A stretch of 64,000 nucleotides of DNA from Kiritimatiellota bacterium (GTDB lineage Bacteria; Verrucomicrobiota; Lentisphaeria; Oligosphaerales; JAADHN01): positions 1 through 64,000 of the forward strand of contig JAADHN010000095.1 in the NCBI GenBank assembly GCA_013151865.1, in the 5' to 3' direction. This document shows positions 1 through 64,000 of this stretch, piece after piece. Each line of letters starts with the position of its first letter. The stretch's first letter is position 1. The notes below the pieces were generated by a model. It saw only the letters and a program-made list of their open reading frames with translations. It searched no databases and was not told the origin of the DNA. Both the position numbers and the translations under genes were made by a program.

Positions 1-3000
1 GGGGCCGGGGAGGCGTTGACGACCGTGAGCGCGGCCGGTGGGCTGGTCACATCGCCACTGCGTGCGGTCAGCCACTGTTCGCCGCGGGTACCGGGCGTGA
101 ACGCCAGTCGGTAGGTGTGGGTCCCGGCGTCGGTCTCGTAGAACGTATACGGTTGGGGCAGCCGAGCGCGGTCGTCGCTGCTGGCGAAATTCGGGGTCGC
201 AATGTAGTCGGTTTTGAGGTTGTCGAACCGGTCGTACACCGAAACCGTAACATCCATGGCTGTGCCTGCGGCAACGGTTGCCTGACCAAGAGCGACCGCG
301 ATCCGTGCCAGCGCGGCAGGCCGGATCACGAATGTTGCGGAGTCCGCCGCCGCAAGGCCGGTCGCAGTCGCCCGGAGTCGGTATGTGCCGGCCTGAGTCA
401 TGCTCAGGTCTGCGAACTCCGCAATGCCGTTGACGGCGTTCACGACGGCGTTGCCATTGAGGGTGGCGTCGCGGGCCCCGGGAACCAGCGCCACGGTGAC
501 GCTCGCCGTGCTGTCGCGGACGGCGTTGCCCCAGGCGTCCACCACGGTGACGCGGACCGGTTGGTCGAACACGGTTCCGGCTTCACCTCCGGCGGGCGGC
601 GCGGAGAACGCCAGGGTCGCCGGGGCGCCGAACGTGGTCGAAAACGCCGCGCTCGTGTGCGGGAAAACGGTCCCGGTTGTCGAGTCCTGAATATCACCCA
701 CGACGGAGACGGTGTAGCGGGTCACGCCGTCCAGAGGGGCCGTGGGGGCAACGGTGATGATCGTCTTTCCGGCATCGATGGTGACGGTTGCGGGGACGAC
801 CTGTACGCCGGAGGAAAAGGTAACGAGTCCGGCAACGTTGCCGGCGGAGATCTCGCCGCCGCCGGGCAAGGTGACGGGATGATCGAACGTGATGGTGGGG
901 TGAACGGTGCGGAGGACGTCCACGTCGTCCGGGTGCGGGTCGAACGTGAGTCCCGGAGTCGAGTTGTCCACTTTGATCCTTCGCGTCAGCGTGGGCGATG
1001 CATCGCCCCAGGCATCCGTGGCCGTGACGCGCAGCCAGACCGTGCTGTCCACGGCGTCGAGCGGGAGGCTTTGCCACTCGCATTCATAGGGCGGTGAGGC
1101 GATGGGGAACCAGCATTCGGACCATGTGCCGTCGGCGCCGTCAGTGGAGTCCAGGGAGTATTCGAAGCGGACGGTCAGGTTGTCTCCATCGGGGTCGGAG
1201 GCGGTCACCGCGCAATGGATCGTACCGGAGTACCATTGATCGGCGGCGGGCTCGTTCCACGCGTCGACGGCGGGCGGGCGGTTGGCGATCTGGATGAACC
1301 GGCTCTCGGATGTGGTAAAGATGCCGTCGTCGTCCACAGCCACGGCGTAGACCTCGTAATCGCCCACAGGGAGGTTGTCCCATGTGACGCTGTAGGGGGC
1401 CGTGACGTCCTCGCCGCCGCCCACGAGCGTGTCGTTGGCGAAGAAACTGACGCTGGCCACTACGCCGTCCACATCGTCGGCAACGGCCTCGAACGCGAGG
1501 CTGTCGCCGCCGGTCAGGTTTTCGAAGCCGGTTGGAGAAACCAAGTGTACGGACGGGCCGTGGCCTGCGACCGTGATTTCAATGTCGGTGAACAGGCTGC
1601 CGACTGCGGCGGTAATGACGGCGCGTCCGAGCGGCCCCACACTGGTGACGACTCCCTGGGGATCGACGACCAGGATTGCGGGATCGGACGTTTCCCAAGT
1701 GATGGGATCGGTCGTGGTGGGATAGAGCGGGGCGACGGCACCGCTAGAGTATTCCGCTTCCAGACCGAGCTGGATCGAGGCGCCCTTGTTCAGAACCGGG
1801 GTGAACGCCGCGGGATAGATGGCGACGATTTCGCCCATGTTGAAGGCGCCGATCAGCAACGGCTCGATGACGACGGTCTTGCCGCCGGTCCCGAGGTACG
1901 AACAGTGCAGGTAGACTTGGCCGTGAGTGAGGGGATCGACCGCCACGTGTACGATCATCGGGTCGGTGGCATCCGGGGTGAGCGTCACGCCCAGGTCGCT
2001 GCCCTGGAGTCCGTTGATCACGCTGGCATACCATTCGGGTTGTGCCCCATCCGCAATGGGGAAGGCGGCGGGGGGGTGCAGTTCATACACGAACTCGTCG
2101 GGGGCCGGCGTGTCGCCACGCCTCGCAGTCGGAACAATGATGTTGTTTTCGCGCGGGTTGGGCAGGATGCGGAGGCTATCCCGGATTTTTTGCTTAAGGG
2201 CTGCCTCCTGCGTCGACAACGGGGCGTCTCCTTCCGGATTGCCGTCGGTGTTGCCCAGGCCCGCGGCGTAGTTGTGGAAGGTCCCGAACGCGGCGCTCGA
2301 TCCGGATCCGACCGGGCCGTCCAGAAGGTCGCGGACACGCAGGGCGGCCAGCTTCGAATTGGTCTGACAGTAATAGGTGCCGAACACCGGGATTTGAACG
2401 TTCTTGGTTTTGAGTATCTTCTGGACCAAGCCGGTGGTGGCCTGCAGGAGCAGCGCCTTCCAGTCGCCGGTTCCGACATTCTTGGCCAAGTCCCACAAGT
2501 CACTGAGGGTCATTGGGCCGGGCGGCTCGCCGATGATGGCGGTTACCGGAAATGGCGGGACGTGGGAGACCCAGCCGGCGTCGGAAACCGGGTCGGTCTC
2601 GTTGCGTTCGATCAAAGTGTCCCCGGCAGCCGTCCATTCATCCAGGTTGGTGATCATGCCGGCGGCGGCGCCGGTAACATAGTCGACGCCGCCAAAGTGA
2701 CTGCGCCAATCCACCAGTCCGTCGCTGAAGCGGTACGGATGACCGGAATCGGGGGGCGGCAACGTGAATTCGAAAAGTCCGTTGGGCGCGCCCTTTTTCA
2801 GGCCGAGCTGTTGGAAGATGGGCCAAACCCCGAGGGAATCGTGGTTCACCACTGTGCTGATCAAATGGAATTTTGCCTTCGGGTGGACGGGTAAATCCCG
2901 GTTGATTTCGACGATTTCGCCGATGAAGGGATCGAACTTCGGTTCGAGGTATCCGCCGCGCTCCGCGTAGTAGGGCAAGGCGGCGCCGACCAAGGAGGCC

Positions 3001-6000
3001 GCGGCACCGAGCAACGGCAGAGGCTGGGCGAGTGCACCGGGGTCGTCGGTGGCGAGTTCCCGGGCTTGTTCGAGGGCGACGTCCTTGTAGAGCCGCCAGT
3101 ACGCGGTGAGTCGCGAGCCGCGATGCGGTGCGCCAATGGTGACAATGCGCCGGAATCGGCCGCGATTGCAGTTGCGTTCGTGGAGGAATGTCATGGCCCG
3201 ACCGATGTCTTCATTGCTGCACAACATTCGGACCAGCACACCGCCCTGACCGTGCCCGACCACATCATAGCGGGTAAAGGCCCATCGGTCTTCGCGGCGG
3301 AATTTTTCTTCTATGGTGTAGAGTTTGAGCGTGAGCATTCGTTCGAGGGTGCGGAGATCGGCGGATGCGTTGGCGCTTTTCTGCCAGTAAGTGGCGCTTT
3401 TCACCGCGGAGAGAAACGTACCGAGAATGTCCGGTTGATCATTCTCCGGCAGGACGCCGAGGTCCGTGAGTTTGCTCTTGACGGCATCGAGCCAGCCTTG
3501 GGTGGTGCTGTATTGTCCGTACAAAACTTCGAGGTCGGTGTACGCGCCTGGGTTGTCCTTTGCAAACGTCCCCAGAAAGTCGGCCAGCATACCGACGGGC
3601 ACTTTCTCTTGGCCATAGGCAACTGCCTGTACGAAGCCCGGTTCGCGGCGCATCTCGAGGATTTGTTTGAATTCGGAGGACCAGGTTTCGGCGGAGGCAT
3701 TGAAGCCGTGAACCAATACGATGGGCGGTTTAGTCACTGAAAACGGGACCGCGGCGAACGGTGGGTCGCCGTCGTCGGTCATGTCCAGCCCCTGGCCGTT
3801 GACGGGTTTTTTCCAAAGTTTCAGTTGTATCTTGGCCGCGAGCACCTTTTCGTCGATCGGCCAGGGCACGGCTGGATCGGTGAAATCAAATCCCTCGATG
3901 TAGAAGATGGTTTCGAGCGTGTTGACGCCGTCCGGTCCGACGACGGAGGCGACTTGGGGCCCAGTGATGGGGCAAGGCTCGAAGGCTTGGTTGAAGTGGT
4001 TGTAGACGTGGAGCTTGTTTAGGCTGATGTAATCGGCGAGATTGTCTGAATCGGCGTCGCCGTCCAAGTTCACGTAATACTCGCCTGCCGGCAGGTCCAG
4101 GCGAATGATGAGAGGAGTGACGCCGTCGGCCGCCATGCCCTGGGCTTCGTGGTAGTTCGAGTAGCGAATGAGTTCGCGATAAGTGTCGGTGACGCGGACG
4201 GGAACGTCGATCATGGTGCCGGTGGTGCGGTTTGCGTCCGAACTCGCAGCGTCCCGGTCGTCTTTATCCCAGGCGCGGGTGACGCGTTTATAGGGCGTCC
4301 AAAGCCCATAGACCCCGGCCCAGTACTGTCGGCGGTGCAAGGCGATTTCGAAGTGGTCGTCGGTCTCGGCCTGCCAGACGATGGAATAGCCGCCGAATCC
4401 ATCGTTTGCGCTGATGGGGACCTCGATGGAGGCCCCGGGAGCGCCGCCGGCGAGATCGATAGTCGGGTCGGGCGGGCATGGCTTGGCCGGCCAGGGCTTG
4501 AAAGTGGCGGTGACGTGGATATCCTGGTCGCGGAGGTTGACCACTGTGTCGGGCTCGGCGGACTCGAAATTGACGTCGGTCGGGTCCTCGTACCCGGTCC
4601 AGGCGAGGAATTCTTTTTCGGGGCGAAGGGAGATACGGGGGGCGAGCGCGTCGCGGTCGAGCAGTTGGCTGACGGCGTACTCGGCAGCGGGTTGAACGAC
4701 CCCCGTGGCGAGGGTGACGGCACCGTGATAGATACGGCAACCGTTCGCGGTGTCGTCCTCGTTGTCCCGACCGTCGCTCCAGACCACGTGGAGCACGCCG
4801 TCGCCCACGGCCAGATCCGGGTTGCCCCGCTCGACCTCTGCCTTCGGTCCTGAGACCGCGACACTGCGTGTTTCGACCGTGCCGTACTGGTATTCCGTAC
4901 CGGCTTTGCCGGTGCCGTGTCCGTCCCACTTGATCCGGGAATAGCGGATTTGGTAGCCATTGGAGGCGTCCCACGGGTCACGCCCGAGCCAAACCACGTG
5001 GACCCGGTCGTTGTCGTCGACCGCGACGCGCGGCTGCGGCAGGTAGAATCCCGGTTGGATGTCGCCGGGGATGTTGATCCGCAGCGCCCGGGCGTTGACG
5101 ATGATGGATTTGGCTTTTTCCGAATTCGAGTACTGGAGCATCAAGTCGCCCGCCTTCCAACCGATCCCTTGCACATTGGTTTTTTCGCCCGGGAGGTTCT
5201 TGCCGCTGGGGCCTTCGACGCTATTGGCTTCCCGGGCCTTCCAGATCACATGGGAAATGCCTGCCGCGTCCACGGCCACCACGGGAGGCTCCATCGTTCC
5301 CGGCGGCCCGCCCAGAGTCGGTCCGGCCCAGGCATGGAGTTCTTTTTTCGTCACATTCCCCTGGGCGTCAAGTCGCAGCACGCGGATGCTTTCCTTGTAC
5401 TGGCGGAACGGGTAACCGCCGATGAACTTGGCTTCGTCCGTGTACAGGAGTGTGGCGATCACGGGCAGGTTGGTCTTCGGATCGATGGCGATATCGGCGC
5501 CGGCATACTCGGCGTGGATCAGCATGGTAGTCCCGGCAGTCACGGCCCGGTGGAGCACAACGGCGCCGTCCGGGCCGATTTTGTAGTAGCGGATGATGCT
5601 GCCGTCCGCCACCGCGATGTGTGCCGCGCCGTCATAATCCGCGGCGATGACGGGCAGAAACGTCGCGGTGTTGACCGTGCCGAGGTGGAGAGCTGGTACT
5701 GGATCGCCGCCGGCGTCCCTGGCCTGCATGGCGCCGCCCTTGGACATCTTGGCGTAATAGAGTTCCCGTCCATCCTTCCAGACCACGTGAGAGTTCTCGA
5801 GGTAATCGACCGCAACGTCCGGCACGGACCCTTTCAACGCGCCTTCGCTGAGGACGGTTCGAAAAACGTTCGTGTCCGCATAGGGCGGCGGCGGATCGCC
5901 GGCGCGGGCGGCGGCGACGGCCAGAGCGGCGCCCAGCAGCAGGGCCAACCCGGACGGCAGGCTGGGACGCTTGCGGTGAGGAGATGTTGCGGCGAGACTC

Positions 6001-6002
6001 AT
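1..6002 (-). CDS. Giant exported propeller / lipase-like / Ig-repeat protein (3' end outside window)
   Basis: The frame stays open from the ATG at 6002 to the left window edge, giving at least 2000 residues with no stop. The Shine-Dalgarno TAAGGAGG overlaps the stop codon of the upstream giant gene, so the two are cotranscribed. Residues 1-35 form a signal peptide (basic start, then a Leu/Ala-rich core). Residues about 36-560 carry repeated strands of the type 'AVDxxDRVHVVW', as in sialidase/TolB-like propellers. Residues about 740-1170 look like an alpha/beta-hydrolase of the lipase type: an oxyanion segment PIVLVHGFNAS, then VVGHGQGG near residue 917. The expected nucleophile serine of GHSxGG is glycine here. 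Several Ig-like modules follow: a Big_2-like one (about 1380-1480), a 'SPTGFENLTGGDSLAFEA' module, an SbsA-like one and filamin-like ones. A surface role in binding or processing a polymer or lipid is an inference. The true length is unknown. Confidence 0.85.
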   Translation of the reverse strand, partial: MSLAATSPHRKRPSLPSGLALLLGAALAVAAARAGDPPPPYADTNVFRTVLSEGALKGSVPDVAVDYLENSHVVWKDGRELYYAKMSKGGAMQARDAGGDPVPALHLGTVNTATFLPVIAADYDGAAHIAVADGSIIRYYKIGPDGAVVLHRAVTAGTTMLIHAEYAGADIAIDPKTNLPVIATLLYTDEAKFIGGYPFRQYKESIRVLRLDAQGNVTKKELHAWAGPTLGGPPGTMEPPVVAVDAAGISHVIWKAREANSVEGPSGKNLPGEKTNVQGIGWKAGDLMLQYSNSEKAKSIIVNARALRINIPGDIQPGFYLPQPRVAVDDNDRVHVVWLGRDPWDASNGYQIRYSRIKWDGHGTGKAGTEYQYGTVETRSVAVSGPKAEVERGNPDLAVGDGVLHVVWSDGRDNEDDTANGCRIYHGAVTLATGVVQPAAEYAVSQLLDRDALAPRISLRPEKEFLAWTGYEDPTDVNFESAEPDTVVNLRDQDIHVTATFKPWPAKPCPPDPTIDLAGGAPGASIEVPISANDGFGGYSIVWQAETDDHFEIALHRRQYWAGVYGLWTPYKRVTRAWDKDDRDAASSDANRTTGTMIDVPVRVTDTYRELIRYSNYHEAQGMAADGVTPLIIRLDLPAGEYYVNLDGDADSDNLADYISLNKLHVYNHFNQAFEPCPITGPQVASVVGPDGVNTLETIFYIEGFDFTDPAVPWPIDEKVLAAKIQLKLWKKPVNGQGLDMTDDGDPPFAAVPFSVTKPPIVLVHGFNASAETWSSEFKQILEMRREPGFVQAVAYGQEKVPVGMLADFLGTFAKDNPGAYTDLEVLYGQYSTTQGWLDAVKSKLTDLGVLPENDQPDILGTFLSAVKSATYWQKSANASADLRTLERMLTLKLYTIEEKFRREDRWAFTRYDVVGHGQGGVLVRMLCSNEDIGRAMTFLHERNCNRGRFRRIVTIGAPHRGSRLTAYWRLYKDVALEQARELATDDPGALAQPLPLLGAAASLVGAALPYYAERGGYLEPKFDPFIGEIVEINRDLPVHPKAKFHLISTVVNHDSLGVWPIFQQLGLKKGAPNGLFEFTLPPPDSGHPYRFSDGLVDWRSHFGGVDYVTGAAAGMITNLDEWTAAGDTLIERNETDPVSDAGWVSHVPPFPVTAIIGEPPGPMTLSDLWDLAKNVGTGDWKALLLQATTGLVQKILKTKNVQIPVFGTYYCQTNSKLAALRVRDLLDGPVGSGSSAAFGTFHNYAAGLGNTDGNPEGDAPLSTQEAALKQKIRDSLRILPNPRENNIIVPTARRGDTPAPDEFVYELHPPAAFPIADGAQPEWYASVINGLQGSDLGVTLTPDATDPMIVHVAVDPLTHGQVYLHCSYLGTGGKTVVIEPLLIGAFNMGEIVAIYPAAFTPVLNKGASIQLGLEAEYSSGAVAPLYPTTTDPITWETSDPAILVVDPQGVVTSVGPLGRAVITAAVGSLFTDIEITVAGHGPSVHLVSPTGFENLTGGDSLAFEAVADDVDGVVASVSFFANDTLVGGGEDVTAPYSVTWDNLPVGDYEVYAVAVDDDGIFTTSESRFIQIANRPPAVDAWNEPAADQWYSGTIHCAVTASDPDGDNLTVRFEYSLDSTDGADGTWSECWFPIASPPYECEWQSLPLDAVDSTVWLRVTATDAWGDASPTLTRRIKVDNSTPGLTFDPHPDDVDVLRTVHPTITFDHPVTLPGGGEISAGNVAGLVTFSSGVQVVPATVTIDAGKTIITVAPTAPLDGVTRYTVSVVGDIQDSTTGTVFPHTSAAFSTTFGAPATLAFSAPPAGGEAGTVFDQPVRVTVVDAWGNAVRDSTASVTVALVPGARDATLNGNAVVNAVNGIAEFADLSMTQAGTYRLRATATGLAAADSATFVIRPAALARIAVALGQATVAAGTAMDVTVSVYDRFDNLKTDYIATPNFASSDDRARLPQPYTFYETDAGTHTYRLAFTPGTRGEQWLTARSGDVTSPPAALTVVNASPA

Positions 6003-6017
6003 CGTGCTCACTCCTCC

Positions 6018-9000
6018 TTACCGGCGCGGGTTATTGTCCGCGGGATCCCAGACGCGCACAGCCGGTTCCCGACAGAAAATCCAGTACCCGACCCATGGTT
6101 TACAGGGCAACGTGTCGTCCGGGGTCGTGACGGTTCCCGGTGTTGCATAAGTCTGTTTTTCAGCATCCCAGGCGAAGATGCTCAGGATCGTCTGAGCGTT
6201 TGGTTCGGGGCTTTCGATAAACGGCGCCACGAGGTTCCAGCCTCTCGACAGTTCCAAGGGCTGCGGCGTGGTGGGGAGGCCGCGGAGCACGAGGGTCTTG
6301 GGCTGTTCGGCGTACGCCCAATAGCCTCTGCCGGGTTCCAGGACCGTGGTGGTTACATAAATGCCTTTCGCCGCGTTCCACTGCCAAAACGTCAGGTCGG
6401 CGGGGGGGGCTCCCCGGTCGGAAAGGGCCAGCGGGACGCCGATGAGACTCCAGCCGCTGGGAAGCTCGTAGACGACTTCCTGGTCGGAAAGCCCTCCTCC
6501 TCCTGCTCCGTCCACGTCGATGATGACCGTATCGCTTCCGTATTCCGTGCTGCCCACGGTGATTTGACCGACAGGCGGTGTGAGAACCAGGCCGGAGTTC
6601 CCGGAGCAAGGCGCGAGGGTTGCCGGCCCCGCCTTCAAGGCCCTGAAAGTGAGTACTGCGTACAGGACCGGCTCGCCGTGTCCGAGCCCGTTCAACACAG
6701 TAAGGCCGCCGAGTTGCGAGATGCGGTCGGCCCGGAGGGCGCCGTTGGTGAGGACCGAGTTGAACGGAGCGGCCAGGACGTCGCGGGGCTCGAAACTCCC
6801 TGCGAGAGCCACCCGCTCCGGGTCGAAGCGAACATCGATCGGACCGCCGCGAAAGCCCTGGGCCAGAGCGGTGTTGTCCCGCGCCCAAATCTCGATTTGA
6901 AAAGTCTCTCCCACCGTGACTCGGTCCGGGGCGTCGATCCAGAGGGTGACGGCAGCCGGGATGTTGCGAGCAGCCGCCAGGAGGTTCGCCGGGATAACCT
7001 CCGTCCGTTGCGGGTGGTAATCGGTGCCGTAAAGTCCGAACAGGGTGCCGGCGTCGTCGAAATCCACGTCGTCGTCGCCGTCGAAATCGCACCTGGAGTC
7101 CCAGGTGGGTTCCGTAGCGACTTCGCTGTAATGGCCGATGAAATACAAGAGGTCGTTGAATCCCACCTCGAGGTTTTCATCGAAGTCTCCGGGGTTGATC
7201 ATGCTGCCTTCCCGGCGAATGTGGACGGCGGCCAGGACCGTGCGTTCGTCGCCGTCGCGGGCCAGGCGTGCGGTTACGGTCGCGTCGCCGAACTGGGCGG
7301 CGTCGAGCACCGCGAGTGTTGTCCCCGTGAGCGATGCCACGCCGGGCGGGTCGACACCCAGCTCGAGGCTGGGGTCGGTTGTGACTTCCTCCACTGTTCC
7401 GGATGCGAAGTGTGCAAATACGTGATAGTCCACCGACTGTCCGCGTGTGAGGGAGATTTTGGCCGGGTCGATGCTCAGACTGATGAACGTGGGCGACTGC
7501 ATCGTGAGGGTGGCCGTGCCCGTCCGAGTTGTGCCCAGTTCCGCATAGGTCCCGGTCACGGTAATGACCGTCCCGGGGCTCACGCCGGCGCCTACGGTCA
7601 CGGTCGCTCCCGAAACGGCGGCGGCCCCGGGTGGGTCCACGGCAAACGTGGTCCGGGCCGTAACGTCCGCTGTCGAGCCGTCGGCGTACCCGGCGTCCGC
7701 GCTGAACTCGACGGTATCGCCGGCGCTGACCGAACGGGCGAGCGGGCTCAAACGGAGCGTGTCCACACTCTCGCGTCGATAGACTGTGGCATACCCTTCG
7801 GTCCAGGCAATCATAAGGCCGCTGCTGTCGCCGGTGAACTGGGCGGCCGCGGGACCGAGATTGCTGTCCGTGCCCATACTCGGCGGCGTGAAAATCGCCA
7901 GTTCCCGCGAGGAATTCAATTCGATCAGGTGTCCCTGCTGTCTGGCGGCGGCAATACCGAAAAAGAGCAGTGAACCGTCGTGGGAAAGGGCCAGCGTGGA
8001 ACGGGGGGAACTGTTCTTGACGGCTCCCATGAAGGCCTCGAATAGACGCCCGGTGGGGGTAATGGCGCCGCCGCCATCGTAGTTCAGGCCGTACACCTGC
8101 ACGTACATATACGTTGTGGACTCGCCGCTGAACCCGTTTGTTTCCACGTAGTTGACAACGACGGCGAGTCGCTGCCCGTTGGCCGATACGGTGAGAGCGT
8201 CGGTGGTCGGCCCCGTCAGTTCGCTGCCTACGGGTGCCGAGTCCGGCGGTTGGCCTACCGGCTCGATGTCGATTCCGGAGTAGCGCAATCCGCCGGTATT
8301 GAAGATCGATACGAAATCGCTGTCAGGGACCGAGCCGAGGGACTGATTGTCCGGCAGGTACGCCACGTCCGCGCTCGTGACGGGGTTTTCATGGAAGACG
8401 GTGGGAAAGTCCAGCGAGATATCCCAGAAACGGGTGAGGGCGCCCGGACTATTGGTGATGAGTCGCGTGCCGTCGTGCGAGATGTCGAAAGCGTCGCAAT
8501 CGGTGTGCACGCTCATGTACAAGAGACGCTGGGCCGCATCCATGAGGTAGATCGAGGAGCGGACACGGGCGCCGATCAGACCGGCGGCGTCCCCGGTCAT
8601 GGCCAATCCCGAGAAACTGTACGGAACGAAATACCCGGTTTCGAGAAATCGGGTTTCCGTAACGTTGCCGCGGGCAGCCGCTCCCCAGCGGATGACCCGC
8701 CGGTCGCTCTGCGTGAACAGGGTGGCGCCGTCCTCCGAGATTCGGGCGTCTTTCAGCGAATAGCTGTGCGCCAGGGAACCACTGTAACTGCCCCGGGACA
8801 AGTTCCAGAATTGGGCCGAGTGGAACGGGGACGACACCTTGATGGTTTCGCCCATTTCCGTCTCTTTTTCGATGACACAGGTGCGGCGTCCGGTCACGAT
8901 ATGTCGACCATCGGGAGTGACCGTCAATGCGGAAACCACGCCCTGATTGGGCGGGACGGCGATCCAATTCAGCAGGAGTCCGTCGGGGTTGTAGACCCAA

Positions 9001-12000
9001 ACCGCGTTGCTGCCGTTTCCCTGGGTGGCAATGTACAGGTAGCCGTTATCGCTGCGGACGGCGAGGGCGGACGGCGTGCTCGGGAAGAAATACTCGGCCA
9101 GGTTATCGTCGGCGCTTCCCTTGTTCCAGCGGGCCAAGCGGTTGTCCTCGCTGAGTACGCTCATCACGTTACCGGTGAGCGCCACGGCGACCGGGGGTTT
9201 GGCGAAGGCGGTGTAGGTCATGTCCGTACTGCCGTCGGCACGGTCGAGCAGGTAGACTCGCCGATCTTTGCCGCCGGTGAGGACCGAGTCGGCGTCAATG
9301 GCCACGGCTGTGACCGGCCCTTGGTGCAGATCGACGGACCAGACGACGGCGTTGTTGTCCAGATCGTAAAGCATCACGCGGCCCAGGTTGTCGCCGAGCA
9401 CGGCCAAGCGACCGTAAAAGGCGGCGCAGGTGAGAGCTGCGTCGTGCAAATAGCGGGTCAACGGGGCCGAATTGTGACCGGGGGCGATGTCCCACTGGAG
9501 AACCAGGCCGTCGCCTCCCACCGTAACCAGCGTATCGTTATCGGGAAAATACACGTATTCGACGGGCCGCGAGTGGGCGGAGATGACGTCTCGAAGTTCG
9601 TATTGCGTCGGGGTCTCTCCGACCGTATAGATGCCGACGGCCCCGGACGAGAAGCCGACGGCGAAGAGTGTGTTGTCCGGGGAATAGGTCATGGCGCCCA
9701 CATCGCCCCCGGCGGTGGTCCAGTTCCGTGCCCAACGGGCCTGAGGCGCGTGCACGCTGATGATGGTGGCGGCGGTGCGAGTGACGCCGTCGAATGTGTA
9801 AGTGCCCTCGATGTGAATATCGCCGGGCGTTGCGGTGACCCGCACAGTCACGTTGTTGCCGGCGACTCGCACTTTCTCCGCGGGGTCTGCCGTCAGCGCC
9901 GTATCCTGAGTGACTTCTTCCTCGTAGCCGTCGGCGAACAAGGCGTAATACCGGATGGGCTGGACCACGCCCTTGCCGAGGGATACGGCGACCGGATCGG
10001 CCCGGAGCGCCACCACCGGGCTGGCCCCGACCGTGAGCGTGGCCGTGGCGGAGCGGGTGATGCCGCCTTCACTGAAAACCGCCGTGATGGCGATGTCCCC
10101 CGACGCGCCGGGATTGACCGTGACCTTGTCGGCTTCGATGGTGACGGCTTCGGGCGGGTCGGCATACAGGCGGGAGGCCGGGGCCAGTTCGAGTCCGGTG
10201 GCGCTGTAGATATAGTGCGGCGAGACGTCGATGCTGCTGCCGTCGTCGTAGACGGCCCGTACCGTGTAGGTTTGCGAGCGTCCTGCGGGGAGAGTGCGCG
10301 TGACGGGACTCAGGCGGAGGCTGTCCAGTCGCGACCGGTTGAAGATTTCCACGTAGTTGTCGCTCCAGGCAATATAGAGCATGGCGTCGTGGGTCCCGAA
10401 CCCGACGGACAGAGCATAACAGCTTGCCTGGTCCGAATGCGTGGGGTAGAAGTAGCGCAGCACGTTCCCGGTTCGCATGTCGAACAACCGCACGCTATTG
10501 CCGCGGGCGATGGCGAGCATCGTGCCGTCGTGGGAAAGGGCGGCGTCGTAGATGGGGGGAATACCGTAGCCCGACCGATAGTCGTACAGCCCAACCGGGT
10601 CGTTGGTGTCGAGACGATAGAACTGAACGCCGGCGTACCGGTCCACGCAACCGACGCGGATCCCGTCAGGATGGTAAAGGACCTTGCGGGGCTTGTACGG
10701 GTCGGTGAGCGTGACGCCGTATTCGAGGCTGCCCGTGAGGTCGCTCGTGAGCATGGTTTTGATGGTCATGTTATCGAAAAACGCGATACCCCAAAGCGAC
10801 TCGTCCGGGCTGAACGCGGAGCGGTAAGCGCCGTCGTCGTTCGGCGTGTTGGTCAGAATCTGTCCGGAGAGCGTCCGGATGAGACGGTCGCCGTGGATGG
10901 TGGTGGCCCCGGTGCGGGAGAGCGTCAGGGGGGCGTAATCGGCGCCGATGTCGTTCGAGTTGATCAAGGTCAGGCGGTCTTCGTCCACCGCGTAAAACTC
11001 CAGTTGACCGCCGATGACGCGGGTGAGCTTACGCCCGTCCGGGGTGACGTCGAATGCATCCTGGTTGTCGATTTCCGGGCTCTGCAGAATGGTTTTTCCC
11101 GGCTGGGTGAAGAGAACGTCCAGCCCCTCTGAATTCATAAAGAATATGCGGTTGCCGTCCTCGGAAACGCGTACGCGCTCCTCGAGTTGTCCCCAGTCCC
11201 AACCGCGCACACGGCCGCGGGGACCGACGAATCCGAGAAACTCTCCGTCAACGGTCGAATACTGTACGGCCAGGGCGGCAGGATAGTTCCAGTCGTTGTA
11301 CGCGTTGCTGCAGATCAGCACGCGTGCGCCGTCGTCGCTGAAGCGAATGCTCGAAAACTTGTCGGTGTAGTGCCGCGAGGGGAGGACTTCCGCCCAGAGG
11401 TGGTTCCCGACGCCGTCGAACAAATGGAGGCGGCGAGTGCTGCCCGAACGGGTGAGAATGGCCACGCGCGTGCCGTCCCGGGATCCCGCGGCGCCCATGG
11501 CATCCTCGCCGTCGAGTGAGACGGTGCTGATGGGATTGACATTGTCGGCGACATCCCAGATTCCCACGGTGCCGTCCGTGCTGGTCGTGAGCAGACGGGT
11601 ACCGCCGGCGATGAACGAAACGCCTGTGACGGGTTCGCTGTGCCCCTGGAAGTGGCGGATAATGTTGCCGGTTTCGGCGTCCAGCAAGTAGGCCCGTTTA
11701 TCGCCGGCCCCCACCAGGACTTTCGAGCCGTCCGGTGCGTAATCCGCCGCATAGAGGATGGCTTCGGCGCCGGTGGTCCCGGTCACGAATTCCCACAGCG
11801 TCCGCCCGGTGGCAAGGTCCAGAAGCAGGGCTTTGCCTTCGGTAACGATAAAGAGTCTGGTCGCGTCCGGCGACGGCGTGGCGTATCGGACCAACAGGTC
11901 GCTGAACAGGTTTTGCTCGAGATCGCCGGTACCGGCGTTCCACAGGTAGACCGCGCCGTCGTACGTGACCGTAATGGCCAGGGAGTCGTCGGCGCTGAAC

Positions 12001-15000
12001 CCGGCGTATTGCACTTTGTCGTAATGTTTGTGGAGCATCAGTAAGGGCCGATTGGCGTCCGAGTCGTACAGGTACGCCGTGCCGGACGAGTAGCCCAGAA
12101 TGATCTTCGTTCCGTCGTGACTGTAGGCGCCGCTGACGCTGGTACCCCCTGGGCTCCGGTACGTGAGGGTCCAATTCGTTTGTTCGGCCGCAACGGGCAA
12201 TTCCGAGCGGACAACTGCGTGTCGCACCGGGGTAACGCCGCCCTCGATGACGTCGTTGGGGCCGGGCGTTGCGTCCTGGGCACGGAGGGCAATCGTCAGT
12301 GCATCGTCGTTGGCCAGGTCCGCGAAGTCCGCCACCAGCAGGAAATCGCCGCCGCTCACGAGGAAGGGGGCGGAGAAAACGATGCTGCCGGTACGCGTAT
12401 CCGGGTCGATTTGGACCAAGCCCGGGCCACCCACAGTCTCGTTTTCGCCGGCGTCGATGATACCGTTGCCGTTGGTGTCCACATGCAGTCGGGCGTTGGT
12501 AATGTCGCCCGCGGCGATCCCGTCCACCCCTGAGAGGGGGAAAGAAATGGCGGCGACTTGCCGGCCCCCGGGAAAGACAGTGAATCCAAGGAGAGGAATA
12601 CTCCGCAAAGTCGTGGCCGCGGTAAAGCCGTTCGCGGCTTGGAAGGCCGGATCGAGAAGCAGCATGGGGCGGGGTACGGTGTGCGTGGTCGGGGCGTTTG
12701 AACCAACCACTTCCACCAAGGGATCGACCGGCGCAATGCCGCTGCTGAGTACTTGGGCGGTAAGTTGGTCGTCCCGATGCAACCCGGTAAAGTCAGCCAG
12801 AACCACGAAATCCGTTCCCGTGGCAATGGGTGTGACCCCGAAGGCAAAATCGATCTTCCCGCCGGCGCCGGAGAGTTGGACTTGGGAAGCAGACCACACA
12901 GCTTCGCCGAAGCTCGCTTGGCCGTCGCCGTCGGTGTCCACGAGCAGGCGGACGTTGCGCAGATTCGTGGCGTCGATGCCGGAAATGCCGGAGAGCGTCA
13001 CAGAAATCGCTTGGATATCGAATCCCGCGCCCAGGGAAAAAGCGGTGAGGACGATGCCGGGCTGATCGGCCGCCGCCAGCAGACCGCCGCCGATCTGCCC
13101 CGAGCGATGGTCGCCCAGGAACAGCCGATCCCGGTAATGGGCCGCAGCCGTGCAGGAACCGGCGAGAAACAGGCCGGGGTCTGTAACGATGTCCTCGGCG
13201 TCCACGCGGAGCGCCAACGCGTCGCCACTGGCGATATCCGCCAAGTCGGCGATCAGTAGCCAGGCCCCTTCCAAGTCGAAGGCGCCGGTGAAAGTGATGG
13301 TCTGGGCCGCAGTGTCGACAACCCCCGTGGCAACGACGGTATCCGCGCGACCGCCGGCAAACGCCCCGTCGCTGTCTTCATCCCGGATCAGGCGCACATT
13401 GGTAAGATTCGCGTCGTCCATCTGCTCGACATGCGGAAGGCGAACCACCAGGCTGGTAGCGGGGACGGCGCCGTCGGCGGACTCGACGGCGAACCGCAAC
13501 AGGAGTGCATCGGGAATGTCGCCAACGGCCAGGAAAGCGTTCCTGGCCTGGCCCAGCGGGTGGTCGCCCACCGAAGTGATCGTGATCAATCCCGTGGCGG
13601 CGTACGGCGTGAACACGGCATCCCCGAGGATGCTGTCGCCGAGGCCGAAGGGGTTGCTGGGGTGATTGGGACCGCTCGGGTGCCCCCAGTAGTTGTCGCG
13701 ACAGTCCAATACATTGTTGCCACCATTGGATATCGCCGCCATGCTGTTGCCGATAAACGTGCAGCCCTGGAGATGCCACTGGCCGGGGTCGGCCAATAGT
13801 TCGATGCCGATCCCGTTTTCCCGGAATAACGAGTCATCGATGGAAATGGACGTGCCGGCCCTCGAGGAGGCGAACTGGGTGATGGCCCTGGGAAACCCCT
13901 TGAACGTGGGACCGACGCCGTTGTAGGAACGAACGGTGAGGCTCGCGGAATCGTATACAGTGATCGCGTGGGCGACGGCATAGTCCCAGTAGGAAGGATC
14001 GGTATCGAACGAGCCGCCGCGCACCGTAGCGGAGGCGCCGTCGGACAAAGCGATCAGGGTGGCTTCTGTGATCGCGGAATAATCATCGCCGCCCCGGAAA
14101 CTGCAATCGGTAAAGTCGGCCGTGCCGCTGCCCACGATGTCGATGACACGCGTTCCTTTGCTCCCGGCATTGGCATAGCAATAAGTCCGGAGATCGAAGA
14201 ACGTCCCGGTCGCGTTCAACGCGCCCTGCACCACGAAGGCGTCGTGTTCCCCGCCGGTGTCGATGGTGTAGTTGTCCACGCGACAGCCGGCGGGAAACGT
14301 CAGGGACGCACCCTGGGCAATGATGATCGGATTCGAGTAGCAATAGATGCCGATGATAGCATTGCCGGGCAGCGTCACGTCGCGAGTGACCGAACTGCCT
14401 CCGTCCACGCGGATGTCGCGGCCGTTGTCGCCGAAGACCAGTCCGGGCGTATCGCCGAAGACATCCAGTGTGGTACAATAAATCGCCTCGGTGAACCCAT
14501 CCATCTCCGTGACCGCCCGCCCCGAATCCGGAACGGAGAGACGACTCGCCCCCTGAAGCACCACCGCCCGCGCCACAGGACTGCTCGGGTCGCTGTTGAA
14601 GGTACAGCTCGACAGTGTGATTTGTCCGTTGTCCGTAGCCCCGAGCAGCCCGGCCGAGTCATGGTAGGTTGTCGTTTCCACGCCGTTGAAGGTGCAATTG
14701 GTAAAACTCCCGCGGCCGTCGCCCAAAAACCAGAACTTGGTTCCATGCTGATACCGGTACGTTCTCAAGTCGAACACGACGTCGGTTGCATTGAGTTGTC
14801 CGCGAACCTGAAACTCGTTTCGGGTGTTGTTGTAGACCATTGAAATGCGGCTACCGGGACGGATGTCCACTGTCACCCCCGCCGGAACGAGGTACGGATA
14901 ATAATTGTCGATCGTCAGGTCGCTGCACGCGAGGGTCACGTCCGCCGCCACCGTGAAAAGGTTGCCCGGCCAGGACGTCGGGGATACCAGGCAGGCGTAT

Positions 15001-17333
15001 TCGAGGGCGTCGCCGGTGAAAACCGTGCCCGGCTCGACGGTCGGACAGTTCTTCAACGTGTTGGACTCGATGGGGCGCCAGAAATTGGCGAACGAACTGG
15101 GCGTGCCGTCGAAAGCGCGCACAGTCACGTCGGCGTTGTCCCTGATCCACATGAACCGAGGCGTGTCGGCATTGCCGTCCACGCTGGTTTGCACTCGGCA
15201 ACCGGAGACTGTGACCCGGGAATCATTGCCCGCGTAAACGACGGCGCTGTTTCGAGCGTAAGATACCGTGTCGGCCACTTCGATAACGCAATCGGTGAAA
15301 GACAACACGCCTGAGCCCTGTGTGGTAAAGAGGTACCGGTCGTAGTACGTCCAGAACTTCATGTCCGTGCCCGTACAGGCCACGGTCCCATTGATCTGGA
15401 AGATGCGTTTCTCGCCGTCGCTGCGATTGGACAGCCTTGATCCAGCCGGGAAAGTGACGGAAATCCCCTCGGGAACGATCATTGGCCCGGAGCGGTCGTC
15501 GATCCGGACCGGCAAGGGGGGCAGGACTGCGTCGCTGGTGAAAGTGTATCCGCCGGCAACCTGGCAATAGCTGTTAGCGTCAAAATTCATGCCCGCCAAG
15601 CTGATTTGCGGGCTCAATACCTGCGCCATGGTCCCGGAGAATGCGGCCGGTGTGTTCACTGCGTCCACGCCGTTGGTCACCAGCACGCCGGCGTCCACCA
15701 GGTACAGGCCATTGGTGCAGTCGGTCATGTTCACGTCGGTCAGGAAAACGTTTCCGATCGTGTTACACTCAAAGGCGTAATCGCAACCGATCACGTCCAA
15801 GCCGTCCACTACCAGGTCCGTGGAAGCAGCGTGATACACGGCGCGCCGGAACCCGGACATGGTGGTGCGCACCGCGCCCGACGGATTGATCGAGGCCGTG
15901 GCGTTTCCCTGCACACGCACGGCGTGTTTCATTGTTCCCGGCCAACTCCCGTCACCGTAGTAATCGGACGCCGTTACGAACGTGCAGCCGCGAATGACGA
16001 TTTGCGCGTTGTCTTCACCGCCGACAAAGCTGTGATCGTACCAATCCGAATAATTGCCGGAACTGCTTGCCCCACGGAGGTTGCACTCGGTGAGGGTGAT
16101 CGTTCCCGATTTCCGGGCGGACAACAGCCATTGATAGTTGTCCACGCGTGCTTCGAACACGGCTTTCGCGGCTGTCAGCGCGCCGTCGACGATGAACATC
16201 GGGCGGTCGCCGCGGAGGGTGTCCAGGATAACCCCCTCCTCGATGGTCAGGGTCGCACCCGCTGCAATGGTGATCGGATTGTTTATGTGATAGTACGCCC
16301 GGGTGAGTGTCGTGTCCGCACTGATTGTGTTGTCCGCCGCGCTGTAGTCACCCTCGGCCAGCAGGTCGTAGGCGCAGTTGGTGAACGTTACCCCACTCAC
16401 GTCCGCCCCGGCACGGGCCGTGGATACATGCACGCCGATATACATGTTCGAAATGGCGCCCGTGATGCCGAAGCTGGTGAAGTCTTCGGTGTAAACCCCC
16501 ACCTGTTTGCCGACCGTGCCGGTTTGGGTGGCGGTGATATTCGTCAAAGAAATATCCTTCGCCGCCGGCAAGTCCAGGGCGGACTCGTAGTCAGTGAATG
16601 TCGAGTCGGAGACAATCACGTCCACCGCCGCATTGTCCACGTGGATGCCGTGCGTCCCCCGTGCGAAGTCCGCACCGGAGACCGACACGCCGGCCGTGGA
16701 TTCCCACCATATGGCTTCCGGAAAATCGCTGAACGCGCTGCGGATCGCGCCGTTGGCGGTGACCGTCAGGGTGGCGGTGTCTTCCACCCGAATGCCCTGG
16801 TTGACGCGAATCCCGGACGTGGATGCGCTCAGGCTCGTTCCGCTGAGCGTGACGGCGCCTGCTCCTTTGCCCAGCAGCAGGACCGTGGTGTCCTCCTGGT
16901 TCGCTTGGATTTGCTCGACCGAGAGCGTGCAGTCGGTGAATGTTGCCGTGCCTTCGACCACGATGGGCGGCTTGTTGGTCAGATCTCGGGTCTTCAGGAA
17001 AAACGTGACCCCGGCGGCGATCAGTGTGCCGCCCGGTTCGACATGAATCGTGGTCTTGTTGTCGAAGCCCGAATTGACTGTCACTCCGGCGGCAATGGTC
17101 AAGGTGACCCCGGCCGGCACGGTGACGACTTGGGCGTCCGACTGGTTGTTCACCACGTACGGCTGGGTGGTGTCCCCCCATACCGTGCCGTCCGCCACAA
17201 CGCCCTCGACATTGACGTCCGCCCGTGTCGACAGCGAACAGAAAACCAGGGCGACGGCCACCCCGGTCGATCGGCGGATTACCTGCATAAACAAGCTTCT
17301 AAATAACGGCATACCGGTTCGTGCCGATCTCAT
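6018..17333 (-). CDS. 3771-aa exported beta-helix / propeller / Ig / dockerin / cohesin-like protein
   Basis: The frame extends upstream to 17597, but I start at ATG 17333. It has GAGGAG nine bases upstream, it opens a signal peptide (LFRSLFMQVIRRSTGVAVAL, cleavage near STRA-DV), and a sigma-70 promoter lies inside the extension. Approximate order: residues 40-1240 right-handed parallel beta-helix, ending in NYWGHPSGPNHP; 1310-1720 three related ~140-residue beta modules, each with an acidic loop such as DTDGDG or DTNGNG; 1728-2330 a WD40/YVTN-like propeller; 2335-2530 two Big_2-like Ig domains; 2530-3190 a second propeller; 3190-3370 two more Ig domains; 3376-3440 a dockerin-type double calcium loop (DFDENLEVGFNDLL and CDFDGDDDVDFDD); 3451-3610 a cohesin-like sandwich; 3618-3771 two GWSLIG/GWNLV ... 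GYWAY/GYWIF repeats, probably for sorting or anchoring. No catalytic site is evident. A large surface adhesin or scaffold is the likeliest role. Confidence 0.88.
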   Translation of the reverse strand: MRSARTGMPLFRSLFMQVIRRSTGVAVALVFCSLSTRADVNVEGVVADGTVWGDTTQPYVVNNQSDAQVVTVPAGVTLTIAAGVTVNSGFDNKTTIHVEPGGTLIAAGVTFFLKTRDLTNKPPIVVEGTATFTDCTLSVEQIQANQEDTTVLLLGKGAGAVTLSGTSLSASTSGIRVNQGIRVEDTATLTVTANGAIRSAFSDFPEAIWWESTAGVSVSGADFARGTHGIHVDNAAVDVIVSDSTFTDYESALDLPAAKDISLTNITATQTGTVGKQVGVYTEDFTSFGITGAISNMYIGVHVSTARAGADVSGVTFTNCAYDLLAEGDYSAADNTISADTTLTRAYYHINNPITIAAGATLTIEEGVILDTLRGDRPMFIVDGALTAAKAVFEARVDNYQWLLSARKSGTITLTECNLRGASSSGNYSDWYDHSFVGGEDNAQIVIRGCTFVTASDYYGDGSWPGTMKHAVRVQGNATASINPSGAVRTTMSGFRRAVYHAASTDLVVDGLDVIGCDYAFECNTIGNVFLTDVNMTDCTNGLYLVDAGVLVTNGVDAVNTPAAFSGTMAQVLSPQISLAGMNFDANSYCQVAGGYTFTSDAVLPPLPVRIDDRSGPMIVPEGISVTFPAGSRLSNRSDGEKRIFQINGTVACTGTDMKFWTYYDRYLFTTQGSGVLSFTDCVIEVADTVSYARNSAVVYAGNDSRVTVSGCRVQTSVDGNADTPRFMWIRDNADVTVRAFDGTPSSFANFWRPIESNTLKNCPTVEPGTVFTGDALEYACLVSPTSWPGNLFTVAADVTLACSDLTIDNYYPYLVPAGVTVDIRPGSRISMVYNNTRNEFQVRGQLNATDVVFDLRTYRYQHGTKFWFLGDGRGSFTNCTFNGVETTTYHDSAGLLGATDNGQITLSSCTFNSDPSSPVARAVVLQGASRLSVPDSGRAVTEMDGFTEAIYCTTLDVFGDTPGLVFGDNGRDIRVDGGSSVTRDVTLPGNAIIGIYCYSNPIIIAQGASLTFPAGCRVDNYTIDTGGEHDAFVVQGALNATGTFFDLRTYCYANAGSKGTRVIDIVGSGTADFTDCSFRGGDDYSAITEATLIALSDGASATVRGGSFDTDPSYWDYAVAHAITVYDSASLTVRSYNGVGPTFKGFPRAITQFASSRAGTSISIDDSLFRENGIGIELLADPGQWHLQGCTFIGNSMAAISNGGNNVLDCRDNYWGHPSGPNHPSNPFGLGDSILGDAVFTPYAATGLITITSVGDHPLGQARNAFLAVGDIPDALLLRFAVESADGAVPATSLVVRLPHVEQMDDANLTNVRLIRDEDSDGAFAGGRADTVVATGVVDTAAQTITFTGAFDLEGAWLLIADLADIASGDALALRVDAEDIVTDPGLFLAGSCTAAAHYRDRLFLGDHRSGQIGGGLLAAADQPGIVLTAFSLGAGFDIQAISVTLSGISGIDATNLRNVRLLVDTDGDGQASFGEAVWSASQVQLSGAGGKIDFAFGVTPIATGTDFVVLADFTGLHRDDQLTAQVLSSGIAPVDPLVEVVGSNAPTTHTVPRPMLLLDPAFQAANGFTAATTLRSIPLLGFTVFPGGRQVAAISFPLSGVDGIAAGDITNARLHVDTNGNGIIDAGENETVGGPGLVQIDPDTRTGSIVFSAPFLVSGGDFLLVADFADLANDDALTIALRAQDATPGPNDVIEGGVTPVRHAVVRSELPVAAEQTNWTLTYRSPGGTSVSGAYSHDGTKIILGYSSGTAYLYDSDANRPLLMLHKHYDKVQYAGFSADDSLAITVTYDGAVYLWNAGTGDLEQNLFSDLLVRYATPSPDATRLFIVTEGKALLLDLATGRTLWEFVTGTTGAEAILYAADYAPDGSKVLVGAGDKRAYLLDAETGNIIRHFQGHSEPVTGVSFIAGGTRLLTTSTDGTVGIWDVADNVNPISTVSLDGEDAMGAAGSRDGTRVAILTRSGSTRRLHLFDGVGNHLWAEVLPSRHYTDKFSSIRFSDDGARVLICSNAYNDWNYPAALAVQYSTVDGEFLGFVGPRGRVRGWDWGQLEERVRVSEDGNRIFFMNSEGLDVLFTQPGKTILQSPEIDNQDAFDVTPDGRKLTRVIGGQLEFYAVDEDRLTLINSNDIGADYAPLTLSRTGATTIHGDRLIRTLSGQILTNTPNDDGAYRSAFSPDESLWGIAFFDNMTIKTMLTSDLTGSLEYGVTLTDPYKPRKVLYHPDGIRVGCVDRYAGVQFYRLDTNDPVGLYDYRSGYGIPPIYDAALSHDGTMLAIARGNSVRLFDMRTGNVLRYFYPTHSDQASCYALSVGFGTHDAMLYIAWSDNYVEIFNRSRLDSLRLSPVTRTLPAGRSQTYTVRAVYDDGSSIDVSPHYIYSATGLELAPASRLYADPPEAVTIEADKVTVNPGASGDIAITAVFSEGGITRSATATLTVGASPVVALRADPVAVSLGKGVVQPIRYYALFADGYEEEVTQDTALTADPAEKVRVAGNNVTVRVTATPGDIHIEGTYTFDGVTRTAATIISVHAPQARWARNWTTAGGDVGAMTYSPDNTLFAVGFSSGAVGIYTVGETPTQYELRDVISAHSRPVEYVYFPDNDTLVTVGGDGLVLQWDIAPGHNSAPLTRYLHDAALTCAAFYGRLAVLGDNLGRVMLYDLDNNAVVWSVDLHQGPVTAVAIDADSVLTGGKDRRVYLLDRADGSTDMTYTAFAKPPVAVALTGNVMSVLSEDNRLARWNKGSADDNLAEYFFPSTPSALAVRSDNGYLYIATQGNGSNAVWVYNPDGLLLNWIAVPPNQGVVSALTVTPDGRHIVTGRRTCVIEKETEMGETIKVSSPFHSAQFWNLSRGSYSGSLAHSYSLKDARISEDGATLFTQSDRRVIRWGAAARGNVTETRFLETGYFVPYSFSGLAMTGDAAGLIGARVRSSIYLMDAAQRLLYMSVHTDCDAFDISHDGTRLITNSPGALTRFWDISLDFPTVFHENPVTSADVAYLPDNQSLGSVPDSDFVSIFNTGGLRYSGIDIEPVGQPPDSAPVGSELTGPTTDALTVSANGQRLAVVVNYVETNGFSGESTTYMYVQVYGLNYDGGGAITPTGRLFEAFMGAVKNSSPRSTLALSHDGSLLFFGIAAARQQGHLIELNSSRELAIFTPPSMGTDSNLGPAAAQFTGDSSGLMIAWTEGYATVYRRESVDTLRLSPLARSVSAGDTVEFSADAGYADGSTADVTARTTFAVDPPGAAAVSGATVTVGAGVSPGTVITVTGTYAELGTTRTGTATLTMQSPTFISLSIDPAKISLTRGQSVDYHVFAHFASGTVEEVTTDPSLELGVDPPGVASLTGTTLAVLDAAQFGDATVTARLARDGDERTVLAAVHIRREGSMINPGDFDENLEVGFNDLLYFIGHYSEVATEPTWDSRCDFDGDDDVDFDDAGTLFGLYGTDYHPQRTEVIPANLLAAARNIPAAVTLWIDAPDRVTVGETFQIEIWARDNTALAQGFRGGPIDVRFDPERVALAGSFEPRDVLAAPFNSVLTNGALRADRISQLGGLTVLNGLGHGEPVLYAVLTFRALKAGPATLAPCSGNSGLVLTPPVGQITVGSTEYGSDTVIIDVDGAGGGGLSDQEVVYELPSGWSLIGVPLALSDRGAPPADLTFWQWNAAKGIYVTTTVLEPGRGYWAYAEQPKTLVLRGLPTTPQPLELSRGWNLVAPFIESPEPNAQTILSIFAWDAEKQTYATPGTVTTPDDTLPCKPWVGYWIFCREPAVRVWDPADNNPRR

Positions 17334-17459
17334 GTGCAAAGACTCCTCGGGAAACTTGGGGGGAGCGTCTGACACGGAGCGCGGTTCCACGGCAAGGGTA
17401 GCGGGTCGTTTCCTAATGGCAGACGCTGTGATGGTCTTCTGCTCCACCAACAATAAAAC

Positions 17460-17488
17460 AATATACACGGAAGCCGGCCCGTTGTCAA
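17460..17488 (-). promoter_or_regulatory. Sigma-70-type promoter for the giant-protein operon
   Basis: On the minus strand, TTGACA (17488-17483) is followed by exactly 17 bases and then TATATT (17465-17460). That is a full -35 match and five of six at -10, in a locally AT-rich patch. The predicted transcript start near 17453 gives a leader of about 120 bases before ATG 17333. It also argues against the longer open frame starting at 17597. Confidence 0.6.
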
Positions 17489-17576
17489 TCACCGAGTGTC
17501 TGTTCTCGCATCGAGGACCCGACACTGGACACCGCAGCAAAATGATTCCGCGGTGCTGTCTCGCATCGGCCTGGAC

Positions 17577-17605
17577 TTTCCACGATGCCAAAAACACACT
17601 ATATT
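17577..17605 (+). promoter_or_regulatory. Candidate promoter for the signalling cassette
   Basis: TTTCCA at 17577-17582, 17 bases, then TATATT at 17600-17605. The -10 is good and the -35 moderate. Transcription would start near 17612 and give a leader of about 265 bases that contains the hairpin at 17669-17689. Sequence match only. Confidence 0.35.
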
Positions 17606-17668
17606 ACCAAAACGACGCGAATCCGGCAATGTGCTGTAACGATGCTGCGGCGCAGGTGGGTTGGCTCA

Positions 17669-17689
17669 GGGCGCTCGCGGCGAGCGCCC
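17669..17689. repeat. Perfect 9-bp inverted repeat in the leader of the kinase cassette
   Basis: GGGCGCTCG and CGAGCGCCC flank a three-base loop, forming a very stable hairpin about 190 bases before the first gene. No T-run follows on either strand, so it does not look like an intrinsic terminator. It could be a regulatory or processing structure in the 5' leader. Confidence 0.5.
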
Positions 17690-17876
17690 CCGTGAAACAT
17701 GGCGACAACTGCATGCCCCATCCGCAACGGTCTGCGGTGGCAAAGCCTCACTGTACACCACGGGTGCGCGGGGACCATGGCCCTGCTGTGTCCGGTGGAA
17801 TTCTTTCCTCTCAGGCGTTTCTGCGCTGTCAATCTTTATGCGACATGGAATTGGTGTTATCACGGAGGGTGTACCG

Positions 17877-18230
17877 ATGCCAAGCAAGGCGGTTTCGCCG
17901 AAAACCATCAGCATCCAAATGGCCTTTCGTCAATGCAATCTGCCGCCGGTACAGGATGCGCTCATACTCGGCAAACAGGCCCCGGTGGGGTCCGAAGGAG
18001 TTGTGCGCGCTCTCCAGGCGCTGAGTCCCGGAGTCTATAAGCTGATTCGGGTGGAGCACGATGTAATTGAGTCGATCCTGGTTCGCGAGAGCGACCTTCG
18101 AAAAATCTCCGAAAACGACCTTGTGCGGGTGATGATCGAGCATGTCGGTCCGATCATGGATGCCACGGACGCCCTGAACGTGCAATTGGACATCCGCGTG
18201 ACGGTGAGCGTAGAACTCCACGAAGGTTAG
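17877..18230 (+). CDS. Unknown 117-aa protein, first gene of the kinase cassette
   Basis: The ATG at 17877 has GGAGG seven bases upstream (CGGAGGGTGTACCG). The product is a small soluble protein with no signal peptide or membrane segment. It begins with a short basic stretch (MPSKAVSPKT). A mixed alpha/beta region follows, including NLPPVQDALILGKQAP and ALSPGVYKLIRVEHDVI, and it ends in alternating hydrophobic residues typical of a beta-strand (LDIRVTVSVELHEG). I do not recognise the family. The stop is four bases before the ATG of a large hybrid histidine kinase, so the two are almost certainly translated from one message. A regulatory or sensory partner of the kinase is plausible but unproven. 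Confidence 0.75.
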   Translation: MPSKAVSPKTISIQMAFRQCNLPPVQDALILGKQAPVGSEGVVRALQALSPGVYKLIRVEHDVIESILVRESDLRKISENDLVRVMIEHVGPIMDATDALNVQLDIRVTVSVELHEG

Positions 18231-18234
18231 CGCC

Positions 18235-21200
18235 ATGTCGGATTTGTCAGACCTGCTGCAGCCGGTGGCCGTTGCGGACGACTCGAGTTCTCTCGGCCAA
18301 TACTCTTCGAATCTCTCGGCAGGTGAGCCGACTGTGGTTCGGTGTACGTCCGAGTGGCGTTTGCTGGTGCCGGCGGCTGCAGTCGGGCATGCTTCCACGC
18401 GCCTTTTGGTGGACTTACCTCTGGCACGCGTGCCGACGCTTCCATTGAGGACCCCGGTTGCCGGGGCCATGGAGATCCTCGACAGCAGCGAGGGCCCGGG
18501 GGTCCTCGTTTTGGACGGTCAGGCGCCGGTCGGGTGGATTCCCCGGAGCTATCTCATGGCCGAGGTCCTGGCGTGCGCCCGGGCCGAATGTCGGCTCCAG
18601 ATCGAGTTGGATCAGGCGTTGCGTGTGGCGGATGCCCTCGTATGGCGACTTCCTTTGCCCCAGGGCCTGGAACCGGCGAAAGTGGGAGACTTCCTCGACC
18701 GCTCCGGAGTCGAACTCGAAGGTCCCGCCAAGGCTATTCTGGGGTATGACGCCGTCGAGTTTCGGAACGATCCCGGGCTCTGGCACAGGAACATCCACCC
18801 GGACGATTTTCCGGCCGTAAAAGAACATCGTCGAAAAGTGTTGAAGGGCGCGGAGACGGTCCCGGTCACTTACCGCTGGCGTCACTGCTCCGGCGACTGG
18901 GTGTGGCTCCGGGAGAACGTTCACCTCATCGGCCCTCCGGACGGTCCATCGGCATTTCTCGGATTCGCCCTGGACGTGACCGACAGGGAGAAGTGCGCGG
19001 CTGAAGAAAGCGTTTTGGCAAGGATTCACGAAGCGTTGGCGGCCAGCCCTGCGGCCGCGGTCTTCGACGAAACCATCGGTCGAATGCTGGCCGACGTACT
19101 CGGGGCTGAGGCCGTCGCCGTCGCTTTTCAGCGGGCTCGGGGCAGTCTGTGGCGCGGCCGGTTGCTGTTCGTGCGCCCGGAGGCCGCGGATACGCTGCAG
19201 ACCCTGCTTCGCCGCTTGTGCGGTCCGGAGGAATCCGACGCGCTTCCGCCCGAACTTGTGCGGCGGGCACGGGAGGCGGTGGAATCCAACCGTCCGCTTT
19301 ATTCGGCCGACCTGCGGGAGAGTTCAGCCCCGGCGGATGCCGCGGCGGCCGACGTGGGACTGTGCAGTGCTCTTGTTCAGCCGCTCATTGTCCGGGACGG
19401 GTTCTGCGGCGTGTTGCTGGCCGTATCCCGCCGCCCGGATGCATTCACGGCCTCGAGTCGACATATCCTTCAGACCGCCGCACCGGCGCTCGGTGCGTCC
19501 TTGCAGGCCCAGTGTCTGGCGCAAGATTTGCAGGAAATCAACGCGAAGCTGGAAGAACGGGTTCGGCAGCGGACGTTCGAGCTGGAGGTGCTCTACGACG
19601 TCGCGCAACGCATTTCGACCGCCTTGAATTACGACGACCTGTTTCGCGGGATAGTCAGCAGTCTTCGGCGAGTGCTCCCGCACGATTTGGTGATCACGCT
19701 GGTGGTCTCGGGGGACATTCGGGAGTTGCTCGTCTATCCGCGGCGGATGGTGCCTAACGAGGTCCGTCAAAAGGCGCTTCAGCATTTACTTCGCACCTAC
19801 GCCCATTTGCGCGGCGAGCCTCTCGATTTGGACTCCGTCCGTGTGGTGGCGGCAGAGGAGCGGGATTGGATTGAAGATCCCCGTCAAGTCGAGCGCCTTG
19901 AATCTTCGTTCATCGTTCCTCTGTTTTGCGGTCCGGACCGTGAACTTGTCGGCTTGCTGCTCGTGGCGGCGGAGGCTCCGGACGCGTTCACGGTGGAACA
20001 CGTGCGCCTGCTGAATAACGTGGTGCTTCAGGCGTCGGTTTCGGTGGAGCGTTTACGGACATTGGTGGCGGCCCACCGCCGGCGTCTGGACAGCCTGGTG
20101 GAAGGTTTGCCCGTGGGCGTGGCTCTGCTGCGGGACGACGGATCCTTGCGCGTGCACAACCCCCTCGCCCTCGAGTACTGCGGCATCCTCGCTGAACGCG
20201 CCGACGATGGGCGGATTCGGAGTATCGGCGACATCTCCCTGGATGAGATCTGCGCGAGTGCCGGGCGTCGCACCTTCGAAACACACAAGACCGTGGACGG
20301 CGTCCCTCGCATTTTCCAGTTCTTGGCCGGTCGCGCCACGAAGGAACCCGACGAAAAACCGGCGTATGTGCTGGTGATTCGCGACATCACGCACGAACGC
20401 GCTCTGGAGGAAGAGGCCGCCCTGCACGACCGACTGGCCGCAATAGGGCGCCTGGCAGGGGGGGTTGCCCATGATTTCAACAACCTGTTGATGGTGATCC
20501 TGGGGGCAGCCGACGAATTGGAGACCGCAATTGAACCGGACAGTGCGCTTTGTCAGGATGTCCAACAGATCCGCGAGGCCGGGCAACGTGCCGTGAGCCT
20601 GACGCGACAACTGCTGATTTTCAGCCGCAAACAGGTGGAGCAACCCAAGATTTTGTCGCTGAACGACGTAGTTCGAAACATGGAGAAAATGCTGCGTCGC
20701 GTCATCCGCGAGGACATCGATCTGCGGATCGATCTGGCGCCGAAGCTGGAGAAGATCAAGGCCGACCCCGGGCACATCGAACAGGTGCTCATGAACTTGG
20801 TGGTCAATGCCCGTGACGCGATGCCCAACGGCGGCGTACTCACCATTGCGACCCGTGATGCGGAGATCGACGCGGAGTACGTTGCGGCGCATCCGGGGGC
20901 GCGCCCCGGCCGGTACGTGTTGTTCACCGTATCCGACACAGGCGTGGGGATGGATGAAGACACGCGGAGACGCGCCTTCGAGCCGTTCTTCACAACCAAG
21001 GGCGAGGGAGAGGGCACCGGTCTCGGTCTGGCCACGGTATTCGGCATTGTCCAAGGCTGCAATGGGTATATTTGGATCGACAGCACCGCCGGCTTGGGGG
21101 CCACGTTCAGCATTTTTTTCCCGGTCGTCGATGAGCCCGACGAGGCGCCCGAGAAGATCGAGTCGGCTGTCCGAAAAGCGGCGCCGGGAAAGCAGTCCGC

Positions 21201-21603
21201 CGCAGCGGCCCACGAAGTGACCGTTCTCGTGGCCGAGGACGACGCCGCCGTACGGCGCGTCGTGGTCCGTGCGTTGAAGCGGCGGGGATTCAACGTCGTC
21301 GAGACCCGGGACGGCGCCGAGGCCATCGCCTACGTCGAAAAGACCGGTGACCCCATTGGCCTGCTCGTGACCGACGTGGTGATGCCGCGCGCCGGCGGCA
21401 AGGATGTTGCGGAAGCCGTGCACAAGCGTTTTCCCGCCGCCAGCATCATCTTCATGTCCGGATATACCGACGACGTGATCGAGCAACATGAAGCTTTCGG
21501 CCCGGACACCGCGTTTCTGCCGAAGCCGTTTCAGGTCCACGACTTGGTGACCACGGTCGAGAAGGCATTGGCGGGGCCCGGGTTGGGCAACGGCGCCGGT
21601 TGA
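18235..21603 (+). CDS. Hybrid sensor histidine kinase (PAS-GAF-GAF-PAS-HisKA-HATPase-REC)
   Basis: A 1122-residue kinase with no transmembrane segment, so cytoplasmic. Residues about 1-150 are an unassigned N-terminal region. About 180-265 is a PAS_3-like fold (VTYRWRHCSGDWVWLRENV ... DVTDREK). Two GAF-like regions follow, about 265-430 and 455-620, separated by a coiled coil (INAKLEERVRQRTFELEVLY). A second PAS-like segment spans about 625-720. The phosphoacceptor is His746 in AGGVAHDFNNLL. The ATPase domain has NLVVNARDAMP, SDTGVGM, FEPFFTTK and GTGLGLATV. A C-terminal receiver carries the phosphorylatable Asp1047 in VTDVVMP. HDFNNLL marks the HisKA subgroup common in orphan hybrid kinases. 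The gene lies four bases after the 117-aa gene and 43 bases before the 129-aa gene; no output domain is encoded nearby. Confidence 0.95.
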   Translation: MSDLSDLLQPVAVADDSSSLGQYSSNLSAGEPTVVRCTSEWRLLVPAAAVGHASTRLLVDLPLARVPTLPLRTPVAGAMEILDSSEGPGVLVLDGQAPVGWIPRSYLMAEVLACARAECRLQIELDQALRVADALVWRLPLPQGLEPAKVGDFLDRSGVELEGPAKAILGYDAVEFRNDPGLWHRNIHPDDFPAVKEHRRKVLKGAETVPVTYRWRHCSGDWVWLRENVHLIGPPDGPSAFLGFALDVTDREKCAAEESVLARIHEALAASPAAAVFDETIGRMLADVLGAEAVAVAFQRARGSLWRGRLLFVRPEAADTLQTLLRRLCGPEESDALPPELVRRAREAVESNRPLYSADLRESSAPADAAAADVGLCSALVQPLIVRDGFCGVLLAVSRRPDAFTASSRHILQTAAPALGASLQAQCLAQDLQEINAKLEERVRQRTFELEVLYDVAQRISTALNYDDLFRGIVSSLRRVLPHDLVITLVVSGDIRELLVYPRRMVPNEVRQKALQHLLRTYAHLRGEPLDLDSVRVVAAEERDWIEDPRQVERLESSFIVPLFCGPDRELVGLLLVAAEAPDAFTVEHVRLLNNVVLQASVSVERLRTLVAAHRRRLDSLVEGLPVGVALLRDDGSLRVHNPLALEYCGILAERADDGRIRSIGDISLDEICASAGRRTFETHKTVDGVPRIFQFLAGRATKEPDEKPAYVLVIRDITHERALEEEAALHDRLAAIGRLAGGVAHDFNNLLMVILGAADELETAIEPDSALCQDVQQIREAGQRAVSLTRQLLIFSRKQVEQPKILSLNDVVRNMEKMLRRVIREDIDLRIDLAPKLEKIKADPGHIEQVLMNLVVNARDAMPNGGVLTIATRDAEIDAEYVAAHPGARPGRYVLFTVSDTGVGMDEDTRRRAFEPFFTTKGEGEGTGLGLATVFGIVQGCNGYIWIDSTAGLGATFSIFFPVVDEPDEAPEKIESAVRKAAPGKQSAAAAHEVTVLVAEDDAAVRRVVVRALKRRGFNVVETRDGAEAIAYVEKTGDPIGLLVTDVVMPRAGGKDVAEAVHKRFPAASIIFMSGYTDDVIEQHEAFGPDTAFLPKPFQVHDLVTTVEKALAGPGLGNGAG

Positions 21604-21646
21604 AGCGGGGCCGTTCGCGGCGTTCAGCGACAGAGCGGTATGGAGT

Positions 21647-22036
21647 ATGGATACTCGGGAAGACATTCGAGAACTGATCCATAGCAGATCGCAGGAAGTC
21701 GAGACCCCGGACCAGGTGGTCCACGTATACAGGGATTTGTTCGAGACCGTTTGGCGGAGCACCGAACCGGTCCTGGGGAGCGTGACCACTGCGGCATTGA
21801 TGCAGAACGCCGTCGAGGCGGTGCGGGCGAGTCATCCCTTCGTCGAGGAGCTTCACGTCACCGGCAGCCGGATCCTTGTCGGGGAGGTCCGGGGGCTGGC
21901 GGCGCAGATGCAGCCGTCAGAGATTCGCGACGCCCTCGACGCCGTGATTGCCCGGTTCCTCGACAGTGTCGGGATGCTCACCGGAGATATTCTGGCGCGG
22001 CGCTTGGACGAAGTCCTCCGTCGCAAGTCCCATTGA
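21647..22036 (+). CDS. Unknown 129-aa, mostly helical protein, third gene of the kinase cassette
   Basis: ATG at 21647, 43 bases after the kinase stop, with GGAG only two bases upstream, so initiation may be weak or coupled. The sequence looks largely alpha-helical with a short beta segment in the middle (ELHVTGSRILVGEV). It has hallmarks of a compact domain: LGSVTTAALMQNAVEA, a central HPFVEELHV, and a C-terminal helix LDSVGMLTGDILARRL. No signal peptide or membrane segment is visible. I cannot name the family, although the general look resembles small accessory domains found with signal-transduction proteins. Its position suggests it acts with the hybrid kinase, perhaps as a partner or output module. 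Function is undetermined. Confidence 0.75.
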   Translation: MDTREDIRELIHSRSQEVETPDQVVHVYRDLFETVWRSTEPVLGSVTTAALMQNAVEAVRASHPFVEELHVTGSRILVGEVRGLAAQMQPSEIRDALDAVIARFLDSVGMLTGDILARRLDEVLRRKSH

Positions 22037-22479
22037 CGGCAAAACGGTCCCCGCCGGCAGCAGGCCGCGTCCGTCTTGCAACCTGGTGTTGGTGGAGTAT
22101 GTTATCGCCTTCGTGAGACCGAGAGCCATTGCGTACTCGATAATCGCCGGTTGGCGCCAGGCGGCGTCTTTCGTGCCCGCCAAGTTTGCCGTTATCGAGA
22201 CCAAATTCCTGCCACTGCCGGCCCCGACGGGCGGCCCCACGTTTTGTGGTCAGCAGGAAGCTGCTGATCTCCCGCCGTTTCGGGAAGTCCGCTGCCGTCC
22301 CGGCAGCCCGTAGCCGCGACTGGCCGCTGTCTGATACTGCATCCGTTGCCCTCGTGCGTCGGGTGCACCACGCCAGCGTAATCGTCTCTCCCTTCGCCTG
22401 CATCCCTGCCAGTGTCGGTGAACTTCCCTGAGATGGCAGAAACGTGCACACCCCATCCATGGGCGCACCAGGAGACTTG
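22037..22479. other. Non-coding leader region upstream of the DEAD-box helicase
   Basis: There is no credible gene in these 443 bases. A weak promoter-like pair, TTGCAA (22076-22081) and TATGTT (22098-22103) with a 16-base spacer, could give a long 5' leader of about 370 bases. Long leaders are known for some bacterial DEAD-box helicase genes that are cold-regulated, but nothing in the sequence proves that here. Confidence 0.4.
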
Positions 22480-23946
22480 ATGAGTTTCGAATCGTTCCGG
22501 CTGCAAGCAAGATTGAACAGCAACGTCCGCGGGCTCGGCTACCACACACCGACCCCGATTCAGACACAGGCCATCCCGCCGATTCAGCAGGGTCGCGACG
22601 TCATGGGGCTGGCGCAAACCGGCACCGGCAAGACAGCGGCATTCGCGTTGCCCATACTGGACCGTCTGATGACAGGCGGGCGAACAGGACATGTGCGTGC
22701 GCTCGTGATCGCGCCGACCCGGGAATTGGCAGAACAGATCCACGGTGATTTCGCCGACCTCGGGCGCGAAACCGGCTTGGGCGGAGTCACGTTATACGGC
22801 GGTGTGGGCATTGAACAGCAGATCAAGAGATTGCGTGCCGGCGCGGACGTGGTGATCGCCTGTCCGGGGCGCTTGCTCGATCACATCGGTCGCGGCACCG
22901 TCCAACTCGCGGGGGTGGAGGTTTTCGTCCTTGACGAGGCGGACCAGATGCTCGACATGGGCTTCTTGCCGGGTATTCGTGAAATCATTGGGTGCCTGCC
23001 TGCGAAACGCCAGAATCTGCTCTTTTCCGCCACCATGCCGCGTGAGATGCGGCGGTTGGCCGCCGAGGTGTTGCGGGACGCGGTCACCGTCCAGGTCGGC
23101 GACTGCGAGCCGGTCGGCACGGTGTCTCACTGCCTCTATCCGGTGACGCAACATCTCAAAACGAAACTACTGATGGCGCTTCTCGACCAAGTGGAGACCG
23201 AGTCCGTTCTGGTTTTTACCCGGACAAAGCATCGGGCCCGGCGCGTTGGCGAACAACTGCAAAAAGCCGGGTACAAAGCGACATCGCTGCAGGGAAACTT
23301 GTCGCAGAATCGACGTCGAGCCGCCATGGATGGGTTCCGCGACGGCCGGCACCGGATCCTGGTGGCGACCGACATTGCCGCGCGCGGCATCGACGTCAAC
23401 CGTATTTCACACGTTATCAACTACGACGTACCGGATACGGTGACTGCTTACACACACCGGATCGGCCGGACCGGTCGCGCCGCCAAGAGCGGCGACGCGC
23501 TGACTCTGGCGACCCAGGACGACCGTGCGATGATCCAGTCCATTGAGCGAATGCTGGGTGGGCCGATTCCGCGCCGCAATCTGGAAGAGTTCGATTATGG
23601 CGAGTGCGCCCCGCAACGTGCCCCGGGGCCCGGGCTCGGGCGTGAACGGGGCAGTCGACGGGGCAGTGGTAGTGGGACGTCGCGTTCGCAGGAGCGATTC
23701 CACCGTACCAGGGGCGTTCCCCCCGGCACTTCGACCCGAAAGCACTCCCGCCCCGGGGGGGCGTCGAGGGCGAGTGGGCCTGCAGGCCCCGGTTCCGGCG
23801 GTGTTTACACCCCGGTCAAGGAGCGTCCGATCACGTTGAGCAGTCACACCGGTCACGCCGTCGGTTCGAAATCGGGGGCGCGCTTCGGCAATTCCGGCGG
23901 GCGGCGCGGCGGCCGGGCCGTTTTTCCGAGCCGCCAACGCGGCTGA
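22480..23946 (+). CDS. DEAD-box RNA helicase, RhlE-like
   Basis: Starts at ATG 22480, preceded by AGGAG; an in-frame ATG at 22459 is less likely. The 488-residue product is an ATP-dependent RNA helicase for ribosome assembly or RNA turnover. The helicase core covers about residues 1-370. It has the Q motif (HTPTPIQTQAIPPI), motif I AQTGTGKT (Lys51), Ia PTRELAEQI, II DEAD, III SAT, V ATDIAARGID and VI HRIGRTGR. The last ~110 residues are a low-complexity tail rich in Gly, Arg, Ser and Pro, typical of RNA-binding extensions in RhlE and related helicases. The gene stands alone between two non-coding gaps. The family is certain; the exact subfamily (RhlE versus other small DEAD proteins) is inferred. 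Confidence 0.95.
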   Translation: MSFESFRLQARLNSNVRGLGYHTPTPIQTQAIPPIQQGRDVMGLAQTGTGKTAAFALPILDRLMTGGRTGHVRALVIAPTRELAEQIHGDFADLGRETGLGGVTLYGGVGIEQQIKRLRAGADVVIACPGRLLDHIGRGTVQLAGVEVFVLDEADQMLDMGFLPGIREIIGCLPAKRQNLLFSATMPREMRRLAAEVLRDAVTVQVGDCEPVGTVSHCLYPVTQHLKTKLLMALLDQVETESVLVFTRTKHRARRVGEQLQKAGYKATSLQGNLSQNRRRAAMDGFRDGRHRILVATDIAARGIDVNRISHVINYDVPDTVTAYTHRIGRTGRAAKSGDALTLATQDDRAMIQSIERMLGGPIPRRNLEEFDYGECAPQRAPGPGLGRERGSRRGSGSGTSRSQERFHRTRGVPPGTSTRKHSRPGGASRASGPAGPGSGGVYTPVKERPITLSSHTGHAVGSKSGARFGNSGGRRGGRAVFPSRQRG

Positions 23947-24025
23947 AGTTGGGCAAGGCGCAAGGCGGTTCTTCTTCCGCACGCGTTTCCCGGCTGCTGT
24001 TTTTCTAAATCAAACACCTTTGCTT

Positions 24026-24054
24026 TTTCCGGTCCGGCAGTTTAGCCTTATATT
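24026..24054 (+). promoter_or_regulatory. Candidate promoter for the permease-EIIA gene
   Basis: TATATT at 24049-24054 sits 17 bases after TTTCCG (24026-24031). The -10 is good and the -35 poor. The predicted leader to ATG 24373 is about 310 bases, unusually long. Assignment rests on sequence match alone. Confidence 0.3.
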
Positions 24055-24254
24055 TATGGGATGTCTGCTGCGGCAATGCATCTCGTACAATGAACGTCAT
24101 CGCCAATCGACGACCGGGACGGTGTTTCAACCCGGCCCCGTCCGTGGGGCGGCGCGGTGCCTGACTCCGCACTGGCGGTCCTCTCCCGTTTCGAGATTCG
24201 GGAGTAATTGGGGTTCGCTTCGGGCAACTTCTCGGACCGGTCCATGTCGAAAGG

Positions 24255-24272
24255 GGGACAGGGGGCTGTCCC
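24255..24272. repeat. Inverted repeat GGGACAG-N4-CTGTCCC
   Basis: A 7-bp perfect stem with a four-G loop about 100 bases upstream of the permease start. Similar GGGGACAG/CTGTCCC hairpins occur as dispersed intergenic repeats in several bacterial genomes, but only one copy is visible here. An operator is an alternative. Confidence 0.4.
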
Positions 24273-24372
24273 GAATTCCTCGGCTCTGCCGTGGTTGAGA
24301 CTTGTCCGGGCAGGTTCGGGCGGGGACCGCAGGCGCGCCGAGTGCGGCCATCAGCATCCATGGAATCAACCC

Positions 24373-26223
24373 ATGCCTTTGCGCAAGGAACTCGGCTTTC
24401 CAACGGTTTTCTGCATTGCCGTGGGGGCAATGATCAGTTCCGGGCTGTTCGTGTTGCCCGGAGTCCTGTTCGGCTTGGTGGGGTCGGGGGTGATCCTGGT
24501 GTACTTGGCGGCGTCGCTCCTGATGGCGCCCGCGGTCCTGACCAAAGCGGAATTGGTTTCCGCATTGCCCGAAGCCGGGGGCGATTACTATTTCATCGAC
24601 CGGAGCATTGGTCCGACTTCCGGCATGCTGGGCGGGACCGCGACCTGGGCGGAACTGTCGTTCAAGACGGCTTTTGCCCTCATCGGTTTGGCGGCGTCCT
24701 TCCGGCTTTTCTTTCCGGACCTCTCCTTGCTGCAGGTTCGTTTGATTGCCATCGGGGCCTGTGTGTTGTTCACCGTGTTGAACCTCTGCGGGACCCGTCA
24801 CGCAGGGCGCCTTCAGATTGTACTGGTGGTTTTCTTGTTGACGATACTGGGGGCGTACTCGATCGCGGGTCTGAGCGCCGGCGGGTTGGCCCGTCTCCAT
24901 CCGTTCCGTGAGTTTCGATTCGAGAACTTCTTCTTGGCTACGGCAATGGTCTTCATTGCATTCGCCGGCCTGACGCAGATCGCCAGTGTGGCCGAAGAGG
25001 TGAAGGACCCGGGGCACGTGCTTCCGCGGGGGATCCTGGCGGCGTGGTTCGTGGTGACGATCGTCTACCTGGTTTCGGTGGGCGCCACGGTGGCGGTCAC
25101 CCCCCCGGAACGGCTGGCGGGTTCGCTGACGCCCCTGGCGCTGGGGGCCGAGAGTCTTTGGGGGCAAGCCGGGCGGGTGCTGCTCTTGCTGGCCGCGGTC
25201 GCCGCGTTCGTGACAACGGCAAACGCCGGGATTCTGGCGGCGTCCCGAGTGCCGTTGGCCATGAGTCGCGATGGCTTGCTTCCGCCGTTCCTGAACCGGA
25301 TCAATGAACGGACCGGTGTGCCGCATTTCGCGGTACTGTTCACCTCGGGGTTTGTCTGCCTGTTGCTTCTTCTGGATATCGAGCTGTTTGTGAAAGCGGC
25401 CTCGGCCATGAAGATACTTCTGTTTGCCGTCACGATCGTGGCTCTCATCCTCATGCGGGAAAGTGGGTTGAGTAACTACCGGCCCATTTTCCGGTCCCCC
25501 GGTTATCCGTGGTTGCATGGGGCGGGTCTGATAGTGTACGTGTTGCTGTTGGCCGAGCTGGGCACGCTGCCGCTGGCATTGACGGCAGCCATTCTCGGGG
25601 GAGGACTGGCGTGGTACCGCCTGTATGCTTCCCGGCGGGTGCGGCGCGAGTCGGCCCTGGTCCATCTGGCCAAGCGGCTCGCCAACCGGGATTTTGCGAG
25701 GCATGACCTGGAGGCGGAACTGGCAGACGTCATACTGCGGCGGGACGCCCCGGACCAACACCGGTTTGATGTCTTGCTTCGGGCCTGTCCCATTCTGGAC
25801 CTGCCTGACGAGATGACGCTCGATGAGTTTTTTGATCTGGCGTCGTGCGAATTGAGCAACCACCTGGATGTCCCGGCATCCGAGATCCGCCGGCTTCTCT
25901 GGGAACGGGAGACGTCGGCCCCGACAGTGGTTCGGCCTGGATTGGCCGTGCCACACTTGATCAGTCCCGGCCGGAACCGCTTCAAGGTTCTCTTGGCTCG
26001 GTGCAAGGGCGGGATCCGGTTCTCCGATACGGCGCCGCCGGTTCATGCCGTCTTTTTGCTCGCGGGTACGGACGATGAACGGAGTTTCCATTTGCGTGCC
26101 CTGATGGCTGTGGCGGAAATCGTCCAGACGCCCGATTTCGACCGGCGGTGGCTCGATGCCCCGGACAGCGCTGCGCTTCGGCGATTGGTACTCGAACTGT
26201 GCCGTGCCAGCGTTCCGGCATGA
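24373..26223 (+). CDS. APC-family amino-acid permease fused to a PTS EIIA-like domain
   Basis: 616 residues from ATG 24373; the upstream extension does not resemble a permease and no strong Shine-Dalgarno decides the start. Residues about 1-425 form a polytopic membrane protein, probably 12 helices. The opening ELGFPTVFCIAVGAMISSG is the classic APC-superfamily TM1 with its broken GxMISSG motif. A later loop, ASVAEEVKDPGHVLPRG, is the conserved EE..P.+..P segment. Residues about 430-616 are a soluble domain resembling fructose/nitrogen-type PTS EIIA (PTS_EIIA_2): PGLAVPHLISPG places a candidate phospho-histidine at His528, with ALMAVAEIVQTPDF in the C-terminal half. The transporter probably moves amino acids with H+ or Na+. 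The EIIA part could couple uptake to PTS-Ntr phosphorylation. No EI or HPr gene is in the window. Confidence 0.9.
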   Translation: MPLRKELGFPTVFCIAVGAMISSGLFVLPGVLFGLVGSGVILVYLAASLLMAPAVLTKAELVSALPEAGGDYYFIDRSIGPTSGMLGGTATWAELSFKTAFALIGLAASFRLFFPDLSLLQVRLIAIGACVLFTVLNLCGTRHAGRLQIVLVVFLLTILGAYSIAGLSAGGLARLHPFREFRFENFFLATAMVFIAFAGLTQIASVAEEVKDPGHVLPRGILAAWFVVTIVYLVSVGATVAVTPPERLAGSLTPLALGAESLWGQAGRVLLLLAAVAAFVTTANAGILAASRVPLAMSRDGLLPPFLNRINERTGVPHFAVLFTSGFVCLLLLLDIELFVKAASAMKILLFAVTIVALILMRESGLSNYRPIFRSPGYPWLHGAGLIVYVLLLAELGTLPLALTAAILGGGLAWYRLYASRRVRRESALVHLAKRLANRDFARHDLEAELADVILRRDAPDQHRFDVLLRACPILDLPDEMTLDEFFDLASCELSNHLDVPASEIRRLLWERETSAPTVVRPGLAVPHLISPGRNRFKVLLARCKGGIRFSDTAPPVHAVFLLAGTDDERSFHLRALMAVAEIVQTPDFDRRWLDAPDSAALRRLVLELCRASVPA

Positions 26224-26495
26224 CGGATGTCGCCGGGACTGCGCCGCGCCTAGGCGCGCAACCTGCAGCCCGCTTCAGGTGAGTCAAACACAGAAGCGGC
26301 TTTGAAAGCGGGAAGACGGCCGTATAGTGGCCGCTTGTCGGATTGGGCTTGGGCGGCTACGTGTGGCCCGCGCACGCAGTACACGCCATCGTCCCGCGGC
26401 AAGCTCGAGGTCACGATGCGCGCCAGCCCCGTGCTCTCCCGTTCTTTCATTCGAATTCCCGAGACTTCTCGGACACCCATGAGAAAGGAAATCCC

Positions 26496-27776
26496 ATGAT
26501 TGCACGTGTCGCTTTTTCCGGTGCTGCTTTTCGAAAAAAGGCCCAAGCGACAGTCCTTGTCCTGGTGGCCGGATCTTCCCTGCTCCAGGCAGCAGAATGG
26601 TCGCAATTCCTCGGGCCGGACCGGAACGGCATCGCGCCGGAGAGTCCGAAGTTGGCGCGTCGGTGGCCGGTGACCGGCCCTCCGGTGGTTTGGAAAGTCT
26701 CGCTGGGGGTGGGGTTCGGCGGTCCCGCTATTCGGGATGGCCGGGTGCTCATGCTGGACCGGGAGAAAGGCGTTCGAGACATTCTCCGCTGTCTTGACTT
26801 CAAGACGGGGCAGGAGCTCTGGCGTCATGCGTACGACGCTCCTGGAACACTATCTTTTCCGGGCAGTCGGTCGACTCCGGCCAGCGATGGGAAGCTGGTA
26901 TACAGCATCGGACCATTCGGCCATATTCTGGCCGTGACCCTGGCGGAAGGTCGGCCGGTGTGGCAGAGCCACATGGTTCAGGACTGGCAGGCCAAACGGC
27001 CGCATTGGGGGTTTTCGCAGTCGCCCTTGATCCTGGGCGATCTCCTGATCGTGGCGCCGTGGGGCAGAAAAGCGGCCGTGGCAGCTTATGACAAGGCCAC
27101 GGGCAAGGTTCGCTGGACCACTCCCAACCCCGAACAGATCGGCCAGGATTACTCTTCGCCTGTCGCCATGACGCTGAACGGACGTCGGATGGTCGTCGCC
27201 GGTGGGCGCAAGGGACGTACGATCGGGGTCGACTCGGAAACCGGGGAAAAGCTCTGGGACTTCGCGGGCTACTCCTGTCGACTGCACATTCCCACTCCCA
27301 CCATTCTCGGGGATGGGCGCATCCTGCTCACGGGCGGCTACAAAGCGGGGTCAGTCATGTTCAAGGTCGAACTTCGCGATGGGCGTTACGCGACCCGTGT
27401 GCTTTGGGAGGGCAAGACCCTGGGAAGCAAGATCCCGCAACCCTTGGTTTATGAAGGTCACATCTACGCCAACAGCAGCGACAACGGAGCCGGATTGGCT
27501 TGTTTTACTTTGGGCGGCAAAGAAATATGGCGGACGGGCCGCAACCCTTGGTTCGACATGGGCGACGTCCTGATTGCCGGTGGACTTCTGTTCGCGGTCA
27601 ACGGCAAGAACGGTCAATTGGTCATGGTCCGTCCCGCACCGGACGGGTACCACGAACTGGGACGGGCTTCTCTGCTGCGGGGGCCGCAGGTCTGGGCGCC
27701 CATGGCTTTCGCCGACGGCCTGTTGCTTTTGCGCGACCAACACACGATGCTGTGTGTGGATCTGCGACAGAAATGA
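26496..27776 (+). CDS. Exported PQQ-like (outer-membrane-protein-assembly-type) beta-propeller
   Basis: ATG 26496 follows AAAGGA at good spacing and opens a signal peptide (MIARVAFSGAAFRKKAQATVLVLVAGSSLLQA). The 426-residue product begins with EWSQFLGPDRNGI, the hallmark of PQQ-like/BamB-like propellers that are very abundant in Planctomycetota and related phyla. Blade repeats include LDFKTGQELWRHAY, YDKATGKVRWTT and VDSETGEKLWDF. Such proteins usually do not bind PQQ; they act as extracytoplasmic binding or scaffold proteins. It precedes two further exported proteins on the same strand, but the 470-base gap downstream argues against tight cotranscription. Substrate unknown. Confidence 0.9.
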   Translation: MIARVAFSGAAFRKKAQATVLVLVAGSSLLQAAEWSQFLGPDRNGIAPESPKLARRWPVTGPPVVWKVSLGVGFGGPAIRDGRVLMLDREKGVRDILRCLDFKTGQELWRHAYDAPGTLSFPGSRSTPASDGKLVYSIGPFGHILAVTLAEGRPVWQSHMVQDWQAKRPHWGFSQSPLILGDLLIVAPWGRKAAVAAYDKATGKVRWTTPNPEQIGQDYSSPVAMTLNGRRMVVAGGRKGRTIGVDSETGEKLWDFAGYSCRLHIPTPTILGDGRILLTGGYKAGSVMFKVELRDGRYATRVLWEGKTLGSKIPQPLVYEGHIYANSSDNGAGLACFTLGGKEIWRTGRNPWFDMGDVLIAGGLLFAVNGKNGQLVMVRPAPDGYHELGRASLLRGPQVWAPMAFADGLLLLRDQHTMLCVDLRQK

Positions 27777-28246
27777 CACGGGGTTCGGGAGGAGATTTCC
27801 GCTGAGATGCCGACCGGCTGGGCCCCGGCCGGAGCGCGGGCGAAAAGGTGGTCCCGGCCCGGTTGTCCGTGCGGTCCTCGAGCCCTTCCATGACATAACG
27901 TCGCCTTCGGATTGCGAACTCGTCTCCGACGCAGAAACCAGGGGGGAGGGCGGCTGGAACAAGGCGTACGCCGTCTGCTGCGATGACGTATCTCGACCGC
28001 CTCGGGTGCACGGCTGCAGTCTGCACACAAGAGCGGTGTTACAACACGGTCCCGTCCGGAGGTCGCCGGAGTGCCCCGAACTCATGCAGGCTGTGTTTTC
28101 TCGCGACGAAGATCTTGAATGACTGATCGTCTCGAAATAATCTGCAACGCACGCCAGCCCCCCACATTCCGCGACATTTCCCGGACCATTCTGAGACGTT
28201 TTTTGCAATCGGGTTGGGGGTCGGGTCGGACAGGACGGGTTCGAAA
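27777..28246. other. Non-coding region upstream of the sortilin-like gene
   Basis: No supportable gene in 470 bases. A promoter-like pair, TTGAAT (28115-28120) and AATAAT (28136-28141), has a short 15-base spacer and would give a leader of about 100 bases. This is weak evidence. Confidence 0.35.
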
Positions 28247-30343
28247 ATGCGTAAGAGGACCACACGGCCTACCGCACTAAGCAGCACGGCGCTCGGCCTC
28301 TGTCTGTGTTTATCCGCGGCAGAGTCCGGACCGGTTTGGAAGTATGTTCCGCTGCGCACGGCCGCACAGAAGGCCCGGGGGATGGCCGGCGGTGAAATGG
28401 GGCAAATGGGATTTACTCTGGCGATCTGCCGTCAGGCCCCCCGGCTGATGGCCATGGGCATCGATACGGCAGCGGTGTATCTCAGTGAGGATGGGGGCCG
28501 AAACTGGACCCTGCGGCGGCGCGGAATTCTGTCGAACGGCGTGCAGTCCATTGCGTTCGATCCGGTCAACAGTCACGTGTTGTGGGCGGCGGGCCTGCGG
28601 TCCGCGGCCGGCACGAAACGTACATTCCCCCCCGACCCCAAGTACTGGGACAGGCAGGCGGACGGTATTTACCGCAGTGATGATCTCGGGCGTCACTGGC
28701 GCCTGGTCCGGAACGCCGCGTTCCTGCGCGGCCACGCCCAGAACGAGTACTTTGCGTTCGATCCGCAAACCGCCGGAAAATCCGGGTGCATGACGGTGTA
28801 CGCGCTGACCCACGACGCCGGACTCCTGCGCACCCGGGACGGAGGCCGGACCTGGAAGCAAGTCGGTCCGCGGAAGATCATCGGGAACGCCGTCCTCCGT
28901 GACGGTCGCACCGGCCGGTTATGGCTGGCGGCGGACGGGCGCAGTGATGACGGCGGCGCCACCTGGACGGAGGCCGCCCCTCCGTTTCGCCCCGTGCTCG
29001 GGCTTGCGCTGCACCCCAGGGAGGCAGACACTGCCTGGACGGCGCTCGGGAAACACGGCGTGTGGGTCACCCGCGACGGGGGAGCCACATGGAAGAAAAC
29101 GAGCACGGGCCTCCCCGGCAGCGTCACTTGGGTTCGGATAAGCGTCAGCCCCGCGGACCCGTCCCGCCTGTACGTCGAAGCCAATCTCTGGGGCGGCCCG
29201 TGGCCGTACTGGTCGAACGACGGCGCAGCGACCTGGCATCGCACGGAAAGCCGCGAGCCGGGCTTCTACGGCGCCGGCATCTACTTCGCGGAGGGCCTGG
29301 CGGTGCACCCGCGGGACCCGCTGACGGCCTTTCACTTGTTCCCGGTCCGACGGACCACGGACGGCGGACGTACATGGCGGCTTTTCGGGAACGGCGTAAG
29401 CGGTTCACGCCGGTCCGCCCGGACGAGCATTGCTTTCCGTCCGGACGATCCGAAGAAAATGGCGTTCTTTTTCACCGATCACGGATGCGCCGTGACTGAG
29501 GACGGCGGCGATACATGGGAATACCGCTCGGCCCCGCGCCAAAAGGACCTCGGGGCCAAAACCATGCCCGGCGGCGCATACGACCCGACCCCCGGAAGCC
29601 GGACCATCATATCGGCCGTCGGCGGCTGGAGCAGGCAACGTCTCTGCATCACCCACGATGACGGCCGTACGTGGAAGGTATGGCAGGACATGGTGGATGA
29701 CTACGTATTCTTCGCCTGGCACCCCCAGGACCCGCGCGTGGTGTACGCGGGAACGCGCACAGGGGGACTCCGAAGCGGGGACGGGGGAAAGACCTGGAAA
29801 CGTTTCGACCGGCCGCTGCGCGCCATGTTTGCGGGCAACGGGGATGTGCTGTACGCGGTGACGGCAGTCGGACGGGGCCAAAGCCGCGTCGAGCGCTCGC
29901 TGGACCGGGGCGAGACCTGGCATTCGCTTGGCGGCGTCATTCCATACGGCGTCGTCGAAATCGACGTGTCGCCGCGCGATCCGGACCGCGTATATGCTGC
30001 CACGTTCTACGGCGGCGTGTACGTGTTCGACGGCAAAACATGGTCTGCCCGCGGCGAGTCGGCGGGGCTCGAAAAAGACGCGTTCGGAGCCATGATCTTC
30101 CAGCGGATTGCAGTGGACCCAGTACACCCGGAGGTGGTTTACGCCGGACAGAATCATTGTTGGCGCGGGGCGGCCCGCGGTGTGTTCCGCTCCACTGACG
30201 GCGGGCGAACCTGGCGGAACATCAGCGGCAACCTTGGACCGGACTTGACCGTGTGGGCGATCACGGTCAGCCCGCACGATGGAACCGTTTGGTTGGGGAC
30301 GGACTATGGCAACTGGCGTCTCGCAGCGCCACGGAACAAGTGA
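28247..30343 (+). CDS. Exported sortilin/BNR-repeat propeller (glycosidase-like)
   Basis: I choose ATG 28247 because it opens a signal peptide (RKRTTRPTALSSTALGLCLCLSAAES); an upstream in-frame TTG at 28214 only adds unlikely residues. The Shine-Dalgarno is poor. The 698-residue product is built almost entirely of BNR/Asp-box blades of the S/T-x-D-x-G-x-T-W type: SEDGGRNWTL, TRDGGRTWK, TRDGGATWKK, TTDGGRTWRL, TEDGGDTWEY, THDDGRTWKV, STDGGRTWRN. This arrangement is typical of VPS10/sortilin-like and family-74-type or photosystem-assembly-factor-like propellers. GH74-like endoglucanase activity cannot be confirmed by eye. It lies 256 bases upstream of a GH42-like enzyme on the same strand, suggesting joint polysaccharide binding or cleavage. 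Confidence 0.88.
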   Translation: MRKRTTRPTALSSTALGLCLCLSAAESGPVWKYVPLRTAAQKARGMAGGEMGQMGFTLAICRQAPRLMAMGIDTAAVYLSEDGGRNWTLRRRGILSNGVQSIAFDPVNSHVLWAAGLRSAAGTKRTFPPDPKYWDRQADGIYRSDDLGRHWRLVRNAAFLRGHAQNEYFAFDPQTAGKSGCMTVYALTHDAGLLRTRDGGRTWKQVGPRKIIGNAVLRDGRTGRLWLAADGRSDDGGATWTEAAPPFRPVLGLALHPREADTAWTALGKHGVWVTRDGGATWKKTSTGLPGSVTWVRISVSPADPSRLYVEANLWGGPWPYWSNDGAATWHRTESREPGFYGAGIYFAEGLAVHPRDPLTAFHLFPVRRTTDGGRTWRLFGNGVSGSRRSARTSIAFRPDDPKKMAFFFTDHGCAVTEDGGDTWEYRSAPRQKDLGAKTMPGGAYDPTPGSRTIISAVGGWSRQRLCITHDDGRTWKVWQDMVDDYVFFAWHPQDPRVVYAGTRTGGLRSGDGGKTWKRFDRPLRAMFAGNGDVLYAVTAVGRGQSRVERSLDRGETWHSLGGVIPYGVVEIDVSPRDPDRVYAATFYGGVYVFDGKTWSARGESAGLEKDAFGAMIFQRIAVDPVHPEVVYAGQNHCWRGAARGVFRSTDGGRTWRNISGNLGPDLTVWAITVSPHDGTVWLGTDYGNWRLAAPRNK

Positions 30344-30599
30344 CCGGAACGGTCGTCGGAGAGAGGCGGAAACAGGTAACGGAGACAGAGGCGTCCCACG
30401 AGATAAACCGCCGACCGAGACGGCGTCTCTCCGCCGCCTCGTCCGCTGATCGACGCGACAACCTGAACCTGCGCAAGTTGTACCTTCTCGCTTCGAGATT
30501 CGTGAATCTTGCGTGATGTGGGACGTCATTCGCAGGATTCGAGGCTCGGAGCCGGGGGACGGGCGCAGGGGAGCGCAGGCCGCCAGAGGAGGATTGTTC

Positions 30600-33500
30600 A
30601 TGCCAATTGTCAGAGCGATTTTGGCGAACCCCGCCCCCGCGCGTCTGCGTGCCGCGCTGGCAGTGTTGTCTCTTTTCTGCGGCGGCGTCGCGGGCGCGGG
30701 CCCGGTGAGACCTGATGCGGAGTTCGCAACCTGGCAATTTGCCTGGGCTGCGCATCGGGTGCTTGTGCGGGTATCCTGTGCAGCGACACGCACCGCACCC
30801 CTGACATGTCCGTTCGCGGTGCCGTGGGGTCGACTCACAACGGCTTTATCGCGCGGTGACCGACCTGTCAAGCGTTGGGCGGCCTGGAGTATCGAGATGG
30901 ACCGCGAGGTCGCCTGTCAGCGCCGCGGGGACTCCGTTCTGGTGGACCCCGGGGGACCGCTCCCGCCGGGAGGGCAGCGTTTCTTTTTCCTCTATTTCGG
31001 GGCCGGGGACCGGGCGGCCGGCGCGACACCGCAATCCCCGGCAGTGCGGATTTCGCGCGACGGGCACGTGACGGCGCGGACGTACACGGCCCGCATCGAC
31101 CTCGATCATGGCGGCGTTATTCGTTCTCTGGTGTTGCTGGATGACCACGGGCGCGCAGCGCCGGAGATGCTGGGCGACGGGATCCATTGGTGGGTGGGCC
31201 GCAAGCCACAGGTCACGCAGGAGAGTTTCGGCACGGTCCGGCCGGTTCGCGGCCCGGCCGGTCCTCTGTACAGCGAAATCCGCATCGACTATCCGGACTT
31301 GCTTGCCGCCGGGAACACGCTGACGGCAGTATACCGTTTTTTTCCGGGTTTTATGGACTTGGATTATCACTACCGGGTTACAAAGCCGACGTCGCTGCTG
31401 TGGTTCAAATTGCCGGTGTCTTTGGCGGCCGGCGGCGCAACGCCCGGTCTGCACAGTCACAGCGGCGGGCATGACCGGCCGCTGGACGTTGACGGCTCCC
31501 GGAACAGGTGGACGCCGGACCCGTCGTGGCAGGACGTGAGCTACACCGGCGACCGGCCGTTCGGCCTCGGAGTGATTGCAAGGAACCGGTTCGGAGGGCT
31601 GTGGTTCATGGATTCGGTCCGGGCGGATGAGAAGGAGTGGATTTACGCCGAGCCGTTCGGATGGCGTAATCCGGTGAAGATCACATCGGACTTCGATATC
31701 CGCCTCCGAATTGTGCCCCACCCCGCCGGACCCGGACGCTGGCGGGACACGGTAGCAAAGACGACCACGGGTGTCACGGTCCGGGTGAGCGCGGCGCAGG
31801 CCAGGGGCGGACCGCCCATCGACACTGACGGCGACGGTTTACCGGACCTGGCCGAGTATCGGATGGACACGAACCCGTCGGCCCCGGACACGGACCTGGA
31901 CGGCATTCCCGACGGTCGTGACCGGCATCCCCTCGAGGGGCCGGCGCCGTCCCTGAAACTTGATCTGCCCCGGTTCAAGCCGGTCACGACACGGCGGGAA
32001 CAGACGATTGCCCGGGTGGAACGCGTGCGGGGGGTGCCGACCCTGACTCTCGATGGTCGACCGGTCGGGCCCATGTGCTATACCCGCGGGGCCGCTACGT
32101 ACCCCCAACTGCGGGAATTGGGAGACCGCGGGTTCCGGGTTTATTTCGAATCGGTCGGCAGCATCGGCTGGCCGGGAGAGCAGATCCCGTTCTTCCGCCG
32201 CCTCGACAGCCGGATCGAGCGGTTCCTGGATGAAGTTCCCAATGCCCGAATCGTGCTCCGGCTGTACGTCTGCAATCCCCCGAATTTCGCCCGCGACTTT
32301 CCGGAGGAGGTGATGCGGTTCAACGACGGCAGTGTGTCACACTTCACCAAGTGGTACGCCATGCGGGACCGTCCAATCGAGGAACGAGGGTACCCGAGTT
32401 TCGCCTCGGAGGTATGGCGGAAGGGCATGGCAACGGCGCTGTATCAGACAGTTGCGCATGTCCGCCGTGCGGAATACGCGAAGAACGTCATCGGTTATTT
32501 CATCTGCGGGGGCGGCACCGAGGAGTGGTATTACTGGGGCGACTACGACCACCACCGATATTGCGTGGACTTTTCGAAGCCGATGTTGCGGGCCTTCCGC
32601 CGCTATCTGCGCCGACGATACCATGGGGACGTGCGCCGCCTGCGCCGGGCGTGGAACGACCCCGAAGCGGACTTCGCCACGGCCACGCCGCCCGGCCCCG
32701 AACGATTTGCACCGCCTGCGTCCGGCGTGTTCTGGGACCCGCGTCGGGATCAGCGCATCCGCGACTATTACTACGTCCACAACAAAGTGATGGAGGACAG
32801 CCTCCTGGTGTTTGCACACACCGTCAAGCAGGCATGCCGGAACGAGCAGCTCGTGGGCATGTTCCACGGGTATTTGTTGAACCACTGGCTGGTCGAAGGA
32901 GGACAGGCGACACTCAAGGAACTCCTGAATTCGTCCGACGTGGATTTCTGGTCCGGTCCGCCGCAATACAACCGCCGGGGGCCGGGGGAGCACGGTTGTT
33001 TCCGGTTCCTGCCGGCCACGTTCAGGGCGCACGGGAAACTCTGGATCAACGAGTCGGACATTCGCACGAGTTTCGTTCCGCCCGACCCGAAGAATCCGGC
33101 GATTTACGGTCGCCCGCAAACGCTCGCGGAGTCCATCGGCTGTCTCGAACGCGAGTTTGCGCATGTCCTGTGCGAAGGCGCGAACGGCTGGTGGTTCCAG
33201 ATGGGGCGTACGTGGTACCATCACCCGCCCATCCTCGAACTTTTCCAGAAGTTGCAGATCATCGGCGACGCCGCCACGGGGCTGGACCGGCGCAGTGCCA
33301 CGGACATCGCCGTGGTGGTGGACCTCGAAAGCCTGCTCACGGGACCGTCGTTCCCTGTATCCTCCGCGCTCCTTGGGGCGTTTCGGATTCAGGAGCTGTG
33401 CCGAATCGGGACTCCGGTGGACTATTGGGAACTGGACGACCTGCTTCGCCGGGGCGCGCCGCGTTACCGGATGGTCATTTTTCTGAACTGTTTCAGCCTG

Positions 33501-34961
33501 ACCGACCGGGAGCGCCGGCTCATCGACCGCCGGCTCCGGCGCAAGGGCGCCATACTGGTCTGGATGTTTGCACCCGGGCTGTTCAACCCGGACGCCACGC
33601 CTGAAGAGTCGGCCGCCCATGTGCGCGATCTGCTCGGGTTCCCCCTCGGTCAGGAGACGGGTGAAAAGCTGAAACTGGACATGCGCCTGACCGAGGCCGG
33701 GGCCGGTTTTCTACCCGGGTTCGCGCGCGAGCGGGTGTTCGGGAGTTTTGAGCGGCCCCAGTGGGCGCCTGACCCGAAGACGGGCGGGGTTCGCAGGGCG
33801 CCTGCGGCTTCTTTTACGGTGCGGCAGCGGTTCTTTGCTCAGGACGTCCCGGAGAGGGCGGTCCTGGCCCGGTTCACGGAGGGAGGTGCGCCATCCATCG
33901 TGATGCGAGCGTCGAAGCGTGCCACGGATGTCTGGATCGGGTCGGTGATGGCGCCTGCGGCGTTGCTGCGGGCCCTCGGGCGCCGAGCCGGATGTCATCT
34001 GTATTGCGACGCGGACGAGATTGTCTACGCGAATCGCAGTTTCCTGGCCATACACACGGGGACAGCCGGGGAGCGAACCTTCCACCTGCGAAAGCCGGCG
34101 GACGTGACGGACGCGCTCTCCGGACGGGTTCTGGGCCGCGGCGTGACCCAGTTCCGCGATGCGATTCCGGCTTTTCAGACCCGCATCTACGCTTTGGTCT
34201 CCCATGGTGAGTGGCAAAAACAGACGGGGCGGGCCGAAGCGGAGTTCGCGGCATTCCGAAAGGAACTTGCGTCCGGCCGGAAGGCGCGCGCCGGGCGTCC
34301 GAAGACCGCGGCCGTCCCGCCCGCGCGCCGGTTGCACATCACGGGTCCCTTCCCCCTGCCGAAAAACGGCATGGTGCGCACCTTCCTGGTCTGCGGTCCA
34401 TTTCCCAGTCCGGGCGCCGGGGAAGGCGCGGCCGGGGACGGGACCGCCTACATCGACGAAGAGACCGCACAGCCTGCGCCGGGTGCGGCGATCATTGCCG
34501 AATTCCGTGCAAAGCCCGGCGCCCCGGAGGCGGTGGACTGGTTCGGGACCGACAAGGGGGGAGTGAAACGCCTGCGAAATCCCTGGATTGCGTGTCAAAC
34601 GACCTGCGATCTGGCGTATCTCGGCGAGCAACTGCCGGGGATCAAGCCGGACCAGCACATCGCCTATTATGTGGCTGTCTATGTCGAGCCGCCGGAGCCG
34701 GGGCCGGTGCGGCTGGGGATCGGCAGCGACGACGGGTTCGTGCTTTGGGTCAACGGACGCCGACTGGGAGGCAAGAATGTCAGGCGGAGCCTTGGAATCG
34801 GCACTGACCGGTTCGTTGTGAATCTGGAACGGGGGCGCAACCTGATCTTGTTGAAAATCATTCAGGGGGGCGGCCCCACGGGATGGAGTGTGCGACTACG
34901 CGCCCCGGACGGCGGACCGCCCAAGGCCGGTTTTCTGCTGTGGCTGTCTCCGGGAGGATAG
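30600..34961 (+). CDS. GH42-like multidomain exported glycoside hydrolase with TSP3 repeats
   Basis: ATG 30600 has AGGAGG seven bases upstream and a signal peptide (ILANPAPARLRAALAVLSLF ... VAGAG). 1453 residues. The N-terminal ~400 residues are beta-rich and unassigned. Residues 402-444 contain thrombospondin type-3 calcium loops (DTDGDGLPDLAEY, DTDLDGIPDGRD). About 470-1100 is a clan GH-A barrel of GH42 type. The segment AFRRYLRRRYHGDVRRLRRAW is diagnostic of that group. The likely acid/base is Glu641 or Glu642 (GGGTEEW) and the likely nucleophile Glu818 (LWINESD). A Rossmann-like trimerisation-type segment follows (RMVIFLNCFSLTDRERRLI). About 1250-1453 is a PA14/carbohydrate-binding-like domain (RLGIGSDDGFVLWVNGRRL). 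A beta-galactosidase or related exo-activity is inferred; the true substrate is unknown. Confidence 0.85.
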   Translation: MPIVRAILANPAPARLRAALAVLSLFCGGVAGAGPVRPDAEFATWQFAWAAHRVLVRVSCAATRTAPLTCPFAVPWGRLTTALSRGDRPVKRWAAWSIEMDREVACQRRGDSVLVDPGGPLPPGGQRFFFLYFGAGDRAAGATPQSPAVRISRDGHVTARTYTARIDLDHGGVIRSLVLLDDHGRAAPEMLGDGIHWWVGRKPQVTQESFGTVRPVRGPAGPLYSEIRIDYPDLLAAGNTLTAVYRFFPGFMDLDYHYRVTKPTSLLWFKLPVSLAAGGATPGLHSHSGGHDRPLDVDGSRNRWTPDPSWQDVSYTGDRPFGLGVIARNRFGGLWFMDSVRADEKEWIYAEPFGWRNPVKITSDFDIRLRIVPHPAGPGRWRDTVAKTTTGVTVRVSAAQARGGPPIDTDGDGLPDLAEYRMDTNPSAPDTDLDGIPDGRDRHPLEGPAPSLKLDLPRFKPVTTRREQTIARVERVRGVPTLTLDGRPVGPMCYTRGAATYPQLRELGDRGFRVYFESVGSIGWPGEQIPFFRRLDSRIERFLDEVPNARIVLRLYVCNPPNFARDFPEEVMRFNDGSVSHFTKWYAMRDRPIEERGYPSFASEVWRKGMATALYQTVAHVRRAEYAKNVIGYFICGGGTEEWYYWGDYDHHRYCVDFSKPMLRAFRRYLRRRYHGDVRRLRRAWNDPEADFATATPPGPERFAPPASGVFWDPRRDQRIRDYYYVHNKVMEDSLLVFAHTVKQACRNEQLVGMFHGYLLNHWLVEGGQATLKELLNSSDVDFWSGPPQYNRRGPGEHGCFRFLPATFRAHGKLWINESDIRTSFVPPDPKNPAIYGRPQTLAESIGCLEREFAHVLCEGANGWWFQMGRTWYHHPPILELFQKLQIIGDAATGLDRRSATDIAVVVDLESLLTGPSFPVSSALLGAFRIQELCRIGTPVDYWELDDLLRRGAPRYRMVIFLNCFSLTDRERRLIDRRLRRKGAILVWMFAPGLFNPDATPEESAAHVRDLLGFPLGQETGEKLKLDMRLTEAGAGFLPGFARERVFGSFERPQWAPDPKTGGVRRAPAASFTVRQRFFAQDVPERAVLARFTEGGAPSIVMRASKRATDVWIGSVMAPAALLRALGRRAGCHLYCDADEIVYANRSFLAIHTGTAGERTFHLRKPADVTDALSGRVLGRGVTQFRDAIPAFQTRIYALVSHGEWQKQTGRAEAEFAAFRKELASGRKARAGRPKTAAVPPARRLHITGPFPLPKNGMVRTFLVCGPFPSPGAGEGAAGDGTAYIDEETAQPAPGAAIIAEFRAKPGAPEAVDWFGTDKGGVKRLRNPWIACQTTCDLAYLGEQLPGIKPDQHIAYYVAVYVEPPEPGPVRLGIGSDDGFVLWVNGRRLGGKNVRRSLGIGTDRFVVNLERGRNLILLKIIQGGGPTGWSVRLRAPDGGPPKAGFLLWLSPGG

Positions 34962-35273
34962 CGTGCTCGGGCACAAGTGAATCGGGTGCGGGCTGGACGC
35001 AAATGGCGCAGTTTCGGGCGGACACTGCCGATTCCCGGCACAACCGGAAGTGAACGTCGGGGTCCGCACGGATCAGGGACCGGCGGGCTTCCGCCGTTGT
35101 GACCGCCGTAGACGGCGCCCCGCAAGAGTGTTCCAGAGTGGGGGGACACTCGGTGATGGTACGCCGGCCCATGAGCAGTTACAGTTTGAAAAAAGGTCAT
35201 GGGCACTGAAAACGGAGAGTCAGCGGAGACTCGGCACGGAAAAAGGTGTGTCGTAAACCGGAGGCCCCTCATC
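34962..35273. other. Non-coding spacer between glycosidase and hydrolase genes
   Basis: These 312 bases contain no gene-like frame and no clear promoter, terminator or repeat that I can support. Confidence 0.5.
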
Positions 35274-36353
35274 ATGGACGCTTTGTTGGACGATGTGACC
35301 CGAAAATCGGACGGACGGTTGCAGACAGAGTTCGACGATTTCCAGCGTGTATACTCGCACGAACTGGAGACCTTTCTGGTGGGCCGTTGCACGGGGCCGG
35401 CCTTGGGCTGGCAGCGGGATTACAGCGACGTGGCGGCCTATCTCGAGTCGGTGAAGAACCAGCGTGAAGCATGGCGGGACATTCTGGGACGGTTCGATGC
35501 GGACGGGGTGGAGATCGAGGGGGTGCAGATACGACCGTTCCATGAGGGTGACGACTACCGGGCCGAGTGGGTGACTTTCGAGTTCTTGCCGGGCGTGATG
35601 AGCCGGGCCGTGGTGGCGTTGCCGCCCGGGAGCGACTTGGGCGATCCCCCGCCAGTGGTGATTTGCCAACATGGGATTGGCAGTTCGCCGTTTCACATTT
35701 TCGGTCGGTTAGACGAGCACGGCGTTTACGACCGGGCGGGGCTCGTATTGCTCGATGCAGGTTTTGCGGTAGTTGCTCCGGTCAATCGGACCACGGGGCC
35801 GGGGCGCGGGCGTCTTGAGCGGCTGGCCCACCTGTCGGGTGGGACATTGTACGGACTGGAGTGCTATAAGCTGGAACGGCTGATCGATTACCTCGAAACG
35901 CGTTCCGACCTGGATGCGGCCCGGTTAGGTATGAGTGGCCTGAGCCTAGGCGGTGCGGCCACGTTACTGTTTACACCGGCCGTGGAACGGATCCGGGCTG
36001 CGTGCGCGGCGGCCTGGTTCAACCACCGCAAACGAAAGATGGCGATCCCGGACCCGCGGTATTCATGTTTTCTGGACACGACCGAGTATCATGCGTTCAT
36101 CCCGGGATGGCTGCCGGACTTCTCGGACAGCGATTTGGTTTCCCTGATCTGTCCCCGGCCGTTTATGGCCCAAGTCGGTAAAGCGGACGGGATTGCCTGG
36201 TGGCCGTTTGTCGAGGAGGAGTGGCGCGCAGCCGCCGCGCATTACGAGAAACTGGGGGTCGGCGAACGGGCAGAGCTGGTGCTGCACGAGTCGGGGCACG
36301 AGTTCGTTCCGTCCCGTATGGCGGAGTTTTTTCGGCGCTGGTTATGGGCGTAG
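35274..36353 (+). CDS. Alpha/beta-hydrolase, dienelactone-hydrolase / acetyl-xylan-esterase type
   Basis: ATG 35274 follows GGAGG at nine bases; upstream in-frame codons lack a ribosome-binding site. 359 residues, no signal peptide, so probably cytoplasmic. The full catalytic set is visible: an oxyanion segment ICQHGIGSSPFH, nucleophile Ser224 in GLSLGG, a probable acid Asp305 (QVGKADG) and His342 (HESGHEF). About 140 residues precede the core, a layout seen in the large prokaryotic DLH-like and acetyl-xylan-esterase-like groups. Together with the GH42-like enzyme upstream this suggests removal of acyl groups from imported oligosaccharides, though the substrate is unproven. It ends 91 bases from a converging metallo-hydrolase gene. 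Confidence 0.88.
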   Translation: MDALLDDVTRKSDGRLQTEFDDFQRVYSHELETFLVGRCTGPALGWQRDYSDVAAYLESVKNQREAWRDILGRFDADGVEIEGVQIRPFHEGDDYRAEWVTFEFLPGVMSRAVVALPPGSDLGDPPPVVICQHGIGSSPFHIFGRLDEHGVYDRAGLVLLDAGFAVVAPVNRTTGPGRGRLERLAHLSGGTLYGLECYKLERLIDYLETRSDLDAARLGMSGLSLGGAATLLFTPAVERIRAACAAAWFNHRKRKMAIPDPRYSCFLDTTEYHAFIPGWLPDFSDSDLVSLICPRPFMAQVGKADGIAWWPFVEEEWRAAAAHYEKLGVGERAELVLHESGHEFVPSRMAEFFRRWLWA

Positions 36354-36444
36354 TCGGTCGCCGGTTCGGAGGCCGATTGGGGGGTGTGATTCTTGTGTGC
36401 AGTCCGTTTGTGCGTGGCGGGCGGGGAGCGCCTCCCGGCGACGT

Positions 36445-37269
36445 TCACGGTGTTTGCAGCACCATACCGTCGTACCCGACCTCGATGCCATGAGGAGCAA
36501 ACCATTCGCAGAGTTCTTCATGCAGTCCCAGTCCATTGTGAGAAAAGTGGTTTGCCACGACGGTGCAACGAGGTTTCAAAACATCGAGTGCGACGAGGCG
36601 TTCTTTCATGGCGACGACGGCCAAAGCCCCGAGGTGGTGCGCCCGCTCCTTGGGATTGGCCAAGCCGTAGGTACAGTCGATGATTGCGATGTCCAATTTG
36701 AATGCCTGGATTCGGTCCCAGGTGTTTTTCGGCCACCAGCCGGTGTCATTGGCAATCAGAACGGCCTTTTCACCGTGCTCGATGACGAAGTTAAGGGCCG
36801 TCTCTTGCGGGCCTGCGTGTTGGGCTTCCAGGGGAGTGACTTGGAGATCCCCCACCGGAACCTTCCGCGCCGGGGAGAGCATCTTCAGTTCGGACCGGTA
36901 GAGTTCGGGGGCTTCGGGAAAGGCCAGAGCAATCCGTTCGAGGGATGCGGCATTGCCGTATAGGGTCAGGGGGGCGCCGACCGAGCTGAAGCCCTTGCGA
37001 CGCCAGAGCAGATCGACTGGGTTGAGGTGGTCCTCGTGGCTGTGGGTCAAGAGAATGTGACGAACTTTGGAGAGGTCGATGCCGAAGGCGGTAGACTGCC
37101 AGAAAGCATCCGGCCCGAAATCGATCAGAGTATCCGGGTCGATTCGATAGGCCGTGCGGCGACGAATATTGCGTCCGCCGCGTCTCCGTGCTTCCCGGCA
37201 GGCGGGGCATTCACAAAAGAGCGCAGGCCATCCTTCGGCCGCTGCGGAGCCAAGAATCGTGAGACGCAC
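36445..37269 (-). CDS. PhnP-like metallo-beta-lactamase-fold hydrolase
   Basis: Starts at GTG 37269 with GGAG seven bases upstream. 274 residues, no signal peptide. It opens with MRLTILGSAAAEGWPALFCE and a CECPACREA segment, the cysteine pattern found near the N-terminus of PhnP-type phosphodiesterases. The metal-binding motif is H76-S-H-E-D80-H81, followed by later ligands in AQHAG, ANDTGWW and ANHFSHNG. The PhnP family cleaves cyclic phosphodiesters; related members include PqqB and RNase Z. The exact substrate here is unknown. It sits 76 bases downstream of frr on the same strand and may be the last gene of the rpsB-tsf-pyrH-frr transcript. Confidence 0.88.
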   Translation of the reverse strand: MRLTILGSAAAEGWPALFCECPACREARRRGGRNIRRRTAYRIDPDTLIDFGPDAFWQSTAFGIDLSKVRHILLTHSHEDHLNPVDLLWRRKGFSSVGAPLTLYGNAASLERIALAFPEAPELYRSELKMLSPARKVPVGDLQVTPLEAQHAGPQETALNFVIEHGEKAVLIANDTGWWPKNTWDRIQAFKLDIAIIDCTYGLANPKERAHHLGALAVVAMKERLVALDVLKPRCTVVANHFSHNGLGLHEELCEWFAPHGIEVGYDGMVLQTP

Positions 37270-37345
37270 GTGGCTTCTCCAGGAGGGTGCCCGAAAAGGT
37301 CTCTAAAACCGTGCCGGGGTGCTGTTCGTCGGCCCCGTTGGGGCG

Positions 37346-37915
37346 TCACACCTGCATCAGCTCCTCTTCCTTCTCTTCGAGCATACGGTCGATTTCTTCC
37401 ACGTATTGATCGGTGAGTTTCTGGATGTCCTTGAGCAGTTCAGCGAGGTCGTCTTCGGTAATTTCCCCTGCTTTTTGCGCCTTGCGGGCCACCTCGTTGG
37501 CGTCGCGCCGGGCATTTCGGACCTCGATCCGCCCCTGTTCGGCGCGCTGTCGGACAATGCGGGCCAAATCGCGTCGGCGTTCTTCGCTCAGTTCTGGAAT
37601 GGGGAGCCGGATGACACGGCCGTCGCTAACGGGGCTGATTCCGAGTTCGGAGGTTTGGATGGCCCTCTCGATGTTTCGGACGGCGTTTTGGTCCCAGGGC
37701 TGGATGACCAACAAACGAGGTTCGGGCGCGGTGATCCCGGCGATGTCCCGAAGACGAGTCTTGGCGCCATAGTAATCCACCTGGAGATTCTCGACCAGGG
37801 CCGGCGAGGCTTTGCCGGTGCGAATCGAGGCGAAATCGTGCTGCATCGCCTCGACGCCTTCCATCATTCGCTCTTCGGTGATTTCCAGAAGGTCTTCGAT
37901 TTTGGGTTGGGGCAT
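37346..37915 (-). CDS. frr: Ribosome recycling factor
   Basis: 189 residues, the normal size for RRF (about 185). ATG 37915 is preceded by GGAGGA; a longer in-frame start at 37951 has no support. Conserved features are the FASIRTGKASPALVENLQVDYYG segment of domain I, TPLN-equivalent loop GITAPEPRLLVIQPWD, and the C-terminal helices EERRRDLARIVRQRAEQGRI and ITEDDLAELLKDIQKLTD. RRF splits post-termination ribosomes together with EF-G. Its place after pyrH in the order rpsB-tsf-pyrH-frr is conserved in many bacteria. Confidence 0.97.
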   Translation of the reverse strand: MPQPKIEDLLEITEERMMEGVEAMQHDFASIRTGKASPALVENLQVDYYGAKTRLRDIAGITAPEPRLLVIQPWDQNAVRNIERAIQTSELGISPVSDGRVIRLPIPELSEERRRDLARIVRQRAEQGRIEVRNARRDANEVARKAQKAGEITEDDLAELLKDIQKLTDQYVEEIDRMLEEKEEELMQV

Positions 37916-38141
37916 GATTCGTTCCTCCGGTTCCGCCGGCATTCGCTCCACCGGCTTTCTTGCCCCGGCACGGATTTGCGTGCCGGTCTTTCATTGCGTC
38001 CCGGAGTGGTCCGGACGGCATTACGACAACTGCGGGTTCATCTAGACACTCCAAGTCGCTTCGAGAGGCGTCGCAACTTGCACGGACGCCCTCGGAGACT
38101 GGTCGATCTCAGGGCTCGGCGCTGTCCCGGGGGCGTCCCGG

Positions 38142-38912
38142 TCAGCCGACGATTTCGGTCTGCACGGCCCCGACGAAAGTGGCGTGTGCCGTGTCGCCGG
38201 TGATGGCCCGTTCCAAGGCGTGGGGGCGTGCGTAATTGAACACAACGATGGGAATCCGATTCTCCATACAGAGCGAGAACGCAGCGGCGTCCATGACTTC
38301 GAGGCGTTGGGTCAAGGCGTCGGTGTAGGCAAGTTTTCGATACCGCGGGGCTTGGGGATTGCGATCGGGGTCGCTTGCGAAGACTCCGTCCACCTTGGTT
38401 GCCTTCAGCAGGGCATGGGCGCCGATCTCCGCAGCCCGCAAGGCGGCGGTTGTGTCGGTCGTGAAGAAGGGGTGTCCGGTCCCGCCCGCAAACAGGACTG
38501 CGTGGCCTTTGTCGAGGGCGTCAAGGGCGATTTCGCGGTCGAACGGGCCGGCAACGCCCGGAATCGGCACCGCCGATTGGAGAAGTGCGCCAGTGCCCAT
38601 ACGCCGAAGTGCGTCCGCCAGAATCATGGCGTTCATCACTGTGCCGAGCATTCCGACTTGATCGGCCAAGATTCGATCCACCCCGCATCGGGCCGCCTCC
38701 TTGCCTCGAAACAGGTTGCCGGCCCCGACGACAAGAGCAATCTGGACGCCGCTTTCCAAGAGGCGCGCGACCTCCGTCGCCACCTGCCGGACGGTCGGGA
38801 AATCGAAGCCCAGTTCCCGGGGACCTTTCAGCGCTTCTCCCGATAGTTTGAGCAGGACCCGCCGGAGAGGCGGAAAGGCCGCCGTTTCAGGAGTAGAGGT
38901 TGGTGTGCTCAC
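38142..38912 (-). CDS. pyrH: UMP kinase
   Basis: Starts at GTG 38912; an ATG at 38931 is out of frame and quickly stopped. 256 residues, slightly longer than usual through a Ser/Thr/Pro-rich N-terminus. Amino-acid-kinase fold motifs are present: VLLKLSGEALKG, ALVVGAGNLFRG, the GMLGTVMNAMILADALRRMG region, FAGGTGHPFFTTDTTAALRA (nucleotide binding), and KATKVDGVFASDPDRNP. It makes UDP from UMP and ATP, the committed step to pyrimidine nucleotides, and is usually hexameric and regulated by GTP/UTP. A strong hairpin sits 24 bases upstream of its start. Confidence 0.97.
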   Translation of the reverse strand: MSTPTSTPETAAFPPLRRVLLKLSGEALKGPRELGFDFPTVRQVATEVARLLESGVQIALVVGAGNLFRGKEAARCGVDRILADQVGMLGTVMNAMILADALRRMGTGALLQSAVPIPGVAGPFDREIALDALDKGHAVLFAGGTGHPFFTTDTTAALRAAEIGAHALLKATKVDGVFASDPDRNPQAPRYRKLAYTDALTQRLEVMDAAAFSLCMENRIPIVVFNYARPHALERAITGDTAHATFVGAVQTEIVG

Positions 38913-38936
38913 TGCCGCTGCGTCCTTCGCATGAGG

Positions 38937-38968
38937 GCGCCTCCGGGGAGGGACATCCCCGGAGGCGC
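38937..38968. repeat. Perfect 12-bp hairpin between tsf and pyrH
   Basis: GCGCCTCCGGGG and CCCCGGAGGCGC flank an 8-base loop. The stem contains the purine stretch CCGGAGG on the transcribed strand and lies 24 bases before the pyrH GTG. No U-run follows on the minus strand, so it is not a standard intrinsic terminator. RNA processing, mRNA stabilisation or attenuation between tsf and pyrH are possible roles. Confidence 0.7.
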
Positions 38969-39184
38969 GTGACCCCCGAGTTCGCCGGCGGCGCCATTGT
39001 TGGCTGGGCGGTCGAAATCACTCCTGGTCTCGAAACAATCCGGGGGGCGGGTCGGTCTTGGCAGTCTCCACGGTCGTCTGAGGAATCCTCGAACGTTCAC
39101 CAAAGCCCCGCAGCCGCCGTACGACCGTTCCGGAAGTCCTCCAAACCGTCACACCGCCAACCGGCGTCCGTCTCGTGCGTTTGC

Positions 39185-39991
39185 TCAATCGATGTCTTCG
39201 CCGATCTGCCAGCGCAGAAATCGGCGGACCTGGAGGTTCGGCGCGACTTTTGCCAGAGTTTTCTTGTCGTCTCGGAGCCACGGCTGGCGGAAAAGGCAAA
39301 CTTCCGTGAACCATTTGTTGACCTTGCCGGCGATGATTTTTTCCAAGATTTGCGGCGGCTTTCCCGCCATTTGTGCCGCGGCGATTTCCTTTTCTTTGGC
39401 GACGACCTCCGGGGGGACATCGTCGGCCTGAATATAGCGAGGCGAGAAGGCCGCAATGTGCATGCACACGTCGTTCAGCAGTTCCTGCGTGGTTTCCCCC
39501 GCGGCTTCCAAGAGTACGCCGATCTTTCCGCCCATGTGAATATAGGAGGCGAACTCGCCGTCGCCGGTCCAGCGGACGGCCCGCCGAATCCGGATGTTCT
39601 CGCCCACGTTGCTCACCAATTCTCCGATGCCGGCTTCTTCGGCTTTGCGGATTTGTTCGGAGAGATCCCCGTCTCCGTCCCACTCGACGGCAACCCGTCG
39701 GGCGAGATCGGCGGCGTATTGCCGGAACTTGGCGTTACGAGCCACAAAGTCGGTTTCGCAAAGCACTTCGACCACTGCGGCGGTCCCATCTTGAATATGG
39801 ATGACCACGCTGCCTTCGTTGGTGGTGCGTCCGGCTTTCTTGGCTGCTTTGGCAATCCCGGCCTTGCGCAGGTGCTCGATCGCCAGTTCTACATCACCGT
39901 CCGAGGCGGCGAGGGCCTTCTTGCAGTCGAGCATTCCGGCACCGGTTTTGTCGCGCAGTTCCTTGACCATTTTTGCGGTGATTGCTGCCAT
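39185..39991 (-). CDS. tsf: Elongation factor Ts
   Basis: 268 residues from ATG 39991, which aligns with the usual EF-Ts beginning (MAAITAKMVKELRDKTGAGM). An in-frame ATG three codons upstream at 40000 is possible, but its AGG would touch the start. The UBA-like N-terminal domain has ELRDKTGAGMLDCKKAL. The core has EGSVVIHIQDGTAAVVEVLC, CETDFVARNAKFR and HIAAFSPRYI. EF-Ts is the nucleotide-exchange factor for EF-Tu. The gene follows rpsB by 59 bases, the universal arrangement. The C-terminal part, including FRQPWLRDDKKTLA, matches the canonical end of the core domain. Confidence 0.97.
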   Translation of the reverse strand: MAAITAKMVKELRDKTGAGMLDCKKALAASDGDVELAIEHLRKAGIAKAAKKAGRTTNEGSVVIHIQDGTAAVVEVLCETDFVARNAKFRQYAADLARRVAVEWDGDGDLSEQIRKAEEAGIGELVSNVGENIRIRRAVRWTGDGEFASYIHMGGKIGVLLEAAGETTQELLNDVCMHIAAFSPRYIQADDVPPEVVAKEKEIAAAQMAGKPPQILEKIIAGKVNKWFTEVCLFRQPWLRDDKKTLAKVAPNLQVRRFLRWQIGEDID

Positions 39992-40050
39992 GTCGTTCAT
40001 CCTGTCTATTCGCTGAGACAATGTTCGAGACCCGGCGCGGCGCCGGGAGG

Positions 40051-41055
40051 TCATTCGGCGTCGCTTTTCTCGGCCGCGGTGTCGTCAGGCTCCGCCGCTT
40101 CGTCCGGTTGGTTTTCTTCGGCCGGCTGGGGTTCCTCGGCGCCGGCGTCATTTTCCGGCGGTTCGGCAGGCTTGGTGGCTTCGGACCCCTGGGGCGGCGG
40201 TGAACCGGCGGTCTTCGCAGCAGGCTGTGCGGCTGACGCGGGCTCGGGAGGAGATACGGCTTCCTCAGCTGAAGCGGAACCTGGGGCTGCGGGCTCGACA
40301 GATGGAACGGCGATTGGGTCCGCTGGGGGCGTCTCCGCTTCAGCAGCCTCGGCGTCAGGCGTTTTCTTCAGTCGAATGCCTTTGCCCTCGGCAATGGCTG
40401 CAGCGAAGACGTCGATGATGACCTTGATGGCGCGGACGGCGTCATCATTTCCCGGAACCACGTAATCGATGGGGTCGGGATCGCTGTTCGAGTCGACGAT
40501 GGCCACGACGGGGATGCCGAGTTTATTGGCTTCGCGGATCGCGATGTCTTCCCGCAGTGTATCCACGACGACCATGGCGGCGGGCAGCTTACGCATGTTG
40601 GCGATGCCGCCGAGGTAGCGTTGAAGTTTGGCCAGTTCACGCCGCAGGCCTGCGGCCTCTTTCTTGAGCATTTCATTCAAGGCGCCTTCCGCCTCCATCC
40701 GCTGGAGTTTGCGCATATAGTTAACGCGGCTCAGGACGACGCGATTGTTGGTGAGCGTCCCGCCGAGCCAGCGGTGGCACATATAGAACATGCCGGTTTC
40801 CTCTGCGGCGTTCCGCACTGTTTCCTGGGCTTGACGTTTGGTGCCGACGAAAAGGACGCTGCCCCCATTGGCGGCCGTTTCACGGAGAAAGTCGCAGGTG
40901 CGTCCGAGTTGTCGAAGGGTGACTGTGAGGTCGAAAATGCTGATTCCGTTGCGCACGCCATAAATGTAGGGCTTCATTTTCGGGTTCCACCGACGCGTTT
41001 GGTGGCCAAAGTGGACACCCGCTTCCAAAAGATCCGTCACTGTGATTCTGCCCAC
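40051..41055 (-). CDS. rpsB: 30S ribosomal protein S2 with a long acidic C-terminal extension
   Basis: GTG start at 41055 with AAGGAG six bases upstream. The first ~235 residues are a typical S2: ITVTDLLEAGVHFGHQTRRW, NPKMKPYIYGVRNGI, HRWLGGTLTNNRVV, and the VDSNSDPDPIDYVVPGNDD loop. The last ~95 residues are low-complexity, rich in Ala, Pro and Glu, ending in EPDDTAAEKSDAE. Ordinary S2 is about 230-260 aa, so this 334-aa protein is clearly extended. S2 binds late to the 30S head near S1 and often represses its own rpsB-tsf message. The region upstream has a good promoter and a leader near 200 bases that could carry such control. Confidence 0.96.
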   Translation of the reverse strand: MGRITVTDLLEAGVHFGHQTRRWNPKMKPYIYGVRNGISIFDLTVTLRQLGRTCDFLRETAANGGSVLFVGTKRQAQETVRNAAEETGMFYMCHRWLGGTLTNNRVVLSRVNYMRKLQRMEAEGALNEMLKKEAAGLRRELAKLQRYLGGIANMRKLPAAMVVVDTLREDIAIREANKLGIPVVAIVDSNSDPDPIDYVVPGNDDAVRAIKVIIDVFAAAIAEGKGIRLKKTPDAEAAEAETPPADPIAVPSVEPAAPGSASAEEAVSPPEPASAAQPAAKTAGSPPPQGSEATKPAEPPENDAGAEEPQPAEENQPDEAAEPDDTAAEKSDAE

Positions 41056-41258
41056 GACGTTCTCCTTGCTTTTCCTGTCCTGCTTTGCGCGGTCCGGCCG
41101 AGTGTTTGCCGCCTCTTTCTTTCGAGGCGGCGCCGGTTCATCGGTCGATCGGAAGCACGACGTTTGTTGGGGGTATCCCGGCGGGAGACCGGTCTCCGGA
41201 TCAGGCGTCTCGGACTGAGGGGCCAGCCTGATGGAATGCCGGGAGATGCGAAGCCAAA

Positions 41259-41286
41259 ACTATACTGCCGCTTGCCTGCGAAGCAA
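41259..41286 (-). promoter_or_regulatory. Candidate promoter for the rpsB-tsf-pyrH-frr operon
   Basis: On the minus strand TTGCTT (41286-41281), a 16-base spacer, then TATAGT (41264-41259). The -10 is five of six. The predicted start near 41252 leaves a leader of about 197 bases to the rpsB GTG. Confidence 0.45.
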
Positions 41287-41482
41287 CCCGGCCTCCACTG
41301 CTTCCGAGAGCCTCCCGCAATGGGTGCACGGGCCGCGGATGTTGTCGCCCTCTGCTTGTGGGTCTCCGAGGGACTTGGCGCCATTCCGGGAAGTGTCCCG
41401 TGCCGAGCCCCGAGGCAAAATGTGGGAGGGGGCATTGCTCTCGATACGGGTGTTTTTTCAGGCAAGGGCCAGTTGATGGGGC

Positions 41483-41510
41483 TTGAATTCCGAAGCACTG
41501 GGTGTATCCT
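41483..41510 (+). promoter_or_regulatory. Candidate promoter for the 525-aa repeat protein
   Basis: TTGAAT (41483-41488), 16 bases, TATCCT (41505-41510). The match is moderate, with a leader of about 125 bases to ATG 41643. Confidence 0.35.
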
Positions 41511-41642
41511 TTGGAAGGCAGTTACGTGGATTCGGTTATGCGCAGTCGGCTGGACGAACCATGAAAATGCGGCCGCCCGGGGTCTTGTCTCCAAGGTCGG
41601 TGCCCGGGTTTGGGCCAGGGCGCTGCAACGAGGTCGGATAAG

Positions 41643-43220
41643 ATGGCAGACAAACCTTCCAAAAAACTCAAGCTCGCACTGAAGAAGACGGACACGTCCC
41701 ACGTCGAGAAGCGGTCCACGTCCACGGGGCGGATCAAGAAGCCGGACACTCCGTCCGAGTTGCCTCCGGGACCGGCGCCGGCGCCGACGCAGGGCGACAA
41801 GATCGGGTTGGCGGTGAAAAAGACTGACACGTCCCGGAGCGACAAGGCATCCACATCCACGGGGCGGATCAAGAAGTCGGTTCCCGATCCCCGTCTGCCG
41901 CCGACGGGGGCTCCAGTGGGCACGTCGCGCAAGAAACTCGAGTTGGCTTTGCGAAAGACCGACACGTCTCGGGTGCGGAAGACCGATACGGGCCGGGTGA
42001 AGACGACTGCTGCCACGGCCCCGACCGTGCCGCCTCTGGATGAGATGTCTCCTGACGACACGGCCATTGCGGACCCGACGGCATTGCGTGAAACGACCAC
42101 TTCACGACTGCGGCGTGTGCAACCGGAGATTGAGAGCACGGCTGCCGCGCTGGCGCCGGTGGGGCCGGGTCAGCAGAAGGTGAGCGAGACGGTGCGTCTG
42201 AAGGTTGTGCGGGAGAAGAAGAAACAGCTTGCCGACCTACTCACGACCAGCCAGACAGTCAAGATTCGTCCCTCAACTTTGGAGGGTGCCGGGCCTTCGA
42301 AGTCTGCGGCCGAGAAAGCGGCCGCAGTGCCGCCCGCGTCCGATTCGGGCCTTGAAACGCATGTGTCCTCGACTCCCCCACGGCGGCCGCCGGTCAAGCC
42401 CCCAGGGGCTCGGACGTCTGCCTCCACTGTGAAAGTTACGTTGCCGCCCACATCTGCTGCGCCGCCCGTCGCGGTCTCGTCTGAGACGGTCGCCGAGGAA
42501 GGGCGGACCGCGGACGCAGCACCGATGGAGGACCGTCCGACCAAGTCGGCCACTGCCACGTTGAAACTCCGTCCCGGCCGCCAGGGCAAACCGGCCCCGG
42601 GGGCTGCGGCCCCGCCGTTTGCTCCGGCCCCGCCCGCCGCGCCGACCTCCCCGCAACCGATTTCCGCTTCCGCTGCGGAGACTGCCCCCACGGCTCCGGC
42701 TGTCGCGCCATCGGTCGCGGGAGGGGCAGGGGAGACGGTGAAACTCGCGGCGCCGCCCACTGCCCCGGTTCCCGCGGCGGCACAGGAGAGTGAGGAAACG
42801 ACTCCGGTCGCTTCGAAGCCCAAGCAGGGTTCCAAGCTGACTCTGAAAGTGAAGCCGGGGTCCCGTGCGGCTCGTACTGTGAAATTGCCGGGCGTCGGCG
42901 GCGCGGCCGGTGCGGCCGCCACGACCGCTGGCCCGGTGGTCACGCCGGGGGCGGCCAAGACGGTGCCGGTCGAACCGCCGCCCGCAGACGAAGAAGCTCT
43001 TGAGGGGGCTGAAACGGCGGAACTGGCAACGGCGGAGATTGCTCCCGCCACCGCGGTCAGCGAGGCGGAATCTCCGGCTGAGCTTCCCCAGGTTCGGCCG
43101 GTCGGGGTCGCGGAGGACGAGCCGGGACCGGTCCTTACGGCCGTGTGCGTCGCCGCTGCTGCGGCTTTGGGGGTGACAGCATGGTTTACGGCGATCCAGT
43201 ATTTGCAGCAGTGTCTCTAA
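41643..43220 (+). CDS. Repetitive low-complexity protein with C-terminal membrane anchor (unknown)
   Basis: ATG 41643, preceded by GAGG. 525 residues. The N-terminus has three imperfect copies of a ~24-residue unit containing KTDTS and STSTGRIKK (see repeat). The rest is Ala/Pro/Thr-rich and dotted with short basic-aliphatic motifs such as ETVRLKVV, STVKVTL, TATLKLRPG, ETVKLAAP, SKLTLKVKPG and ARTVKLPG. A single hydrophobic segment near the C-terminus (VLTAVCVAAAAALGVTAWFT) leaves only about 8 residues after it, a tail-anchor topology with the bulk cytoplasmic. There is no signal peptide. I do not recognise the family. High Thr/Ser content beside basic residues suggests phosphorylation targets or binding to an acidic partner. 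Composition is biased but codon use is like the neighbours. Confidence 0.8.
   Translation: MADKPSKKLKLALKKTDTSHVEKRSTSTGRIKKPDTPSELPPGPAPAPTQGDKIGLAVKKTDTSRSDKASTSTGRIKKSVPDPRLPPTGAPVGTSRKKLELALRKTDTSRVRKTDTGRVKTTAATAPTVPPLDEMSPDDTAIADPTALRETTTSRLRRVQPEIESTAAALAPVGPGQQKVSETVRLKVVREKKKQLADLLTTSQTVKIRPSTLEGAGPSKSAAEKAAAVPPASDSGLETHVSSTPPRRPPVKPPGARTSASTVKVTLPPTSAAPPVAVSSETVAEEGRTADAAPMEDRPTKSATATLKLRPGRQGKPAPGAAAPPFAPAPPAAPTSPQPISASAAETAPTAPAVAPSVAGGAGETVKLAAPPTAPVPAAAQESEETTPVASKPKQGSKLTLKVKPGSRAARTVKLPGVGGAAGAAATTAGPVVTPGAAKTVPVEPPPADEEALEGAETAELATAEIAPATAVSEAESPAELPQVRPVGVAEDEPGPVLTAVCVAAAAALGVTAWFTAIQYLQQCL
41667..42002 (+). repeat. Three imperfect protein-coding repeats (KTDTS...STSTGRIKK)
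   Basis: Units cover protein residues about 9-33, 54-78 and 98-120. Each starts with K/G/E-LALKK-like residues and KTDTS, then a basic linker. The first two end in STSTGRIKK and the third in a shortened TDTGRVK. Spacers are Pro-rich. Confidence 0.85.
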
Positions 43221-43514
43221 CCTGAACGATTCGTGAAGACGGCAGTATTGTGTCGATTTCGATCAGTGGGCGGCGGCGAGGCGGCGTTGCAGGAATGTTC
43301 CGAAAGCGTGCCGATGCGTCCGCGCAGCAGATGGCTCATGGATTGTTTTTGTTGGGCCGTGGATCGGTGCGTGGTCTGGCGCTAAAGTCTGCAGGTATTG
43401 CATGGGTGTCCCGGCGCGTTGTCGGCGGCGGATCTGTTTCGGGCTTTCCCGGAGTCGACTCGGCGTTGGGGGCGGGAGTTGTTTTGTTCTTGGGAGACAC
43501 GAAAGGATTGTTTC

Positions 43515-43838
43515 ATGGCCGATAAGAATGTGATCGAGGTGACTGAAGCGAATTTCGACGCGGAAGTGCTGCAGAGTCCAGTCCCGGTATTGGTGGACTT
43601 GTGGGCCCCGTGGTGCGGTCCGTGCCTGATGATTGCGCCGGTGGTCGAGGAAGTGGCCGAGGAGGTGGCCGACAAGGCCAAAGTCTGCAAAGTGAATGTG
43701 GACGAAGCGCCTGGTATTGCGGCGCGGTATAAGGTGCGCGCCATTCCCAATATCCTGTTTTTCAAAGAGGGGGAAGTGGTCGCGCAGCAAATTGGTGTGA
43801 CGGATAAGGCCACGTTGTTGGAGAAACTCGGGGTGTGA
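43515..43838 (+). CDS. trxA: Thioredoxin
   Basis: 107 residues from ATG 43515, with AAAGGA upstream; upstream in-frame codons do not look like thioredoxin. The active site is WAPWCGPC (Cys34, Cys37), followed by Pro in the cis-Pro loop [10 protein letters not shown]. It is a normal cytoplasmic thioredoxin length, and reduces protein disulphides with thioredoxin reductase and NADPH. The residue after the second Cys is Leu (CGPCLMIAP) where many thioredoxins have Lys or Arg. It stands alone, closed by a strong intrinsic terminator 30 bases after the stop. Confidence 0.96.
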
Positions 43839-44392
43839 TTCCGTTTTCCCTGCACGGCCCCGCAGTGACGTCCCGCCCAAAGCGGGGCGTTTTTTTTGCC
43901 CGGAACGTGCATTTCAGTGCTTGACATTGGGGTTGCTCCCTGCGAGATTGACACCGACGGATGGTCCGGGAGACAGGGGGTCGTCCGGTGAGGTGAAGTG
44001 TGTATTGTCGAGCGCGAAGCCGTCGACTCCGGGGCTTTTCTCCGGGAACGAACGCAGAAAGAGCTTCGTTTTTCGACCGCTCACTCCGGTCGCCGGGTTG
44101 CACTTTTGTGGACCGGAACGGCGCCGCCACTTTCTTGCTCGCGTCGGGGTTGCATCGAAAGTGCGAATGAGCGCTCGCGCAACGCCGTGCGGGTTGTTTC
44201 CCGTCTTTGGTGACCGGCGGACTCCGCCCCGCAAGGCGTCGAGAATGGGTCTGCCGAGCATTCCCGGCCTTCCGGGGCGTACGAGCACAACTGTTTGCAA
44301 GTATGCCGCGGGGTCGGCCCGGAAGCCTGTTCAAGGATTACGTCCTTGGGCGCATTCGTATTCCCCGGCGTCAACCCAGGAGCCCTGCTTCC
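43839..44392. other. Non-coding region between trxA and dnaE
   Basis: 554 bases. It begins with the trxA terminator. A TTGACA occurs at 43921-43926, but the hexamer 17 bases on (GAGATT) is a poor -10, so the dnaE promoter is not clearly located. Open frames here have no recognisable products. Confidence 0.45.
43869..43897 (+). terminator. Rho-independent terminator of trxA
   Basis: CGTCCCGC, loop CCAAA, GCGGGGCG (8-bp stem with one G-T pair), followed directly by eight T residues. It lies 30 bases past the trxA stop. Confidence 0.92.
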
Positions 44393-47300
44393 ATGAGTTC
44401 TGAGTTTGTTCATCTGCATGTACATACGGACTACAGCCTCCTCGACGGGGCGTGTCGAGTCAAAGACTTGGCGCGGTTGGCCGCGGAATGGGAGATGCCC
44501 GCTGTCGCCTGCACCGACCACGGCAACATGTGCGCAGCGGTCGAGTTTTACCAGGCAATGATAAAAGTTGGCGTAAAACCCATCATTGGTTGCGAGTTTT
44601 ACGTGGCCACTGGAGACCGACGGGATCGGAACCCGCGTCAGCCGAAGCCGATGGGGCATCACCTGATCTTGCTGGCGACGGATATCGAGGGGTATCGGAA
44701 CTTGTGTCGCCTGAATGCCGCCGCGCACTTGGAAGGCTTTTATTACAAACCTCGAATCGACAAGGAACTCCTTTCCCGACATTCCCAGGGGCTGGTGGGA
44801 ATGAGCGCCTGTATCGCCGGCGAGCTTGCGTCCAGAATTCTCGAAGAAAATGACGCCGCTGCGCGGCAGGCCCTCGGGAGTTACCTGGAGATTCTTGGAC
44901 GGGACGGCTTTTTTCTGGAATTGCAGAACCACGGCAAAGAGGAAGAAGCGAAGGTCAACCGGCGCTTCCTTGAATTTGGCCGCGAATTCGGCGTGCGCGT
45001 CGTGGCCACCAATGACTCTCACTATTTGCTCCGGGAACACAGTCGGGCCCACGATGTGCTCCTGTGTGTGGGGCAGCAGAAGGTGTTGGACGATCAGTCC
45101 AAGCGAATCCGATTCGACGAGCCCGAGTACTACTTCAAGAGTCCAGTCGAGATGCGTGAACTTTTCGACGAAGTCCCGGAAGCTCTTCACAACACGCTGG
45201 AGGTAGCCGAGCGCTGCAACCTTGTGCTGAAGCTCGAACACGAGGCCGAGAACCATTACCCAGTGTTCAAGGTGGAGGAAGGGGCGACTCGCGAAGAGAA
45301 GCTGCGGGAACTCTGCGTTGAAGGTCTTCGGGAACGATACGGGTTCGATGCCGCCGCCGATCTCTCCTCCGAGCACCAGGCACTGGTCGAGCGCATGGAG
45401 TACGAACTCGGCGTCATCTCGCAGACGGGTTTCACCAGTTATTTCCTGGTGGTGTGGGACTTTCTTCACTACGCACGAAGTCGGGGCATCCCGGTGGGGC
45501 CGGGGCGTGGCAGCGGCGCCGGCAGTTTGGTGGCATACCTGACGCGGATCACGGATATCGATCCGGTCCGTTACGGTCTGCTGTTCGAGCGCTTCCTCAA
45601 TCCGGACCGAGTGAGTCCGCCGGACTTTGACATCGACCTCTGCGAACGGCGGCGCCACGAGGTCATCGAGTATGTCCGGGAGCGATACGGCAAAGACAGC
45701 GTGGCGCAGATCGGCACGTTCGGGACTTTGAAGGCCAAGGCGGTCATCAAAGACGTTGCCCGTGCTTTGAACCGAAGTTTCAACGAAGCCAATGTTCTTA
45801 CCAAAAAGATCCCGTCTGACCCGAAAATGACGCTTGGCCGGGCCGTGGAAGAAAACCCCGAACTGCGGGAACTGATTTCCAATGAGGGTTGGGTCCGGGA
45901 GGTCTTCGAGTACTCGAAGGTGCTCGAAGGGTTGAACCGGAACATGAGCATTCACGCCGCAGGTGTGATCATCGGCGACCAGCCGTTGACGAATCTGGTT
46001 CCACTGGCCAAGGGGCAGAACGACGAGGTCATCACCCAGTATGCTGCGGGTCCTTGCGAAGCGCTCGGATTGCTGAAGATGGACTTTCTCGGCCTGAAGA
46101 CCCTTACGATCATTCAGGATACGCTCGACCTGGTGCGCGAAACCTGCGGGACCGAGATGACTCCCAGCGACATTCCTCTGGACAATGCCGCCGCCTACGA
46201 ACTTTTGAACAAGGGTAATACGATCGCGGTCTTTCAGCTCGAGTCGGGCGGCATGCGCAATCTCTGTCGGCGTTTTGGAGTACGGCGTCTGGAAGACATC
46301 ATCGCCCTTATCGCCCTGTACCGTCCGGGGCCGATGCAATTCATCGACGAATTCGTCGATCGGAAAACCGGCAGGACCCCGATAGAATACGACGTGCCCG
46401 TGATGAAGGAAATCCTGGAAGAGACCTACGGCATCATGTTGTACCAGGAGCAGGTGATGCAGGTCGTTCAGAAAGTCGCCGGCTTCAGCCTGGGGCAGGC
46501 AGACATCCTCCGGCGTGCCATGGGCAAGAAGAAAGCCGACGTGATGCGGCAGCAGTATGAGAAGTTTCTCTCGGGCTGTCTGGCCAACGGAGTGGACGAG
46601 CGCACGGCGAAGCGAGTTTGGGAGAAGATCGACAAGTTCGCCGGCTACGGCTTCAACAAGTCGCACAGCGCCGCGTATGCGATTCTGGCCTACCGCACGG
46701 CGTTTTTGAAAGCCAACTATCCCGTGCAGTTCATGGCTGCGGTGCTCTCGAGCGAATTGGGGAATGCGGACAAACTGACGTTCTTCCTGAAAGAATGCCG
46801 GGAGATGGGCATCAGCGTCAAGGCGCCGGACGTCAATACGTCCGGACTGCGGTTTTCGGTGGACGGGGACAGCATCCGTTTCGGGTTGGCCGCGATCAAG
46901 GGAGTGGGAAGCGCTGCGGCGGAAGCCATCATTGAGGCGCGGAAGGCCGGTCGGTTCACGGGATTGCTGGATTTCTGCGAGCGGGTCCCCTCGGCCAAAG
47001 CCAACAAGCGCGTACTCGAGAGTCTTTGTCGGGCCGGGGCATTCGACTGCTTCGGGTTGCGTCGCGCCCAAGTGTTTGCCATGATCGAGGACGCCCTTCA
47101 CTATGGGCAAGGCGCTGCCATGGACCGGATGCTGGGGCAAGGCGCCCTGTTTTCCATGGACTTGACCGCGCCCGACATCCCCGAGTGGCCGGATCGAGAA
47201 CTCTTGACCGGCGAAAAGGAATTGCTCGGGTTCTACGTGACGGGACACCCTCTTGCGGAGCATAGCGACTTGGTGCGCGTTTTTGAGAGCCACAGCGTGG

Positions 47301-47899
47301 CGGAAATGGTCGACCTTCCCGAGGACGCGATCGTGCGTGTCGCGGGGATCCTCTCGAGCGTGGAGATCAAACGCAACAAGAGAGATCAGCGTCCTTGGGC
47401 GGTGTGCACCCTCGAAGGCTTCGAGGCACGGGTGGAGTGTCTGGTATTTGCCGGCGCATACGAAGCGAACGCGGAACGGATTGTTCCCGAAGCGGCGGTG
47501 CTGGTCGAGGGCGTGGTTGCTCGACGCGAGGGGGATGACGGCGCCAAACTGATGGCGGAGCGGATCATTCCGATCGAGGAGGCCGCCGAGAGCCTGACCG
47601 AAGAAGTGCATCTGCGTCTTTTCCAGGCCAGTACGCGCATGCAGGACCTCAACCGGTTCAAGGAATTGTGCCTGGCCTATCCCGGCCCCACGAGTGTGGT
47701 GGTGTGCCTCATCGTGCCCACGGGCGAAATGGCCTTTATCCAGTCGGACAATCTTCGAGTCCGGAATTGCGGGGAGTTCCGCGAGGCGGTGCGCGACCTG
47801 TTCGGAAACGAGTGTTTGCGGGAGAAGGCCGCACCGCCGAAGGTTGCACGCCGAGGTCGTCGCCGGGCGCCGGCCGATCCATCCTTCCGGGAACCGTGA
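44393..47899 (+). CDS. dnaE: DNA polymerase III alpha subunit
   Basis: ATG 44393 is preceded by AGGAG at ten bases and matches the usual start (FVHLHVHTDYSLLDG). 1168 residues, close to E. coli DnaE (1160). The N-terminal PHP domain has HLHVHTDYS, CTDHGNM and NDSHYL. The palm carries the catalytic acidic motif PDFDID at residues 410-415, followed by CERRRHEVIEYVRERYG. The fingers and thumb include GPGRGSGAGSLVAYL, SIHAAGVIIG, and the KKADVMRQQYEKF region with YGFNKSHSAAYA. Tandem helix-hairpin-helix and OB-fold regions follow toward the C-terminus (KGVGSAAAEAI; VRVAGILSSVEIKRNKRDQ). It is the main replicative polymerase and is DnaE1-like in size and order. The last ~30 residues are basic and may contact the replisome. 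Confidence 0.97.
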   Translation: MSSEFVHLHVHTDYSLLDGACRVKDLARLAAEWEMPAVACTDHGNMCAAVEFYQAMIKVGVKPIIGCEFYVATGDRRDRNPRQPKPMGHHLILLATDIEGYRNLCRLNAAAHLEGFYYKPRIDKELLSRHSQGLVGMSACIAGELASRILEENDAAARQALGSYLEILGRDGFFLELQNHGKEEEAKVNRRFLEFGREFGVRVVATNDSHYLLREHSRAHDVLLCVGQQKVLDDQSKRIRFDEPEYYFKSPVEMRELFDEVPEALHNTLEVAERCNLVLKLEHEAENHYPVFKVEEGATREEKLRELCVEGLRERYGFDAAADLSSEHQALVERMEYELGVISQTGFTSYFLVVWDFLHYARSRGIPVGPGRGSGAGSLVAYLTRITDIDPVRYGLLFERFLNPDRVSPPDFDIDLCERRRHEVIEYVRERYGKDSVAQIGTFGTLKAKAVIKDVARALNRSFNEANVLTKKIPSDPKMTLGRAVEENPELRELISNEGWVREVFEYSKVLEGLNRNMSIHAAGVIIGDQPLTNLVPLAKGQNDEVITQYAAGPCEALGLLKMDFLGLKTLTIIQDTLDLVRETCGTEMTPSDIPLDNAAAYELLNKGNTIAVFQLESGGMRNLCRRFGVRRLEDIIALIALYRPGPMQFIDEFVDRKTGRTPIEYDVPVMKEILEETYGIMLYQEQVMQVVQKVAGFSLGQADILRRAMGKKKADVMRQQYEKFLSGCLANGVDERTAKRVWEKIDKFAGYGFNKSHSAAYAILAYRTAFLKANYPVQFMAAVLSSELGNADKLTFFLKECREMGISVKAPDVNTSGLRFSVDGDSIRFGLAAIKGVGSAAAEAIIEARKAGRFTGLLDFCERVPSAKANKRVLESLCRAGAFDCFGLRRAQVFAMIEDALHYGQGAAMDRMLGQGALFSMDLTAPDIPEWPDRELLTGEKELLGFYVTGHPLAEHSDLVRVFESHSVAEMVDLPEDAIVRVAGILSSVEIKRNKRDQRPWAVCTLEGFEARVECLVFAGAYEANAERIVPEAAVLVEGVVARREGDDGAKLMAERIIPIEEAAESLTEEVHLRLFQASTRMQDLNRFKELCLAYPGPTSVVVCLIVPTGEMAFIQSDNLRVRNCGEFREAVRDLFGNECLREKAAPPKVARRGRRRAPADPSFREP

Positions 47900-47968
47900 G
47901 GGGCTCGACAGGAACGACGTGCATTTCCGGCGGGCTGGGGCAGACAGGATTCAACGAGGACTGCAAGC

Positions 47969-50920
47969 GTGAGGGGCAACCGATTTGGAGTGAACCGGCT
48001 CGGGGCCGTCATGCCGTTCTTCCTGTTTGCGGCGGGTTTGTTCGCACCCGTTGCCCTGGGCGAGCGCCCGCTGCCCCTGGCAGACCCCGGTTTCGAAATC
48101 GGCTCCGGCTGGAAGCTTGGAGGCGGCATGGCGAAGATAGCGTTGGAGGCCGCACACGACGGTCGGAAGGGGCTCCGGGTGATCGACCGCGACACAACCC
48201 GGGGGAGCGACGTGCGTTCCGCTCATGTCTCCATCCCGTCGTCTCTGCCCGTGGCGCTCCGCTTTTTTGCCCGGACTCGGGCGGCGGGGATTGGGGTTTA
48301 TTTGGATTTTTACGACGTCGGGGGCGCCCTGTTGACCCGATCGGGGCGATACGGGCAGGTCATTCTTTCCGTGCCGAGCACCGGCTATGCCTGGAAGCCC
48401 TTCACGCTGACGGCCGTGCCGCCGCCGGGCACGGCGTCCGCCACGGTGTGGATTCACTCGTTCAATCGAGCCGTGGTGGACGCGGACTTGGATGATTTCA
48501 CGCTGTCGGTCCTGGAAAAAGAGGAGATCGGGAAAGTGACGACTACACGTGTGAGGGAACCCGGGTCGACCTTTGCGCGGCCGAGCCCGAAACGGGTTGC
48601 GGAGATCGCAGCGTGGTTGCCGGAGCGACCGGCGCCGGTCGGCTGGTCGATCTCGGACCGGCGCACTTGGCAGCGCCTGGCAGCCGATCCCGGTGCGGCG
48701 GATATCGTCCGTCGGGCCGAAACCGAGGCGAAGTCCCCTCCGCCCGAGTTGCCGGACGCGCTTTATCTCGAATTCAGCCGGACGGGCAATCGCACGAATT
48801 ACCAGCGACCGTATGGCCGCCGTTCTTCTCGCCTGAACATCTTCTTGCTGGCTGAAGCCCTGGAGAACAAAGGTCGGTTTCTCCCGGCTGTGAGGCGGGA
48901 GATGGAGGCCATTTGCTCCGAGCGCAGCTGGGTCATGCCGGCTCATGATCGTGATTTGACGAACTTCAAGGGGACGCACCTGACCGTCGACCTGGGGTCG
49001 TCCGCGCGGGGCTATCTGCTTGCCACTGCAGCCGGTTGGCTCGGCGAACGGCTTCCGGCGTCGCTGCGCGAGCGGGTGTTTCGGGAAATCGAGCGTCGGG
49101 TCTGGAAGCCCTATCTCGAGGCCGTCCGTGCCGGCGAGACGCGGGGGAATTGGTGGATCAAAGGCGCCAACAATTGGAACCCCGTTTGCACTGCCAATGT
49201 GATCGGTTCCGCTTTGGCCCTGGTTCCGCGACCGGAATCGAGGGCGGAGTTCCTGGCCGCCATGGAGATTTCGAACCCGTACTTCATTTCGGGTTTTACG
49301 GACGACGGGTACTGCAGCGAAGGCGTCGGGTACTGGAATTACGGGTTCGGTCACTACCTGGGGCTGGGATTGACCGTTCGGGACGCCACCGGAGATCGGC
49401 TGGACATTTTCGGCAAGGATCGGGAAAAACTGGAACGTATCGCGCGTTACGGTCTGGACATTCAGATTCAGCCCGGGATCGCCCCGGCCTTCGCGGACTG
49501 CAGTGTGCGGGCGGCGCCCGCGGCCAGTGTGCTGGCAATGATCGCAGTTGTCTTTCCCAAGCTCGTGCCCGACAACGTTCCCGTTCCCGGCCGACTCAGC
49601 GGCGGCGCCATAAGTGTCGGCCTGCTTGGGCTTCGGCCGGAACTGGAGAACCGGCGGGCGCAGGGAACTCGAGGGGCGACGTATGACCTGGCCTTGCGCA
49701 CTTGGTTCCGCGACGCTCAGGTTTTGATCTGCCGTGCCGGCTCGCCGGCAGGGGCGCCTCCGTTCGGCGCGGCGATCAAAGGCGGGCACAACGCCGAGCA
49801 CCACAACCATAACGACGTGGGCTCCTACGTGGTGGTCTACGACGGACATCCGTACCTGGTGGATCCCGGCAGCGAAGTTTACACGCGCCGGACGTTCAGC
49901 AGTCGGCGTTACGAAAGCAACGTGCTGAATTCGTATGGACATGACGTTCCTATCGTGGCCGGGCGCCTGCAAACGGCCGGACGGCGGGCCGCGGCCCGGC
50001 TCGTGAAAGAGGAATTCACGGACAGCACGGACCGACTGGTGCTCGACGTCGCCGCGGCATATTCGGTCCCGGACTTGAAGCGTCTTGTCCGTTCTTTCGA
50101 ATTCGACCGCGCCAAACGCGAGGTCCGCATCACGGACAGCGTGGAATTCGGGGCGCCGCAGACGTTTGAGACAGCGCTGGTCACGTTCGACCGTGTCCAT
50201 CGCCGTTCCGGGACCGAGCTGGTTTTTTATGACGCCAAACACAGCGTGGTGGTGCGGATAGAGGCGGACGGCGGCGCAATCGAGGTCAAGGAGGATGAGA
50301 TTGAGAACCCCGGGCGTCCGACGCCTCGCCGATTTGGGATTGTTTTCTCGCAACCGATCCTGAAGGGCACGGTGCGATTCACGTTTCGACCGGCCCCGCT
50401 CGCCCCGGACCTCCCGGGTGTTTATGCGCCCCCGGATGTTTCGGGGCTCAACGCCCGGTTCGAGCAATCCCTGGTGATCCAGGCGGAAGATTTTGCCGCT
50501 CAGCAGGGAGGTCGCGTGCGGGTTTGCGACAAGGAAGGGGCGGACGGCCTCGCCGTCAAATATTGGGACGACGCGGGGCACGCCATCCAGTGGCGTTTTG
50601 AAGTGCCGGCGGGGGGGTGGTTCGCCATCGAGGTCCGGAGCTGTCACCCCGTTGCCGATGCTCCGGTAACGCGCCGAGTGTCGGTGGACGGGCGGCCTTT
50701 CGGCAAGAAGGATGGAACGTTCGTGTTTCCCGAGACAGGGGGCTGGTCGTCCACCGACGACAATTGGCGGGATGTTTGGCTCGCCCAAGGCGGAGAGGTT
50801 GTGCGCGTGTTCTTGGCCACGGGCGAACATACGCTCGAGATGGTCAACGACTGCGGTCGCGGGCTGAACTTGGACCGGATTCGGGTCGTCCCGGTGGGGG
50901 CGGTCGCGGGACAAGAGTGA
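47969..50920 (+). CDS. Exported heparinase-II/III-like polysaccharide lyase with two carbohydrate-binding regions
   Basis: GTG 47969 with GAGGA upstream; 983 residues. A signal peptide ends near APVALG-ERP. An N-terminal sandwich (LADPGFEIGSGWKLGGG ..., about 35-170) resembles CBM4/9-like binding domains. About 200-560 is an alpha/alpha toroid with lyase-type motifs NWWIKGANNWNPVC and DDGYCSEGVGYWNYG. About 570-800 is the heparinase-type beta-sandwich with GGHNAEHHNHNDVGS (His607, His611, His612, His614), as in alginate and heparin lyases that coordinate zinc in this block. About 830-975 is a C-terminal binding-type region. Uronate-polysaccharide cleavage by beta-elimination is inferred; the substrate is unknown. 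It follows dnaE by 69 bases and ends one base from the converging mreB stop. Confidence 0.88.
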   Translation: MRGNRFGVNRLGAVMPFFLFAAGLFAPVALGERPLPLADPGFEIGSGWKLGGGMAKIALEAAHDGRKGLRVIDRDTTRGSDVRSAHVSIPSSLPVALRFFARTRAAGIGVYLDFYDVGGALLTRSGRYGQVILSVPSTGYAWKPFTLTAVPPPGTASATVWIHSFNRAVVDADLDDFTLSVLEKEEIGKVTTTRVREPGSTFARPSPKRVAEIAAWLPERPAPVGWSISDRRTWQRLAADPGAADIVRRAETEAKSPPPELPDALYLEFSRTGNRTNYQRPYGRRSSRLNIFLLAEALENKGRFLPAVRREMEAICSERSWVMPAHDRDLTNFKGTHLTVDLGSSARGYLLATAAGWLGERLPASLRERVFREIERRVWKPYLEAVRAGETRGNWWIKGANNWNPVCTANVIGSALALVPRPESRAEFLAAMEISNPYFISGFTDDGYCSEGVGYWNYGFGHYLGLGLTVRDATGDRLDIFGKDREKLERIARYGLDIQIQPGIAPAFADCSVRAAPAASVLAMIAVVFPKLVPDNVPVPGRLSGGAISVGLLGLRPELENRRAQGTRGATYDLALRTWFRDAQVLICRAGSPAGAPPFGAAIKGGHNAEHHNHNDVGSYVVVYDGHPYLVDPGSEVYTRRTFSSRRYESNVLNSYGHDVPIVAGRLQTAGRRAAARLVKEEFTDSTDRLVLDVAAAYSVPDLKRLVRSFEFDRAKREVRITDSVEFGAPQTFETALVTFDRVHRRSGTELVFYDAKHSVVVRIEADGGAIEVKEDEIENPGRPTPRRFGIVFSQPILKGTVRFTFRPAPLAPDLPGVYAPPDVSGLNARFEQSLVIQAEDFAAQQGGRVRVCDKEGADGLAVKYWDDAGHAIQWRFEVPAGGWFAIEVRSCHPVADAPVTRRVSVDGRPFGKKDGTFVFPETGGWSSTDDNWRDVWLAQGGEVVRVFLATGEHTLEMVNDCGRGLNLDRIRVVPVGAVAGQE

Positions 50921-50921
50921 A

Positions 50922-52187
<1,266 letters not shown>

Positions 52188-53612
52188 TCACTCGGAGGGG
52201 CTGCACAGAGCTGGAAGACGGAGTGTGAAAGTACTACCCTGGTTCACCCGGCTCACGACGGTAATCTCACCGCCGTGCGCTCGCACCACAGCTCTGGCCA
52301 GACTCAGGCCCAAACCATTGCCGGCGGTCGTGCGACTTCGGTCGCCCCGGTGGAAGCGATCGAACACCCGGGGCAGTTCGTCGGGAGGAATGCCGGCGCC
52401 CGTGTCGGCGACGGAGACATGAATCCACTCGCCGGACCGTTCCGCGCGGACCTCCACCGTGCCCCCTCTGGGCGTGTATTTAATGGCGTTGTCGATGAGG
52501 TTCGCCAAGGCGCGTTCAAGGCGCCCTCGATCTCCAGTCACTGCCGGGGACGCATCCTCGGGTACGGAGCAAGTGAACTGAACGCCGGCTTCTTCGGCGG
52601 AGGCCAGGAACAGGTCGTGTGCATCCTCGATGAGCGCCCGGATGTCCACGGGGGTTCGGGCCAGTCGGGTCGCGCCGGCGTCGGTTTCGGCGATTTCGAG
52701 CATGGTGTTGATGAGGTTCACCAAGTGATCGCACTCTTCGACCACGGCGCCGGCCATCCGTCGATATTCGTCCAGCGATTCGGAGTGTGTGAGGGCGGCT
52801 TCGGCCAGTCCGCGAATCCGGGTGAGCGGACTCCGCAAATCGTGCGCGATGTTGTTGCTGACCTCTCGGAGTTCCGCGACCAGGCTACGGATTCGTTCCA
52901 GCATTTGGTTGAAGGCTTCCGCCAACTCCCGGATTTCCTCACCTTCGTTGCCCACCGGCACACGTCGGCCGAGATCGCTTGCGCCGATTTGCCAAGCCGT
53001 GCGAGTGACGCGGGCGACTCCTGCCATGGCGCGTTTGGCCAGAAACCAGCCGGTCAGACCGCCGGAGACCAGCATGACGACCAAACCGATGGCACAGACC
53101 CGCCGGTAACTGGCCAGGAGTTCCCGGTCGCTGTCGAGGGCCTTGGCCGCCAAGAGGAATGTTCCGTCTTCGAGACGCAGGACTGCAACCCTGGCCGGCG
53201 CCGTCTTCCCGGGGATTCGGATGGTGCGAATCAAGGGCGAGTTGCGTGGAACCCGGACTGCATCCGGCCGGAGAGTATCCGGCCCCTGCCAGGACGACAG
53301 GTCCGACGCCGCACGCACCTCGAGGTCCGGACCGAAGAGCACCAAGCTGATGACTTCCACCCCGTCCGACGCCGCCTCCCGGTCGAATTCCGCCTGCAAT
53401 GCCGTCAGTCCTTGGGTCCGATAAAGTTCTGCGAACTCCGCAAGATCGTCCGCAAGGTCCTGGTTCACTCTTTGGTTGAGGTCCCGGGCGAGAATTGAAT
53501 AGACCAGCGTGAAAACAGCCAAGACAGGCACGGCGAACACGGCGCAGTACCAAAGAGTGAGTCGTGCGGTGACCGTGCGGACCAGGGGGCGTTCACCGGA
53601 CTTCGAGGACAT
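52188..53612 (-). CDS. Membrane sensor histidine kinase (EnvZ/CusS type)
   Basis: 474 residues from ATG 53612, overlapping the 3' end of the response-regulator gene by 20 bases, so translation is coupled. Two transmembrane segments (about 20-42 and 172-193) bracket a ~130-residue periplasmic sensor. HAMP is about 194-246. The phosphoacceptor is His257 in NNIAHDLRSPL. The ATPase domain has NLIDNAIKYTPRGG, DTGAGIPPDEL, FDRFHRGDRSRT and GNGLGLSLARAVV. The overall plan is that of copper/antibiotic-type kinases such as CusS, but the sensed signal is unknown. Confidence 0.95.
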   Translation of the reverse strand: MSSKSGERPLVRTVTARLTLWYCAVFAVPVLAVFTLVYSILARDLNQRVNQDLADDLAEFAELYRTQGLTALQAEFDREAASDGVEVISLVLFGPDLEVRAASDLSSWQGPDTLRPDAVRVPRNSPLIRTIRIPGKTAPARVAVLRLEDGTFLLAAKALDSDRELLASYRRVCAIGLVVMLVSGGLTGWFLAKRAMAGVARVTRTAWQIGASDLGRRVPVGNEGEEIRELAEAFNQMLERIRSLVAELREVSNNIAHDLRSPLTRIRGLAEAALTHSESLDEYRRMAGAVVEECDHLVNLINTMLEIAETDAGATRLARTPVDIRALIEDAHDLFLASAEEAGVQFTCSVPEDASPAVTGDRGRLERALANLIDNAIKYTPRGGTVEVRAERSGEWIHVSVADTGAGIPPDELPRVFDRFHRGDRSRTTAGNGLGLSLARAVVRAHGGEITVVSRVNQGSTFTLRLPALCSPSE

Positions 53613-54267
53613 AGCCCACCCCCCGGATGGTGTGCAGGTATTCAGTGTCGAACGGACGGTCGATCTTGTCGCGCAACCGACAGATCCGGACTTCCACCAC
53701 GTTGGTGCCCGGGTCGAAGTTGTACTCCCAGACATGTTCGACGATCATGGTCTTCGATACAACACGTCCGGCGTTGCGCATAAGGAATTCCAGGAGGGCG
53801 AACTCCTTGGGCTGTAGTTCGATCATGCGGTTTGCCCGTCGCACGCGGCGCCGGACCACATCCATTTCCAGGTCGCCGACGCGGAGCACTGTGGGCTCGG
53901 CGACCCCCGAATTGCGGCGCAAGAGGGCCTGGACCCGCGCCAGGAGTTCCGTGAACGCAAAGGGTTTGACCATGTAATCGTCCGCACCGACTTCCAGGCC
54001 GGTGACGCGGTCGTCGACTTCGCGTCTGGCGCTGAGGAAAAGCACGGGCAGGGCGGGCTTTTTCCGACGCAGTCTTCGGACGAGGGTAAGACCGTCCAAC
54101 TTCGGTAGCATGATGTCGATGACGGCGGCGTCGACCGGTTCGGTCAGGGCACGGAACAGACCGCTTTCACCGTCGGCGGCGTGTTCGACAGTGAAACCCG
54201 CCTCCTCGAGCCCTTTGCGGATAAAGCCCGCAGTGACCTCGTCGTCTTCCACCAACAGGATCTTCAT
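53593..54267 (-). CDS. OmpR/PhoB-family response regulator
   Basis: 224 residues from ATG 54267 with GGAGA seven bases upstream; an open frame extends far upstream but is not protein-like. Receiver domain 1-115 with Asp51 (VIDIMLPKLDG), conserved Ser/Thr at LFLSARRE and Lys in VKPFAFTELLAR. The winged-helix DNA-binding domain, about 127-222, includes ELQPKEFALLEFLM, RVVSKTMIVEHVWEYNFDPGTNVVEV and RGVGYVLEVR. It is cotranscribed with the overlapping sensor kinase and driven by a good promoter 72 bases upstream. The usual mode is phosphorylation-dependent binding to direct repeats; target genes are unknown. Confidence 0.95.
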   Translation of the reverse strand: MKILLVEDDEVTAGFIRKGLEEAGFTVEHAADGESGLFRALTEPVDAAVIDIMLPKLDGLTLVRRLRRKKPALPVLFLSARREVDDRVTGLEVGADDYMVKPFAFTELLARVQALLRRNSGVAEPTVLRVGDLEMDVVRRRVRRANRMIELQPKEFALLEFLMRNAGRVVSKTMIVEHVWEYNFDPGTNVVEVRICRLRDKIDRPFDTEYLHTIRGVGYVLEVR

Positions 54268-54715
54268 GCCGTTTTCTCCGAAAGCGGTTGCCTGCGGGGC
54301 CTGCGAGTTCGTCCCAGAGTTGTTTCGCGGCCGCAGCCGAGGCATATTGTCGAACCTCAAAGCGGGCGTGTCAAGTCGGGCACCTCTTGCCAATGCGGGG
54401 TTGCGGCCGTAGATTACAGCGGTTCTGAGGACTTTTTGGACGGTGTTGAATGCTCTGTATCCTGCCGGCACAGCATGGGGTCCAGGGGGCAGGGCCGGCT
54501 CAGTCTGCCCCCCCATATTTCGCGGCGTGCTCACCGCCGGTCGGGGAGTTGTTGGACGGCGGGGGAGAGCCCGCGAGTTCTCGCCCGGGGCCCGGACTAT
54601 TGCGAGACGGTTCGGCGCTCTGCGGGTGAGTCCGTGGGGCCTTCGGTGTGCGATACGGATGTGAGGGTGTTTTCGCCGCGCGCCGGTCGAAAGCCTTTGC
54701 GCCGAATGCGGGGAG
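54268..54715. other. Divergent non-coding region between response regulator and membrane protein
   Basis: 448 bases with the response-regulator promoter on the minus strand. I see no strong promoter for the plus-strand gene and no supportable small gene. Confidence 0.45.
54346..54374 (-). promoter_or_regulatory. Promoter for the two-component pair
   Basis: Minus strand TTGACA (54374-54369), exactly 17 bases, GACAAT (54351-54346): perfect -35 and four of six at -10. Leader of about 72 bases to ATG 54267. Confidence 0.45.
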
Positions 54716-56761
54716 ATGCGAAAGGTGTTCAACAATAACCGCCGGAACCTATTTTTGACGCTCCTGCTGTACAGGGCGGTCGTGTCGGTTGCCGTGTTTC
54801 TCGGGGGGGCGCTCGTGTTTCGTTGCCCGGCCGCGGTCCCTTCGACGTCGGAGGTGCGCCTCAAGGCGTTGAACAAACTGGTCAAAGAAGCGACGGAAGG
54901 GCTGTCGCCCGAGGGGGTGATTCAGGCCCGGCGTCGCATCATTGACGGATTCCGGCAGTTGTTTCCCGAGTGTGATCTGTATCCCGCCACTCCACCGGTT
55001 GACGAAGCGACTTGCTTGCGGGCCGCACGGCGCACTGCCGACGAGGCCATGAAAAAGGCGTATCCATCGCTTGATGAAAAGAAGATCGAGGAAGAAGCCG
55101 CCCGCAGGTACCCGGCTTATAAAGTTGGTGACGTGGTGACGCTGGTCTACCAAGCCAGTCCTGTCCGGCAGGTGAAGGTTTCGGGCATCTACCGCGGCAA
55201 GACTCCGGATGCAATCGTCATCGGGGGCAGTAAGGTCCTGATGCAGGACATTGCTGCCATGGAAGGCGGCGATGAGGTGCTGGCAAAGTTCGACGCGGAG
55301 CGATGCGCGCGCCTCCGGCGGGAATACATCGAAAAAAAGAAACAGACCTACCTCAAGGCGCGTCAAGCTGCCTGGCAGCGGGTGTATCAACGGGCGATCG
55401 AGGAAGAGAAGCGGCTTGGCCGACTCCAGAACGAGTTGCATGGATACGTGCTCTACAAGGGCAAATGGCGGCGCGTTCCGGACGTGGTGAGCGACCTGCT
55501 GCTGGTGGAGCGCCGGCGGCGGCTCGCCCTTGCTGCGGCCAAGGCAAAGCAGGCCGCGACACTGTCTAGAGAAGCCGCGCCGGCCGCGCCCCAGACCGGT
55601 GCGGCGCCTGTCGGGGCCCCGGAAGAAGCCGAGGAAGCGGGTGGCGGGGCGCCGCCTGCACATGAGAAGGGGGCCGAAACAGTCGAACCCGTTTTGCCGA
55701 AGGTGGGTCCGGCGGAGCCAAATAAGGAAAAGACGCCCGAGTCGGCTGCCGTCGCCGCGCCAGGAGGTGAGGGGCAGGAAACCAAGAAGCCCGAGGCCAC
55801 ACCGGGCGCCGAGGCGGAATCGAAGGCGGAAGGAAAGAGCGCGACGTCCGGCGCGGAGACCCGCCCCACGCCGGAAGCGCCCGACGAAGATGTGAGCGTG
55901 GAGGCGGTTGCGTCTGAACAGGACGCCGCGAAAGGCGTTCCCGACATCGGGACTGCACCGGGCGAGATAGCCGTTTCGGTCGCGTCGGGGACGAAAGGCG
56001 AAGGTGCTGAATCTGCGGGGGCCACCGCCGTCGAGGAAGCGCCGCTCGCAATGGAGGATCAGGGCGTCGGCGGGGAGCCGACCGGACCGCCGCCTTTTTC
56101 TATTTGGCTCGCCGTCATCGGCGGGCTGGTTGGGTTCGGTGTGATCGTGGCGGCGATCCTTGCCGCGCTCAATCGCCGGCCCCAAGGGACCTTCTATACT
56201 TCCCGGGAAGACGCGGAAGAACGATTCTGGGCGGAGGTCGAAGCGGATGCGGATCGGTTCAAGCACGCAGCTTTCCTTTTTCCCACCGAAGAAGACGCCA
56301 GGGCGGCCCTGTCGGCGCTTTCCTACATCATGATCGGTTCCAAGCCTGGTCAGTTCTGCTGCGGTCCCGCCGTACATTTTGGGGTATATCCGGAAGAGCG
56401 CCGGTATGTCGCATTCGTCGGCGGCCCCGCCTTGTCCCGGTCGATGTGGCGCGAAGCGGTCGACAAGTGGTCCGAGGCGGAGGGTGCGGTGGAGTTCCGG
56501 GTGAGCACGCCGCCCGACAGGCAGGCGGTGGTCCCGGATCCGGAGACGCTTTCCGGCAAAGCCGCCGAAGTGGTCGTTGCCGAGGAGCGCGAGGGCGAAG
56601 CCGGCGATTACTCGCATTATTATACATTTCATGCTCCGGACCGTGAGAGTGCTATGGCGTTTCTCAAAAAAGTTGTGGTGCCGGCGCCGGGCGAATATGT
56701 GATTGTCGAGACGCCCGAGGGCCACTGGGGCAAAGACCATCGGGGGACCTACCGCGAATAG
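54716..56761 (+). CDS. Large membrane-anchored protein of unknown function
   Basis: 681 residues from ATG 54716; GGGAG directly abuts the start, which is odd but no better start exists. Residues about 11-35 are hydrophobic (signal or anchor). About 45-285 is charged and helix-rich with YKVGDVVTLVYQASPVRQVKVSGIYRGKTPDAIVIGGSKV, a small beta-barrel-like part. About 285-455 is Ala/Pro/Glu-rich low complexity. A second transmembrane segment is at about 461-484 (IWLAVIGGLVGFGVIVAAIL). About 490-681 is a folded C-terminal domain, including TFYTSREDAEERFWAEVEADADRF-type helices and GDYSHYYTFHAPDRESA, where two ferredoxin-like halves are possible. The likely topology puts the low-complexity linker outside and the C-terminal domain inside. 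No family recognised. Confidence 0.75.
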   Translation: MRKVFNNNRRNLFLTLLLYRAVVSVAVFLGGALVFRCPAAVPSTSEVRLKALNKLVKEATEGLSPEGVIQARRRIIDGFRQLFPECDLYPATPPVDEATCLRAARRTADEAMKKAYPSLDEKKIEEEAARRYPAYKVGDVVTLVYQASPVRQVKVSGIYRGKTPDAIVIGGSKVLMQDIAAMEGGDEVLAKFDAERCARLRREYIEKKKQTYLKARQAAWQRVYQRAIEEEKRLGRLQNELHGYVLYKGKWRRVPDVVSDLLLVERRRRLALAAAKAKQAATLSREAAPAAPQTGAAPVGAPEEAEEAGGGAPPAHEKGAETVEPVLPKVGPAEPNKEKTPESAAVAAPGGEGQETKKPEATPGAEAESKAEGKSATSGAETRPTPEAPDEDVSVEAVASEQDAAKGVPDIGTAPGEIAVSVASGTKGEGAESAGATAVEEAPLAMEDQGVGGEPTGPPPFSIWLAVIGGLVGFGVIVAAILAALNRRPQGTFYTSREDAEERFWAEVEADADRFKHAAFLFPTEEDARAALSALSYIMIGSKPGQFCCGPAVHFGVYPEERRYVAFVGGPALSRSMWREAVDKWSEAEGAVEFRVSTPPDRQAVVPDPETLSGKAAEVVVAEEREGEAGDYSHYYTFHAPDRESAMAFLKKVVVPAPGEYVIVETPEGHWGKDHRGTYRE

Positions 56762-57392
56762 TCTACCTGCCACGTACCGCCTCTTCTTCGCTTTCTCCGT
56801 CCCTTACCGGGTGCGTTGCTACGCCGGCCAGGTGCAGGATGCGTTGCGCCGGTGCGGGGTGAGCGGGCGATGGGTTCGCCCGGAATCCATGCACTTGACG
56901 CTCCTTTTTCTGGGCGAACGGCCGGTTGGCGAGGTAACCGAATTGTCCCGCGTCGCGCGCGAGTTCGTGCGGGATGTCCCCGGTTTCAGGCTGGTCTTCG
57001 ACCGAGTGGCCTGCTTTTCGTGGCCGCCGCGAGTGCTGTTTCTTCGGTTTTCGGAAATGCCGGAAGGCAACCGGTTTGAGCGGACGGCTCGGGCGCTTCG
57101 TGTGACCCTCGCACAGGTCGGCTTGTCGCCCCCCCCCGAGTCGAAGGGCCAACGGGCGGTGCCGCACCTGACGCTCGTGCGGTTCCGGGGCGGACGCGAC
57201 CGGCGGACCCTCGTGCCTCTGGTGCGATTCGAAAACCTGTCCTTGGTCTGGCGGGCGCCGTTGCCCGAGTCGACGGAGGTCCCGCCCGTTTACTGCGAGC
57301 GTATCACGTTGTTTCGAAGTCTGCTCGGTCCGGGCGGGGCTCGGTATCAACCCATCGACACATTCGACATGGCCCCGTGCTCCGATTTCTGA
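56703..57392 (+). CDS. thpR: RNA 2',3'-cyclic phosphodiesterase, ThpR/LigT-like
   Basis: A 2H phosphoesterase: both HxTx motifs are present, H64-L-T-L and H155-L-T-L in the TTG-started numbering, about 90 residues apart as in ThpR. The core begins YRLFFAFSVPYRV, matching the family start, and ends near CERITLFRSLLGPGG. The start is unresolved. There is no ATG in the likely region; the only upstream in-frame start is TTG 56703, 59 bases inside the preceding gene. True initiation may be there by coupling, or at a rarer codon near 56770. Known members hydrolyse 2',3'-cyclic phosphates or ligate RNA in vitro. The role here is inferred. Confidence 0.85.
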   Translation: MSRRPRATGAKTIGGPTANSLPATYRLFFAFSVPYRVRCYAGQVQDALRRCGVSGRWVRPESMHLTLLFLGERPVGEVTELSRVAREFVRDVPGFRLVFDRVACFSWPPRVLFLRFSEMPEGNRFERTARALRVTLAQVGLSPPPESKGQRAVPHLTLVRFRGGRDRRTLVPLVRFENLSLVWRAPLPESTEVPPVYCERITLFRSLLGPGGARYQPIDTFDMAPCSDF

Positions 57393-57624
57393 TCCGGAGC
57401 TGATGCGACCCGATCCGGAACAGTCCGGGCGACGCTGCCGCGACGTCCGTGTTCTGGACGGGCACCGGGTTCGGAGTGCGCAGGGGCGCGAAAGGTCGAG
57501 GCGGTTCGGAGCAATCTTGCGCCCGAGACAAAGCGGTCTCGTTTCGAAGATGATCGGGCGAAGCCGCCTGTGCCCCAGTCGGTTCAAGGCGATCGGCAAG
57601 AACGAGCATAAAGGGATTTTTTCG

Positions 57625-58860
57625 ATGGCGAATGTGTTCCCGTTCCCGGCGGTGCACCCCGTTGCCGAGGCCGCGGCCGGGGTTTGCGCCCCCCCCTACG
57701 ACGTCGTCACCCGTGACGAAGCCCGCCGCAAGGCCCGAGGCAATCCGGATTCGTTCTTGCACGTCTCCCGTGCTGAACTGGGATTGTCGGATGATGTCTC
57801 TCCGTATTCCGATCTCGTATACGAGACGGCGCGCCGGAATTATCTTCGGCTGCGGCACAGCGGTCGCCTGCAGAAGGACACGGTTCCCCACTACTACGTT
57901 TACGGCCTCGAGTCGGCGACGCATCGTCAGGTCGGCGTTGCGGCCGTTGCCGCCGTGGACGACTACGAGGTCGGAATCGTCCGTCGGCATGAAACGACGC
58001 GTCCGGACAAAGTCGAAGATCGCGCCCGGCATATTGCCGCGTTGAACGCCCAGACCGGCCCCGTTTTCCTGGCGTACCGTGATTCCCAAGAGATTGCCGC
58101 CATTGTCGGCACGGCCACGGCACGGCCGGCATTGCTGGACTGTACGGGGGGAGACGGTGTGCGGCACACCGTTTGGCGGGTGTCGGTTGAATTCACCGCT
58201 TCGTTACGCCGGGCCCTCGAGTCTTTGCCTGTCCTGTATATTGCGGACGGACACCATCGGGCCGAGAGTGCAGCTCGAGTTCGGACGGAACGGCGCCGAG
58301 ACAATCCGGCCCATACCGGCACGGAGCCGTACAACCGGTTCCTGGCCGTCCTTTTTCCGGCAAGTCAACTGCGTATCCTGCCCTACAACCGTCTGGTCAA
58401 GGGATTGAACGGGCTGGATGCCGAAAGATTTCTGGCAGCCATCCGCCGGTCGGGCGCCTGCACAGTGCAGCCCGTGTCTTCGGCGACGCCGACGGCAAAG
58501 GGCGCTGTCCATATGTTCCTCGATGGCCGTTGGTGGCGAATAGCATTCGTAGGACCCTCCACCTGCGACGATCCGGTCGAACAATTGGATGTCCAGCGCT
58601 TGCAGAAACTGGTATTGGACCCCATTCTTGGCATCCGCGATCCCAGAAGGGACCCGCGCATTGATTTCGTGGGCGGGATACGCGGTGCGGACGAGCTGGA
58701 ACGCCTTGTGCGCCAAGCGGCCGCCGACGCAGCGTTTTCTCTGTTTCCCGTGGGGATCGAGGAAGTCATGACCATTGCCGACGCCGGCCGAATTATGCCG
58801 CCGAAATCCACTTGGTTCGAACCCAAACTGGCAGATGGCTTGTTGATCCACGAGATTTGA
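57625..58860 (+). CDS. DUF1015 family protein
   Basis: 411 residues from ATG 57625, preceded by AAAGGGA; a longer frame upstream lacks support. Family hallmarks are the opening VFPFPAVHPVAEAAAGVCAPPYDVV, the FLHVSRAELGL segment, the YYVYGLE strand, ADGHHRAESA and the PYNRLVKGLNGL region, ending in AGRIMPPKSTWFEPKLADGLLIHE. DUF1015 (also called an HTH/SpoOJ-like or 'possible transcriptional regulator') has no established biochemical function; some members sit near serine or lysine metabolism genes. Here it lies 119 bases upstream of a LysA-like decarboxylase. No catalytic assignment is made. Confidence 0.92.
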   Translation: MANVFPFPAVHPVAEAAAGVCAPPYDVVTRDEARRKARGNPDSFLHVSRAELGLSDDVSPYSDLVYETARRNYLRLRHSGRLQKDTVPHYYVYGLESATHRQVGVAAVAAVDDYEVGIVRRHETTRPDKVEDRARHIAALNAQTGPVFLAYRDSQEIAAIVGTATARPALLDCTGGDGVRHTVWRVSVEFTASLRRALESLPVLYIADGHHRAESAARVRTERRRDNPAHTGTEPYNRFLAVLFPASQLRILPYNRLVKGLNGLDAERFLAAIRRSGACTVQPVSSATPTAKGAVHMFLDGRWWRIAFVGPSTCDDPVEQLDVQRLQKLVLDPILGIRDPRRDPRIDFVGGIRGADELERLVRQAAADAAFSLFPVGIEEVMTIADAGRIMPPKSTWFEPKLADGLLIHEI

Positions 58861-58979
58861 AGGGATGGCTTGCCGCTCGAACCCCGAACGTTCGAACGGG
58901 CTTGGGCGATGCCTTGGCGTATTCCGATGCCTATATTCCCGGGCCGGCCCCTCGAGACATTCAGGACAGGAAGAGAACC

Positions 58980-60248
58980 ATGAGAATCGAGAGTGAGCGC
59001 ATCCTCTTTGAAGACGTCCCGGCGACCGCCATTGCCGAATGCTACGGGACGCCCACGTATGTGTATGAGGAGAATCGCATCCGCACGAATTTTCGGCGCG
59101 CCCTGGCGGCTTTTCGCAACGATTATCCCAATTTCCGCTTCTTTTACGCGGTCAAAGCGTGCAACAACCCGGCCATTGCCCATATTCTCCGGCAGGAGGG
59201 CGCCGGGATCGACGCCGCCAGCGTGAACGAGATTCGTTTGGCTGCCGAAATCGGCCTGGGCGGAGAAGATGTGATGTTCAGCGGGAATTTCCTGTCGGAC
59301 GACGACATCCGGCAAGGGCTCCAAAGCGGCGTAATCTTCAACTTGGACGACATTTCGCTCTTGCCGCGGGTGCTCGCGCACGGACGTCCGGACTTGATCT
59401 GCTTTCGGGTGAATCCGGGGTATGGCAAGAGCAACGTGGGCGAGTACGTAACGAACGCGGGGCCCAAAGCGAAATTCGGGCTCCACCCGGACCAGGTCAT
59501 AGAGGCTTACCGGTTGGCCCGCGATGCCGGCATCTCCCGGTTCGGCGCCCACATGATGCCCGGTTCCTGTATAACCGATTCGGAATACTTCGGGTTCATT
59601 ACCGGACTGTTGATGGACATCATCGGCAAGGCGGTCAGAGAATTGGGGATCCGGTTCGAATTCATCGACCTCGGCGGCGGTCTCGGCATTCCGTATCGCC
59701 CGGACGAATCGCCGTTGGACATCGAAGCTGCGGCGTCGAGGGTCGCCGCCGTTTTCAAGGAAAAAGTGCGCGAGTATGGGTTGGAACCGCCGCGGCTCAT
59801 GATGGAGCCGGCGCGCTACTTCGTGGGGGACGCCGGGTACATCGTGGGTCGAGTGCACGCAATCAAGGACGGGTATGCCCGGATTATCGGGACCGATGTG
59901 GGCATGAACGTCTTGGCCCGGCCCGCCATGTACGGGGCGTATCATCATATCTATGTGGACGGACGGGAGGGCGAACCCCGTGCGTCCATGGGACTGTGTG
60001 GTCAGGTTTGCGAAAACACCGACTATTGGGTGCGGGATCGTCCCCTGCCGATGGGCACGACGGTCGGTGACCTGGTCGTGGTCGAGAACGCCGGCGCGTA
60101 CGGATACACCATGAGTTATCAATACAACGGCAGACTGCGTCCTGCCGAGGTGCTGGTCAACGGCGAGCGCCACATGCTGATCCGCGAGCGTGAGACGTTC
60201 GAGGACATGGTGAGGGGCGCCCACGTGCCCGATTACCTTCGGGAATGA
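58980..60248 (+). CDS. lysA: PLP-dependent decarboxylase, diaminopimelate-decarboxylase-like (fold III)
   Basis: 422 residues from ATG 58980 with AGGA upstream. Fold-type III alanine-racemase/ornithine-decarboxylase family. The PLP lysine is Lys59 (FFYAVKACNNPAI). The phosphate-binding glycine loop is FIDLGGGLGIPY. The active-site Cys-Glu pair is in GLCGQVCENTDYW, and NAGAYGYTMSYQYNGRLRPAE is typical of LysA. Two usual LysA motifs differ: HIGS is replaced by HMMPGSC and EPGR by EPARYF. That variant is found in a recognised subgroup annotated as diaminopimelate decarboxylase, but ornithine/arginine or carboxynorspermidine decarboxylase cannot be excluded. The likely role is the last step of lysine synthesis. 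Confidence 0.88.
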   Translation: MRIESERILFEDVPATAIAECYGTPTYVYEENRIRTNFRRALAAFRNDYPNFRFFYAVKACNNPAIAHILRQEGAGIDAASVNEIRLAAEIGLGGEDVMFSGNFLSDDDIRQGLQSGVIFNLDDISLLPRVLAHGRPDLICFRVNPGYGKSNVGEYVTNAGPKAKFGLHPDQVIEAYRLARDAGISRFGAHMMPGSCITDSEYFGFITGLLMDIIGKAVRELGIRFEFIDLGGGLGIPYRPDESPLDIEAAASRVAAVFKEKVREYGLEPPRLMMEPARYFVGDAGYIVGRVHAIKDGYARIIGTDVGMNVLARPAMYGAYHHIYVDGREGEPRASMGLCGQVCENTDYWVRDRPLPMGTTVGDLVVVENAGAYGYTMSYQYNGRLRPAEVLVNGERHMLIRERETFEDMVRGAHVPDYLRE

Positions 60249-60484
60249 TGCACGGTTTTCACCAACCTCGGCCCGCCCCTGACCGGGGGCCGGCGATTGC
60301 AGCGCGTCGTCGACGGATCGCTTGCAGGGAGGTGTAGCGGGGGCGGGCGTGAGGATTCGGCGGAACAGTCGTGCCCTGAAATCGACGCTGTGCCGGGTTT
60401 CGCAAGCTCGTTGCTATTCGTGTATCGGTCGGGCAAGCGGTTCGTGTAGGCCCGTGCGCCCTTTTTGCCGTCGAGGCGATCCGT

Positions 60485-61318
60485 ATGCCTGAACTTCCCG
60501 AAGTCGAAGTGATCTGTCGCGCCCTGCGCCCGCACTTGACCGGACAGAGGGTCCGGGGCATCCGTGTATGGACTCGCCGACTGCGCCATCCGGTCCCGAC
60601 GCTGCGGATGCGCGACCTGATCGTTGGACGGTGCATCCTCGATGTGCGCAGGCGCGGGAAGTACATTCTGGTCGAATTCGAGAGGGGGACGCTGCTTGTC
60701 TTGCATTTGGGCATGACCGGTGCGTTTCGCATTGTGTCCCGGCATGAGCCCCGGCTTCGGTCGGACCGTGTCGAATGGTGGATCGGGGACAGTCTTGGCT
60801 GGCGACTGGCCGACGTCCGCCGGTTCAGTCAGGTGAGCGTCGAGACGACCGGGGCCGGTTCGGACGCTCCAACGACTATCGCACGGTTGGGGCCGGAACC
60901 CCTCGAGGACGAGTTTAATGTCGCGTTTTTCGGACGCCTTGCGGCGGGCCGTACCGTCCCGGTCAAGAACCTCTTGATGAACCAGGCCGCCGTTGCGGGG
61001 ATTGGCAATATCTATGCCAGCGAGGCACTTTTTGCCGCTGGAATCGACCCGAGGAGAGCGTCCGGCGATTTGTCGAGAGAGGAATGCGGTCGCGTGGTTG
61101 CCGCGGTGAAAGTCACCCTCGAAGCAGCTATTGCAGCAGGGGGCACGACCTTGCGGGACTTCCGCCTTCCCGATGGTACGGAAGGGGGCTTTCAGCGTCG
61201 GCTCGATGTGTACGGTCGGGCCGGCCGTCCGTGCCCACGTTGCGGTGACGGATGTGGGATTGTCCGAATCCTCCAGGCGGGGCGCAGCACATTCCTGTGC
61301 CCGCGTTGTCAACGTTGA
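60485..61318 (+). CDS. mutM: Formamidopyrimidine-DNA glycosylase
   Basis: 277 residues from ATG 60485. N-terminal MPELPEVEV supplies the catalytic Pro2 and Glu3 (after Met removal). The beta-hairpin lysine is Lys59 (RRRGKYILVEF). A helix-two-turn-helix segment is NQAAVAGIGNIYASEALF, and a C-terminal zinc finger (CPRCGDGC ... CPRC) clamps DNA. It removes 8-oxoguanine and related lesions and cuts by beta,delta-elimination. It is a standard length and a single stand-alone gene, 166 bases before the kinase. Confidence 0.97.
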   Translation: MPELPEVEVICRALRPHLTGQRVRGIRVWTRRLRHPVPTLRMRDLIVGRCILDVRRRGKYILVEFERGTLLVLHLGMTGAFRIVSRHEPRLRSDRVEWWIGDSLGWRLADVRRFSQVSVETTGAGSDAPTTIARLGPEPLEDEFNVAFFGRLAAGRTVPVKNLLMNQAAVAGIGNIYASEALFAAGIDPRRASGDLSREECGRVVAAVKVTLEAAIAAGGTTLRDFRLPDGTEGGFQRRLDVYGRAGRPCPRCGDGCGIVRILQAGRSTFLCPRCQR

Positions 61319-61502
61319 AGCGTCGCCGGAGTCTCCCGATCCGGAACCGACGGCGTCCGTCCCGTCCGCCGGGTGACCGGCACGGTTCGTGCTTCTACGA
61401 ATGCCGCATTTCGACGGCGTCGCCTTCGGCAATTGGTCGCCGTACAGGGCGGCGTGCACAGTACGACACTCACAGCATTGGCAATGCCGCTGGAGAGGCG
61501 CC

Positions 61503-62558
61503 ATGGCCGCTCTGTTTCACCGCAGCAGTCCGGGGCCGCCCCCGGACCCCGTATCCCCCACGGCACTTGCCGACCCCGATCGTCTTTTGGCTGTGTTTGG
61601 GACGGGTTTTTGGCTCTGCGCCGATTGCGGGTCCCCGATCGAATTCGGTCTCATGGAACCGCTTTCCATCGCGCCGTGCCCATTCTGCGACCGGCCGGTG
61701 TTCGTTCCGCTCAGGGTGAAGACGTACTATCTCTACGCCCCTGCCGGCGGCGGGGGCATGGGGAGCGTCTACCGTGCCGTGTGCACTGAATACCCCGGTG
61801 AGACGTTTGCGGTCAAGGTCTTGCCCCGGGACCAGCGCGAGGACGCTGCGGCCCGGGCCGCGCTCGAGGCGGAAGCCCGGGTTGCCGCCCGCTTGTACGG
61901 CGTCCCAAACTGCGAGCGGGCCGTCGAGTACGGTTCGGCAGACGGAGAGTACTTCCTGGCGCTCGAATACATCGACGGCGAACGAGTCGACCAGGTACTG
62001 GATCGCGACGGCCCCTTCGAGTGGCGTCGCGCCTTTCGGATGGCCTTGGACGTGATCGCCGCAGACGCCGCCATCTACGAAAAGGGCTTTCTCTATCGCG
62101 ACCTGAAGCCGGAGAATATCATCTTGGACCGTTCCGGGCGGGCGAACCTCGTGGACCTGGGATTGTGCATTCCCCGCGACGCCGTGCTCGACGATATGTC
62201 CGAGGAACTTGTGGGCTCCGTCCTCTATATTCCGCCCGAACGGGTGGCCGGACTTCCTGAAGATTGTCGGAGCGAAATCTACAGTCTTGGAATGGTGCTG
62301 TTCCATCTGCTGACGGGCCAGCCGCTGTTTTCCGGGGACGATCCTGCGGCGTTGGCGGAACAACATGTGCGTGAACCGCGCATCACGGCTTGCCGGGATC
62401 GTCTTCCGGAGGGGACCCCGGAGGCGGTCCGCAGTCTGCTGATCCGGATGGTTCCCCGGCGACGAGATGCTCGGATTGCCTCGTTCGACCTGCTTGAGGA
62501 GGAAATCCGCCGCATTCTCGCCGCCTGCCCGACGGCCAGTGAAATCGGAACAGCGTGA
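61503..62558 (+). CDS. Ser/Thr protein kinase with N-terminal zinc ribbon
   Basis: 351 residues from ATG 61503 with GGAGAGG upstream. Cys39, Cys42, Cys59 and Cys62 form a CxxC...CxxC zinc-ribbon-like finger before the kinase domain (CADCGS ... PCPFCDRP). The bilobal kinase has GGGGMGSVY (Gly loop), Lys105 in FAVKVL, Asn205, and an APE-like YIPPERV. Two motifs deviate: HRD is YRD (Asp200 retained) and DFG is DLG (Asp218 retained), so catalysis is plausible. There is no transmembrane helix, so the enzyme is cytoplasmic. The last codons overlap a possible GTG start of the next gene, suggesting coupling with the URO-D protein. Confidence 0.9.
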   Translation: MAALFHRSSPGPPPDPVSPTALADPDRLLAVFGTGFWLCADCGSPIEFGLMEPLSIAPCPFCDRPVFVPLRVKTYYLYAPAGGGGMGSVYRAVCTEYPGETFAVKVLPRDQREDAAARAALEAEARVAARLYGVPNCERAVEYGSADGEYFLALEYIDGERVDQVLDRDGPFEWRRAFRMALDVIAADAAIYEKGFLYRDLKPENIILDRSGRANLVDLGLCIPRDAVLDDMSEELVGSVLYIPPERVAGLPEDCRSEIYSLGMVLFHLLTGQPLFSGDDPAALAEQHVREPRITACRDRLPEGTPEAVRSLLIRMVPRRRDARIASFDLLEEEIRRILAACPTASEIGTA

Positions 62559-62578
62559 TTCCGGGACGGGAGAGAACG

Positions 62579-63703
62579 ATGATCGGACCGACCCATCGGG
62601 AACGGGTGTTGTTGGCGCTCGAACATCGCGAAACCGACCGCGTGCCCATCGCCATGGTGTGTTCCGGCATCACTCCACCGGCGCGCCGGCAGTTTGAGCG
62701 CTATCTGACGCAGAAACGGGGAACGTCGGTGGAACGGTTTCTCGCTCCTCTTGTAGATATCCGTTCGATCCGACCGGCTTACATCGGGCCACCTTTGCCG
62801 TCGGGCGCCGATATTTGGGGCGTGCGACGCGCCCCGGTCAGCTACGGTGCTGGGGAGTACCAGGAAATCATGTTTCATCCCCTTGCCCGAGCCGAAAACA
62901 TGGACGATCTGAACGCACACTCCTGGCCGGACCCCGATTGGTTCGACTACGCTTCTTTACCCGAACACATAGCTGCGGTTCAGCGCGACGGCCCTTACTG
63001 CCTCATGGCGTCCAACGGCAACATCTTTGAAACATCGTGGTACATGCGAGGGTTTCAACAGATCCTGGTGGATTTCGCGTTGAACCCCGAGCTGGTGCAC
63101 GCCCTGCTCGAGCGTGTGACCTGTTTTTTCGAGGAGTACTTCCGTCGTATTCTCGAGGTGGCCGACGGACGGATCGACTTGGTTTTCACCGCCGACGATA
63201 TCGGCGGGCAAAGCGGTTTGCTGATGTCGTTGGACACATGGTCCGAATTCGTCCGGCCATACCATGCACGTTTGAACCGGCTGATTCACGCGTTCGGCGC
63301 CCGGGTCGTCTATCACTCGGATGGCGACGTGATGGAAGCCGTGCCGGGACTCATCGATGTGGGTGTGGACGTTCTCCAGGCGCTACAGTTCGATACGCCC
63401 GGCATGGACCCGCGGGTTTTGAAAGAGCGCTACGGCGACCGTCTGTGTTTCGAGGGGGGGATCAGCGTGCAACAGACCCTCCCGTTCGGCACGCCCGATG
63501 ACGTGCGTCGCGAGGTATGCGAACGCATCGCTGTGTTGGGCCGCAACGGCGGCTACATCCTGGGGCCGTCCCACGTCATCCAAGCCGGTACTCCTCCGGA
63601 GAACATCGTTGCCCTGTTCCTGACCGCGGCCTCCCGCCCCATGCCGTCGGCCGGTCCCGCGGCGCCGGGACGGGCCGCCAAGTCGAAGCAGGCGGAGTCA
63701 TGA
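62579..63703 (+). CDS. Uroporphyrinogen-decarboxylase-family protein (non-heme type)
   Basis: 374 residues from ATG 62579 with GGGAGAG upstream; GTG at 62555, overlapping the kinase stop, is an alternative. TIM-barrel URO-D family of the kind that is expanded in Kiritimatiellota, Planctomycetota and Lentisphaerota: THRERVLLALEHRETDRVP, YHSDGDVMEAVPGLIDVG, DPRVLKERYGDRLCFEGGIS, and GGYILGPSHVIQAGTPPEN. In this subgroup true heme synthesis is unlikely; corrinoid or methylcobalamin methyltransferases (MtaA/CmuA-like) are the closest characterised relatives. Substrate unknown. Pairing with a protein kinase is unusual. Confidence 0.9.
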   Translation: MIGPTHRERVLLALEHRETDRVPIAMVCSGITPPARRQFERYLTQKRGTSVERFLAPLVDIRSIRPAYIGPPLPSGADIWGVRRAPVSYGAGEYQEIMFHPLARAENMDDLNAHSWPDPDWFDYASLPEHIAAVQRDGPYCLMASNGNIFETSWYMRGFQQILVDFALNPELVHALLERVTCFFEEYFRRILEVADGRIDLVFTADDIGGQSGLLMSLDTWSEFVRPYHARLNRLIHAFGARVVYHSDGDVMEAVPGLIDVGVDVLQALQFDTPGMDPRVLKERYGDRLCFEGGISVQQTLPFGTPDDVRREVCERIAVLGRNGGYILGPSHVIQAGTPPENIVALFLTAASRPMPSAGPAAPGRAAKSKQAES

Positions 63704-64000
63704 AAAGCGGTGGCGGTGGTTTTGGACTGTGATTGCGGGCCTGCGACGGGCGTGTGGTCGGGCCCGGGCCGGCGTCCGATGAGTCGGGCATTCGCGCTTG
63801 GATGGCGCGGGCCCTGTCCGTGTCCGGCGGACCGGGAGAGCGGCTTCGGCGGCACGCGGGCGGGCACGGCGGCGGATACTGCAGGACCGCCCGGCGCGAC
63901 ACTGTCGTAGGGTCGTCGTCACCGTGGTCCGGGCGCAAACGGAAGATCGACATGGTCAAACGCGGTGCGTTTTTCTGAAACGATCACCGGCCGGTTGCGG
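63704..64000. other. No supportable gene at the right edge
   Basis: Roughly 300 bases after the URO-D gene. A 10-codon frame begins ATGA over the URO-D stop (MKSGGGGFGL), but it is too short and simple to call. Open frames further on show no family features. A gene could begin beyond the edge. Confidence 0.5.

What the first reader, a model, noticed from the sequence alone, without database searches (positions are those of the whole stretch)
6018..17333. One chain carrying dockerin-like and cohesin-like modules in a 3.8k-residue surface protein
Near the C-terminus the protein has a double EF-hand-like dockerin segment (DFDENLEVGFNDLL, DFDGDDDVDFDD), then a cohesin-like beta-sandwich of the kind used in cellulosomes. 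Having both in one polypeptide, next to propellers, Ig domains and a beta-helix, suggests self-assembly or intermolecular calcium-dependent joining of surface proteins, not a classical cellulosome. No separate cohesin scaffoldin is visible nearby.
Basis: partly seen in the sequence, partly recalled or inferred. Interest (0 to 1): 0.75.

Follow-up and report, generated by a model that had tools for sequence, protein, structure and literature searches.

The report
Giant surface protein with dockerin-cohesin pair
A very large secreted bacterial protein ends in a calcium-type plug module (dockerin) followed directly by a socket module (cohesin), and the gene next to it probably carries two more sockets, so these giant proteins may snap together on the cell surface without being a cellulose-digesting machine.

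Summary
Gene A (17333..6018) encodes 3771 aa: beta-helix, two WD40-like propellers, Ig-like regions, dockerin (7199..7002), cohesin (6959..6516) and a C-terminal tail. Alone, neither module hits Pfam, NCBIfam or the PDB. With relatives both are real. The dockerin profile hits a cellulosomal dockerin (E=3e-13). Distant relatives of the cohesin pass the Pfam Cohesin cut-off and, without any close relatives, find the window module (E=5e-11). A moderate AlphaFold model matches cohesins in its first 29 PDB hits.

The dockerin-cohesin tandem recurs in 13 of 48 genomes of the same order (Lentisphaeria-like). The window genome has one dockerin and three cohesins. In nine or ten relatives one chain carries cohesin-dockerin-cohesin.

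Best reading: a non-cellulosomal system joining giant surface proteins to each other or to the operon partner. Binding is untested. Dockerin and cohesin in one chain is known (adaptor scaffoldins, 'planctosome', ANME); the one-plug giant-protein form is a new variant.

The parts
6018..17333 (-). Gene A: 3771-aa secreted giant protein carrying dockerin and cohesin modules
   Evidence: Open frame without stops; 72% identical over 1738 aa to a Lentisphaeria MAG protein (L027) and 46% over 2719 aa to G022:C415
17214..17333 (-). Probable N-terminal signal peptide (MRSARTG...ALVFCSLSTRA)
   Evidence: Read from the sequence; no signal-peptide predictor was available
13671..16805 (-). N-terminal parallel beta-helix-like region
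   Evidence: Pfam NosD E=7.9e-7 at P0001 265-413 and NCBIfam NosD at 1251-1309
11307..12122 (-). First WD40-like beta-propeller
   Evidence: Pfam WD40 families, best E=3.8e-36 at P0001 1826-2097
9246..9695 (-). Second WD40-like propeller (core)
   Evidence: Pfam WDR55, EML and TEP1 propeller stretches at P0001 2635-2788
7002..7199 (-). Dockerin module: two F-hand calcium loops (DFDENLEVGFND, DFDGDDDVDFDD) with symmetric helix residues (F10, G18, Y20 in both)
   Evidence: Profile hit to PDB 2y3n_B dockerin E=3.4e-13; Pfam Dockerin_1 in 7 of 13 aligned members; leave-out HMM E=9.5e-15; loops listed
6516..6959 (-). Cohesin module, about 15 residues after the dockerin
   Evidence: Family profile hits the G025 Pfam-positive cohesin E=6.7e-13; hhalign E=9.4e-17; leave-out HMM E=5.4e-11; AlphaFold and Foldseek: first 29 PDB hits all cohesins
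6039..6476 (-). C-terminal tail of two GWxLxGxP...GYWxF units, candidate sorting or anchoring domain
   Evidence: 26 matches in the genome; 5 of 5 checked end 0-11 residues before a stop
6003..6017 (-). 15-bp gap between genes A and B with a GGAGG ribosome-binding site
   Evidence: Sequence GGAGGAGTGAGCACG between TAA and ATG
3..6002 (-). Gene B, 5' part (about 2000 aa; alpha/beta-hydrolase-like domain, Big_7, Big_5, Invasin_D3-like), cut by the contig edge; its 3' half is probably G000:C64:1-2964 with two cohesins
   Evidence: Orthologues lie just downstream of gene A in G019, G042 and G045; a single G022:C322 ORF joins the P0002 C-terminus and the C64 region

Best explanation
This is a non-cellulosomal dockerin-cohesin system on giant secreted proteins. 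Shown: gene A's product carries one dockerin immediately followed by one cohesin near its C-terminus; the genome holds no other detectable dockerin and two further cohesins of the same family on a second protein. Inferred: that second protein is the 3' half of gene B, the operon partner. Inferred: the calcium-loaded dockerin of A plugs in trans into a cohesin of B or of another A molecule, while A's own cohesin stays free to take the next A. Copies of A and B would then form a non-covalent, calcium-dependent coat or chain that displays beta-helix and propeller domains, probably for adhesion. In relatives with cohesin-dockerin-cohesin on one chain the same modules would link copies of one protein.
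For: Dockerin identity and cohesin identity. One dockerin and three cohesins in the window genome. The dockerin-cohesin tandem is kept in 13 of 48 genomes of the order, with a 4-15 residue spacing in 14 chains. In G036, G037, G025, G031, G018 and G030 the only strong dockerin and both cohesins found are on one chain, so any partner of that family would be another copy or the same chain. Dockerin-following, N-terminal and partner-protein cohesins cluster by position in the tree (4 label changes, shuffled mean 14.1), so the positions are kept by descent. Gene B follows gene A in four genomes, and a single G022 ORF contains both the gene B region and the two-cohesin region.
Against: No binding data. 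The first calcium loop lacks the usual Gly at position 6 and has Gly at ligand position 9. The join of gene B to C64 is across an assembly gap of about 130 codons with no sequence overlap. Divergent dockerins or cohesins below detection, or in missing genome parts, could exist. The 4-15 residue linker also fits packing in cis. Cohesin-like domains without dockerin binding are plausible in surface proteins.
Confidence: 0.5

Rival explanations
1. Intramolecular cap: the dockerin packs onto the adjacent cohesin of the same chain, making one rigid calcium-stabilised unit before the C-terminal tail; it joins no other molecule.
For: The two modules are always adjacent with only 4-15 residues between them, and the spacing is conserved across divergent relatives.
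Against: Does not explain the extra cohesins, either upstream in the same chain (nine or ten genomes) or on the partner protein. The AlphaFold model of the dockerin-cohesin-tail part was too poor (pLDDT 47) to show any contact.
Confidence: 0.22
2. Spacer modules: both are calcium-stabilised or beta-sandwich spacers inherited from a cohesin-dockerin ancestor, with no binding function now.
For: Both modules diverged beyond single-sequence Pfam detection; loop 1 of the window dockerin is degenerate; the protein is otherwise built of surface repeat domains.
Against: Calcium ligands and the symmetric helix residues are kept across most relatives; the tandem is kept where the rest of the protein is replaced by other domains such as Kelch or CHB_HEX_C.
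Confidence: 0.22
3. Cellulosome-like enzyme complex in which the cohesins take up dockerin-bearing enzymes.
For: Gene B has an alpha/beta-hydrolase-like domain and probably two tandem cohesins.
Against: The genome has no second dockerin at E<=0.01; the only dockerin is on a protein with no enzyme domain; most relatives also show one strong dockerin each.
Confidence: 0.05
4. The segment after the dockerin is an ordinary Ig domain and the EF-hand-like motif is chance.
For: No Pfam, NCBIfam or PDB hit for either segment on its own.
Against: Leave-out HMMs at E=5.4e-11 and 9.5e-15; cohesins fill the first 29 structure matches.
Confidence: 0.01

Closest known systems
Adaptor scaffoldins of cellulosomes (cohesin and dockerin in one chain; described in PMC11557425)
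   Same: One chain bears both a dockerin and a cohesin.
   Different: Here the chain is a giant protein with beta-helix and propellers, there are no dockerin-bearing enzymes in the genome, and the dockerin is the only one found.
Proposed 'planctosome' of freshwater Planctomycetes (PMC6461901)
   Same: Non-cellulosomal; an adaptor with dockerin, another domain and cohesin, plus an anchoring protein with a cohesin.
   Different: The planctosome is proposed to take up peptidases through dockerins; here no further dockerin was found, and the tandem lies near the end of a giant protein.
ANME archaeal proteins with one dockerin and up to five cohesins (PMC9012536)
   Same: Dockerin plus cohesins on one chain, non-cellulosomal, proposed surface role.
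   Different: ANME genomes have many dockerin proteins, such as transporter binding proteins; here usually one strong dockerin per genome.
Cloacimonadota 'Ca. Stygibacter' cellulosome-like system (PMC8542988)
   Same: Large scaffoldin-like protein (3755 aa) with tandem cohesins and a C-terminal attachment domain.
   Different: That system has dockerin-bearing chitinase, amylase and peptidases.
Giant ORF with nine dockerins in Omnitrophota (PMC10066038)
   Same: Non-cellulosomal dockerins on a giant ORF, proposed to act in adhesion.
   Different: No paired cohesin is mentioned in the passage read.

Membership tests
Dockerin (Pfam PF00404) | Direct match of the window module to the Pfam model | tested here: not met
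   No hit for the window segment; the PF00404 search of the own genome finds nothing at the window module
Dockerin (Pfam PF00404) | Homology through relatives | tested here: met
   7 of 13 aligned members match Dockerin_1, best 2e-9; family profile to PDB dockerin 2y3n_B E=3.4e-13; leave-out HMM 9.5e-15
Dockerin (Pfam PF00404) | Two calcium-loop F-hand repeats with near two-fold symmetry | tested here: met
   Two loops, D1/D3/D12 and F10/G18/Y20 repeated in both; loop 1 lacks Gly6
Dockerin (Pfam PF00404) | Calcium-dependent binding to a cohesin | not testable with these tools
   Needs purified modules
Cohesin (Pfam PF00963) | Direct match of the window module to the Pfam model | tested here: not met
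   No hit
Cohesin (Pfam PF00963) | Homology through intermediate sequences that pass the curated cut-off | tested here: met
   G025, G036 and G037 cohesins score 29.7-31.7 bits against a 24.1 cut-off; the window family profile hits the G025 one at 6.7e-13, hhalign 9.4e-17, leave-out HMM 5.4e-11
Cohesin (Pfam PF00963) | Cohesin jelly-roll fold | tested here: met
   AlphaFold mean pLDDT 63.8, about 75 over the first 118 residues; first 29 PDB matches are cohesins, best E=1.9e-3, query TM 0.40-0.50. Moderate confidence
Cohesin (Pfam PF00963) | Binds a dockerin | not testable with these tools
   Needs purified modules
Cellulosome | Several dockerin-bearing catalytic subunits | tested here: not met
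   One dockerin in the genome at E<=0.01, on a protein without an enzyme domain
Cellulosome | Scaffoldin with repeated cohesins | tested here: inconclusive
   Two tandem cohesins on G000:C64, open at the contig edge; no Pfam carbohydrate-binding module found there
Adaptor scaffoldin | Dockerin and cohesin in one chain | tested here: met
Planctosome (proposed, PMC6461901) | Dockerin-bearing peptidases taken up by the adaptor | tested here: not met
   No second dockerin in the genome

The most novel reading that the evidence does not exclude
A one-plug system: a bacterial lineage that keeps a single dockerin per genome, joined to a cohesin near the end of a giant surface protein, and uses it to polymerise that protein into a calcium-dependent coat, with a two-cohesin operon partner as junction or base. 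It would be cohesin-dockerin chemistry used for self-assembly of adhesins rather than for enzyme scaffolding.
Probability: 0.3. Interest if true: 0.75.

Novelty: new variant of a known kind. Interest (0 to 1): 0.52.

Why it matters
Cohesin-dockerin pairs are among the strongest known non-covalent protein joints and are known mainly from enzyme scaffolds. A genome with one plug and a few sockets, all on giant non-enzymatic surface proteins, would be the simplest natural version of the system and a clean place to test whether it can build a cell coat. It also shows that Pfam misses this branch, so such systems in the Lentisphaeria-Verrucomicrobia group are probably under-counted.

Tried and rejected
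Single-sequence Pfam, NCBIfam and PDB searches of both modules gave nothing. Pfam PF00404 and PF00963 over the own genome missed the window modules. No overlap between the ends of contigs C89 and C64 was found, so the join rests on homology and geometry. A hit to a PADLOC HEAT-ARM model over the propeller was set aside as a repeat artefact. A classical cellulosome was rejected for lack of dockerin-bearing enzymes.

Full report
WHAT IS THERE. The finding's interval is read on the minus strand. The open frame runs 17597..6018 and the likely start is the ATG at 17333, giving 3771 aa with no internal stop. Pfam confirms two WD40-like propellers (best E=3.8e-36) and a NosD-like beta-helix. Residue numbers below use P0001, which begins 88 residues before the likely start.

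IS IT A DOCKERIN. The segment alone hits nothing in Pfam, NCBIfam or the PDB. Relatives in the same order give a profile whose best PDB match is a cellulosomal family-48 dockerin (2y3n chain B, E=3.4e-13), and 7 of 13 aligned members match Pfam Dockerin_1. An HMM built only from the distant relatives finds the window module in the whole protein at E=9.5e-15; the best shuffled decoy scores 0.13. The module has two 12-residue loops about 33 residues apart, with D1, D3, V8, F10, D12, G18 and Y20 repeated. Loop 2 is a full calcium loop; loop 1 lacks Gly6 and has Gly at position 9.

IS IT A COHESIN. The segment alone again hits nothing. The family profile gives one weak PDB hit, which is a scaffoldin C cohesin (5lxv, E=0.17). 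The firm evidence is by intermediates. The Pfam Cohesin model finds cohesins over its cut-off (29.7-31.7 bits against 24.1) in G025, G036 and G037, and these are the cohesins of the homologous dockerin-cohesin tandem. The window family's cohesin-only profile hits the G025 one at E=6.7e-13 in the same interval, profile-profile comparison gives E=9.4e-17, and an HMM of the distant ones finds the window cohesin at E=5.4e-11, best decoy 0.3. An AlphaFold model of the cohesin alone has mean pLDDT 63.8, about 75 over the first 118 residues. Its first 29 PDB matches are all cohesins, best E=1.9e-3, with query TM-scores of 0.40-0.50.

GENOME-WIDE INVENTORY. In the window's genome (6.2 Mb, 97% complete) the dockerin profile finds one dockerin, and the cohesin profile finds three cohesins: one here and two in tandem on contig C64. 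In the order, the tandem profile matches 16 of 48 genomes at E<=1e-5. Checked chain by chain, 13 of these genomes hold 14 chains with a firm dockerin-cohesin tandem, spaced 4-15 residues apart; G021 has a weak second cohesin, and the matches in G004 and G006 are mainly dockerin-like with no cohesin shown beside them in the stretches read. Most of these genomes have one strong dockerin; G022 has two strong tandems plus weak dockerins, and G001 one further weak one.

TWO ARCHITECTURES. In G001, G014, G018, G022:C138, G025, G030, G031, G036, G037 and (second cohesin weak) G021, one giant chain carries cohesin, a spacer of about 110-330 residues, dockerin, cohesin. In the window genome, G019, G042 and G022:C415/C322, one chain carries dockerin-cohesin and another carries two cohesins (in G019 the first of the two is cut by the contig edge). 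G045 (64% complete) shows only the first chain. A maximum-likelihood tree keeps cohesins of the same position together (4 label changes against a shuffled mean of 14.1), although several branches are long and support is uneven.

THE NEIGHBOUR. Gene B begins 15 bp after gene A's stop, with a GGAGG site, and runs off the contig at window base 1. Its orthologues follow gene A directly in G019 (56% over 206 aa), G042 (40%) and G045 (40%). Contig C64 begins inside an open frame that carries two cohesins, InlB-type repeats and the same tail. A single ORF in G022 (C322, 2372 aa) aligns with the last 425 residues of the gene B fragment at its residues 247-673 (43%) and with C64 from residue 810 on (44%). 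In G042 and G019 the gene B orthologue also runs off a contig end and the two-cohesin part also begins at a contig end. The simplest reading is that gene B and C64 are one gene with about 130 codons missing. No sequence overlap proves it, and domain shuffling is the alternative. I put this at about 0.85.

HOW IT PROBABLY WORKS. Shown: the modules, their adjacency, and the one-dockerin inventory. Inferred: calcium loading, binding in trans, and a surface location (signal peptide by eye; a tail that sits at the very C-terminus of 5 of 5 checked proteins out of 26 matches). In genomes where the only strong dockerin and both cohesins found are on one chain, any partner within this family must be another copy or the same chain, which favours self-association. 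In the window genome the operon partner adds two sockets. Packing in cis, or loss of binding, cannot be excluded.

AGAINST THE KNOWN. Cohesin plus dockerin in one chain is known from adaptor scaffoldins (PMC11557425), the proposed planctosome (PMC6461901) and ANME archaea (PMC9012536). A cellulosome-like scaffoldin is described in Cloacimonadota (PMC8542988), and dockerins on a giant ORF in Omnitrophota (PMC10066038). What differs here is the lack of any dockerin-bearing enzyme, the usual single strong dockerin per genome, and the fixed dockerin-cohesin tandem near the end of giant non-enzymatic proteins. In a sample of 338 genomes of the phylum the cohesin family was found only in this order; that search scored at most 11 candidates per genome, so it is a lower bound. 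Named relatives are two Lentisphaeria MAGs and one labelled Verrucomicrobia. I found no report of this form in the held literature, which is not complete; Peer et al. 2009, the main survey, was not held.

Noticed in passing
window 6039-6476 (-); G000 genome-wide: A C-terminal tail of two GWNLxGP...GYWxF units has 26 matches in the genome; 5 of 5 checked end 0-11 residues before a stop. It has no Pfam match and looks like a sorting or anchoring domain without a curated family.
   Followed up: partly
window gene B (3-6002, -), P0002 residues around GHGQGG: The alpha/beta-hydrolase-like domain of gene B has Gly at the nucleophile position (GHGQG), while two relatives have Cys (GHCQG), so the window copy may be catalytically dead.
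   Followed up: partly
G000:C64:1-2964 (L026): Open frame cut by the contig edge: MAM-like domain by eye, two cohesins, six divergent InlB B-repeats and the shared tail.
   Followed up: yes
G004:C407 (L051, L063, L067, L071): Another set of tandem Pfam-positive cohesins in a same-order genome, of a different branch, on long ORFs.
   Followed up: no
G006:C1, G004:C103 and C116: Giant ORFs of 9,000-11,000 aa with weaker dockerin-like modules and no clear cohesin beside them.
   Followed up: no
window 28214-30343 (+): ORF with sortilin/BNR propeller repeats, another probable surface or secreted protein.
   Followed up: no
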